DNA from: Sipunculus nudus
Lineage: Eukaryota; Annelida; Sipuncula; Golfingiida; Sipunculidae
Direction: 5' to 3'
Length of the DNA: 64,000 nt
Assembly: GCA_026874595.1 (NCBI GenBank)
Contig: CM049313.1
Span: forward strand, 65,476,159-65,540,158
The notes beneath the pieces are model-generated. The model ran no database searches. It had not been told where the DNA came from and was given only the letters and a program-made list of their open reading frames with translations. Positions 1 through 64,000 of the stretch are shown here, piece after piece. Within the stretch, counting starts at the first letter, position 1. The number at the start of each line of letters is the position of its first letter. Made by a program: the position numbers and the translations under genes.

Positions 1-989
1 TTTATGGATAACAACTGGTGGATCCAGAGGGGATTGGGGGCTGAAGTCCCCCCCCCCAAAAAAAAAGATTGAAACATTGTTATCATTTTTCAACCAGAGA
101 AGATTTTCTTAACATTATTTCCAGTACTGCTTGCTTCAATGAAGTTTTTATTTGCTGAGTCAATTATTCCTCTGCGAAGCAAGGTTTATCATATAATTAC
201 CGACGTTGGTCAATTTGTCTGTTAGCAGCTGTAATAACAGCTCAACAGTTATGAACGGACTTATGAGGAGAGCCAGAAAAAAAATCTGAAAAATAATTTA
301 GCATTTACCTGGGTCACAATAATATCTTACAAATATATTTATAAAAAAACCGTCTTTAATTTTGGTTTTAGGGGAACCTTTAACTGGATATAAATTTCCG
401 AAAGGGACATGCAGATCAGTTATGCAAATCCAGTTGGTGAACTTGCCCCACATCTCTCTTGAATTTATATAATCATCGCGCTATAAACTGTAAATTCACA
501 AAATCTAAAATACACATAATATGAATTGTCTGCATATTAAAGTCAGCATTTACATTTAGTCTCAACTACGTTAATGAGTTTCCAGTTGTAAATTATGTCT
601 CAGGAAAATATTGTTGCACATCTGTAACCATTTACAAACAATTTCACAATTAACAAATTGTCAGATCGTATATGAAGTGGGAAAATGCAAAAGGTACATT
701 TTGATATCTATAGCCGCCGAGTTATGTTTTGTTTGTTTCCTGTCTGCAACTTATTTAATGTTAGATTTAAACTACGACTACGTCTTCACAAGAGATTGAA
801 TGTGGCACTGGCCATCCGGTACCTATTTCTCTCATCCATCAATAACAAATGATGTTTTTTTTAATAATATTTCTGAGGTTTATGAATAAAAAAAGGGCAG
901 TTTTTGTTCTAAAAACGGCAAAGAATTCTGTTTTTTTACAGGCATAAAGTGACTTAAATTCAAATAACGTATGCACCAAAATATATATT

Positions 990-1835
990 TATGGTTGGCC
1001 GATCATTGATTTTTTTCGAAAGTCAGTCTGTTTGCTGCAACTTTCAAGCGCTCGATTACGAAAGGCAACTATTGATTACATCATGAATGTTTATACAAGA
1101 ATGTCTTTAAGTTATAGACAAAAAATATTCTTCCATTTTTTTACAAAATTCTGCGCTTCATATAATGAGTCTTGTTCCCAAATAACCTCCGTATATTACA
1201 GAGTATGACACGGTAGATTAGAGAATGGAGGACTTATTCAACCTCTGTGAACTGGCAGGGAGCTGCAGAATTAGCGGAGAGTTTTCTAACGAGATGTTCA
1301 TTGCAAAATATGGGCAGTATGGCGGTTAAATGCTCCAGATCTATGCAAATTTTGCAAGATTCTATTAGAAATAATCTCAACTGATGCCAGGTTCCGCTGC
1401 CGCATGAAAAATTATATATTTAGCTTTCAAATACTTATTTTTTAATTTTTACCAAAAAATTTGTGGGCCTGTAATTTTTTCTTGCAGGCTTGTGAAACCA
1501 GTATGCATGTCGGCAGTCATCATAATTATTATAAAATGAAAGTCCTGGTAGTGAAGTTAAAATGATACGCGGGAGTAATAGTGAGGGTCAGCAAGTAGAT
1601 GTTCTGGACTGTGGTTTAATTCTTGATTACTATAATTAAAATGAACTTTGAATAGCATATCTTAGTGAGAAAAGGAACGGCCGGACGGAAGGATGACGGA
1701 CAAAGACCCTTCACTATAGCCCAGCATGACTGAAAGTCAGCTGAGATAAAAAAAGGCAAAAACTTTTTGCCAGGTAGAATTACTAAGACATGTGGGCTGG
1801 GTTAAGAGAGTACAGTTTCACAGATAATTGCACAT
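990..1835 (-). mobile_element. Reverse-oriented copy of the 17301-17954 hAT element, interrupted
   Basis: It matches the complement of 17301-17954 across most of its length, for example TTTCAAGCGCTC, GGCAACTAT, GCAAGTAGATGT and GGTAGAATTACTAAGACATG. A fragment of family I is inserted at about 1675-1745. The right end is decayed. No transposase frame. Confidence 0.75.
1675..1745 (-). mobile_element. Family I end fragment nested in hAT copy
   Basis: Read on the minus strand it gives CTCAGCTGACTTTCAGTCAT followed by a GTCCGTC-rich stretch, the same as the left end of the family I copy at 19342. It interrupts the hAT copy at 990-1835. Confidence 0.75.
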
Positions 1836-2264
1836 TTTACATGAGAGCTGGAAGTAATGCATGAACTACAATTTAATTTTTTTTTTTTTTTATATTGTGA
1901 ATTTTAAAATCTGTGTTCTTGATCATCTTACAGCAAGATACTGAGATACTGAGAGACTGACCCTGCATATAATTTTCATGTGGAAATAGGTGATAAACCC
2001 ACACAAATCTGCAAAATATGGTGGACCGATTCTCAAGGATTACAACAGATAATCGAGAATCAAAAATTTTCAGAACATCAATTTGATTCATGAATAATCA
2101 ATGATAATCACAGAGCTCTGTAGCTAGGAGCCTTTTTGAACAAGTTATATTATTCTCAAATTTGTTAAATTCTAAAGTTATAAACCCTACAAGCAAATAA
2201 ATTATTTTTACTAGGAAGACATGTACTGCTAGTTTTAATCATTTTTGGAAGACCTGTATCACAC

Positions 2265-3235
2265 TTAATACACATGACTATAGCACTTAACCACTGTGCA
2301 AGTAAGATGTGCAAGATGAAAGATCTGAGATGAAATGTTTGGCTGAAAAGGCATCCACATCTTTTTAAAGAATTGTCCTGTGACCTTGACCTTTGACCCC
2401 AAAATCAATTTGGGTTTTGCTTTTCCAATGGGACATATATAATTCAAATTTTAAATCCATACATTATCATCAAAAAACTAATTTTGGACAGATGGCTCCT
2501 GTGACCTTCACCTTTGACCTCAAAATTGATAGGGGTCTTCCTCTATTGGCAGATGAACTATATGTGCAAGATGAAAGGTCTGAGATGAAATGTTTGGCTG
2601 AAAATGCATCCACAATCTTTTTAAAGATGTGTCCTGTGACCTTGACCTTTGACCTCATGACCCCAAAATCAATTGGAGTCTTGCTTTTTCAATGGGACAT
2701 AAATAAGTCAAGTTTGAAATCAATACATCAATGAAAGCAGGAATTATCATCCAGAAACTATTTTTTGACAGATAGCTCCAGTGGCCTTGACATTTGACTT
2801 TGTGACCCCAAAATTGATATGGGATCATCCACTATTGGCAAGTGAGATATATATTCAGGATGGAAGACCTTGGATGAGAGTTTGGCTTAAATGCATCCAC
2901 AGTATCTTTTAAGATGAGAGTCCAGTGACCTTGACCTTTGTACTCATGACCCTAGAACCTATAGGGTTCTTGCTTTAGTGGTGGGCCAAACAAAAATCAA
3001 GTTTGAAATCCATATGGCTATCAACACTGGAGATATCATAAGAGGTGTGTGATTTTCACCAGTCAAGGCCACTCTCATGGTAAAGGTCATGACCTAAATG
3101 TAAATAGACCTCACCCCATAACCCATCTCTCAACAGGTGCATAATTTGAAAGAAATCTGTCCATTAGTTTTTGACTTATTGATACAATGTGGGGTTGGGG
3201 ATGTCCCCACACTGTATCACAAGCAGTTGCTGATG
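2265..3235. repeat. Dispersed repeat with three tandem units rich in nuclear-receptor half-sites
   Basis: Units with the shared segment GCATCCACA...TTTTTAAAGA and TGACCTTGACCTTTGACC start near 2350, 2605 and 2888. The right end is a near-perfect hairpin at 3180-3222 (GATACAATGTGGGG against CCCCACACTGTATC). It is related, in opposite orientation, to the GGTCA-rich part of the element at 19342-21778. Confidence 0.7.
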
Positions 3236-3949
3236 TTGGTGGCTGACAATGTTCCAAGACCAGTTTGATGATAGAAGTCTTTATTCAATAGCAAGAGGTC
3301 TGGGACAGTTTCTCTCTCTGAGAGAGCCACCCAGCCTCCCTGACTCTCTCTGACTCTCAGTGCGCACTACAGATAGTTTTGTTACAGAGCTTTCGCATGA
3401 CATATGAGACATACATATCCATATTTCTGCATTTCGTCATAAAAGCTAAACCTTATTGGATGACTCAAAGTAGGTCACAATTACATCAGAGTTATAAGTG
3501 TTCCTCCTACCTTTCGTGAGATCTGATTGGACAAAAGTTCTATGGAAAATCCCAAGTCTGACCTGACATACATCCAGTTATAGACTGACCTAAAGTGCTA
3601 TTTCCAAACTCGTATAAACATAATCTGCCTGCCTCATCATAGAAACCAATTTAGAGCTAATTTGTGAGAGTACATTTAGGCTCTACAAACATACTGAATT
3701 GCCATTAGATACTTGGTTGTCTGATGACCATTAATAATTCTTTGGCTCTGTCTGAATATCAGAACAGACTGTAACCAAGATTGATTTTCATTTGTTTCTA
3801 AAGTAATTTTAAATTTTAGATGATGAAATATTGAAATATTCCTTTAAATATATGTCAAGTCACATATACACCCTTTCCTCCTCCATAACATTATAATGCT
3901 TACAGTACTGTCAATTGGCAATTATGGGGATATTAAAAGGCATTAAAAC

Positions 3950-4270
3950 AAGAAAAGGATAATAGGTGGTGCCACCAGTTTCCGGTTTATCACAAGGCCA
4001 TCCAAGATCTTCGGTCATCTTGATTTTTGGACCAGTCCATGCAAGATTTCTTGAGATATTTAAGAATTTGTGTTATTTTCAGCAAAAATGGACCTATTCA
4101 AGGTCAAAGTCACTCTCCTAGCATAGGTCATGACCCCATTTTAAACAGGCTTCATCACCTTACCTATATCTAATAGATATTATCTATACAAATGTAAAGT
4201 TTGAAAAAGATCAGTGAAATATTTTTTGAGTTATCCCGCTCACAAGGTTTTTCTGCGGCGGCGGGACCGT
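3950..4270. repeat. Decayed dispersed repeat
   Basis: Contains AAGGTCAAAGTCACTCTC and AGGTCATGACC motifs and ends near CCCGCTCACAAGG, a style shared with other Helentron-like repeats of the window. Boundaries are uncertain. Confidence 0.4.
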
Positions 4271-4757
4271 TGTGAAACCATAGTATCCCGACTTTGTCTT
4301 CGGATACAATAAAGTTACTAAAAATAACACATTCATTACTGTGTTTCTAGAGTGGCTCTTGCAAACCCACGTCTTATTTATCAACTCACAAAACCATCTG
4401 TGGCTGCCAGTTACATGCATGTTACACAAAGGAGGACTGACAAACTATACAACAAAACATGTCCCACCCACGGAACATATGCTGCTGATTAGCCCCCTTT
4501 CATCATCACCATGTATTATAAACAGCTCTACAGTATTGATCCAATGATTTACAACTGGACACAGATGTATCAATAAATGATATTTTCATAAATACTATTA
4601 ATCTGTAAATGTTCTCTGCTGAAACAAAATAGTTTTATTGGAGCCATTGTTAATTTGACACACAATTTATTAATGCTGCCATTCAAAATAAATATTTGTG
4701 CATGAAAATTACAGAAAACCTTTTTCCTTGATGTATTGAACATTTCTTGATACATAC

Positions 4758-4874
4758 CTTGAATCCCTCAGCCAGTGACTTGAAATTTTTCACAGTTTTC
4801 GGCACAGTTTTCCCAAAAAGACCAATAACAATGCGACCTATCTTTTCCCCATCAATCTCCATGTCAAAATACAC
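4758..4874 (-). CDS. PPIB: PPIB coding exon 2 (start of isomerase domain)
   Basis: Acceptor TTTCAG precedes GTGTATTTTGAC and donor GTATGT follows AAG. It is 117 nt in phase 0 and encodes [10 protein letters not shown] through FKSLAEGFK. The [10 protein letters not shown] motif is diagnostic for cyclophilins of the B type. Confidence 0.93.
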
Positions 4875-7817
4875 CTGAAACAGAAAATAGGATGATGTCA
4901 GAATTTATAGAGACTGAATTGTTCTACATTATAATGACTACATAAAAAGTCATCAGTGTCTGCTGCAAGGATATGTGTTGCCGTCAATACATGATTCAGC
5001 AGGCATATATATATATTTGACTGGTATATGCCTGACTGAGTCAAGATACGAGCCATACAGGAGAATGAACTACAGTGCTCACCTTCTTCTTGCATTAATA
5101 TCTTGGTAAACAGCAGATAATCTTAACATGAGGCTACAAATGATGATTTAACACAAAAAATACAGGTAAACTCACACACCAAATTGAAAATACATCTCTA
5201 TGGAAAATAGTCATTTCCTGTATTGCGTACACTTTGGCTATTACTTTGGCTATTGTCCAGTACCCCATGCAAGTAATTCATGAGGTCAGAAATTTAACAA
5301 AATTGCAGAGGGATTTAAAAATGTGCTGAGTTGAAACAGAATTTTGCCCCTACATGGTAGATGTTGTTAGAAAGTATACTTACAGTAATGTCAGTATACT
5401 AGTAGGCTAATGACTGGTCTCTTTTATGTACAGTGACTGCTTACTTTTAAGCCATGAGTAATTGTCAAAAATATTAGCAATCTCATAGGGCTCACAATGC
5501 AGTCCTCAGTGAAGGATGTAAAGGCACTCTAAGGCCCCACTCGAGAGTGTGAAACTGGTTTCGGTTCTGGGAAAACGGGTTCTGTATGGTTTCACCTTGT
5601 ATTTTAAAATGGACAGTTTTGAATTTAATAGAAAAAATATTTATAACATCGTTAATTATTTATTTTTAATTAAATAAAAAATGATGAAAATTTCTTCAAA
5701 TGTTAGAGATCCATGCCTGGGCACTTTGAGACCAAGTGAGAGCATTATTAATTGTGACTGGCAAATATATATTAAATTATGATGAAAATAGACTGTTTCT
5801 CTACGTCTTATAACATGTACACGTGTCAGATGGCATAGACACACATGATTCGTGCGGCTCGTCTTTAGCTGTACATGGTTATAGTAGGAAATAATTAATT
5901 CAAAACACATCCAAAAGAATGTTTATATCTCAATAATTGCTTATTTCACTCTAACAGGCATCAGAATTATCCATTAATAAAATAATTAACAAAATTGCAC
6001 TGCTTTGGCCCACCTCCGCCATCTTGACAGTATGATTATAGAGTGGGCGGTTTTGGCGAAACCAAAACCATCTCAGGAGATGGTTTCGCAGTTTCGCCAA
6101 AACCAGTTTCGGTTTCGCTATAAGTAAGGGAATGGTTTCGCTGAACCAAAACCAGTTTCACACTCTCTAATGGGGCCTACCGCTAAGTATGCTGGTAACA
6201 GTCTCTCAAATGTTAGAGGGCTGAAATGGTGCTACCATGCCTGCTTCCAGGATATGAACTGTATTTGCAACCATATTGTCTGGAGTTACATAATTTTCAG
6301 GCTAACCCTGTGGGAAGTCCATGGGGTCTGACAGCCTTCCATTTTCTGAACCTTTTTTAAAGGGGTTAAAATCATTTTTTTTTTTTTTTTTGCAGTCAGA
6401 ACCCCCCCCCCCCTTTCTCCAGACCAGAGGTGCTTTTCTCTGGTCTTCTTTTTTGTCTTTATTGGTTGGACCCTCACATATAAAAAAAAATCCTGGATCT
6501 GACCCTGAATCATTACATTCTTAAATATATCACATATTTTTCTTTCCTGAGAAATAACCCCAACTGATTCCTCCTTACTTTCTCTGAGCTCATATTTAAG
6601 GGTAGCAGCCAACAAATTCGACAATCTATATAAACTATGGTTAATTGATGAATAGTTACAGGATTATTCTGTGGATGGTGCTTCAAGCCTTCACCAATAC
6701 TGAAATATTGGTTAAATTCACAACAATTGCCAACACCATACCATTAAATGGCATGGAGCCACTATAGAACGCGGGCTTTGCTTCTATTGAGGAACATATA
6801 AATAAAAAAACTCCTACTTGTCCCTGTAGATGTCCCTACACTCACTCTTCTAACATAAACAACTACTAAGCATTAGAAGTCGCCTGAATCGAGAATCGAA
6901 CCTACGATTTCTAGAATAGGAGCCCTACATGCTACTAAGTGAGCCGTGAAGACGAGATACCAGCAGGAGCAAGTTTTATTCATTTATATCTCCGATTGAA
7001 GAGGCATCTATTGGATTATGGGAAAGCATTTATTATTTTAACAGGAAAATTAAGCTTTAGGTGTGGGCTCCGCCCCCACACCCCTGTTCAGACGGGGAAC
7101 CCAGGTTCCCCGGACCCCTCCTCCTCTAATATAATAAACTCCAGTTATGAGCAAAATTAAATATGGGAATTCTGAGGAAAATAATATGTATCTACCTTTT
7201 CCAGGAAACAATTTATTATGCAACACCCGTTGTACCGGCGGTAGGCTGAAGCCCGGTTTCTATAGTTCTGCCAATGGGATTATTTCTGTCAGATGCACTT
7301 TCTTTTATTGATTAAGACCATTTTACATACATAAACTTTAATAATACTTCCATGAATGTTCTGCGTCATTTTGGATAATCTAAGTTGAGAATATGGAAAA
7401 AAATACACCCTTAATTGAAATTATCCTTGTGCTGTCAATCATGTTAATTATTATGAACCAAAGGTGCCGTAACAATGCAGCATCCCCTCTTTTACCGCTT
7501 ATATACTGACATTACATGATTACGATTATTAAGCTAGTAATAACTATAATTATTGTCACTTTACACAAGTTTTGACATGTGACAATAATTATAGTTATTA
7601 ACTAGCTTAATCATTTTAATGACATGGCATAAGTACAGTCAACAGAGTGAGGTTATTCACTAATGCAGTAATTCAGTGCCAGTGGTGCCGGCCGGTAACA
7701 TGATTTCACCTTATCAGTAACTTTGGGTCCTTTGCTGCCCTTGGCACTCTCTGATCCGCTAAGAAGGAAGATGAGGACGACCCCGAGGGTCAGCATGCCA
7801 GATACGACGATTTTCAT
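4758..7817 (-). CDS. PPIB: Cyclophilin B, ER peptidyl-prolyl isomerase (partial: exons 1-2 only)
   Basis: Proline cis-trans isomerase of the ER lumen that assists folding of secretory proteins. Two coding exons are visible, joined in phase 0: 7817-7710 (36 codons) and 4874-4758 (39 codons), giving the first 75 residues. Residues 1 to about 24 form a signal peptide (MKIVVSGML, then a hydrophobic run). They are followed by KGPKVTDK, the characteristic PPIB lead-in, then [20 protein letters not shown] and [11 protein letters not shown], the start of the cyclophilin beta-barrel. The start is the ATG at 7817; a GTG-initiated frame extends further upstream but this ATG matches the family. Donors are GTGAAA at 7709 and GTATGT at 4757; the acceptor TTTCAG lies at 4880-4875. 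The catalytic FHRVI.DFMIQGGD region would be in exon 3, which I searched for and did not find in 1-4757, so the gene runs off the left edge. Cyclophilin B rather than cytosolic cyclophilin A because of the signal peptide and KGPKVT. Confidence 0.93.
5533..6177. mobile_element. 645-bp MITE with inverted ends in PPIB intron 1
   Basis: The left end GGCCCCACTCGAGAGTGTGA and the right end are inverted copies over about 40 nt with a few mismatches. The inner right arm is rich in AAACCAAAACC and GGTTTCG palindromes. TA occurs next to both ends but the target duplication is not clear. No coding potential. Confidence 0.8.
6779..6945 (-). mobile_element. tRNA-derived SINE head
   Basis: On the minus strand GGCTCACTTAGTAGCATG resembles a tRNA D-arm/A box and AGGTTCGATTCT (about 6902-6892) is a near-consensus B box (GGTTCGANTCC) at tRNA-like spacing. 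It does not fold as an intact tRNA, so it is a SINE or tRNA relic. Confidence 0.5.
7528..7611. repeat. Long AT-rich hairpin in PPIB intron 1
   Basis: The arms 7528-7559 and 7579-7611 are inverted copies of about 32 nt with a single one-base bulge (left arm starts ATTAAGCTAGT, right arm ends ACTAGCTTAAT). They are separated by a 19-nt loop. The hairpin is about 100 nt inside intron 1, downstream of the PPIB donor. It could be a small foldback transposon remnant or a transcribed hairpin; no homology is recognised. Confidence 0.8.
7710..7817 (-). CDS. PPIB: PPIB coding exon 1 (signal peptide)
   Basis: Starts at ATG 7817 and ends at AAG 7710, followed by donor GTGAAA. It encodes a hydrophobic signal sequence and the [11 protein letters not shown] segment. 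It is 108 nt long and ends in phase 0. Confidence 0.9.
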
Positions 7818-9972
7818 CCTTCTAGGAAGTCTGAGGAACTGAGTGACAACTGTGTGTATCAACCCAGCCACCGTGTTATCTGTAACAGCTCCACCTCAAC
7901 CAGTGTCAACCACCGCGTGTGACATGAGGTGGTGCCCGCTCATTGGCTCACGTCACCGGAACTGTCTCGCCTACCCAGATAAACTTTAGACTGGTTATTA
8001 AGAGGACAGGGAACAAGTCTACAAGAAAGTTTTGGGTGTGTTCCATGCGCTCACAACTAATAATTCGTTCAAACAAGTGCTCAGCCAAAATATTTGAAAA
8101 AAAAGAACTTTTCAAAACACTGAAGAATAAAAGAAAAATAAAAACATAAAATAGTATGGTTTCAATTTAAAAAAACTTAAAAAATATATTTAACTGAATC
8201 TTTTAAAATTGTTAACCTGTTATATACAGTCTGTCCCAAAACCCCTGTCCACATGTTTTTCGTGATAATTAAGGAATATTCTTTAAAAAATGTCCCATGG
8301 CCTGAAGTAGATAAACAGATATATTCTACCGATTTTGTGTAAAGTAGTAATATATTATGTAAAAAGTAAATTTACTTTGCAACTCTCTCCCGTTATTTGT
8401 GCTGATGGACCCTGTGGCGTACATTACGGAGGCGGCACATTTTTTTTTGTTGTGGGGGGGGGGGGGGGGGGGGGCATTTATAATAATGAAGTCGCATGAG
8501 GTGTTCTTCGAAAAGTACAAGTACAAATCTGTTGTATTTATTTTAAAGATAGTTGAGAAAAATGTGAATGTTCGGTGTGTTTCGCTGTGTGTCCCATTTC
8601 AAGTATATATATATATATTTCAGGAATTATATATATAAACTAGATCGAAATTGCATGGAACCAACCACATGATTTGCGAATGACCTCTGTAGAGGTAAAC
8701 TATACGCTTGTGTCATCTTAAAGCCTATAAAAAGGAAATTTGACGGGATACAATTCTATATGTTGTCCAATTTTGAATTGTTTTGCTAGAGGGGCGGCAA
8801 TTTCTAAGACCCCCCCCCCCCCCCCCCCCCCCAAACGGCAAAGAGCTGGATGGACCGTGGGTAGCGTCTTCCCGGCGATGCTGAACGGTATATCCTTCCA
8901 TATTAAAAAATTATTAAATATATTTCCTCATCATGAGTGGTGGTAGACTTTCCTCCAAAAATTAACACACTCGATCTGCAGCTCCTGCATGCCGTCCTTC
9001 TATATTCTATAATTGCCTACAAATTTTTAAGTGTATTTTAATAAAATTTGACGAGAGATGAGATTAACAAATTAAGTTTTTTTTTTTTTTTTTTTAATAT
9101 TTCTTCTTACGTGTTTCTTCTCTTTGTTTGAGATATATAATAGGGAAGGGGCCGGAAGTGTGGCCCCTTATAATATGGGAAACGGATAAATAATTATAAG
9201 TGTTTTGACCATGCTTAGAGCTAGATTTTGCATCATAGACGATGCTTTTTATGCTACCCTTCATTGATCATTACAACATTAATTTTGTGAAGGTTTCTTC
9301 ACTTTCTGGGGGGGGGGGGGGGGGGAGGTCGATCACTCGGTTCCTATAATCACTTGCTCTCGCACACACACGTAACACCATACAGGATGTAACACTGTCC
9401 TGTTTTCACGGAGTTTCGATAATCCCCAGTCCCTCGCTGTGTATCGCTTTTATCAACTATCTCACGCTATTAACTAAACATGATACTGAATATTAATGCA
9501 CAATAAATTATCAAAACAATCATCTGGCTATTATCCCTACTAGAATATGCAAATCAATACCTATGTCACGGTTCTCTGGTGAAAATGTTTCGCTGGGAAG
9601 GTATTCAGCCTAAGTGAACTGATATATATCTATAGAGTGAAATAAAACATATACCTTATTGTGCATAATGACTGTGTGAGTATCTTTTGGTGCTTTTTCA
9701 ACATCATATTAAAACGTTTAATAAAAAAAAATATCTGTTACATTTGTTAAACGTTTCTATAATTATTTTTAATTCCTGATTTGTTTGGAAATGACCTAAT
9801 ATATATTGAACAAATGTTCAGTTGAAATATCTGTTCTACACATTGAAAATGTCTACAAAAGATTAGAAATATAAAAAAGTGGGAAAATCGTAGTATTTTT
9901 TGCTGGAGAACGCTTGTCAGATAATGCGGCCTTAAACAAGACACTGGCTTGATTAATGCATGACCATGCACA
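7818..9972. other. Intergenic stretch upstream of PPIB
   Basis: Beyond the PPIB promoter this holds three long homopolymers (G21 at 8454-8474, C23 at 8810-8832, G18 at 9308-9325) and AT-rich sequence. No gene is recognised. Confidence 0.5.
7926..7958 (-). promoter_or_regulatory. PPIB promoter: ERSE-like element plus TGACGTGA site
   Basis: Read on the minus strand, TGACGTGA (7955-7948) is followed by CCAAT (7946-7942), a 9-nt spacer (7941-7933) and CCACC (7932-7928). The ER stress response element is CCAAT-N9-CCACG, so this copy differs only in the last base. TGACGTG is also the core of ATF6/XBP1 and CREB/ATF sites. The block lies 110-140 bp before the PPIB start codon, where a core promoter is expected. 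Family knowledge: vertebrate PPIB is induced by the unfolded protein response. Function here is inferred. Confidence 0.6.
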
Positions 9973-11475
9973 CAGGGTTGGGTTTTAGGCTGCCCAAAAC
10001 CTGTTTTCGGCAGGGCAGAGCCTAAAACCTACATTTAACTGCCTAAAATAGGTTATAACCTGCCTAAAACTGCCTTTAACTGCTTAAAACCTTACATACC
10101 CTCACCTATGACTTGCAGATTAACTATGTTTTATTGTTAAACAGCTTAATGCAATAAAGAAATTGCTCAACAAATTAAAAGTGAGGAACACTTTATTTAA
10201 ACTAAATAAATTAAACCATGATACAAAAAAAGCATCAAATGAATACAACACTACTTCAGATTTTCCTTAACACAGTTCTCTGACGGTTTTAGCTTGTATC
10301 TCCCACCTCCATTACTGCCAATATATAAAAGAATGCTCATACTGTAAGCTTATAACCAGATACTTTGTTTGTTTCTTTGGTTACATTAAGGGTTTAAATT
10401 TTGTTATATATATGCTTAAGAAGTTTAATGAAATTTAAAAAGTTGTTCCATTTACACAGATGAATAGTCCTGTATACTGTAGGCCCACAAAAAGATCATG
10501 TATGTTTTGTATGCCTATAACTTCAAATGGCAAAAAGCAAAAGATTCATGTTTTAAATTATTTCAGATCTTTTATGCTAGCTATCAACTAAAAATATGAT
10601 AATATCTCTAACATTATCTGATAATGAACAATGTTGTTTATTCCCTTAGCTAGGTCATCCTTTGTCAAATTATTGTTTATATAATGATGGATATGCTCTG
10701 TTAACTGTATGATGAGATTGTGAAAGGTTTACCTTGTGAAAATGGAACCCTCATGAAAAACTACAATTAGTATAAAACTGAAAAATGTGAAAATATATTG
10801 CAGCGAATATGTTGCAAACCACAGAATATTCGTAATCACTTTAAAAGTTTTGGACCGTGTTTAACCTAAAGGCCTGAGAAACCTACATGTCATGGTCAGG
10901 GGCCCTGACTGCATCACTCAGTAAAAAGTTTGACTCAAGAACAGTTTTCAGGGCAAGGGCTTTGATTGCATCATCCTAGTCATGTATGAAAGTTAACATG
11001 AACATCCTCCTGGACACAGCAGTGGGACTTGTGACTATAGGGTCTTATGTTTTGAGCCCATTACCCTGATAATCAAGCATGGCCACCCCCTCTGATACCC
11101 TGCCTTATACAAGTGGCATGCTGGAGGCCCATTTACATCATTCCTGGTAGCGGAACCCAAAGGGTCCTGATAATGACATTACCTTGGCCAATGAAACCAT
11201 GTGCCACACAAATATGGTTTCATGCTCAAGAAACGTTTACAGGCTCTTTGAAGACTGCATGATACCAGCCAACAGGAAATCATGCGTTCCCAATACCTGA
11301 AACCTTCCAGAAGCCATGCAAAGCCTTGTGACTGCGTCACCCTAGCCAGTTTGTTAGTTTTATAGATCTTTAAGTCAAAATTTAAACAAATTTAGGTTTT
11401 AGGCACTTTTGGGGCAGTTTTAACCAAGTTATAACCTGTGGTTAAAACCTTCCTGCCTAAAACTTGCCAACCCTG
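9973..11475. mobile_element. 1.5-kb non-autonomous hAT element, perfect 8-bp TSD
   Basis: It begins CAGGGTTGGGTTTTAGGC and ends GCCTAAAACTTGCCAACCCTG in inverted form (CAGGGTTGG termini are typical of hAT). It is flanked on both sides by the identical octamer CATGCACA (9965-9972 and 11476-11483). Subterminal regions repeat (C)TGCCTAAAAC motifs. No transposase frame. Confidence 0.92.
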
Positions 11476-11483
11476 CATGCACA

Positions 11484-14400
11484 CATCACTCATTAATCTG
11501 ATTGACTCTGCATGCGTCAGCTTTGAAAACACAAATGAATTTTATCGCCTGTACGTTCACTTGTGGGTGTGTCAAGTGTCCCTGTGCAAATGAAATTTTA
11601 TATGCACATGGATGGCCAATAAATTTATTAATATAAATTAATGTGTGCAATATGAGATCGTGACTTGATTCAGTCGTTTTAAAATTAATTGATACTAGTG
11701 GAATATAGGCCTAATTCATCCCTATATGTAAAACAAAATCGGCATCGAGCAATGGCCGATATTACACATGTAAGCCTATATTGACTGAGCGAGTTAATTG
11801 CAGCAAAAATATTATATGGTGACAAAAATAAATAAATTAACATCAGGTAAAACAAGATTGATACGCACTTATCCAACATATATAGGAACATAACTGTTGA
11901 CTCTTTTATTAATTTCATAGATCCATACGTACCTATAAAAGGTTGTAAATTTATAAACAATCTTTCATCCTTATTGTACATATTTGATAATTATATCATA
12001 TCATAAATATTCTACTTCAATTCAGTAAAACGTGTGCCTTTCCGATCAGATGCTAAAGTTGACAATTTAACCCTCTCAATTAATATTTTTTCTAGGACTC
12101 AATTAAGATTAGTTAAACTCTTGTTGGACAAAATGGGGTATATTTACCAAAAATGGTACATTTCATGTCCCGAAACTATATTTGTTATTGAGAAATTAGC
12201 AATGCTAAAAATGGCATGATTATAACCATTCAAATTGTAGTGTATAGCTGAAGCTATAACCTTCATTATGAGATAAAAATAACTTAAATCGGGACAGAAA
12301 TGGATACAAAAATAGCTGCAAATGTTACAATATCTTTAAATTTCCGTTGTCCCTTTTTCTCGAATCTTAAATTAAAAAAAAAGGTTATATTCTGGAACCA
12401 CGTTTCCATTTAAACAGATTTTGCTTTCCATGTGGACACACCGGTGAAAATTAATGATGATGATATTTTTGCTTGATTTTTCCTGAGCGTTTCGTTTTTA
12501 TATCGAAATTTGGACAAAAAGGTTTGTACCCAAAAATATACGCGGTACCGTTACCTGGCCTTTTGACCTCGCAGCACGTGAACAGAAACTACTCTGCTGA
12601 TGCAGGTGTCAGCGTTTATTAATGTTCAGACATTTTGTACAAATAAACCACAATTAAATTGAGTAACTGTCTGTTAATCATTAAAGGGTTAAAAAAATCA
12701 CCGTATGTTTATTTGGACTCGACACCGTTTCCCTTGCGAACAATTAATTAACCGTTACATATAACTCCTCGAAAATGACCTCCTCTTATACATATTGCTC
12801 ATGTAGTGATAACTCGTGCTGCCCTCTAAGGGACGGTATGGAAGTTATTTATTGTCCTGCATATGATGTAGAGATGAAAACTTCTCAGCACCGTACGGTA
12901 CTTAGGCAGTTAGGCTACCACTGGAAACCGTTACCCGCATGAAAAAAAAAATAATGATGTCGAGAGCAAGTTAAGGGTGTCAAGAACTAAGTATTAAATC
13001 CAATATATGAATTTGAAACAAATTTTTGGCTAAATATTTCAAACATATATGCGTTTCTTCTATTCAAACATGCTGGTATAAATTTTGCTGAATTACCAGT
13101 GTTTTACTTTTAATACATAATACTGGTATTCCAGTAGTCACTAGAAACTCAACATCGTTACTTTGAGGATTTAAAATCATGTTTTTAAGTTTACAAATTA
13201 AATTTTCTTATTAAGTAAACAACAAAATTAACAAAGTATTTCGAATAAAATTCTGAATGTAGATGTACGCAAGTATTTTGTCTGATAAATCCCTGCAAAT
13301 GCACCTCTCTTTAAGAAAAAAAGGAATAAAGTATTTTGTCAAAATTTAAATAAAAAAAGCAAATATATTTTTTTTCACACTTTTTTTGTACAATTTATTA
13401 TAAAAATTCGTTATGATTTTATATTTTGGGGGAAATCATAAAAAAATATAAAGTAAAAAAATTCTTAAATGTGCTAGTGAGATTTTACTTCCTGTGACGG
13501 TGTCGAGAAAAAGGTTCACATGCATTTTATCCTTACCTTGACTATTGAAAAAAAGGGAAACTGAAAAGTGCACCACTGGAATTATTCTATAATTCTAAAT
13601 ATATTTTCATACAAATTAAGTTATGTTATATCCAATATAATATTTTACAAAATCACCATGCATGAAAACCCTTGAAATGCGACGTTTCCTGCAGATTGAA
13701 AAATAACAGAAGGACTGGTTCCATTAACTGAAAAGTCGAATTTAGTCGACAGCAGGGTCCCCTGGTGTTATTTTGTTTAACTAAATTTCTCATATGCGAC
13801 TGACTGTACTCGAGGTTTGAAGAATGGTGCTACCCAGTGCCTCAAAATGGTTAGTGGATTATGGTAATCTCCTGAACTTCCGGTGTCAACAAAAGTGGAC
13901 AATCCACAGCCGTGAAAACTGTCATCCCCAGGCAACATCTGGTAATCGTTATGACGTAATATTATTTCCATGAAGCAATCATATAACCAGTCTGTAGGAA
14001 AGCACTGTCATGCAGCGCTCACGCCCGCAGAACAATGCCCGAACACAGAGTGAAAAGCGCAGGGCCACAGGACCCGATTGCTGCTTACATTAACTGATTA
14101 AGGCTGGCGCAGCTCTGTCAGTGCTGTAGTTGCTTACCTGGCTCCGGTAGCCGTGTCAGCTCTAGAACTGACCCATCACTGTGATATTTTGATTTGTAGA
14201 CACTGCTGTGTAAGTTAATACATGTCCAAAGAGATTTATTCACCCGATTTTATTAGCACTGCAAAAATTTATATACTACTGGTAATGATATTAAACAGTT
14301 AAAAGACTTGGGTAGTTTGGACTTTGGAGGTTTGATAATAATAAATCAGCTATTGATATAATACCGGACCAGGACACCGATCCTACACTTCCCATGAGTA

Positions 14401-15841
14401 TGCACACTGCTGGTAGGTAGTAGGTACTGTGGCACCGACTGTTGGACCTACCAGAACATTTAGTTATGAATACAAATTTTAATTGTAGCACTTTATGTAG
14501 GACATTCTACAACTTGTAGAATATGCATAGACCCAGAGATCTGCAAAATTTACAAAACGTTTTTCATTAAGTGTGACAGAAGCGAACTGTTTTTTTTAAT
14601 TGGCCATGCATGACCAAAGCAAGTTTAAAATACATGTATTTACAGATAAATGTTTAAACAATAGTCCTATATAATTATATGTTCATTGTTTACAGGTCTG
14701 AGATGAAGTCCATATATGATTTTTAATGAAAATATAATAAGGCCTACCCCAGTTTGTCATGTTAAGAAATTAATAAAAACTGATAAATATAATGGGCTTT
14801 ATAATTAATTAATTTCTATTTCATGTAGGCCTTTAACTTTAAAGATTATCCATGAGTTGTACTGAGTATTACTTATATTGTTGATGTTTGTATGTAATTC
14901 TAGCTCTTCATTTAATCGCGTATGTGCTAACTGATAATTTCAGTCCAGACCTTTTGCCCTTGGCATTGACCTTTAGCTCTCTAGACATTTGGTATTAAAA
15001 TATAAATACAATTAGCTGATGACAATTACTGGCAGTGGTGATGGGTCAGGCACAGACCTTGACACAAAATCTTTCAATATATTACACAATTTTTTCAATA
15101 TATAACACAAAATCCTTCAATGTCAGGTGTTGATTTAATGAAAAATTGGACAGCTGTGAAACCTTATTGTCTGTTAAATATATGCCGGTCACACATAACA
15201 CAGCAAGTCATATTTGAATGCATTTGAATCACATTTGAATGGTATTTGGCCAAATACATGCAAATACATAAACGGTATACAAATACATTTTATACTGACT
15301 TGTATACCTAGTTTTACTATAAATTTACATGTCCCCAAACCTGTTGGGCACAAAAGGAAGGCTCAAACTTTATTTTTTTCAGGTGTAATTGGAAAACTAT
15401 TTTACTTCATATCACCTGCATAATCTTACCAGTAATGCACTTGTGTCGGCAAAAAGGGTGCATAATATTTTGAAGTGACTTCAACTGAGCATTGGCTTTT
15501 ACTCTAGTGTTAGAGAAGCTCTTAGAGCTGCATAGTGGGTTTCTTTGGTAAATAAGTCACCTAAATTCAGTGCTTTTTATTGAAAAAAACCCAACAGAAA
15601 ACAGAAATAATTATACCTCCTAATCCTTTTAATCATACATTTGTCTAGATGCAAGTAAATAATGAATTTATATTTTGTCTTTATTGTCTGTATATTGATT
15701 GTTGAAGTAAGTATGAATTGTATATAAAGTGAATAAATTGTAAGAATTCTAAAGTTTGATAAAAGCAAATGAACTCATCAGTTAGGAATGGTAAACAAAC
15801 CCTTTATAAACTAAGAAAACCCTTTATTTTCTTCTTTCCAG
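11484..15841. other. Intergenic region upstream of the arrestin gene
   Basis: Mostly AT-rich and unassigned. A GC-richer block at about 13990-14180 is the best guess for an upstream promoter or first exon. A single CACGTG E-box lies at 12575-12580. No coding exon could be supported. Confidence 0.3.
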
Positions 15842-16051
15842 GTTTTCAACAGTGATGCCATGTACCTGTGTATTAATTAAGGGCAGAGTTGAAGTTCATA
15901 AATATGAGATTCTTCCATTTTTCTGAATGGCAGAGCTGTGGATAATGAAAAAGAGTCGTCATCAATAATTAAAAACCAGCAAACAACAATGACTTTCCTC
16001 AAATGTTCTAAAAAGAGTTTATGATAACTGGTGACTATAGCAACCAGAATT
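15842..16051 (+). other. Candidate 5' UTR part of ARRDC exon 1
   Basis: A strong pyrimidine tract ending TTCTTTCCAG (to 15841) lies 210 nt before the start codon with no in-frame ATG between it and 16052. It could be the acceptor of a 5' UTR exon whose partner lies upstream, perhaps near the more GC-rich stretch at 13990-14180. Several short out-of-frame ATGs occur in it. Inference only. Confidence 0.35.
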
Positions 16052-16310
16052 ATGGGCAAGTTAAAATGTTTTGAAATTGTGTTCCCTGAGAACAGAACTG
16101 TGTATCACCCAGGAGAAAGGGTGACTGGTCAGTGTGTTGTTGAGCTCAAGGGAGACATGAAAATGAGAGCTCTTCGAATATTCATGAGGGGTGTCGCCAA
16201 AGTTCACTGGACTGAGTCACGCAGCACTGGCACTCGGCTCGGCTCCTACACAGAGCACTACAATGCTGAAGTAGAATACTTCTTTAAGAGACAAGTTTTA
16301 TTTGGTGGAG
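16052..16310 (+). CDS. ARRDC3: ARRDC exon 1 (coding part)
   Basis: ATG at 16052 opens MGKLKCFEIVFPENRTVYHP; the exon ends phase 1 before donor GTGAGT at 16311. It encodes the first strands of the arrestin N fold, including MRALRIFMRGVAKVHWTES and the EVEYFFKRQVLF strand. Confidence 0.93.
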
Positions 16311-19300
16311 GTGAGTTGCTGTTTGATTCAACTTTTTTCAAAACATCATGACTTTTATATAGAAAGATATATACTGTGGTTGGCGTCATATTCATGGGTT
16401 TTAATTTTGTGATTTTCACATTTTAGCTCAGCTGACTATAAGTCATCTGAACTATAGTCGTAGTCCATTGTCTGTCGTCCCTCCATCCGGATGTCCATCC
16501 GTAAGACTGGCACGTTTCGACCAGGCTTGGGTCAAGTACATGTACTTGTACTTGGTACTTGTACTCAAGTACAAAATTTTCAGTACTTGGCCCGTACTTG
16601 TACTTGGAACTTTTTACCAAGTAAAGTACTTGTACTGTACTTGTACTTGCTAAAAATGTACTTGAAAAATCAAGTACATTCCAAGTACTAGTCAAGTACA
16701 TGTATTTTTTTAAAATATTTTGAATACAGAGCATATGGATTGATGGATGTGAGACAAGATTTACATGTCACAATAATAGCCTACACTATTAAACATCAAA
16801 CATGCCTCTGTTTATCCATGGTTTACTAATCAAAGGTCAGATTGTGCCAGGTAACTTATTTGGCTGTGACCTACTCTGTCCAGTACTCTTATGTAATTAG
16901 CACCAGTGGTCACCAGCAATTTGGCAGCTGGCCGATGCTTGCCTCCACAGTAGGCACATCCTGGGCAATTACTGGACAAGAACTGATTCTGTTCAGCATT
17001 ATTTGCTGATATGCTTCATGATCAAGGGACTCACAGGAAGTAATAGAAAGTAATATGTATTACTCTATTACTTTGCCTTCTGTTTCTATTACTATTACTA
17101 TTACAGCTCAAATTTTTGAGTCTATTACTATTACTATTACATGGGAAAAGCTGTAATAGTCTATCCTCAGACCTGATTATATGAACAGCTTGTGGAAACA
17201 CTACCCACTTAATAGTTCTGCTGAGTAAGTTTGTCCCAGGTTACATCTGCTCATGCACCAGGCTAATAAGCTGTGGTAACTGAGAAGATCAGGTTGGTAT
17301 TAGTGGTGGGAGTCGGTTCCTTTTTTATAATCAATCATCAGTTTAAGCAAACCGATCAATGATGGATTAGTAATCGGTTCAGGCAAATATAAAGAAATAT
17401 GCAATTATCTGTGAAATTGTACTTTCTTAACCCAGCCCGCATGTCTTAGTAATTCTACCTAAAAAAAAAGAAGTTTTGCCTTTTTTATATTTTCCTGTGA
17501 TCAGTAAGATATGCTTTTCAAAGTTTCATTTAAATTATTTATAATTAACAAGAATTAAAACACTATCCAGGACATCTACTTGCTGCATAGACCTAGAGAA
17601 TTTATGGAGCATTTTAACGCCATACCACCCATACTGTGCAATGTACATCTTGTTACAAAACTCCCCGCTAATTCTCCAGCTCCCTGCCAGCTCACAGAGG
17701 TTTATTAAGTCCTCTGTTCTCGCATCTACCGTGTTATACTCAGTTACATAGGAAGTTAATATGGAAAAAGACTAATTATTTGAAGCGCAGAATGTTGTAA
17801 AAAATGGAAGAATAATTTTAGCCTATGAGATAATAGGCATTCTGGGAAAAAAGTCATGATAATGATGTAATCGATAGTTGCCTTTGTTAATTGAGCGCTT
17901 GAAAGTGGCAGGAAACTGACGGACTTTCGATAAAACTTGATTGGCCCACCTCTAGTTGGTAATGAGTAAATCTGGAATTGAGTTGTCACAGCTGAACTAT
18001 ACACAACCCTCAGGTGGACTGTTTAGCTGATCAGCTGCGAGTTTAACACACCTGACAGATTAGTACAGAGACTCTTAAGCCACTATATAATAAGTGACAG
18101 AATTGGCAGATTCAGAATAGTCATTCAGAATAGGCATCAAAGCACCATTTCTTGTGTACTGATGTGCGACTGTGTAATTGTGTATATAAATACTGAAAGG
18201 CCATCAAGACTGTAACCCTGGATTACCTAGAATATCAACAACAAAAAAATTTCAGCAATTGGAGCATCAACCCATTTTTTGTGTACCAGTACTGATATCT
18301 GACTGTGTAACTGTGTATAATATAGGGAACTGTTTTATCAATAAATATTCAGAAAAATTGCTTTTTTAATGGAAAGTACTTGTACTTGTACTCAAGTACA
18401 GACCCCTGTACTTGTACTTGTACTCAGGTACATTGAAAAATTGTGTACTCGTACTTGTACTTGAAAAATTCTGAAGTACTTGTACTTGTACTCAAGTACT
18501 GACCCCCTGTACTTGACCCAAGCCTGGTTTCTACACCATTGGACCTACAAATCTGAAATACGGCATACAGTTAGATGCCCCCAAAATCTCCTACCATGCT
18601 GAAAATTGGGTCAATAGGACTTAGTTCCTTCGAGATATTAAGGAAAAACCTCAATTTTTTATTAGGAATCTATTTTCACACTTCAGGACCGCCTTTTATC
18701 AAAACCACTCATCTGGTTTTCTTTATATTTACCATAAATATTCCTCTATATAGTTCCTATGGACATGCCAGAAATTAAGCCAGTATTATTTAATTTAAAA
18801 AAAGTTATTGGCCCAAACATAATGGACTTTGTAAAAAAATCAGGAAAGATATTTGGTCACCGAAAGACCTAAGTGTTAAAGGTAGGGACTTTTTTCCAGT
18901 AATACAACTTTAATAAATCAAAATTTAATCGTATACCAAAAATTAGATCAAAATCTGTAAATTTTTTTTTAAATATTGGCAAAAATATAAAATTGGTACC
19001 TTAAATTTTGCCCAAGTTTGACCATGGCACGTTTTTTTCCTGTAACTGCTGTTGATTTTATTTTCAAAACATGTTTTTGTTAGCATTTCAACTGTTAACA
19101 CCAAAAATTTTAAACCAGTTGATCAAAAACTGTAGATTTTTTTCAAGTTTTCAAGCACCATGTCACATATTGTTTACATCAAGCTAGTGTTATGCAGTTT
19201 GCTAGAGCTCAGCTCCCCAGCTTCAGCTTTAAGTTCCTTAAATTTGGCATACAGTTAGATGTCCCCAAAATCCCCTACCATGCCAAGAATTTGATCACTA

Positions 19301-22300
19301 GGACTTAATTCCTTCAAGATATTAATTAAAATCTTCATTTTTAGCTCAGCTGACTTTCAGTCATGCTGGGCTATAGTGATGGGTCTTTGTCCGTCGTCCT
19401 TCCGTCTGTCCGTCCGGCCGGCCATCTGGCCGGCTGTCCGTTAGCAGGGCACAAATCGTAACCATAGGGGCTAGGGCCATGAACCCTATGCAGTCTTAGA
19501 GGTTCTAAAAAGATCTCCTTGCAAACCTGAAATTAGGTCACTGCGACCTATATTCTCAAAGTTATGGGTTGTGTTTGCACCCCCCAGAAAAAATTCTTTT
19601 AGCCAAAATTTTCATCCCAAACCTTCCATCTTTCACATACAGCTCACCTACCAACAGGGGAAGAACCATAATTATTTTGAGGTCACAAGGTCAAAGTCAA
19701 GGTCACAGAACCAACTTCTTTGAAAAGCCTGTGGATGCATTTTAAGCCAAACCTTTCATCCCAATTCTTTGATCTTTCACATAAAGCTCACCTACTAAGT
19801 GGGAGAAGAATCCTATAGATGTTGAGGTCACAAGGTCAAAGGTCAGGGTCACAAGATCCACTTCTTTGAAAAGGTTGTGGACACATTTCAAGCTAGACCT
19901 TTCATTCCAAACCTTCCAGCACTGATATCGCTTCTCTGCCAACAGGGGAAAAGACCTGTTGATTTTGAGGTCAAAGGTCAAGTTCACAGCACCCTCTTCT
20001 TGCGTGGAGTCATTTTCAGGCAATCTTTTCAATCTATACTTTCCATCTGTCATATATATGGCTTACCTACCAATAGGGGAAGAAGCCTATTGATGTTGAG
20101 TTCAAAAGGTCAAAGGTCAATGTCACAATATTGTTCTAAATGCTTATGAACATATTTCAAGTGAAACTGTTCAACCCAAACCTTCAGTCTTTCACATATG
20201 CCACATCTATGCATCACTCAATGTGATTCAAACTTCATATTTATGGGTCTTTTTGCATGAAGGAATAACTGATTGATTTTGAGGTCAGCTGGTCAGGAGG
20301 TTAAAGGTTGCAGGTCAAAGTTATTCACTCATTGGTTGCCAAGTAATTACACCCGGCCAGATGTAATTGATTAGTAGTTACCCATCATTTAGAAAGAATC
20401 CAGTTGATATGTGGGCAAAAGGCCAAGGTCATAGGTCAGGTCAACTTATTTTGTAGACCATCTCTATTTTTCTTGTATATATTAGCTTGCACTCCAGCTG
20501 GTACATCTCACTGTGTGGCTGTAATTGTGAGTGACACTGGTGACATAAAACTCCCTTTTGTATCAGGCTATTAAGTGATAAGGCTGAGTGATAAGTACCT
20601 CGTTACTGCATAACAAAACACTGTTGTTGGAATACTTCAGCCAGGATTTAACACTATGAGAGTATAGTATTAAGGTTTAGCTACTGATTTATTAGATGAT
20701 GGGAACATTTTGCAGTTTATTTTATGGAATCATAGCAATAAACGTAGTTTCCTAGATATCTGAATATTTTTATATAAATCTCCACATATAAAAGCAAGTG
20801 TTTGTTCTCATAATATGTGGATGTGTACTTGATTTAGGATGGCTTTATTTTATTACAAGACTCTTAGTCATGCTTTCTGCATTTCTTTTCTTTCAGGTTT
20901 TGCAGTTTACCAACCCTGCTGACCCCATTGAAAAGCAGAGTGATAATAAAAAATATAGGACCTACACTTTTACATTTGCATATCTATAAATCTGATATGA
21001 GCGCCTGAACATGCCTTTTGAATTGTTTTGGACATTCATTACTGTAACATCATTTGGAGAATTTGCCCCAAGTTTGGTCTCTTATTGGAGGATGTGTGAT
21101 ATCAAATGTCAGACTTGTCAGAAATCCATTTTGTCTGCCAGTTAGCCACCTTAGAAATCCTTTTTTCAGTGCAGTTTCAGTAATTTTCATTAAATTTTTG
21201 GTCCGATTTAGAGAATGGTTGTTATCTGATTTCAGACCTGTCAGAAGTCCAAAATGGCCACCAGGCAACCATCTTTAAATTCCTTTTGATCATATTATCT
21301 CAAGAACTGTTAAAGTGAAGGCAGTCAGATGTATATTAATGTAATCTTGCAAAGGATTGGGTCAAATATTTCTTAATAAATATTATCATCATATATGAAA
21401 GTGCAGTACAGTTGGCTTGTATTGAATAAAAATTCATACAGAAGCACCTGTTTCTCAATAATTCTTGCATGGATTTCCTTGATTTTTTGCTATATATTTT
21501 GATCTTATATTTGCCCTTTGTGGTGTTCCTTTTGAGACTGACAGGTATCAAGTAAGCTATGGGAATAGTTCTGGATACCTTAACAATCATACATTTTCCT
21601 CAGACCATCAATTCACTGTTTTAACCAGACATAGGTGATATATATTTCTGTTGTCGTAGAAAATTTCAACAAATTAGCAAATTGGTTCTTCAAAATTTGA
21701 CTGGAAGTTGTGAATCTCAGCCCATGATGTCGCAGGTCATGTTTGGCAGCTGAGCGTCATGACCCATGGGTCACTTGTTCCATTAAAAACCCATTGTTAC
21801 ATTTTAAGACTGCCTAATATCAAAACCACTGATAAGATTTTGATCATATATAATATACATATTTTTCTATTGTTACGAAGACAAATATTTGAGGGGAAAA
21901 TCCTGGGTCAATCCCGGTTTCGAACCCAGGTCGGTGGCGCACAAGTCCGGCGAACCAACCGCTTCCCTAGCAATGCAAGCTTCACTAGCAAGACAGTTCG
22001 GTCCGCTTTTTATGTGCACCCTGTAACACATCCCCTCTTAAGAGCGTTCTGCCATCAGAACAAGACTAATTTTCCCCAGGATTCACACTTTGGTGAGCTT
22101 AATCCCTGGGCCACAAAGTTTTATCATCATCCCGGACGAGCCCTCATTTTGTTACGAAGACAAATATTTGAGGGGAAAATCCTGGGGCGATCCCGGTTTC
22201 GAACCCAGGTTGATGTAGCACAAGTCCGCCAAACCAACCGCTTTGCTAGCAAAGCAAGCTTCACTAGCAAGACAGTTCGGTCCGCTTTTTATGTTCACCC

Positions 22301-25300
22301 CGTAACACATCCCCTCTTTAGAGCGTTCTGCTATCAGAACAAGACTAATTTTCCCAAGGAGTCACACTTTGGTGAGCTTATTCCCTGGCCCCAAAGTTTT
22401 ATCGTCACGTCGGACAAGCCCCCATTTTGTTAAGAAGGCAAATTGTTGGGTGGAAAATCCTGAACTGATCTGGAAGTCAAGGGGAAAATCCTGGGTTGAT
22501 CCCGGTTTCGAACCCAGGTTGGTGGAGCACAAGTCCGGCGAACCAACCGCTTCGCTAACAAAGCAAGCTTCACTAGCAAGACAGTTAGGTCCGCTTTTAT
22601 GTGCACCCCGTATCACACCCCCTCTTAAGAGCGTTTTGCTATCAGAACAAGACTAATTTTCCCAAGGAGTCACTCTTTTGTGAGCTTATTCCCTGGACCA
22701 CAAAGTTTTATCGTCAAGTTGGACAAGCCCCCATTTTGTTTCGGAGACAAATAAATGAGGGGAAAATTCTGGGCCGATCTGGGAGTCAAACCCAGATCGG
22801 TGGTGCACACGTGCTGCAAATAACCGCTTTACTAGCAAAGCAAGCTTCACTAGCTAGACAGTTCGGTCTGCTTTTTATGTGCACACCGGAACACTATACA
22901 TTCCCTATGCTCATGCCAGAAATGATGTCAGTATTGTGTAATTGTTTGAAGTTATGGGCCCAAACATAATGCACTTTTAAAAAAGCGGGTGCCCTATAGT
23001 AATCGACCTGTCCGTCTGTCCGTCTGTCTGTCCGTCCGTCGACAAATTCTTTTCCAGATGATAACTCCAGTTAGGATTGACGGATTGGGTTCAAACCTGA
23101 AATATATATTAATCATCAATAATGAAGATCCCTATCGATTTTTGGGTCCAGAGGTCAAAGGAAAAAAAAGTTATTCACAGTTTGATGTTAAATTTTAGGT
23201 CCCTCTTTCAGCAGAATAGAAATCATAATTGTAACCATAATTGTTTGTTCCACCTTAACAGTAGGACAGGTCCTCATGTCAACAGCAACGAAGCATGATA
23301 ATTGGTCATAGTCAGCCATTTTTCTGAAAGTTATGCGGTAAAAACCATTACTGAACACCTAGTAAGGTTGCACTCTCTTAGCAAATATGCATGCAAAAGG
23401 ACACACATTGTTAACAACAATAACTCGTAAAAAGTTTTTCATATAAGGTCCCCAGACTCACAGCAGTGATGGACCTTTTGATGAATACATCATGTTTGAA
23501 GATGGGTGACCTTGATGGATTTTCAAGGTAACAGAGGTGATAATGCTAAAATGATGTTAACCAAATAGCTCGCAAACAATTTGACTAACACTCACTGAAC
23601 TTGCACCAGTAATGTTTGTTATGAAGGGCTAGGTCAAATTCGAAGATGGATGACCTTGACAGAGGCGATAATTCTCAAATGATGTTAATGCAATAACCCG
23701 CAAAGAATTTGATGAACAATCAAATTCGTTTCTGCATAATAACTCCCCTAACATATGATGGATAGGATTCAAACATGAGATGTATCACCCATGGCCTAAG
23801 GGAGAAGCTTATTGATATTTTGGTGAGAAAGAAAAAAAAAGTAATACACAGTTTGTTGTTCAGTTGCTGGTGTCTCCTTCAGCAGGCCAGAAATGGATGA
23901 ATCTTTTTTGAGTCACTCCTGTACAGCGGCATTAGATTTTCACAGCATATTTTGTACAGACAATTTGAAGATTCCCCAGAAAAGGATACACTGGCCCAAC
24001 GCACCACAGTGGCTCTCATTTAGACCATGTTTGGACAAATCTATCTCCACTTCCAACATCTCAAGGAATTTGGACCTATTATAGTGACCATCAACAAATT
24101 AACATTGATATTCATATATAGCCATTCTACACATCGCAGCGCATCTGTAGACCCAAGCCCAAGAACAGCTGAATCTCAGTTCAAGAGAATGACCATTTTA
24201 TCACTACTTACCAGCAGCTGACTCTCTCTAATACTTCAAGGTTTATGTACAGACTCAAGCCTCGCATATAATAAGGCCAATTAAACATACAAATACTGGA
24301 AAAATATTTGACACAGCCTAGCCAAGTTTTAAACCAAGAATAATTGCCACAGTTAATACAGAAATACAGAAACTAAAAATGCATGCAGTTCTTTTATATC
24401 ATTATTTTGATAGCTTTGAACATTTTCACTTTACCATATCTTTTCTTCCAGTTTATACATGTCAGCTGTTCTTTACAGGTTCTTTAATTTTCAAATATCA
24501 CTCTTTCAGCCCATGCTACCGAAGTACACCAAATTCACAGTACTTCAATTTATAATGACTGCATCTTTTGCGGGGCCCTTACTGACCTGTCAGTTTTCTA
24601 GTTTAATCAAGATTCAATTGAATACCATAAATTAGTTCTGAATTTTTGAAATTTTTTAAGTTATTAGTATTAATATAAAATTAGTACCTTAAGTTTTGCC
24701 CAACTTTGACCATGGCACGTTTGTTTCCTGAGAGCACTGTTGATATAATTTTCATATCATGCACACATAAGGATTTCATCTTTGAAGTTTAGAAAGCTGA
24801 AAGAAATTAGCCAAATATTGTAGCTTTTATTAATGTTTTTATGAGAACATGTCAGACCCAGGCTCTACCCAGCTCCTCATCAGTCACCTGTATGTTGACA
24901 TTGTTGACCTTTCATCAAATTATGCATGCTTGAGGTGAGGCATACACTGTGGCAGCCAGGCAGCTAATGCCCAGCCACAGTTGATCAAGGTGTCCAACCA
25001 AACTCATCTGGTAGTTGTTTTGAAAAACAACATAACAATAAACTATAAATTAATTAATTTTTATTGGTTTTTAATAACAAATTAAAGAAAATAGAAAAGG
25101 AATTTGTTAGTTGATGAGTAACAGAAAATTAACTTGCAGTTACTGATGATGTAAGAATCTTGTATGGATGGATAGAATGTCAGTGGCAATGTTATTCCAA
25201 ATAACACCATGCAGTCACCCATGGTATTTTTCAGTTCAATTTTAATAATTAAAAAATAAATCATATTATTCATTACTAATCATTAGGGATCATGTGATGG

Positions 25301-28300
25301 AAATTAATGATAGACAAAGATGCAGTTGATAATATTAATCTAGATTCCCACTGTGTCTAGTGTGTAGATTGATGTGAAAATAGTCCAAAGTGAATATATT
25401 ACATTTATTTTTTTAATATAAATAAAAGCCATAGAACCAGGTACTTATGATCATTATTTAAATTTGTTAATTTTGTATATTCTGGATTCTCTACATCATT
25501 GTTTGGCTAAAACTGAATAAATACTAGACATGGTGCGAATGCTTTGCAAATGTATTTGAATACGAATATGAATATGTACTGCATTAACAATTTTATTGCA
25601 TAAGAATGGGAATTCAGGTTAAATTGAAAGTATTTGAATACCAGTGCAGATACTTTCAAAATATATTCATGAATGCATTCAGGAATATATTCTATAATAT
25701 TATTTTAATAATCATTTCAGTTATATTTTACTTAAAAAATCATATGATTTTCTTATTATTTTTTTAAATAAAAATTATATTGGCACAATATTTGTTATTA
25801 AATTTTAATAAATAGTTAAACTCTTTATTATATGTGCTGCTTATAAGTTATATGGCCAAGTCAAAATCTATGTGACAATAGCACTCCAATTGTTAGCGAA
25901 CCTGTGAGCTTATGCGATGGTGTGGCGTCGTCCGTCGTCCGGTGTCCGTCGTCTGTACGTTAACCCATACTAACTTGAAAATGGCAAGAGTTAGCATCAC
26001 GAAATTTTATGCAAAAAATTAGTCATCTGAAAAACTCCATCAGATTTTGCTTATTTTTTGGCTAACTGCATTTTCTTAGATTTTATAGAGAAAAAGCTAA
26101 AAAAGCTTTAAAAATCTTCTTCTCTGAAACTGTTCAGCCAGATTGTCCAATATTTCACAGAAATGATCCCTGGAACAATCTCTCTCAAGTTTGTTCAAAT
26201 GGTTTAAGTTCGGTGATTTTTGGCTGAGTTACAGCTAGTTGAACTTAGTCATCTGTCCAAAAAAGCATACTAAAATTACAAACTTAGAAACAGCTGGAGC
26301 TATCATCACCAAATTTTATGCCAATGTTGGTCACATGAGTCATATCTGAAATTGAGGTATTGGTGGCGCCACCTGCATCGGCCTTTTTTGTATCATACTG
26401 ACAGCTACAAATAACTTCTTCTCTGAAATGATATGGCCAAATTGTTTAATATCTCACAGAAATGATCCTAGGGTAGTGCTTTCTGAAGTTTGTTCAAATG
26501 GTCTCAGTTCAGTGACTTTTGGCTAAGTTATGGGAAGCTGAATTTAGTCATATACCATAACAGCCTATTTTAGCTAAGTGGCTACAAAAATCTTCTTCTC
26601 AAAAACCACTTAAAATTCTTAAATCTCACACATTAATTATCCTTAGATGTTGATAATTCTAGTTTGTTCAAATGGTTTTGGTTCAGTGATTTTTGGCTGA
26701 GTTATGGGTTGCTTAACTTAGCCATTTTGCTGTATTTTCCCATATGAGTTATAAACCTGCAAAACATTTTTAGACTGATGCCACTGAGGCCAATTTGTTT
26801 AATATCTTACAAGAATAGTCCCCTGAATAATTCTTATAATGATTATCTTTTATGGTGCCAAAGAATGAATTATGGCTGAATTATAACGATTGAATTAAGT
26901 CATTTTACCATATATGGTAGCTGTGTAAAGCAGATTCATCTAGCCTAGCACCAGTTTATCAGCATCCCTTACATCATGCCTCTAGACCTTCAGATTTCAG
27001 GTTATCTATGGTTAATATTGACAAGAATGTTTTTTAAAAGCTTTTAAAAAATGTAGATTTATGATTTTAGATATACTTCATACCAGGCAATGTCAACAAT
27101 CACAGGTATACAGCTCTCTGTGGGTATATAAAGACGGCTATACATAGATTATAAATAATTGGTGTCCATACTCAACTTAATTCAAGATTTTGCCATCAGT
27201 GAGAGATGTATCTGTATTATAATTTTGCATTCAATATGCATCTGTAGTAATTTTAGTGAGCCTGTGAGCTAATTTGATGTTGTTGCGGTGTCCATAGTCC
27301 ATCTTCTGTAAGTTAACCCATACTATTCGAAAACGATGGGGGTTGCAACATGAAATGTAATGTAAAAAATTAGCCATCTGAAAAACTCTGCATTTTCTTA
27401 GATTTTAATGAGAAAAAAATTTAAAAACCTTTAAAAATCTTCTCTGAAGAAACGGTCAAGCCAAATTGTTCAGTATTTCACAGAAATAATCTTTTATATC
27501 ATATCTTACAAGTTTGTTTGAATGGTTCAAATATGATATAAAAGATTAAAAAGTATTTTAGCCAAAGTCTTTCAGTATGTGTAAACAGATTTACTAACAG
27601 GCCAAGATTGTGTCTGTAATTTAAATAGGTTGAGATACTCTCATGGGCACCATGTGATAACCTCATAGGTAGCATGTGATCAACTCATGGGTATCATGTG
27701 ATCACCTCATGTGTGTCATGCCCCTCAGGGCTGCATGTGGAGCCAATCTTAGAGCTTATGCAATGGTGTGGCTACTATTTCAGATTAGGCAACAGGTCAA
27801 GAGTTCACTCAGTGCAGCCAGGTATAGGTCAGGAGTTCACTCTGTGCAGTAGCTGCATTCTATTTATAGCAGTGGTAGACTGCCCACTGCATCAGATTCA
27901 TCACAAAGTTCAGCCTGGATCTATTTATAGCTTTGGCAGACTGCCAACTGTGTCAGATTATGCAACAGGTCAAGAGTTCACTCAGTGCAGCCAGGTACAG
28001 GTCAAAAGTTTACTCAGTCTAGCCAGGTGCAGGTCATGAGTTCACTCAGTGCAGTAGCCTGAGCAAGCAATTTGTCACAGTTCACTCGGGGCAACTGCCT
28101 TTCTCACCTAAGCCGGGTCAGCCCCATGCATCAGACTCAAGGTAAGTTTTATGTATTGGCCTAATATAATGACCTTGTCTATGTGTCTTTGATGGCTTTC
28201 TCGCTCACAAGACAGGTGTCGCCACCTACAATGACTTTTGCACAGTTTGTGTCCCTGCGTTTTCTCAGGAGGGGTTTAATTGATATATCAGTCTGAAATT

Positions 28301-29829
28301 GGGCATATGTATATATCTCTGATAGCTTTGTTGTATACAAGACTGGTGGTGCCAGCTACAATCATTTTTGTGTTGTCCGCACCCATGCCAGAATTTCAGC
28401 AGTGATCTTTGTGTAATTGTTTCATATTCAAAATAGTTAGTACTTGCATTGTTCATATACATAATGGTCCAGCATTGAAGCATTATACCTGGTGTATTTC
28501 CCAATGCACAGGTTCGCATTAGGCCTGTAGGCCTTGTTAATAAAATAAATGAAATCAATCCTTTTCCCTGTCTCCAAAGATACTATCAAAATCATACATA
28601 AGCTAAACACCAACAACACATAATAAAGCTTATATTTATTACCACACAAAACCCGCATGTGCCTCATTCCCAAATCATATTTTTTATCATATATAACAGC
28701 TGAGCGCCGTGACCCATGGGTCCCTTGTTTAATGTTTCATGAGGGTTTCATTTTCTTGATCTCAATACAAAAAAACCTATACAGAGAATACAACCATTAT
28801 AATGTGAATTAATTAGGGCCTTGCTTGAAAAGCGGTGCCCTATAATGATTACCGTGTCAGGCCAACCTTCCATCCATCCGACTTCAGTACTTCCGTCCTT
28901 CTGTCTGTGACACTTTCTTTTGCACGTGATAACTCAACAACAACCTACTGCAGCTTTCCCTAATTCACAGGGATGATTGGTACTTATGAGGGCTCCAGAC
29001 CTATTGAATTACAGACCTGTTGGAATTCCAATATGGCCGCCACAGCCTGATCGCTGATTTTCTTTCATGGCAATAACTTGACAACACCCCACTGCAACTT
29101 TCCCTTATTCACAGGGATGATTGGTACCTATGAGGGCTCCAGACCTATTGAATTACAGACCTGTTGGAAGTCTAATATGGCTGCCACAGCCCAATTGCTG
29201 ATTTTCTTTCGCGAGCAATAACTTGACAACACCCTCCTGCAGCTTTCCCAAATTCACAGGGATGATTGGTACCTATAAAGGCTCCAGACCTATTGAATTA
29301 CAGACTTGTCGGACTTCAAATATGGCTAACAGACAACTTTTGGTGATTTTTTATTGCACACATTATTTCAGACATATCTTCTTTAAAATCATTTGATCCA
29401 GTAGGATTTTTTCCCTCATGCATTTGGATAAAAACCTTAAAAAGCAATGTTTTTGTAAAAAAAATAATTTTATTTTTTTGGTCAAGAGTGGGCTTTCGTC
29501 TGGGTTGACTTTTGTCCTACACCCAAATTGATATAAACTACCTTGCATGCCTATGTCAATTTGAGTAGTCCCAAACATTTTCAAATTAAATGATGCCTTT
29601 ACAGGGGCACTTGTTTTAAAATTTTAGGCTAAGATCAGTTTGATAGGAAATCCAATTTTACTTTATATAGGGTTCTTTTATGGTCAAAATCTTACTTTTT
29701 ACATTACACGGTAAAAACCTGTAAATTAATGTTGAAACTGTTATTAATATTAATAACTGTAGATAACTACAGTTCATTCTTATAAGTTTTATCCCCAACA
29801 AGTTAGAAGAATCATAGCATATCCTATAA

Positions 29830-29902
<73 letters not shown>

Positions 29903-32900
29903 TAAGATTTACATCTATTGTCAGCTCTGACTTAATCTCTAATGATGTAAACAATCAGCCTCGTTATTTCTGCCTAATGTTGATACACAGTGATACCAGT
30001 TTTACATTTAGGAGTTTTGTCTCAGAGCCCCATCATACAATATTTTAAAGCTTCCAGTTGGTTTTTGATTATTGTATGACTGATAAAGTGTGTTTACACA
30101 AGTTACAACAGTGGGGCTCCATTTTACAAGCAGCCAGTCATATTTAGGTATCCTCCTTCACACCCTCCACTATATTCCTAGCAATGTTCCCCCTCAACAG
30201 TTACTGGCAGTCAGTATGCTTAAGTGACTGTGACCCTGTAGCCTGTCAGTAAGTAAATAACACTTGATGGCTGAGGATGATGCAATAAAGCTGATATATA
30301 CTCTTGAAAAAGATAACCACAGTCAATACAATAACATAGGAGACAAGGGGACTGCTGCTCATTGTATGGTTGCAGAGCATAAATCATTGGCTAAAGCTGC
30401 CTACATGTAGGCCTACATATCAGTTGAGATGATGTACCAGCCTGTATATGGTCTGAAAATTCATACCTCCAAACAATTGATTATTTCCAGCTATTAGTAG
30501 ATAGAGGTTAACCAATTTTTATGCCCCCGCCACAAAGTGGGGGCATATAGTTTTACCCATATCCGTCATTCTGTCCTTCCATCATTCCGAAATAAAACAG
30601 TTGTACGGACTTTTTTTCGCAATGCTTGCAGATATTGGCCTGATTTTTGGTGTGTGGGCAGATAATGACCAGTTACAGATTGAGTTTGTGTTTTGTCCCA
30701 GTTGACCTAATTTTGACCGTTTTATGGCTCCTAAACTTGGAAAATTTCATGAAAAATATAAATTTTCATGACAAATACACATGTACGGACTTTTTTTCGC
30801 AATGCCTGCAGATATTGGCCTGATTTTTGGTGTGTGGGCAGATAATGACTAGTTTCAGATAGAGTTCATGTTTCCTCCCAGTTAACCTACTTTCGTATGT
30901 TTAACGGCTCCTTAACTTAGAAAATTTCATGAAAAATATAAATTTTCATGACAAATACACATGTACGGACTTTTTTCGCTATGCCTGCAGATATTGGCCT
31001 AATTTTTGGTGTGTGGGCAGATAATGACCAGTTACAGATCAAGCTCCCGTTTCGTCCCAGTTGACTTTCTTTTGTATGTTTTACGGCTCCTTAACTTAGA
31101 AAATTTCATGAAAAATATAAATTTTCATGACAATTACACACATACGGACTTTTTTTCGCAATGCCTGCAGATATTGGCCTGATTTTTGGTGTGTAGGCAG
31201 ATAATGACCAGTAACAGATCAAGTTCTTGTTTTGTCTCATTTGACCTAATTTTGACTATTTGACTGCTCCTGAACATAGAAAATTTCATGAAAAATAGAA
31301 ATTTTCATAACAAATGCATATGTACCGACTTTTTTTCCTCAGTGCCTGCAGATACCATCCTGATTTTTTATGTGTGGGCAGATAATGACAGTTACGGATT
31401 GAGTTTGCGTTTCATCCCGGTTGACCTACTTTTGATTGTTTTACGGCTCCTAAACATAGAAAATTTCATGAAAGACAGAAATTATTATGGAAAATGCACA
31501 TGTATGGACTTTTTTTCACAGTGCCTGCAGATACTGGCCTGATTTTTGGTGTGTTGCTTGATAATGACCCGTAACAGATTGAGTTTGCATTTTGCCCTTG
31601 TTTACCTTCTTTTGACCATATGACACCTCCTGAACTTAAAAACTTTTTCAAAATTTAACAAATGTTTCTAATTTGCCCCAGGCGGGGGCATTTGTGTCGT
31701 TCCGACACATCTAGTTATTGATTATTGTTCCTGAAATTACAACCAATTTTTCAACACTACTTTTGAGTGAGCTTTATCGTTTTTGTGAATAAAAATTTTG
31801 CAGGGATACTGTATGGTGGTAATTTGATTTTTATGCAAAGAATATTTGTATGCATCCAACTGATGTATTCAGTCCTGGCAATTCTTGAAATTACATTCAA
31901 CAAATATGCAGGATTTGACATGAGTAAATCATGAACAATAATTGCATTGGAATTGCCTAATTATTTGCAGTCTGATCATAGTAATAATTGCTCACAAGAT
32001 GATTGCCCTATTTTATTCATGGAAACTTTTCATTTTAATAATGAATGAATATGTATGAATACAGTGATAATAGCCTCATCTTGTAAAGCCCTGTTTTGTA
32101 AACAGGTATATTTACTTTTGTCGCTTCAGTTTTGTTTGGAGTGTTTAAATTTTATGTTATGATATATTATTATTATTTTTGTCAAAGTGGACCTATTGCT
32201 TTTCATGTGAAACTGTTGTTGCGTTGTTAATATGGTAACAGTGTTTGCACTTTTAATAAAGATTACCTGAGCAAATGATCTACCAAACTGCAGTTGCCTT
32301 ATTTTTCATAAACATTTTATTTTGGGCAATCATCATGGGATCATTTATAAACCAGTCATATCATGTTTAATACATTTATACTTTTTTTACTGAGCAGACT
32401 CATCTGAAGTCAGGGAGACATTAGTGGAAGGTCGACATGAATTTTTCTTCAGCTTTGAACTGCCAATAGAGTAAGTGTCTAAAACATTTATGAATGTGTT
32501 TAGGGTATGTATCCTTATTATGTCCCCCCCCCCCTCCATGTACTCGTGACCTTGATCTTCAAGGTCATCTGCGCAATTCTATGATTGTGACCCCCATAAC
32601 TTTGAATTTACTTAAGATTTTTTCTTCGAATTTGACTCACTAGTTCTTTCTGTAAAATCTTAGAGGAGTACCCTTTTCACTGCTTATGCTGCTGGTGTAT
32701 GAAGCGCTGGGGGAAATGACTTCTTAACCCACAGGCTCCAAGTGGCAGAGTGTGCCTTGCCATAAGAATATTTGAATTTAATATGACAACTTAGAAGCCT
32801 TGAAATCCCTGGAGATAAGCATTTTTCTTTAAATATCCCCATAGATTCCTTGGTTTTTAAGCAGATATAAACATTATTTTAAGTTCCCACTAAATAATAT

Positions 32901-35900
32901 TCACCCATGCAAGAGCATTATTCTGGATTCTTGTCCAGTCTGATCTGTCATATCTTGCAAAACTCTTTTCAAAGATTTCCAGCCTGAGACTCCTCAGATT
33001 ATCTTCATGTCATATTTCCATGCCCTTATCAAACCATGACTGATTCATATCTTGCAAGCATTTAAAAAGGAAACATCTCCACGGCAACAAACTTTGTACA
33101 GACAAAGGTAAAGTTGGGATGTGGCAACTTGCTTGTCAGAATTACAGGTCTACCCCTAGCATTTTAAACAAAGCATTGTACTGGGGCTTTGTCTTTTGCA
33201 GACTTAATTCTCTTGGTTTCAAATTGGGAATAATGAATAAATAACATGCTAGTAGAATTTAAACACAAATGATGTTTACATGCATGTTTATGAAATGAAG
33301 ACATATCATGGTTCACACAGTAATTTTTTCAGCACACAACATTTACTTCTCATTTCTTATTTACTTTTAAGGTCTTTTACATTTTCCATTTCGTTTCCTG
33401 TAAGATCTGATGTAAGCTCAAATTTTGATGGTGTTTTTTATAGACAGAAACATGAAACAATACTTTGAATTCATTCATTATTCCCAGTTTGATGACCAGT
33501 TTCATTCCTTTACAAATGATTGCTTCACATACAATAAACTGGTATATTTCTAATAGATAAAACTATGGTAAGCCCTTCCCAAACATTCCGAAATAAAGTG
33601 AAATTCCCTCAGGATTTTTTGGAAAAAAATATGCAAAATGATGGCACTTCAATAGTCATTTTGCCTGACATTTTAAGACCAAAAACAGGTTTTTATTTAG
33701 CTCAGCTGACTATAAGTCATTCGAGCTATAGTCGTGGTCCATTGTCTGTTGTCTGTCCATCCGTCTGTTTGTTAGTCTATCCGTCCGCCAGACTGGCACG
33801 TTTTGAAACTGTTAGACCTATGAATCTAATATCTGGCATACTGTTAGATGTCCCCAAAATCTCCTACCATACCGATAATTGGGTCCATATGACTTTGTTC
33901 CTTAGAGATATTTAGGAAAAACCTCAAATTTCCATTTAAAAACCTATTATCACCATTCAGGACTGTCTAATATCAAAACCACTTAACTGTTTTTCTTAAC
34001 ATTTACCAGAAGTAATCTCCTATATATTTCCTATATATATGCCAGATATTAAGTCTGTTAAGTATAATTTGTTTCAGTTGTTGGCCCAAAAAAAATGGAA
34101 TTTTTAAAAAATCAGGAAAATATTTACTCACTTAACATGAAAACTTTTAAAACTAGAGACTATTTTCCCAAGTATATAACTTTGTTGAATTAAAATTCAG
34201 TTGTTTACCCAAAATGAGATCTGAATTGTGTAAATTTTTTAAGTTATTAGCATAAAAATTAGTACCTTAAATTTTGCCAAACTTTGACCATGACACTTTC
34301 CTATTAGTACTATTGATTTAATTTTCACAGCATGTAAACATAAGTATTTAATCTGAAATTGAAAATAAAAGCTTGAAAATCAGGCAAGTTATTGTTTTTT
34401 TTTCTTGAGGCTCTATTGTAGTAATTTACTTTGTCTAGATGCAGGGTCCCACTCCAGGTCCCTGGAAGTCAGCTATGCCAGGGTTTTTGATTTGTTACAG
34501 TCACTGGGGGAGATCCCCTGCTGTGACAGGTGTACAGCTATTCTCATATCACTTCCCAAAGCGCCCCCCCCTCTGCAAATCAACCCACCAAGTGTTATGG
34601 AGTAATTGTTATTGTTTTCACTGTATCTCCTTAATGGTAATGCTGTTTCCACTACAATATACAAAAACTTTCCTTGAAAAAGTTATTCAAGGTGTAATCA
34701 AGAAGATGCCAGTTGTGTTAATGTAGTATTTTCAAAGAAATCAATTTTCTTTTAATGATTTTAACGAATATAATTAAACCCATCATGCTTAAATTTATAA
34801 AATATGAAGCAAATTATGGATAAATAAAGGCACAATTTAAAATTGTGAAATCTGAATCAAGTATTATTTTTATATATTTATTGTTTTGCAAATTTATTTT
34901 GTGGTAAAAAATAAATTAACATTTGTATGCATGATGTGGTGTTGTCTGACAGGATTGCGATTAATGATTACCCAGTTTAGAATTATGATCAACCTTTATA
35001 TTCAGATATATATGTTATATCAGAAATGTATAGAAGTATAAAATTATAATAAAAAAATTGATGTGATAAAAAAATGAGGATCTAACATTTGTTCATTATT
35101 TTCCTGCCTCAGCAGAATTTGAGAAGAATTAGGCTTTGTTTGCCCTGTATGTGTATGCAGAAGTATTGTTAATCCTACCATCTCCCCCCCCCCCCATATT
35201 TATTGCAAATGTGTAAAATTTATTTTAGTAAAATTAATAGGATTAAAAAAAAATTAAGATCTTATTGAAACATATTCCTGCCTTAGGAGAATGGAACATA
35301 AAGTGATCAGGTCTGTCCATCATCTCTCCGTTATCATTTAATATATATTAATTATGAAATTTTTCCTATAAGCACTGTTGAAATAACTTTCATTTGCTGT
35401 ATGTATTTGGAATTAAGCCTTTTAACTTTAAGTCTGAAATTTGAAAGCAAATTACAGTAGAACACCTGTATTACGGTCACCATCGGGACTGGATGAAAGT
35501 GGCCTTAATACAGGAGTGGCCTTAATACCGGACTTGACCAGGATAGGGGAGTTAAAATGTTACACGAAACCAAGTTCAAATCTTTATTACAATCAACAAA
35601 ATAAACGTATATACACGGTATTAGTATAATTACTATTATCAATAAAAAAATAAAATATTTAGAATCACGTCAACCCTATTTATAACAATCACCAACAATA
35701 TATACAAATACAGTGTTTGTAATTAAATTATATCCATAATATTTGTACAAATGTTGAGAATCTTTTTGTATCCATAAAGCATACTAATAGCACAGAAGTA
35801 TCAGCAGAAATATGTGAACATTCACAGAATACACTCTTTACTTCTGGTTAAAGAAAGCAGTTATGGAAGACTGTTTATTACACACTGTCGAGGTCACAAT

Positions 35901-38900
35901 TTCATCTTGATAGGCAAATTCCAAATTCTTGGTAGCCATAATGGTGAAAGTGATAAGGACAGAGAATGCGTTACATGTCATACAGGTAACATTGTTTATT
36001 TTCATTCTTAATTATTCATGTAGGAGTAAATTGTGCGATGTTTTCTGCACTATTTTCGTTTGATTTACGTGTTCACAAGGACATTAAAGAAAGTTTAAAG
36101 ATCAACAGTTTGCCTAATACTTTTCTGATAACATAATCATCGGGACCTGATGATTTTGACAAACACCCTGATTAAGATCCAGCTCGCGAGACTGATTCCC
36201 AAACATACACGCAGGTAGGAACACATACCTTACTATTGTGCATACTTATGAGGCTGAATGGGGTAGTACGACGCTGGCTACGTGTCAAACAACTCGGTCA
36301 CAGTCGTGTGGTTACCTGCCCCTGACCATAATTGAGGCGATTCCCGGCCTGCGGGACAGAGAGACCTCGCTGTTATACGGAATAGAGGAGTGACCATAAT
36401 TGACAACAATATGATTAGGAAATATAACGGTCGAAAATTCGGGATGAAAATCTGACCGTTATAGACGTATTGGCCGTTATTGAGGCGTGGTCGTTAGCAG
36501 GCGTTCTACTGTATATACTCAGTTGGGTATTATTGCAGTGTTAAACTTAAAAAAAAGATATAATAAATAAATTAAGAAATAATTGAAACTTCATATATTA
36601 TCAGCTGTGTTAGTCTACTAGTCTGTCTGTCCTTTTTTAAGTATATAGTAATTGTGAATGAACTTTTTTATCCTGTAAACATTGTTGGATTAAGTGAAAA
36701 TCCTATGTATATACACTATAATAATACAGATATGTTGTAACTCACACCATTCCACCCCCCCCCCCCCCCCCCCCACCACCACCAAATCCTTTCATCTGTG
36801 GACTGGGGACATAAGTTATATTTCAACTGTATACATTTCATAATATTAAAAAAATCCATATATTTAATAATATATATTATCTAAAAATAGATTCAATTGA
36901 ACAAATTTGTAAACTACTGAAATGTCAACAGTTAATCAAAAACCCAACTAATGATCATGGTAATAGTACAGATCATTTGTTCACAAACTGCTCACATGCT
37001 TCAGTTTAGACATTAGGAAACACATGGTCAGGTCACAAAATATTATTTTCCACAGTTTCTTGCACATCAATATAAACCAATCATATAAAACAAACAATGG
37101 CCTATATTACCTCTACCTCTTACACTTGATCTCCATTTGATATTATTTTAGATTTTACCTTCAAGGTCAACTTCAGCTGAGCACAGTGACCCATGGGTCC
37201 CTTGTTTAATTAAAAGTACTTGTACTTGTACTCAAGTACAGGCCCCTGTTCTTGTACTTGTACTCAAGTACATGGAAAAATTGTGTACTTGTACTTGTAC
37301 TTGTCAAATTCTGAAGAATTGTACTTGTACTCAAGTACTGACCCCCTGAACTTGACACGAGGCTGTTTTCTAGCTGTGGCCACAGTGGAGTTGCATAACA
37401 GTTTATTATTATTATTATTTATATTATTTTTATAGCGCTAAATCAAGAAAAAAATCCTGCGCTAGCATAAAAGCGACTGTAAAATGTTCATAACTATGAA
37501 AAGTAAGAATGATAAACATTTGTGCATCTAAGAGTTCAAATATAGTATGATTTAAATAAATGTGTTTTCAACCGTGACTTAAAACTGACTAAAGAAACGT
37601 CATGTTTTACAGTGTTAGTTAAACTGTTCCAGAGAGCCAGGGCTACTCTCCTAAAACAGTTCTCCCTGAATGTAACAGTTGTGGCCATCAGTGTTGCCAA
37701 CAAGCCCTTTTTTTCGCAGAGTGCAGAGACCTTGATGGAATATATTGAACAAGAAGTTCATGCACATATGATGGGGCTAGACAGTTCAAAGCTTTGTAGC
37801 TACCAGGTATATAGAAGAATCTTAAACCAAATTCAGGATTCTACTGGTAGCCAGTGCAGTTGTTTCAGTATTGGCATAATATGGCGGATTTTGACGTTTG
37901 AGTAATAATCGTGGTGGCAATATTTTAAATACATTCTATTCTGTTGATGAGAGTACCTGGCACTCAGAGGAAGTTATGGTGCCACCATCAGTGATAAGAT
38001 ATATCATAATTGAAAACATTAATAAAGTGGAGTTTTATCACATTGCTTTTAAAAGCTTTAAATTATCACATGATTGTTTAAAGTATGAAATATAATAAGA
38101 AAGCTTTAAGTGTTTAAGAAAGGTAAAACAGTATTTGATGTCTCAAAATATAAATTATTAATTTAATATTACACAAAGTTTTCCACTGTCCATGCACATT
38201 TTGAAGAATGTTTCCTGTTTGCCCTGAAAAATATTTGTACCTCTAAGGTAGAGCCCCATTTGATCTATGCCATAAAATGAATTTTTGAATTTAAAGAATT
38301 ATAATGTGATCTGGACCATGTTTGCATTGTTTCTTGGTCAATAAAGTAAAAATACCTTTCCTCTGGTTTATAATAAGTAGATAAAATCTTAACTTGATAT
38401 ATCGCGATAATTTTCACTCTACTTTTGCTGAAGGGGTATTGCGACATCATTTGAAGGGAAGCACGGTAGTATACGATACTGGCTGAAGGCAGAGATGGAC
38501 AAACCATGGTCATTCAACCATAAGACAAAGAAAGCCTTCACTGTGATCAGTCCAATCGATATCAACAAACCAGAATATCAGGTAACTAGAAAAGCACTCA
38601 GAGAGTGCAGACCTTTGCCAAGGCAGCTCATTACCCCCATATGGCATTGTCAGAATGCAGCAGTTTTCCTTAAAAAATACTTGATCCAGATAGTCATCTG
38701 GATCACCCCCTCAATTAAATCAGTTGTTACATGTACCGAACTATTCTGAAAATTTCAACAAAATCTGTTAAGAACTATTTAACAGACAAACGCATGCAGA
38801 CAAACCAATGCCGGCAAAAACATTATCATTGCCCCTTGGCAGAGAGGTGTCAGCCGTGACAGTTTACCAACATAACTATTCCATCGACTGATCCTGGATA

Positions 38901-41900
38901 TATTACATAAGAATTACTGTTAGTTTGCATTAAAATCAGACATGTTTGCCACAGAAAAAAATGTCTCATTATTACTAAGATAACGCTGAATTTTATATTT
39001 TTGGGCAACATTGGACAAAAATTATATAGAATGGATGGTGAAAGTCAGTCAGTATTGAATAAAATGTGAAAATCAGGGTAAAATGTTTGTTAAACTGTAA
39101 CTTCAAATTAGAGAACTCAAAGACATGACACTTTTCCTGTTAGTCAGTTCACCCTTCATTCTTGGGTTCATTTTCGCAAACACATTCTGGTCTATTGAAC
39201 TAAATGCTAGAACGGTGCATATTATATAGGAAATACTTTAAATTTGTGACATTCATCAGACAAAATTGCCTTGGAGGAAAGCTGGAGGAGAAGGGAATGC
39301 AAATATAAAGGCTTGGAAAGACTTCATTATTACTTATATTATGCAGAATTTGATTGTTTATAAGCATTATTATACTATTAAATTCTGACCCTTTACTGCT
39401 ACCAAGGAAGCAGGCACATGGCCAAGCATGTTCCAGCCAAAAAGTGCTGATTATGATGGGTTTTGAAACTGGCAGTATTCTACTTGCATTTGTAATAAAG
39501 TTGAAGGATTTCTGAGTGTGAAGGCTTGTGAAGATAAAACAGTGATTAAGTGGACATACTGTGATGAGTCTGAATGAAGAGAATATATAAATATTATACT
39601 AAATATTAGTATAGACCTTCGGTGTTGTGAAATTTGTTTCTGAATAATTAAAAATTAATCATTTAATTACAAATTGTCAAATTTGTAAAAGAATTCATAT
39701 CCAAAATATTGAGTGGTTGGCCAAAATGAATAAAAAAATGTTATTATGAGTACAAGAATGCTGCTTTCAAAAATCCCTAATGGCACAACCTCATGTCTTT
39801 ACACTATCTGTGATAATATTTGACAGATGCCAGTAGAGAACATTGTTGAGAAGACCTTGTGCTGCTGGCTTTGTACATCAGGCCCAATATCAATTAGTGC
39901 AAGAACAGATCGAAGAGGGTACTGTCCAGGTGAGTTTACTAAATGTTTACTCTATAACAATACATTTACATTAGAATGCTGTTTATCTGAATATGGTTCA
40001 TCTGAAAAATCATTTACCTGAAGTTATAAACTGAAAACCAAAATTTTGACAGTTTATCAGAAAAACAAGCGAAAAAAATATGAACATCTAATTTTAATCT
40101 AATATACAGTTATTAATAGAGATTAGTAAGCCAGATTATGTATCGCACTCAAGCAAAGGTATTAAATGTGGAAAACACTGTCCTGCCGGTAAGTGTTGTC
40201 TTCTGCACATCTTCAATTACATAATAATTTGATTATATTGATGGAAAACATAACAAAATTGCTGTTGAAAACGTTGATTCATGACTTGCTTCATGAATTT
40301 GTGTCTGTCAGTAACTGATCAAGTGTGGTGCTAGGCGACAGGTTGGCAATCATGGTGAGTCGTCCAGATGATCGTTTATCTGAACAATAAACAATATCCC
40401 CAAATCTTTCCAGATAAATGACTTTCTACTGTATTACATTTACAACAGAGCTTATGAATTAAAAAATTATCCATAGGAATCTGATGTTGGACTATGGAGG
40501 GCAATGTTCAATCCTAGGTGATGCATAAAATGCAAAATTGCAAATCTCAATAGAAACTCAGCAGGTTTCACTCCTATGTCTTAATGAGAAGCTATGACTT
40601 CTGGATTATTACAAGCTCCTTTAGACTTTAGAGTACAAATCTTCTGTACAAAGTAAATGTGTCTCTGTTATTTCTGTTTTCAGTGTTCTTGTGTTATTTT
40701 TAATGTAATACCAATCATTAATTTAAAGTTGTTGAAAAGTGATGCAAATACTGCAACAGTTAAATTAATTGTTATTTTAATTGATTACATTTTAGAAGTT
40801 GCAACTGAAATTTTATAAAGTTGTTGTAATTAACTACATTTGAATGTAATCAACTCCAGCTCTGATTCAATTAAAACTTATTCTGTGCAATCTTTTGTTT
40901 CTTAGGAGTACTTGTATATAGGATATATTCTTCTTTCCTGGGGAATTTATATTATACATTCTTTTATTTTTTTAATTCTTGGCATTATATAACATATTCT
41001 TTTGTTTCATGAGTGTAAATCAACAGAGTTGAAAGTATGCATTCCATTTCTGGGATGTATGCAGCACCAAATGTTCCACTTTAGGGTTTCAAGCTTAAAC
41101 ATCTATTTTGTATACAACTGTATATTTCAGGGGAGTCTATAGCAATTTCTGCGGACTTTGAGAATCATTCCTCAAGGACCATCATTCCATATGCCACTCT
41201 CCATCAAACACAAACTTTTTTCGCAAATGGAAAATCCAGGATACGAGGAACCAAGTTTACAGTGCTGACAGGTCAGTTTTAAAGCCAGCTGAATGTCTAC
41301 CTTTTCTGTAGGTTTTACGTTAATTCTGGCTTACTCTGTACACAAATAAATAAACTGTTGTTAATCCCTGTTAAGACAAGTTCTTATAATGCCTCTGTGA
41401 TGGTTGTAGGCTTGTTTATTTATAAGCTTTTGGTAAATACAATTCATGTGGCAATGTTGACAAACAGAAAAACCATGTAACCTAAGGTGGGTGGTTATAT
41501 ATGAGTGGAAGTTTAAGTGACACTGGTTGCAAAATGCAATTGGCAAATAAAATTAAAACAAATAGCCTGTGTACTGTGGAATCTGCATTTTCTTGCCCAT
41601 TTTATTTAAGGTTCAAGGAATTATCTTTAGTTAATGGGCACCAGATATATTGGATTTATGATTCTGTCAATGATTTTGGAACCCCACCATATTATTTGTT
41701 AGTGGAAGGGGATAGGTCAACATGACTGGGGCAGGGTTTGTCCAGGATGTGGTTTTTCAAGGGGCAAGTTCACCAGCTGGGGAGGTTCATTGGGGACATG
41801 TACAGGATTTCTGCAGGCTGAGTTCCCCAGTAAATGTAGATTCAGAAAGAAGGTGCTGTAATTGACCTAACCATTAACTCTTTGTAACCTTAATCCCTAT

Positions 41901-44900
41901 TCATTCAATTAATAATCATCTGCAGAGCAGTTGTGAGCAACCAATCAATTCCCATTGACAGTGTAAACAGTCAGTCACTTGGCAAGTGCAAAAATTGCAT
42001 AATTTGGGCAACTCTCCCAAACTTAACATATGTAGTCCTTACAAGTACCCCTGTCCACATGTATGTCCAGTATTATTTTTACAAAGGAGACAGTATACAA
42101 AGTTCTAGGCCAAAGGTTGCAGAAGAATTTTCGTTGACTGCTGAATGAATAATTTCTTACCTAGCACTGAATTTGTATGAGACAAATAAACCAAAATATG
42201 ACAAAACATTTCACAATGATTGTGATATATTCATCAATGGAGTACAGAGAAAGCAATTCCAGCAGAAGACATCAGTCAATGTGATTTCATCCTCAAACGA
42301 CCTTAATGATGTCATTGTGATGTCACTATTGTCTCATAAACAGCTCTCGCAACATCGTTCGTAGACAGACTTTGTACGAGCTGCTCAGAGTTAAGTTTTA
42401 GCTTGTCTTCATACTTCATGTCCAGTCTTCTATGTGTTTCTTGCAAAATTTAAATATTTCCCTCAAGAGAAAAGTACTCATGTGGCCTTTGCATATGCAT
42501 ATTGCTTACATATTCATTTTTTATCTTAGATTTCACAAAAAAAGGAACCAATTCATTTGATATTGTAAAAAAAGACCAATCATTTATATCTTTTTTTTAT
42601 CGGCACAGTACCATTAGTCTCAAGTGATGTTGTAAGAGTAGAGGCTTGTTAGTTCAGCTTAGTCTGAAACTTAAGTCATAAAGACTTGCTCATGACTGGA
42701 TGACTTTCATGTAACCTTCAGGTCTGCCTGTAACCCCCGGCAGCAGAGCAACCTGGGATGCACAGTTGCTGAAGATTCCTGCAGTCTCCCCTAGTATCAT
42801 GAACTGCTGTGTCATCAAGGTTGACTACTATGTCAAGGTCAGTCCTCCCACAAAGACATGCTAAGTCATACGTGTGTCTGACAGCCTGTTTCTCCATTTT
42901 GGATATTTTACCTTTGCATGGTGATGAAAACATCTTGCCGTTTGATGGTGTGTTTCAATAATTGATGCTAATGATAAAATAGATTACTAATGTGTTTGAA
43001 CACATATGTTACAGATTGTGTTGATTTGGTTGAACACGTATTACAGATTGCATAAATCTCTTACAGATTGCATAATTCTGATTGAACACATCTGTTAAAG
43101 ATGCTATTGATCTGATGCAACACATCTGTTACATATTATATTAGTCTGATTAAACAATTCTGCTACAGATTGTGCTGATCTGATAGGACACATCTGTTAC
43201 AGATTGCATTGAGCTGACTGAAAACATCTGCTGCAGATTGTGCTGATCTGATTGGACACATCTGTTACAGATTGCATTGAGCTGACTGAAAACATCTGCT
43301 GCAGATTGTGCTGATCTGATAGGACACATCTGTTACAGATTGCATTGAGCTGACTGAAAACATCTGCTGCAGATTGTGCTGATCTGATAGGACACATCTG
43401 TTACAGATTGCATTGAGCTGACTGAAAACATCTGCCGCAGATTGTGCTGATCTGATAGGACACATCTGTTTCAGATTGCATTGATGTAATTTCATTCTCC
43501 TGATACAAATTGCAACAGATTGCATTGATGTGATCTTGTTGCAGATTACATTGATGTTGCTTATCACATCTGTTATAGACTGCATTCATCTGATTTAACA
43601 CGTCTGTTACAGATTGCATTAATATGATTGAACATCTGTTACAGGTTGCATTGATTTGATTGCTCATCTTTTACAGATTGCCCTCCACATCCCAGGGGCT
43701 TATAACCTATCACTGCACCTACCAGTTGTCATAGGAACAGTGCCATACCGTCGTATGTCATCATACCTCATGCACACAGCTCGCGTACTCCAGGAGACCC
43801 ACTTAGATATATTTGGAACAGCCCTCCTGCCAGCTCCTCCCCCATACAGGGAAACAGCAACGCCCCCTCCACCGCTAGATGGTCAGTATCAAACTTTGTC
43901 ATCTCTTGTCTATTTTTATTATAGTATATTTATTATAAGCAATTCAATAATAATCTCATTCAAAATATTTTCCCTGGACCCCACCAGTAGTTATCTCTCC
44001 ACTGGTGGACATGTTTTGTCACTAGTGTTGGGAATTTCATGATAGATCATCAGTAAAATCATTTGACCTCTACAGACAAATCTTCTGAAATAATCAGTTG
44101 TTTAGAAGTGTAAACTTTCTGACCTTATATAGGCCTGTACATCATCTCAGCTGACACGTAGGCCAACATTCAGTTTAATTATGTCATAATTCCACAGCCT
44201 ACAAGGCTATATAGTAACACTGGAATTACATTTTTTATGCCCTCGCAACAATAGTCAGGGGGCCAAGCTCTGTACTGTGCAAAAATAAGGCTGTACCTTA
44301 CAGCCTCAGATATAAAATTTTACAACCCTTACATGTTTTGAAGATCCACCCTAGAGGTTGAAAAGTAATGTTGGCAATCTCAATACTCTTGCAAAAGTAC
44401 TCTTAGTATTGCTTTTGTTTCAGAAGGTAAAGTAAATTTATGACTCTTTTGCCACCTGCTTCTGATCCATTTTTAAATCACAGCTGCTACTTGCTTGTAT
44501 ATATTTTCACATTTATGGTACCATTGATTAGCTAAGAACAAGGGCTTCCACATATAGTAGGATTTTTTTTTGACAATGCTTATATGTCAGCAATTGTGAG
44601 ACCTATAACCTACCACCACCCCTCAAATTTTCCAAAATTCAAGAAATTTTTTCCTTTAACGTACATTTTTTCAGCTAGGGATTAATTTTAGATTATTATA
44701 CAATTGCCGTGGGATTTTTCTATCAAATGCATGTCTATTCTTACTGAAATCTTCATGTTTTCTCCAATTTTGCTTCAAATAAGAAAAATTGTTTATTCGA
44801 TTGTAATTTTCAGCACGTCAGCACCATTGCTGGTTATATTCAAGATAACCTCTACAGAAACACAGATACAGAAAGCACAGATACAGAAAAAGTGGTTTTG

Positions 44901-47900
44901 ATTCTCTCGACAGTCTCAGGCAAAACATGTATGCATTGACAAAGCCAGACCTCAGAGCACTACCTCTCACAGATGATGCGTTCAGATTTCATGTTCTCAT
45001 GTACTATATATCTATAGCACTTTACAAAGGGGCACAAGTCACCCAGATCTGCTGCCACCGCAAATAGAGTTTGGCCGGACCATAGATAAAGGAAAACTTT
45101 TACCGGTAATAATGTCCAAACAAGTTAAGCCAAACATTATCAAAACTGTGTCCTGTAAATGTAGGACATAAAAAGTTAAAAAGGATGTTCCTGCATTCGT
45201 GATATGGAAACTGTACACTATAAAATGATTTTATATTTCTTATTCAACACAAACTTTTTTGCAAGAACAAATTTAAATAGGTGGCATCATGTACAAGGTT
45301 TAGCATGCAGTATATCGCAGTTTTAAGAAATGATGACTTTTTTCCTCGTACTGAATTAGGATGTTTAATGTTAATCCATGTAACTACTGCTTGGAATATG
45401 ATTTTTGTGCGAATTTTAATTCAAGGTGGTCCAGTATTACTGATATGCTTCTGACTGAAATTTTCTAATTCAGTTTTGTGGTCTGATGTTAAATATAAAA
45501 TGACCACGAATAACTGTAGAATGGTTTTATTGATATATTTTTAATTTTTTAATTTCTAAATATTGAATATTTTTTTTTCGTTTTATGGTTGTCATCATTT
45601 TCTTTCAAAGGATAAACTAGGTTCAAGATCAATATGTTTAATCAATTCAAGGTAAATTTGTGCTACCCATATAAGGAATTCATTTATTAAGAAATGTAAA
45701 AAAAAATGAATATGCCTATAAACCAAAGTGGACCATCCAAATCGAAATTTTATAACTCTTGGTAAATATTGTAATGAAAGGGTCGCCTTGAATTTATTCA
45801 AACTTCATTTTTATGATCCACTGCAAAATACTGAAAAGCTGAAAGTAAACTCTAAAGAAATATTTGCCAAACTCAATTGAAATAACTTAAAAAGTAGTAC
45901 AAACATACAAAAACACAAGCCTAAAGAATCATGTCCCTCAACTGATCAGCATAAACTGATCGTATAAATCCAAACTCCTCTGAGAGAGGGACTAAATGAC
46001 GATGATGTGCAGAACGGAAAAATTCAGTTAAAGGAAACTTAAAAGTTATTTCGAAAAATTACAGAGATGCTCTTAAGAGTTCAGGACATTGTTAAAGATA
46101 TGATCCAATTGATATTTATCATTGCATGGTGTATAAGTTGTTGATAAAGGTGTTGATGATATATTATATTTATCCCTCTCCAAACCAGCTTTTTGCCTGG
46201 CACAAATTGTTATTTGTTGTTATATAATGAGGGTTTGTATCCAAATCATGATAATAATGAAACAAAAATCCAGGTTAAGCCACAGATCTACTGTCGAAGA
46301 TGAATCTATCCAAGATCAAGGTTTATTTGATCTGATTATCAGCTCTTAATGATTTTGTACTAAATATGATGATGCAATATTATTCTGAAAGCAGGGTTGT
46401 AAAATTCATGACAGGAATACTTGTATAAATGTGGTCCATTATTTCTTATATAGAAAAAATTAAACAACCCTGGGTACAAAGAAAGGCGTGACTTCCGACG
46501 TGTTTCATATCATGTTTCTATACCTTGATCCCATAGAATATAAGTTCCTGTGGCCTGTGTTCTTTCAAGAAGAATAAATTAACATCTAATTGGAAATTTG
46601 ACAAGAATATTCTTGGTCTGGAAGATATGATTTGTGCCCTGCCGATAATTTGTATTTATACACTATTAAATGAAACCACACTTCGGTTTTCCTATGACTT
46701 GCACCTGCGACCGAGGAGGTTGTGTTTTATTCTCGGTATGATTATTGCTTGCTAGAATACTGGAATCGGCCGGCCTATGGTTCAGTTGACTCACTTTCGT
46801 AAGGAAGTCTCTATCTTTTTTCGTCTGTTTGCTTATCTGTACACACTCTAAGTATCACACGTTTGATATTAATCAAATGTAAATATCGAATAGCCCTCGA
46901 AGCCGATTAATTTCAAGCAGGTTCATCTTGGATGTATATCACTAAAAACTCGCACTGGGTTGGTGCTGGGCTTCTGATCATCTAATTAGTAGCTTAATCA
47001 TCAAGACCATGTATAAAACAGACTGAACTGATTTTCTGGAAACTTTGTGGAGTGCCAGGCATTAAATATTAAAAAAAAAATCATTGAATTTTGGTACAAA
47101 AAGCGCATTACGGATCCAGCGGGTTGTTTTGGATTGAAAAAGGTTTTATGCACTAATATGTGTCCTCTAATTAAAGGATTTAAATATCTGTTTCATTTTC
47201 TACAACTAGTTCTTTATTGAACGGGAGGTGATGTGCACATCTATTTAACTAATACCATATATATTAGGAGATAAAAAATGTGTCCATACATACTGTATCA
47301 TGATAGAGAGATAAACCCTACATTTATATACGACATTTTATTGAATTGACATACACCTGGCTAAAGTAAAATATTATCTATAACTTATCAATGGAATTCT
47401 ATTTTTTCTTAAAGTAAAAAGATATCCCATGATTACTTATATGTAATTTTCTGAATCGGTCCTGATTTAAAAATAAGACGAATCTAAAAACACAGCAATA
47501 AAAACAGTTTTCACTATTACTCAATGAGCTCCCACATCAGTTACCCAACCAAATAAATGTACATAATTAATCAATTGGTCTCCTCATTCTATTCGAGGGA
47601 ATTTAGTTGACAGTACATAGAGGGTATTTTGAAGTAAGTACATTGAATATTAAGTATGTTAGGGACATTTAAGTGACACCACTCCCTGATCTGTGACAGT
47701 TCAGATGTTTCTTCCTGTGCCTAACATGCCAATCTACAGATGCGATTTACCAAAAACACCCTTAATTTTGAAACTGGCCTCAGGCAGACTTAAACTAGAT
47801 ACCCATACGAATATTTTCATGCCAGTTATCCTTTGCATAAATATTTTGGTTCCATCATCTCCTTAAACATGGCCCTTTTCAAAGTTCCCCTACAGTCATG

Positions 47901-50900
47901 TAAGAGACACTATAAACAATTTTAACATGAACCACGTTCTAGTTTTTCTCATCCATTGGTAGGTTTTAGCACATCTCCGCTCAGATATAGTTGAATTTAA
48001 ATCAATTTAAAAGGAAAAACTTATTTTGGTAGAGTGATTCTGATTTGTTGATTAGTTATATTTATGCTTTCAAATTTAAGAAGTTTCGTATGAATATATT
48101 TCTAAGTTAAGATTCTCGTTGTCTGCCATTTCCTGTTTTAGCGATCATTTTCATGAATAAGGGGGTAGGGGTACAAAAGGCATTGCTACATATCTGTCTT
48201 TCACCTCAGTAACTAATGCATGTGACTAAAAGAAAGAGGAATAATCTCTAATTAATAAAATCTTAATGCTTTAAAAGGGTCTTTGTGTAAAAGCATACAG
48301 AAACAGTGTTCACTTATGTGAGATTGCTCGAAAAAAATTTGGTTATATTTTTAGCTCAGCTGACTATAAGTCATCTGAGCTATAGTCGTGGTCCATTGTC
48401 CGTCGTCTGTCCGTCTGTCCGTCCGTCCGTCCGTAGATGTGGCACGTTTTGAAACCGTAAGACTTAGGAATCCAAAATATAGCATAATGTTAGATGTCCC
48501 CAAGATCTCCTACCAAGCCGAAAACTGGGTCTTTGCGACTTCGTTCCTTTGAGAAATTAAGGAAAAACCTCAAATTTTTATTAAAAACCTATTTTCACTC
48601 TTCAGGACTGCCTAATATCAAAACCACTCATCTGTTTTTCCTCATATTTACCATAAATATTCTTCTATATAGTTCCTATGTACATGCCAGAAATTAAGTC
48701 TGTTAAGTATAAATTCTTTAAGTTATGGGCCTGAACATAATAGACTTTGTAAAAAATCAGGAAAAATATTTACTCACTTAACATGAAAAATTTTGAAACT
48801 AGAGTCTATTTTCCCAAGTATATAACTATGTTTAATTAAGATTTAATTGTTTACCCAAAATTAGATCTGAATTTTGTAAATTTTTTAAGTTATTAGCATA
48901 AAAATAAAATCAGTACCTTAAATTTAGCCCAACTTTGACCATGGCACGTTTTTCTCCTGTATGTACCATTGATTTAATTTTCACAGCATGTAACAGTAAA
49001 TATTTAATTTGTTTAAATCTGAAATTTGAAAATAAAAGCTTGAAAATTAAGCTAGTTATTGATTTTTTTTCTTGAGGCTCTACTGTAGTCATTTGCTTTT
49101 ATAACAGATTACAGATGCAGGGTCCAACTCCAGGCCACTGGAAGTCGGGCTATGCCAAGGTTTCTGATTTGTTACAGTCACTGGGGGAGACCCCCTGCTG
49201 TGACAGGTGTACAGTTATTCTAATATCACCATCCCAATCCCCCCCCCCCCCCCCCCCCCCGGCAAACCCAACCCACTAAGTGTAATGCAGTAATTGTTAT
49301 TGTTTTCACTGTATTTCCTTAATTGTAACACTGTTTCCACTCCAATATACAAAAACTTTCCTTAAAAAAGTAATTCAAGTGTAATCCAGAAGATGCCATG
49401 TTGTGTTAATGTAGCATTTTTAAAGAAATTAATTTTCTTTTAAATGATTTTAACAGATATAATTGAACCCATCAGTATGCTTAAATTTATAAAATAAGAA
49501 GCACAATATGGATAAATAAAGACACAATTGAAAATTGTGAAATCTAAATCAAGTATTATTTTTAGATATTTATTGTTTTGCAGATTTAAAAGATATATTT
49601 TTGTGGTAAAAAATAAATAAACATTTGTATGCATGGTGTGGTGTTATATGACAAGATTGAGATTTATGATGATGCAATTGAGAATTATGAATCAACTTTT
49701 ATATTCGGATGTATCTGTTTTATTGGAAATGTATAGAAATATAAACTTAAATTAAAAAAAATTGGTGATGAAAAAATTAGGATTTAATACAAACATTTGT
49801 TCATTATTTTCCTGCCACAGCAGAATTTGAGATCAATCTTTGTTTGCCCTGTTTTATGTTGTTAATTAGTTATATTTCATCTGTATACATTTCATAAAAA
49901 AAAACATAAATTAATAATATATATTATACAAAAAAAATATTCAATTAAACAAATTTGTAAACTACTGAAATGTCAACAGTTAATCAAAAAGCCAACTGAT
50001 GATCATGGTAATAGTACAGATCATTTGTTCACAAACTGCTCACATGCTTCAGTTTCAACATTAGGAAACACATGGTTTCTTGCTCATCATTACAAACCAA
50101 TCATATAAACCAACCATGGCCGTTATTACCTCTTCCTCTTACACTTGATCTCCATTTGATATTATTTTAGATTTTTACCTTCAAGGTCAACTTCAGCTGA
50201 GCACAGTGACCCATAGGTCCCTTGTTATTCTTGTAAGCCATAATTGTTCACATATATGAATGAAGGTTTGTTTTTTAAATCAGCTTTGTGTATCTTAGTA
50301 TGTTTGTGCATATAAATACCAACAGTTTAAGAAATAACTTGCTGTTTTAGTTCATTAGGGGACTGAGTGAGCCAAATTGGGCTTATCAAACAAAAATGTA
50401 TACAGCTCGTACAAAAAATGCTCCTTGCAATGTTATGCAAGAGTGTCCTGATTGCCAACATTGGTTTTCTGATTCCCAAGATGTCTACCTCTATGAAAAA
50501 TAAAGTGAAAATTTTATATCAGCCCGGGCAATGTTTTTAGCTCAGCTGACTATAAGTCATCTGAGCTATAGTCGTGGTCCATTGTCCGTCGTCCGTCCGT
50601 CTGTCCGTCCGTCCGTCCGTAGATGTGGCACGTTTTGAAACCGTAAGACCTAGGAATCCAAAATTCAGCATAATGTTAGATGTCCCCAAGATCTCCTACC
50701 AAGCCGAAAACTGGGTCTTTGCGACTTCATTCCTTTGAGAAATTAAGGAAAAACCTCAATTTTTTATTAAAAACCTATTTTCACACTTTAGGACTGCCTA
50801 ATATCAAAACCACTCATCTGTTTTTCCTCATATTTCCTATAAATAATCCTCTATATAATTCCTATGTACATGCCAGAAATTAGGTCTTTATTATTTAATT

Positions 50901-53900
50901 TTAAAAAGTTATGGGCCCAAACATAATGCATTTTGTAAATAATCAGGAAAGAAATTTTATCACTTAACACAAAACTTGTTAAAGCTAAGCACTTTTTTTC
51001 CAGTAGTATTACTTTTATTAATCAAAATTAAATTGTATACCCAAAATTAGATCAAAATCTTTTAAATTTTTAAAAATATTAGCAAAAATAAAACATTGGT
51101 ACCTTAAATTTTGCCCAACTTTGACCATGGCACGTTTTTTTGCTGTAACTGCTGTGGATTTAATTTTCACAGCATGTTTTTGTTAGCATTTCAACTGTTA
51201 ACACCAAAAATTTGAAACCAGTTGATCAAAAACTGTAGATTTTATTCAAGTTTTCAAGCACCATGTCACATATTGCTAGTGTTATGCAGTTTGCTAGAGC
51301 TCAGCTCCCGAGCTTCAGCTATAAGTTCCTTAAATTTGGCATACAGTTAGATTTCTCCAAAATACCCTACCATGCCAAGAATTTGGTCACTAGGACTTAA
51401 TTCCTTTGAGATATCAATGAAAAACTTCATTTTTCCATTAAAAACCCAATGTTACACTTTAAGACTGCCTCATATCAAAACCACTGATCTGACTTTGATC
51501 ATATATAATATACAGAAATGATGTCAGTATTGTGTATTTTTTTTAAGTTATGGGCCCAAACATAATGCACTTTGTAAAAAATCAAGAAATATATTTACTC
51601 CCTTAACAAGGGCATTGCTGAAGCTAGAGATCTTTTTTGTCAGGGATGTAATATTATTTAATCAAGATTCAATTGAATACCCAAAATTAGTTCTGAATTT
51701 TTCAAATTTTATAAGCTATTAGTATAAATATAAAATTAGTACTTTAAATTTTGCCCAACTGTGACCATGGCACGTTTGTTTCCCGTGAGCACTGTTGATA
51801 TAATTTTCATATCATGCACACATAAGGATTTCAGCTTTTTAGTTTAGAAAGCTGAAAGAAATTTGCCAAATATTGTAGCTTTTATTAATGTTTTTTATGA
51901 GACCCTGTCAGACTTTGGCTCTCTCCAGCCCCTCTTGAGTCACCTGTATGTTGACCTTGTTGACCTTTCATCAAATTATGCACGCTTGAGGGGAGAATCC
52001 AGGCAGCTTATGGCCAGCCACAGTTGATCCAGGTGTTCAACCCAACTCATCTAGTAGTTTTAACCAACAACATAACAATAAACAATAAATTAATAAATTT
52101 TTATTGGTTTTTAATAACAAATTAAAGAAAAATAGAAAAGGAATTTGTTAGTTTATAATAACAGGAAATTAACTTGCAGTTACTGATGATATAAGAATCT
52201 TGTATCGATGGGTAGAATGTCACATATTCCAAATAACACCATGCAGTCACCTATGGCATTTTTCAGTTCATTTTTAATGATAAAGAAGTAAATCATATTA
52301 TTCATTACTAATCATTAAGGATTATATGAAGGAAATTAATGATAGACAAAGATGCAGTTGATAATATTTATCTAGATTCCTACTGTGTCTAGTGTGTACA
52401 TTGATGTGAAATTAGTCCAAAATGAATTTTTTACAGTTATTTTTTAATATAAATAAAAGCCATAAAACCAGGTACTTATGATCATTATTTAAATGTGTGA
52501 ATTTTGTATATTCTGGATTCTCAACATCATTGTTTGGTGAAAACTGAATAAATACCAGACATGGTGCGAATTCTTTGTAATTGTATTTAAATAGGAATAT
52601 GATTATGTACTCCATTATAAAATTTCTTGCATAAAGAATGGGAATTCAGGTATTTTTATATAAAAGTATATGAATACTCGTGCAAATACTTTCAAAATGT
52701 ATTCATGAATGCATTCATGAATATATTCTTTAATATTATTTTAATAATCATATCAGTTATATTTCATTTTAAAAAATCATTTGATTCTCTTATTATTTTT
52801 AATAAAAATTATATTTGGGACAATATTTGTAATTTTTTCAATAAATAGTTAAACTCTTATATTATATGTTCTGCTTATAAGTTATATGGCCAAGTCAAAA
52901 TCTGTGTGACAGTAGTACTCCATTTGTTAATAAAATAAATGAAATCAATCCTCTTCCCTGTCTCCAAAGGTACTATCAAAATCATACATAAGCTAAACAA
53001 CAACAACTCATAATACAGCTTATATTTATTACCACACAAAACCAGCATGTGCCTCATTTCTAAATAATATTTTTTTATCATATATAACAGCTGAGCGCCG
53101 TGACCCATAGGTCCCTTGTTTAAAAATTACTTGCTTTGGCCCCATGACTACAAAGTGGCCGGGGCATATAGTTTTTCCCATGTCTGTCATTCTGTCCTCC
53201 CATCATTAAAAAATCAAACAGTTGTACAGACTTTATTAGGAGCTGCCTGCAGATATTGGCCTTATTTGGTGTGTGGGCAAATAAAGACCAGTTACAGATC
53301 AAGTTAGCTTTTGTCTCGATTGACCTACTTCTGACCGTTTGATGCTCCTGAACATAGAAAATTTCATGAAAAAATAGAAATTTTCCAGACAAATACACAT
53401 GTACGGACTTTTTTTGCAATGCCTGCAGATATTGGGCTAATATTTGGTGTGTGGTAGCAAAATGACCACTAACAGATCGAGTTTACGTTTTGTCCTGTAT
53501 GACGGCCAAAGAACAGAAAATTTCATGCAAATAAAAATTTTCATGATAAATTCACATGTACAGGCTTTTTTTCGCAGTGTTTGCAGATATTGACCTGATT
53601 TATTGTACCTCGCCAGATCATGATGTATTAGAGTTTGTGTTTTGTCATGGTAGACTAACCGTATGACAGCTCCTTAAAAATTTTTATAAAAATTGAAATT
53701 TTCATGAAAAATGCACATGTTTAGACTTTCTTCCCAATGACTGCGGATATTGGCCTGATTTTTTGTGTGTGGGTGCATAATGACCACTTACAGATAGAGT
53801 TTGCATTTTGTCCTGGTTCACCTACTTTTGACCGTATGACAGGTCCTGATTATAGAAAATTTTACAAACTTTAACAAATATTTCTAATTTGCTCCAGGCG

Positions 53901-56900
53901 GGGGCATCTAGTTTTAGTATAAATGTAGACTTTTCTCTAGTTTGCTTGCATAATATATATTAAAGCACAGGTTTCCTCATCACAAAGCCTAAGTTACATG
54001 CAAAAATTTACAATCAATTGGGGCACTACAACTTACAAGATTGATAATCAAATTGTTTGCATCAATGACCGATCATCGATTTTAATCAATCATCAGCCTA
54101 TCACAATTAGTCACACAAGTTGACACTGGGCAAGGACCATACCAGTGGTCCTCAATGCTACAGGGTCATGTAAATGTCCGAGTTGACAATCAGGGTTTCA
54201 ATCTTGATGACCATTTTGCAGGTTTAGTACGAAGTCAGATTTCAAATACTGATGTTCATGTAGTAGTTAATCACACTGTGAATGAGATGGTAAACATGGA
54301 AATTAAACACATGAAAATGGCTTCACATTGCGTATGAAAGTTGCTGTTCAGGCTCTTGTTACCATTTGAAAGAAGCATAATAAAGTACTGGTTTAGGCCA
54401 ATCTGTTGTCCTCGCAATTTCTAATTTATCCAAAGTGAAATGCTTAAAGTTTCATAAACGTATCTGATGAAGACTATTATTCATTATTTCTTATATATTT
54501 AATTATTGATTATACTTTTATCTGATATAACATTTATAATTTGAATGGAAACTGGAAAGAAATTAAATCTTGACTGTGGTATTGAAAAAAAATATTGATG
54601 TCACTCTTGTGGGGGAGACGTCTAATTGATCATTCCTAATTGTAGGTTTTTGTGCACAATGGTAAGACTTTTTCAGCATCAAAGGTTTTGCTGCCACTTA
54701 TTTTCTCCTGATTACTGGTGGCGTCTACCATACATTTAACAAAGATGGTTGCTTATTTGCAGTAGAAATAGTAAATATCAGTATACTGACACTTAATATT
54801 AGCCCTATGAATTCAGATGACCAGGTTAGTTCCATTATGTTAAACCAGGATTGACTTGCATATATTGGTAGGTAAGGTAAGCACACCCAAAATAATTTAC
54901 AGATCAGTTATAAGAATGCAATGAAGGAATGGGGCACAGACCTAGTTAACTAGAATGAAACAAAACCATACCTTGCAAAAAAACTTCATTATTTCAATGA
55001 AACTAATATCTGAGAAAAGAGTCTTTTTTTTTTACAACATCTCAACCCCAATTGACAAAGGTCAAGGTCACTGGTCACATGCTTAAACAACTACTAAACT
55101 TTGATTGGTTGTTTAATATCATAAACATTCTAAAATTTAAAAGAGTAACTGTCAAAGTGAGTCTGGAAAGATTTCTTATCATTAGAAAAATTTCATTCAT
55201 CATAATATCCCAAGATACTATTTCTTGTCATAAGATTTCATTTTCTGATAAAAAAAAATTATTTGAAAAAATATCTTATCAGAAGAAAAAATTCTTATCA
55301 TAAGAAAATGTTCTTTATTATTACTAGACAAATTGTCTTGCCCCTTTCCCTAGAAATGATTGTGCCATAAAATATTTCTTCTGATAGTAAAAATTTATTG
55401 ATACTGTGGCAAGAAAATTAATCTTTTCAAGAAAATTATTTTGCTGTGTGATACTTTGAGATTACTGGGATGACCATAACTGATCCGGTCAAAAGAAAAT
55501 TATTAAAGGACAGAGGTACCAATCTCCTGTTCTGCTCCCAGCATCCATATACAGTAAAACCTGTAAATTACAACCACCAAGGGGAACTTGATAAACTGGT
55601 CACATTTGTGAGGTGGTTGTCTAAATGAGGTCTTATATATAAAAAGCCAAAAAGAATTGGGACCTGTATAAAGAGGGTGTTGCTAAACTGAGGTGGTCTT
55701 TAGGTGAGGTTTAACTGTATCCACCAGTGAGCTGTAGGGGGGGGGGGGGTAATTCTCTGTTATTTTCTCTCTATCTTTAAGAAACCTCAAACCAAGGGGA
55801 TTTGGGTAATTTGTACCTTAGGTGAAGGTTGGTGGCAGAATTGAATTTAATAACAGGTTGCATAAAGGTACATCTTGACTTTGTTTGCTTCACAGAGTCA
55901 AAAAAACTTTGGTAGGCTTTTCCGACTCCTCTGTTGTGTACCCGTTATAATAAAAAAGAATTTGCTTAAACACTCTTGAGATTTTTTTAGGCTACCTGTT
56001 GTATATGGGGATACTGATGAATTGAGGAATGTAAACCAGTTCTCATTCTCTGAGATTCCCAAGTTTTATTTATTTGTTTCAGAAACCTCAACTGCATTTA
56101 TTTACAGTAAAATTGAATTAATGATCAAGTATAAGATATTGGAATGACTACTGATAGGAATATGGGAAAGATGCAGTAAAATGAATGTGAACAGATTGAG
56201 TGCTTGATATCACCTTGGCTTGAGATGTTAACCAACTATAAATGGTAACAGTAAAATGCATATATGTGTATATACAAACTTACAATGAATGGTTAATTGA
56301 TGGTCATTTTTTTAATTGGTCTTTCTTTAATGACCTTGACCTATACTGACCTGTAATCTTTTACTCAGATCCACCCACATATGCAGAGAGTATCAGCGGA
56401 GCAGTAGACATCCGAGATGAGGATGATGACCACTTGTGCACCATGGGAGATTTAACGTACACCCCAATGTATACGTATGTGTATGACTACCGATATCGGC
56501 CACCACCTGCCTACTCTGAGGTAAACAATTGAATAATTGATGCAATGAATTGCAACCCCTTGATAAAATTGTAATTGATTTTTAACCTCCAAATCCATTT
56601 GGTTTGATAATTTTATTTTTGGCAAGTTCCAACCTGAGCCCCTCAGTGAACTGTCAGTTTCTTTAAGGAGAATGCGTAGATATCAAAACCATTTATATAG
56701 ATACAATACTCGTTGGTAACCTCTCCACTTGCATTGAAACAAAAAAGGGTTGGTAAACAGAGGGCTAGTGATGCACCAGTGATTTTTCGTTCAACCCTGT
56801 TAGGATTGCCCTTCACTTCCAAAGATTGCAGGTTGTATGTAACCAGTCGTAACTGTTCATATCCCCCAGACCTGCCAACTAGTCCGATTTAATCATACTT

Positions 56901-57891
56901 AGTCCAATTTTTAAGATGTTTGCCAGGAGAAAATTGTATTAGTATGATTTCTTAGTATTCTTGGAAAAGAAATTCATTCTGCCAATCAAAAGATTTCCTG
57001 TCAGTAAATTCTGATTGAACTTCATATGTTCATTCATTGTTTATTCATTCCATTACCCAATAAATCCTAAGCAGTTAAAACTCTATCTATTGTAGCTTTT
57101 ACTCACTGAGTGGCATTCTGTAAAGATTGTGTGTGTGCATGTGCTATTTAAATGTAACCTTTCAACTGTGGCACTAGCATGCGCTGCAAAATGGACCCTT
57201 TAACCAGTTTCTATTTCCAATCGCTGTGTCTGCAAATTTATTGAAATGCATGTATCAACCTTTAATGAGAGCAATTTCTGGGACACACTGCATGGTGAAA
57301 GAAGCCATGAACAAAAATACACATAATATAAACGCAGATACGTGACTGCGGCTTTCGGTCAATTCCCTTGTAAGTGATCTCCATTGAACACTGTATAAAA
57401 TTGTCAGTATTAATAAAGTCTTTCAAATTGCCAGATTACGGGCTTCCTCTGAAAATGCAGTAAAATAAAAAATAACCATGTTGTAAAGAGATCTGGACTC
57501 TACCAGGGGTCCTAAGCCTTTGGCACAGGCCTTCATTAAGATTTCCAGCTTTCAAATGTTGGCAGGTCTGATCCCCCATTGTGACTGGGTCTTTAGTTGT
57601 CAACGAAACCAACTGAAAGAAACAGTGTAAAAAATAAGGTGGACAGGGGGTGTTGAAAAATAGAATGGCCGTTAGGCCGGACATAGATGTATTAACTGGG
57701 ATGGTGATGCAGTCACTCTTGCCGGACTTTATTTCATGATGTCAGCAAATTCTGTTAAGCTAGTACGTAGGAGGAACTGTTATACATGTGTGGTTATTAG
57801 GCTATGGTTTCAATAAGACAAATTTGATTGACACTTTTCCTTTGATTGACAGGTCGATCCACATCCAATGATAATGAATAGCAGATTATAG
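16052..57891 (+). CDS. ARRDC3: Alpha-arrestin (ARRDC2/3/TXNIP group), complete, nine coding exons
   Basis: Membrane-trafficking adaptor: alpha-arrestins bind receptors and transporters and recruit NEDD4-type HECT ubiquitin ligases through PPxY motifs. Exons: 16052-16310, 32398-32470, 38434-38581, 39827-39929, 41131-41271, 42722-42837, 43677-43881, 56369-56520, 57853-57891. They sum to 1236 nt, or 411 residues plus TAG, close to the roughly 400-residue family length. Order: arrestin N domain (about 6-155, with KVHWTESRS, RHEFFFSFELP, GKHGSIRYWLKAE), arrestin C domain (about 165-310, with EKTLCCWLCTSGPISISA, GYCPGESI, LLKIPAVSPSIMNC, IPGAYNLSLHLPVVIGT), then a proline/tyrosine-rich tail with PPPY (334-337), PPTY (350-353) and PPAY (394-397). 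All introns are GT-AG with matching phases. The first ATG giving MGKLKCF is chosen as start. Closest to ARRDC3 or ARRDC2 by motif; the exact orthologue cannot be settled by eye because invertebrates have few alpha-arrestins of this clade. Confidence 0.94.
16522..18526. mobile_element. 2.0-kb non-autonomous hAT element with GTACTTG arrays
   Basis: The termini CAGGCTTGGGTCAAGTACA and its exact inverse are flanked by GTTTCGAC (16514-16521) and GTTTCTAC (18527-18534), an 8-bp duplication with one change. Both ends are filled with TACTTGTACTTGTACTCAAG repeats. It carries another hAT at 17301-17954 and an ATTACT-rich tract near 17040-17160. Confidence 0.9.
17301..17954. mobile_element. 654-bp hAT MITE nested inside a hAT
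   Basis: It begins TAGTGGTGGGAGTCGGTT and ends GATTGGCCCACCTCTA, which are imperfect inverted ends. It is flanked by GTTGGTAT (17293-17300) and GTTGGTAA (17955-17962). A second, reverse copy is at 990-1835. Confidence 0.87.
19342..21778 (+). mobile_element. Second family I copy, inserted inside the first
   Basis: It starts TAGCTCAGCTGACTTTCAGT and ends GACCCATGGGTCACTTGT. Removing it leaves CATTTTTCCATTAAAAACCC, identical to the empty site in the copy at 50538-53119, so insertion was between T residues without duplication. Inside, 19590-20160 holds four to five ~145-bp units dense in AGGTCA. Confidence 0.9.
19590..20170 (+). repeat. Tandem ~145-bp units carrying DR1 motifs
   Basis: Units begin near 19599, 19746, 19892, 20020 and 20160 with CC(A/T)(A/T)ACCTTCCATCTTTCACAT-like text. 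Perfect AGGTCAAAGGTCA occurs at 19833-19845, 19968-19980 and 20107-20119. Confidence 0.85.
21872..22895 (-). repeat. Tandem array of about four ~280-310-bp tRNA-like units
   Basis: Each unit has, on the minus strand, an A-box-like TAGC(G/A)AAGCGG (unit 3 at 22557-22547) about 32 nt ahead of a B box GGTTCGAAACC (21926-21916, 22205-22195, 22514-22504). The fourth unit, near 22781, is degenerate. Units also share GAGGGGAAAATCCTGGG and AGCGTTCTGC(C/T)ATCAGAACA. The long open frame across them is a by-product. Confidence 0.8.
22982..24583 (+). mobile_element. Family IV element nested in family I
   Basis: Left end AAAGCGGGTGCCCTATAGTA followed by a GTCCGTC-type tract; right end near GCGGGGCCCTTACT. 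The flanking family I sequence resumes with TTTAATCAAGATTCAATTGA. The left end matches the copy at 28829. The right boundary is approximate. Confidence 0.6.
25894..28537 (+). mobile_element. Family II Helentron-like element, 2.6 kb
   Basis: It begins TAGCGAACCTGTGAGC and ends CACAGGTTCGCATT, then the hairpin AGGCCTGTAGGCCT and TGT. Removing it restores TTGTTAATAAAATAAATG exactly as in the uninterrupted copy at 52927, so insertion was T|T without duplication. It contains ~240-bp internal repeats (26090-26900) and a minisatellite of GTTCACTCAGTGCAG units (27785-28090). Confidence 0.88.
28829..29614 (+). mobile_element. Family IV element with three ~124-bp units
   Basis: Begins AAAAGCGGTGCCCTATAATG and ends AGGGGCACTTGT before TT; GTGCCC and GGGCAC are inverted. 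Three repeats beginning with CTTTCCC(T/A)AATTCACAGGG occupy about 28950-29330. No coding potential. Confidence 0.7.
29831..29899. repeat. (AT)n microsatellite
   Basis: About 34 AT dinucleotides in intron 1 of the arrestin gene. Confidence 0.95.
30521..31714 (+). mobile_element. Pearl-like element with six 180-bp units
   Basis: Inverted ends ATGCCCCCGCC and GGCGGGGGCAT bracket six units (starting about 30602, 30782, 30962, 31142, 31322, 31502) that share GGACTTTTTTTCGC, TGCAGATATTGGCC and AAAATTTCATGAAAAATA. After the right inverted end is a hairpin (TGTGTCG-TTC-CGACACA) and CTAG. This left arm, tandem core and right arm layout resembles bivalve pearl elements, considered Helitron-like; the family name is an inference. 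Confidence 0.8.
31715..32397. other. End of arrestin intron 1
   Basis: AT-rich with no repeat family recognised; leads to the exon 2 acceptor. Confidence 0.4.
32398..32470 (+). CDS. ARRDC3: ARRDC exon 2
   Basis: 73 nt, phase 1 in and phase 2 out, donor GTAAGT. It encodes SSEVRETLVEGRHEFFFSFELPI. The acceptor is the tandem GAGCAG, so an alternative use three bases earlier would add one residue. Confidence 0.9.
32471..33697. other. Start of arrestin intron 2
   Basis: Unassigned intronic sequence with a short C run near 32525. No exon or repeat seen. Confidence 0.4.
33698..37205 (+). mobile_element. Family I copy in intron 2, carrying a pogo-like MITE
   Basis: It starts TAGCTCAGCTGACTATAAGT and ends GACCCATGGGTCCCTTGT, flanked by T on both sides. 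It shares interior segments with the copy at 48352-50225, for example near 34440 and 49115. The element at 35455-36511 interrupts it. Confidence 0.85.
35455..36511. mobile_element. 1.06-kb pogo/Tigger-like MITE
   Basis: The ends CAGTAGAACACCTG and CAGGCGTTCTACTG are inverted and each is flanked by TA, the target of Tc1/mariner/pogo elements. Subterminal GGCCTTAATACAGGAGT-like repeats are present. No transposase frame. Confidence 0.78.
37212..37366. mobile_element. Right-end fragment of the GTACTTG hAT family
   Basis: TACTTGTACTTGTACTCAAG repeats and the end CTTGACACGAGGCTG match the right end of 16522-18526. The left part is missing. Confidence 0.75.
37380..38100 (+). repeat. Degenerate dispersed repeat
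   Basis: Contains ATAGCGCTAAATCAAGAAAA and a frame with YRRILNQIQDSTGSQCS, a text I associate with dispersed invertebrate repeats rather than genes. The class is not determined. Confidence 0.35.
38434..38581 (+). CDS. ARRDC3: ARRDC exon 3
   Basis: 148 nt; acceptor AAG after a pyrimidine-rich stretch, donor GTAACT. It encodes GIATSFEGKHGSIRYWLKAE and continues through KKAFTVISPIDINKPEYQ, the end of the arrestin N domain. Confidence 0.92.
39827..39929 (+). CDS. ARRDC3: ARRDC exon 4
   Basis: 103 nt, phase 0 in and phase 1 out, donor GTGAGT. It encodes EKTLCCWLCTSGPISISA, the signature linking the N and C arrestin domains in ARRDC2, ARRDC3 and TXNIP, then RRGYCPG. Confidence 0.93.
41131..41271 (+). 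CDS. ARRDC3: ARRDC exon 5
   Basis: 141 nt, phase 1 in and out, acceptor TTTCAG, donor GTCAGT. It encodes ESIAISADFENHSSRTIIPY and YATLHQTQTFFANGKSR, core strands of the arrestin C domain. Confidence 0.92.
42722..42837 (+). CDS. ARRDC3: ARRDC exon 6
   Basis: 116 nt, phase 1 in and phase 0 out, donor GTCAGT. It encodes the conserved LLKIPAVSPSIMNCCVIKVD block followed by YYVK. Confidence 0.92.
43008..43676. repeat. Minisatellite abutting the exon 7 acceptor
   Basis: About 20 units of 30-34 nt with the consensus CATCTGTTACAGATTGCATT and GATCTGATTGAACA. A 65-66-nt dimer (GAGCTGACTGAAAACATCTG, CTGCAGATTG) is amplified at 43197-43490. The last unit ends as the functional acceptor TTTTACAG before ATTG of exon 7. 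Confidence 0.92.
43677..43881 (+). CDS. ARRDC3: ARRDC exon 7 (end of arrestin C domain, first PPxY)
   Basis: 205 nt, phase 0 in and phase 1 out, donor GTCAGT. It encodes IPGAYNLSLHLPVVIGTVPY and then the tail segment LPAPPPYRETATPPPP with a PPPY motif. The acceptor TTTTACAG is the last unit of a minisatellite. The frame stays open for about 54 codons past the donor, so intron retention would give a truncated tail. Confidence 0.92.
43882..48351. other. First part of arrestin intron 7
   Basis: AT-rich unassigned sequence. A short fragment near 44235 (ATGCCCTCGCAACAATAGTC) resembles the arm of a pearl-like repeat. No exon is supported. Confidence 0.4.
48352..50225 (+). mobile_element. Family I copy B in intron 7
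   Basis: It starts TAGCTCAGCTGACTATAAGT and ends with CAGTGACCCATAGGTCCCTTGT. It has C22 at 49239-49260. Its right half matches the copy at 33698-37205. Confidence 0.88.
50538..53119 (+). mobile_element. Family I copy C in intron 7, uninterrupted reference
   Basis: 2582 bp from TAGCTCAGCTGAC to GACCCATAGGTCCCTTGT. It aligns with the split pieces of 16424-28728 and supplies the empty sites for the insertions there. Confidence 0.9.
53137..53911 (+). mobile_element. Pearl-like element, second copy with four units
   Basis: Left arm GGCCGGGGCATATAGTTTTT, units starting about 53222, 53398, 53555 and 53712, right arm GGCGGGGGCATCTAG. It lacks the 18-nt hairpin found before CTAG in the copy at 30521-31714. 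It starts just after the end of copy C. Confidence 0.75.
53912..56368. other. Last part of arrestin intron 7
   Basis: Holds the MITE at 55552-55717 and otherwise unassigned sequence, including many TTATCA/TGATAAG motifs near 55180-55310. Confidence 0.4.
55552..55717. mobile_element. 166-bp TA-flanked MITE
   Basis: Starts CAGTAAAACCTGTAAATTAC, ends GAGGTTTAACTG, flanked by TA. Related to 62341-62521 through AC(C/A)T(G/A)(G/T)ATAAA and GGTGGTTG(T/C)-type text. Pogo/Tigger-like ends. Confidence 0.8.
56369..56520 (+). CDS. ARRDC3: ARRDC exon 8 (PPTY and PPAY motifs)
   Basis: 152 nt, phase 1 in and phase 0 out, acceptor TTACTCAG, donor GTAAAC. It encodes PPTYAES, an acidic DEDDD stretch and RYRPPPAYSE. 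These motifs are the expected docking sites for WW domains of NEDD4-family ligases. Confidence 0.92.
57853..57891 (+). CDS. ARRDC3: ARRDC exon 9 (C-terminus and stop)
   Basis: 39 nt in phase 0 after acceptor TTGACAG. It encodes VDPHPMIMNSRL and a TAG stop. A short last exon continuing an (A/P)YSE-(V/I)DP motif is typical of ARRDC2/3. Confidence 0.88.
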   Translation, partial: VDPHPMIMNSRL

Positions 57892-59888
57892 TGGTCAGGA
57901 TTGGCTGAAGGAGATGCACAAACAAAAGTGGACTGACTGTCTCAGGGCATCAATTTTAGGAGACGTTGTTGGACATAGGGTTCAACAAAATGCCAGTACA
58001 ACTATGACATGAGGAGCAGGAATCTTAAGGGAGGTAGGATGGTAGTGACTGTCATGGATCTGATAGTTGTTTATGTGGGAGCATACACTAAATTAGAGAC
58101 TTATCTATTAAGGATGTTGCATACAGACAGTAGCTGAACTGTAATTTTTTTATAGTATGAGTGCTCTGGTGTGGACTAAGAAAATGTTGGTGTGCTTTAA
58201 ATTTATAGGGTTTGTTACTAAAGCAGGTCATGTTGTTACTTGTTCCACTTCCACACACAATATGATTGTGGCCATGAATTTAAATCAGATAGTTTCCAAA
58301 ACATCCTAAAGTGTTCACACAGACATTTAGCACCAAAGAAAGCAGTGTTGATTTCATATGTGAAACAATGGTACAACTTACTGATACAAGCAATTAATAG
58401 CACTTGTGCTTCAAAATTAGGACTAAACCATTTCAGCGTGTTCACATGGCATCAAACAAAATGGATTATAAGATTCATATCAGAAACAGTCTCACACCAC
58501 CTCCAGGATTAAACAGATTGAAAAAGCTTTGGAATGGCAGTTGAATGCTATGTTCCTATCCAAAATAGTTTGAAACTGTTTTTGCACTTGCAATGGGAAT
58601 GGGGTGTGATTTCATTGTTCTCCCTTCCTATTGGCCCCTTCAAAAGCAGTACACCTATAATCATTTTACACCGTGATGATTCCGGAGGTTTATTTTTCTG
58701 TATGAATATTGAGAAAGTGATGTTTTGAAAAACTTCACATTTAGAATGCTTGTCTTTACTCTGTTTGGTGTAAATTTAATCTTATAAGTTGGCCTTGAAA
58801 TCTAAAATTTTAACAATTAAATCAACTTCCTCAATTCATGAGATTAATTTACCTGTACCAATTAATACCAGTATATTAGAACTACCACAATTAATTCCAG
58901 ATCTACAGTATTTCTTAGTGTGTGTGAATTATTATGTACTTCCAGGCCAGGATGTCAATGTTAGTTGATAATGGCGGGTTTAAATGGGTGCTGACTTCAT
59001 CCAAATGTGCAGGTAGTAATTATTGTTTTCATTGATACCATTTACTGTTCACATCTCCATCTGGTGGTCATTTGGTGAAAGTAAGTAACTCTGCTGGAGA
59101 TATTTATACAAGAAAATCCATCTGTAGGCTTTCAGATGATTGAAGAATTGCAGCAATATAATTCATTATCCAGCTTAATGTCAGCAAGAATTATTTCAGA
59201 TAAAAATAATGTTAAGCTTCAACACTAGGTGGTGCTGTTTGCAAAGCAGGTTCTACTGTAAGTAATGCTTTTGGTTTCTCAACATATTTTGCAGAGCAAA
59301 ACAGAATGAACATGTCATTATTGATATATATTTATAACATTTAGCCATTTATACTGCCAGAGGTTTGTCTGTGTTTGCATGTTAACTCTACTCAGACATA
59401 CGTTCATGCCAATTTAATCGTGTATGATCACAACAAAATATATTTAACTTCTAAAAGTATTAAAATAAGTTATGCATCAAGGTATAAAAAATAGATACAT
59501 TTGTGTGAAATTATATCATACAACAGGTACTCTTATCAAAATCCTCAAAAACTACCAGGCAGTAAAAATATGGAATGTTTAGAATTATGAATGTTATTTT
59601 ATTTATTGTTTTGTGTAATGAAACAGGGTTTTACTCATAGTTAAAATGATATGATATAAATCAGCCCATTCGAAGATTATCACCAACATTTTTGTTACCC
59701 AGTGTCAACTTACGGTCCTCAACCAGTGGTTATATTTAAATCTGTGACACACAACTCTCTGTTTTCTGATTCTTGGCCCTGTGCCAGCCCTGATGTTGAG
59801 ACCCCCAAAAAACGTGCTGAACAAAACAACAATTAAAACAAAAAAAAGATCTAGAATGAATGCAGTGTTTAATGCTGTTAGAGGAGTG
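57892..59888 (+). other. Putative ARRDC 3' UTR and downstream sequence
   Basis: No repeat family seen elsewhere in the window is recognised here and no long open frame exists. No canonical AATAAA was noticed in the first 2 kb after the stop; ATTAAA variants occur near 58808 and 59813. The transcript end cannot be placed. Confidence 0.3.
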
Positions 59889-59890
59889 TA

Positions 59891-60263
59891 CCGTAAAATC
59901 TCCACTTAAAACCGCACTTCTGATTAAAACCGCACCCAGACTTCGCCGAATTTCCAGGTGAGACACCGCGAGAGGCTCAAATACTAAGAACCCCCCTTTA
60001 AAACCGCACCAACTTTTGCTACGGAATGATTTGACAAAAGACACAATCAAGCTATCATCTAGAAATGAACACGTGTAGGTTGCGACTCGGCCATTCCTGT
60101 CAACATTAAAATTCCTTGGCATATTATTTAAACACGATGTCTGTCAGGAAGATATTCAGGAAACCCTTCTAGTATAAACCGCACAGTGCTTTCAGGAAAT
60201 CAACCCGATTTCAAGATTTTGAATTTCTTGATTAAACCGCGGTTTTAAGTGGAGATTTTACGG
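59891..60263. mobile_element. 373-bp mariner/pogo-like MITE with perfect 25-bp inverted ends
   Basis: The ends starting CCGTAAAATCTCCACTTAAA are identical inverted repeats over 25 nt, flanked by TA (59889-59890 and 60264-60265). ACCGCAC motifs recur inside. The ORFs crossing it do not resemble a transposase. Confidence 0.92.
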
Positions 60264-62280
60264 TAGTGACAACTTTAGCCATAGGCCGCTTATCTGTATT
60301 AGCTCAGTTTCTGTAGACTGCCTGAAAGGTGGTTTAGGGTATTTCGGTTCACTTCAGTCCAGTTTACAGTTAACCGGTTTCAAGGGCATACAGGCAAATC
60401 AGCTTCTAGTATGTACGAGGTAAGTTTACTACCAACTAACTCAGTCGTTCCCACAAAATGTAAATTTCGTCTGCAAGTTTAATTATAGACACAGGGCTCA
60501 CAGCAAACTCATGTTTGTTGAACAAACTGAATCAGGCTTTTGTAAAGCAAACTAAGTGTGGACACAAAATGTACTACTACTTCAAGACTAAAGTAAATTG
60601 GTCCAGTAAAATCCTACTTAGATGAGAACCAAGTGTGAATACAACCTTTGTTTCACAGAAACTCAATTTTTCAAGTCCCATTGTTCGTCCATTCTTGTAT
60701 GATTGGTTATTTGTTTTGCTACCATAATCAGCATATTGTGTGTGCTTTTGATACATTTTGTTTTGTTCATGTTCTGACAATCACTTAAATAGCCTGTATT
60801 GTGGTAGCTGTTGACCAAACTTGACCAGTGTCAAGATCTGAAGAATATTTGCTGTAACATAGTCAAGCAGTTGTGATCCAGACACTTGAAGTACTCAACA
60901 ACCTGGCTATACTCAGGAATTTGGTTCAATATATGTTCATTTACTCATTTTTTACAGGGCCCCTTTTTTTAAATTGTAGATTGAATGTTTGCATAACGAT
61001 TTTGTAATGATGGGGTTGCAAGCAGTGAAATTATCAAATGGTTGCTGCCAATTCAAAATCTCACATAATTATAAATGTATATAAAACTTGACTCCACAAC
61101 AACAAAATATTATATAGGTTATATTATAATATTTATATATTTGTCTCAGCTGTGGCCTTAAATGGAAGGTTCACTGTATGTCTATATTTATATTTGTGTC
61201 TCAGCAGTGGCCATAATTGAACAGTTCCATGTATAAATCTTGTGTTTGGGACATACACACATATACACATGCAGGTTTCTCTTCTTGTGGCTTAAGTTTG
61301 TTATAGTCGGGAACCAGTTCCTTATGTGAAGTATCAGCATTTTGAAAGAGACATAATCACATGCAATTTATGTTATATATACATGAAATATAGTATATTC
61401 TTCTAAAAATATTTTGGTATCTGCCAAAATTACATTCTAAAATCATTTGCCCATCCTAGTACACAATGAAAATAAGCTTGCATCTGGCACAACCGGTTGT
61501 GCAAAACATACAGATAGAGCACACCTGGTGGCAATTTTTAGGCTTCCAACTCCTTGTTTTGGGCGTTGTCTCACTCACAGATCCACAAAAACATGAAAAA
61601 CAGGTGAATCAGAGGTGATAAGTTTGTATACTTACAGATTCAGCCAAAAAGAACTATTAGTGAATTAATGCACATGTTATTGCAAATGATTATTCACCTT
61701 TAAGTTAGACCAGGGGATGTTCATGGACTGATGCATGAGTAACTGAGTATAGATGCAAGTTTATTAGTTATTTGTATCACTTTGTCTGATATGACCAACC
61801 TCCATGTAGGTTACAACAATAAGAAATGCCATTTTATGTTAAGTCAGTGCACAAAAGATGAATAATGACAACTTTATTTTTTGGTGTAATTTGCCCCCAT
61901 CTTCATATACAACTGTAAAGGTGTGTTGTCAGTCAAATAAGAACTTTAATATGTGACATGAGGAGTTAGAAAAGCACACACATACACAAGAAAGATGAAA
62001 GCTTTTTCATTTAATATCTTTCAGTGTAAAGTCTGATAATTGTCTGAAGAGAACATCATTGATGTGCGGAATGTAGGAGGTTAGTGTACTTTATATGACC
62101 TCTTTGAAAGGTCAGTAGATATGACAACATGACAAAATGTTGAATATTAATATGTTGTGCCAAATTATATCAATTTATATCACTTTGCTGCATTATCTGT
62201 AATAGTTAGGTTGATGTCCAGTATCTAGCATTGTAGCAGCTCAGACGTACATGTCAGCTTTCTTTAGTGCAGTGGATGAT
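60264..62280. other. Unassigned downstream sequence
   Basis: AT-rich; no gene, repeat family or RNA recognised. Confidence 0.4.
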
Positions 62281-62286
62281 CAACAA

Positions 62287-62660
<374 letters not shown>

Positions 62661-62814
62661 GTTGTAGCAATAGGTTGTAATGATACATCTGTCATGCATC
62701 TTGATATGTGATAGAAGGTTACTGACTTACTGGTGTGATATTAGAAAGTAGACCTTGCAAAAACCATGCGGTATGTATTATAAAGACTACATATTCCAAG
62801 TTTTACTCTTAGTG

Positions 62815-62960
62815 GAGCATAGTGCCATAATGGTTAGGTTGCTTGACTTGTAACTACAAGGTTTTGGGTTTGTGTCCCATTCTTACCGCTTTCCTTGACA
62901 ATACTCCTATGCAAATAAAGTCATTACCTCATGGGTGTGTATTCTTGACCCAGGAGTTAA
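62815..62960 (+). mobile_element. Decayed tRNA-derived SINE
   Basis: TAGTGCCATAATGGTTAGG resembles an A box and D-arm, and GGTTTGTGTCC (about 62867) is a B box with two changes, at tRNA-like spacing. The cloverleaf is not intact. Confidence 0.45.
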
Positions 62961-64000
62961 TGGCCACTGGTCATCAGTGACTGGCAAATGTAGAACCAGT
63001 AACCTTATAGCTCTATTATCATGGCTATTTTAGTTTAATCTCTCCAGGGGTTGAGAAAACCTTCAAGAATGAACAGGCTCTAAACTTTAACCAGGAAGGC
63101 AACGTGTGAATTCGGATGTTACTTACATCATTGGTTATATAAGACTACAAACCTTTACTTTTACCTTTCTCCGTTCAAGTTGCCTTCACAATTGTGGAAT
63201 GATGAAAGAGCCCTTCAGTTGGTTTGGTTGTGGGCTGATTGGCCAATCAGATGCTAGTTAACTGATTTCTAGCCAGTGATGTTTTAACTCACATGTGAAT
63301 TGCAGCAGACTGTTTAAATGTGTGAGGTCACTTGTTAGATGTTGGATCTTCTGTTTGATGGACAGATGTTATCAATGTAACAATGCAGAGATATCTGATG
63401 GCACTGATATGCTTTGTATTGTGGCGTATAAGTGCATCTTTGAATTGTCTCAACCCAAATATATATTGTAATATATATATATTACATACCGAGGTAGTAT
63501 ATATTTTGTTGTACCTGTGTATATGTATCATTTTGTTTATGACAATCATTACATATTATATATTATATCAGTTGTTTAGATGCTTCAGCTCATGTTTCCT
63601 TAATCTTTGCTTCTATGCTATAAAAAGGCATTTTCCAAAACATATGGAAGATAGGTGCTCTATTAATAACTACATTAGCATTTGATCAAACCTTTAAAAT
63701 CAAAACTACAGAGATTGTTTATAAGTTCTCATGATGATTTAAAGAATAGGAACCTGCTTTAATTTTTCAATGGCTTCTTTAGCATTGAACATTATATTTA
63801 AATGTAAAATCAACCTCAGAACAAATTCAAAGGCTAGCTTTACCATAGGTCATTCCACCAACAGGTGCCCATTGAAATTTTGCAGTATCTCTCAAGTTTT
63901 GATATTTATTTTATGTTTGACAGTAAATTTGACAAGGGACAAAACTACAAATACAAATATGAGCTGAAAAGCTCTATGACTAGAACTCAATTTTATTTTA
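62961..64000. other. Unassigned right end
   Basis: AT-rich; short TATATA runs near 63465. No gene recognised. Confidence 0.4.

Follow-up and report, generated by a model that had tools for sequence, protein, structure and literature searches.

Two insertions in the DNA of the annelid Sipunculus nudus are real and of a known kind, and the pattern of strands on which their relatives lie along a chromosome is the part worth following. The window, by which we mean the whole stretch of 64,000 nucleotides that was analysed, holds four copies of a repeat designated family H (A, B, C0 and C), and copy A is interrupted by one element of family I and one of family II. We are confident that I, II and H are HINEs, the non-autonomous Helentrons, moved by a Helentron-encoded Rep/helicase, and that I and II landed in an older H element. 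The features concerned are (subTIR, subterminal inverted repeat):

18540..28728, + strand: copy A, 5'-truncated family H element hosting I and II (start approximate)
19342..21778, + strand: non-autonomous family I element of 2437 bp nested inside copy A, with subTIR, palindrome and CTTGT; the empty site is in C
25894..28537, + strand: non-autonomous family II element of 2644 bp nested inside copy A, with subTIR, palindrome and CTTGT; the empty site is in C
33698..37205, + strand: copy B, family H element
48352..50225, + strand: copy C0, family H element whose palindrome has one altered base
50538..53119, + strand: copy C, family H element with neither I nor II inside it; its palindrome has one altered base
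51428..51447, + strand: empty site of insertion I, in copy C
52924..52941, + strand: empty site of insertion II, in copy C

Removal of 19342-21778 from copy A leaves CATTTTTCCATTAAAAACCC, and the same string is found in C from 51428; removal of 25894-28537 leaves TTGTTAATAAAATAAATG, which occurs in C from 52924. Both restorations had been claimed in a sequence-only reading of the window and are upheld here, as are the termini TAGC...CTTGT of both elements and the palindromes before their 3' ends, GACCCATGGGTC in I and AGGCCT-GT-AGGCCT in II. The description of the restored sites as identical to copy C holds for the junction strings, which are exact, but not for the wider flanks, where the A/C alignments around both insertions are at 86-95%, similar rather than identical. 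That neither insertion leaves a duplication, as was also claimed, is partly a matter of boundary choice. Without any change in the excised product, the boundary of insertion I can be shifted by 1 nt in each direction (TT at the two junctions), and that of insertion II by 4 nt to the left or 2 nt to the right (TTGTTA at the two junctions). Because TT and TTGTTA are common to the junctions, the exact boundary and a TT duplication are undecidable from these two cases; for family I, a duplication of more than 2 bp is excluded by insertion I, and a TT duplication is compatible with it. PMC4067079 describes this uncertainty over Ts for HINEs as well. A comparison of filled and empty sites across copies, which the same reading had proposed, added no further case, in that 17 joined family I flanks gave 0 spanning matches against the window and the fetched loci. 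At laxer settings, L009, L018 and L021 gave matches across the junction at ~59-73% identity, too diverged to count as empty sites, and the joined flanks of L028 gave no match across the junction.

The paralogous copies are more than plain host DNA, in that B, C0 and C begin and end at transposon termini. Each of the three spans TAGCTCAGCTGA to CAGCTGAGC...CTTGT, and they are complete transposons of one terminal group, family H. Copy A, which aligns to C from element position ~110 through the 3' end at 28728, with insertions, is a truncated member of the group. As A, B, C0 and C are themselves transposons, both insertions are nested. A plain segmental duplication was rejected for B, C0 and C because the copies start and stop at element termini. 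The first 72-82 bp of family I are common to B, C0 and C (76-85%), and its last 32 bp resemble C (88%) and B (84%), with no match to C0 at the cutoff used; its interior is not shared with B, C0 or C. All six elements, I, II and the four copies of H, have the + orientation in the window. A TACTTG-rich repeat, 90% alike at its two places, lies just upstream of A (18361-18533) and just downstream of B (37201-37372).

The terminal anatomy of the two inserted elements is resolved as follows:

19342..19373, + strand: family I 5' hairpin (DNA fold), subTIR GCTCAGCTG at 19344-19352
21747..21778, + strand: family I 3' end, subTIR CAGCTGAGC 21747-21755, palindrome GACCCATGGGTC 21761-21772, CTTGT 21774-21778
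25896-25906, + strand: family II 5' subTIR GCGAACCTGTG, within the element 25894..28537
28507..28537, + strand: family II 3' end, subTIR CACAGGTTCGC 28507-28517, palindrome AGGCCTGTAGGCCT 28521-28534, end CTTGT

In all five complete elements examined, perfect subTIRs of 9-11 bp lie near both ends; the first begins 2 nt in from the 5' end, its partner stops 20-23 nt short of the 3' end, and after this come the palindrome and CTTGT. The palindrome is perfect in I, II and B, and has one base altered in C0 and C. The 5' hairpin of family I folds at -9.8 kcal/mol (z -4.21; 0/200 shuffles fold as well), and strong 5' hairpins are seen in I (z -4.2), in H (copy C, z -5.5) and in the coding Helentron L033 described below (z -5.0); family II has none in the fold test (z 0.66). 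When 32 nt are folded, the 3' palindromes are no more stable than shuffled sequence (z -0.1 to -0.8). A structural scan for such ends gave 17 on both strands of the window, with a mean of 6.07 and a maximum of 13 among 100 shuffles. Since shuffles reach 13, the scan is kept as support only; taken alone it is weakly specific, and the full 3' signatures are specific. No stop-to-stop frame of at least 110 aa lies wholly inside family I; there is one of 119 aa inside family II and one of 239 aa running out of the 3' end of family I. A further family, IV, had been counted as probably related. Its end GGGGCACTTGT is present at 29604-29614, but both terminal scans gave no element end there and recovered no structure of subTIR plus palindrome. 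By eye, a T-run-flanked terminus ATGCCCCC...GGGGGCAT heads 180-bp tandem arrays near 30519 and 53137 of the window, and an end resembling it lies within a Rep-coding repeat near 468 of L058, the repeat being uninterrupted in L060.

In the 1.43-Gb genome that contains the window, there are 15,194 exact 3' signatures of I and H together and 4,145 of II, 2,498 exact family I 5' ends and 922 L033-family 3' ends, with 0 for the reversed-pattern control of each. Upstream of the AGC of family I, positions -1 to -5 are T in 29, 30, 28, 29 and 30 of 30 loci (L001-L030, which include the window copy), L025 being the one without T at -1, and position -6 is A in 19/30. Of 20 family I 3' ends sought, 17 were found (L020, L024 and L026 lie outside the fetched stretch), and in these CTTG is followed by T in 17/17 and by TT in 16/17, L028 having CTTGTA instead of CTTGTT; for family II the figures are 20/20 and 19/20. 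The ends of both families thus place insertion at TT in T-rich sequence, and the pattern of the target T-run is consistent with TTTT|T, as described for one family of Helitron2 (PMC3627910).

The body of family I has a feature of its own. On the element's + strand, the first ~1.64 kb contain 13-21 [AG]GGTCA half-sites of nuclear-receptor type in 30/30 loci and 2-5 DR1 per locus (30 loci, including the window copy), and the 1.49-kb flanks upstream contain 0-3 half-sites. The window copy has 22 half-sites on both strands (shuffle mean 2.67, maximum 10 among 200) and 4 DR1 (shuffle 0.005). No link between such half-sites and Helitrons was found in a literature search.

Coding Helentrons are present in the same genome. 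Helitron_like_N (PF14214) has 143 matches (150 scored of 195 first-look candidates), among them the pair L033 and L034, which are alike over ~25.5 kb and 97.8-99.7% identical in the compared pieces. L033 with its downstream piece L066 encodes DUF6570, OTU, Helitron_like_N, PIF1 and Exo_endo_phos, among which are the Rep, PIF1 helicase and endonuclease by which Helentrons are recognized. The Rep motif of L033, IEFQARGSPHAH, fits the S-P signature of Helentrons as given in PMC4067079, and Rep is encoded antisense to the element. The Helentron has TT|GCTTGCCGGAAAT... as its 5' end and ...ATTTCCGGCAAGC...TGACCTCTGGTCATCTTGT as its 3' end, the latter laid out as ATTTCCGGCAAGCGCG-TGACCTCTGGTCA-TCTTGT, and hence a palindrome plus CTTGT also terminates a coding Helentron in this genome. 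In L034 the 5' end adjoins another copy's 3' end. On chromosome C1, the 3' ends of the L033 family occur in clusters that each keep to one strand, spaced mostly at ~1.7-2.7 kb among the matches listed, e.g. 8 in 17 kb at 64761022-64777671 and 10 in 24 kb at 105182948-105207168; in 6 kb of one such cluster, the 3' ends are followed by (TTTG)n, and then by a 5' end in 2/4 cases. In L065 (2040-3599), the frame upstream of the DUF6570/OTU part of the Helentron contains tandem peptide repeats (Pfam STPRs, 2.4e-15).

The terminal layout of L033 is that of I, H and II, with a different subTIR sequence. An autonomous Rep/helicase element with the termini of I and II, which the sequence-only reading had suggested searching for, is therefore matched in layout and in the palindrome plus CTTGT but not in the subTIR, and an incomplete search found no Rep-coding element bounded by the ends of I, H or II. 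Among the matches listed on C1, all 91 exact 5' ends of family I are more than 20 kb from any Rep match on that chromosome, the nearest being at ~24 kb by eye. With this partner not found, the filing as HINEs rests on anatomy. The suggestion that one machinery moves both I and II fares less well, the subTIRs of I, II and L033 all being different and II having no 5' hairpin.

We have demonstrated the anatomy, two empty sites, a T-run target in many copies, thousands of copies in all and coding Helentrons with the same layout. The subTIRs, the 3' palindrome, insertion at T|T and the shared layout of a coding Helentron place the elements in the non-autonomous Helentron/Helitron2-like class, as had been proposed, and they are a clean but ordinary case of a known class of transposon. 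The HINE/DINE-1-like elements and Helentrons described in PMC4067079 are alike in having subTIRs, a 3' palindrome, a TT target in T-rich sequence, apparently no duplication apart from Ts of ambiguous placement, some copies with central repeats, and Helentron proteins in the genome, although the partner of I, H and II was not found in the incomplete search here, and the subTIRs are 9-11 bp and perfect compared to 12-15 bp in the mite families of that study. Cg_HINE of the Pacific oyster, likened by description, has the same subTIR, GTCC-type microsatellite after the 5' end and central repeats, and the same 3' palindrome and TT insertion, which in the oyster leaves no duplication (PMC7492417). 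Helitron2 elements share the asymmetric terminal inverted repeats, insertion after TTTT, the 5' hairpin (in I, H and L033, but not in family II) and, in some of them, an antisense Rep as in L033; L033 differs in carrying an endonuclease domain, the Helentron hallmark (PMC3627910, PMC5148889).

Two other classes may be weighed. Cut-and-paste, MITE-like DNA transposons that duplicate a TT target would be compatible with the junctions, and elements of this kind were formerly filed as MITEs (PMC4067079). The ends are asymmetric, however, in that the inverted repeat stands 2 nt in from the 5' end but 20-23 nt in from the 3' end. This layout recurs in a coding Helentron of the genome, and we consider the cut-and-paste reading very unlikely. 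Canonical Helitron1 elements, which have 5' TC and 3' CTRR and are inserted between A and T (PMC4067079), also have a palindrome near the 3' end and no long duplication, but the ends TAGC...CTTGT, the T|T target and the subTIRs leave this reading with next to no probability. For HINEs of the present kind, a Helentron-encoded Rep/helicase would nick at the T before AGC, peel off one strand and halt at the 3' palindrome plus CTTG. The peeled strand would then be joined into a T-run, roughly at TTTT|T, with no duplication or TT at most, and I and II would have been inserted in this way inside the older H element. Both the strand chemistry and the supply of the Rep protein by one of the genome's Helentrons are parts of this scheme that we infer.

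Neighbouring copies on C1 tend to face the same way over ~200 kb. The strand data cover C1 and four sets, all of Helentron type: 100 of the 15,194 H/I 3' ends (H and I mixed; first 5 Mb), 100 of the 4,145 family II 3' ends (first 20 Mb), 91 family I 5' ends on C1 among 100 listed of 2,498, and 65 L033-family 3' ends on C1 among 100 listed of 922. Among the matches listed, the first 41 places for H/I are all minus, as are the first 16 for family II. Same-strand pairs within family II, again among the matches listed, number 19/19 at <20 kb, 45/54 at 20-100 kb, 63/83 at 100-250 kb, 72/143 at 250-500 kb and 150/283 at 0.5-1 Mb, and each of the first three values is reached by 0/5,000 shuffles. Between H/I and II, the matches listed agree in 44/47, 119/135, 188/218, 229/331 and 395/584 pairs in the same five bins, values reached by 26, 52, 2, 2,082 and 4,180 of 5,000 shuffles and by 0, 2, 2, 9 and 24 of 30 rotations of the strand order; since 84/100 listed H/I places are minus, agreement starts from a high baseline.

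The agreement persists on thinning of the matches listed. With one family II copy per 50 kb, 43/56 adjacent pairs at <250 kb agree (shuffle mean 27.7; 0/10,000 reach this), with H/I thinned likewise 41/50 do (57/10,000 shuffles), and 23/27 thinned II copies agree with the nearest H/I at 20-250 kb (109/10,000). At one copy per 100 kb, the values among the matches listed are 31/43 for II (20/10,000) and 28/35 for H/I (409/10,000). Family I 5' ends at 20-250 kb agree with II in ~20/25 and with H/I in ~33/35 cases among the matches listed; thinned to one per 50 kb, they agree with their own neighbours in only 15/23, which 1,130/10,000 shuffles reach. The L033 family, among the matches listed, shows no agreement at 100-250 kb (0.53 of 17 with II, 0.51 of 55 with H/I, 0.55 of 20 with I) and a mixed result at 20-100 kb (0.74 of 19, 0.71 of 24 and 0.50 of 10, respectively), and its own pairs at <20 kb are on the same strand in 84/84. 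A repeat from 21870-22894 of the window was rejected as a non-Helentron strand control, having 17 exact places only.

The strand of insertion may simply follow whichever strand is richer in T-runs, reinforced by same-strand nesting of HINEs and with no link to replication, a reading to which we give about an even chance. Copy A holds I and II in the same orientation, H-like sequence is seen by eye in several of the 20 family II 3' flanks, and L033-family copies are arranged head to tail in (TTTG)n in one cluster, with the 84/84 same-strand pairs at <20 kb among the matches listed. Less readily accommodated are the continued agreement at 100-250 kb and across families and the 43/56 adjacent pairs of the thinned family II set (0/10,000 shuffles), all among the matches listed. 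Segmental or tandem duplication of chromosome blocks would multiply same-strand copies and raise agreement within a family, but by itself it favours none between families, such as the 23/27 of thinned II against H/I (109/10,000 shuffles) among the matches listed, and it is an unlikely source of the pattern.

One tentative possibility, which we regard as plausible though doubtful, is that Helentron insertion is coupled to replication, the peeled strand being joined into T-runs exposed on one template. The strand of a HINE would then record the direction of the germline replication fork over ~200-kb domains. Such a length is of the order of animal replicons. The result that the L033 family is without agreement at 100-250 kb hints against replication-directed insertion. 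In bacteria, the orientation of IS200/IS605 follows the direction of replication via the single-stranded lagging template (PMC5371812); the likeness holds only if replication causes the strand pattern, and with a different transposase in those elements no membership is claimed. A literature search of limited extent, which took in passages of PMC5371812, PMC4778049 and PMC13286980, found no published link between Helitron orientation and replication.

The source of single-stranded DNA is a question left open for Helitrons (PMC4778049). The strand coherence, if it survives controls, bears on this question and is testable from sequence in a HINE-rich genome. Coupling to replication, if true, would give eukaryotes a counterpart to the orientation rule of IS200/IS605, and HINEs would constitute a fossil map of the direction of replication.
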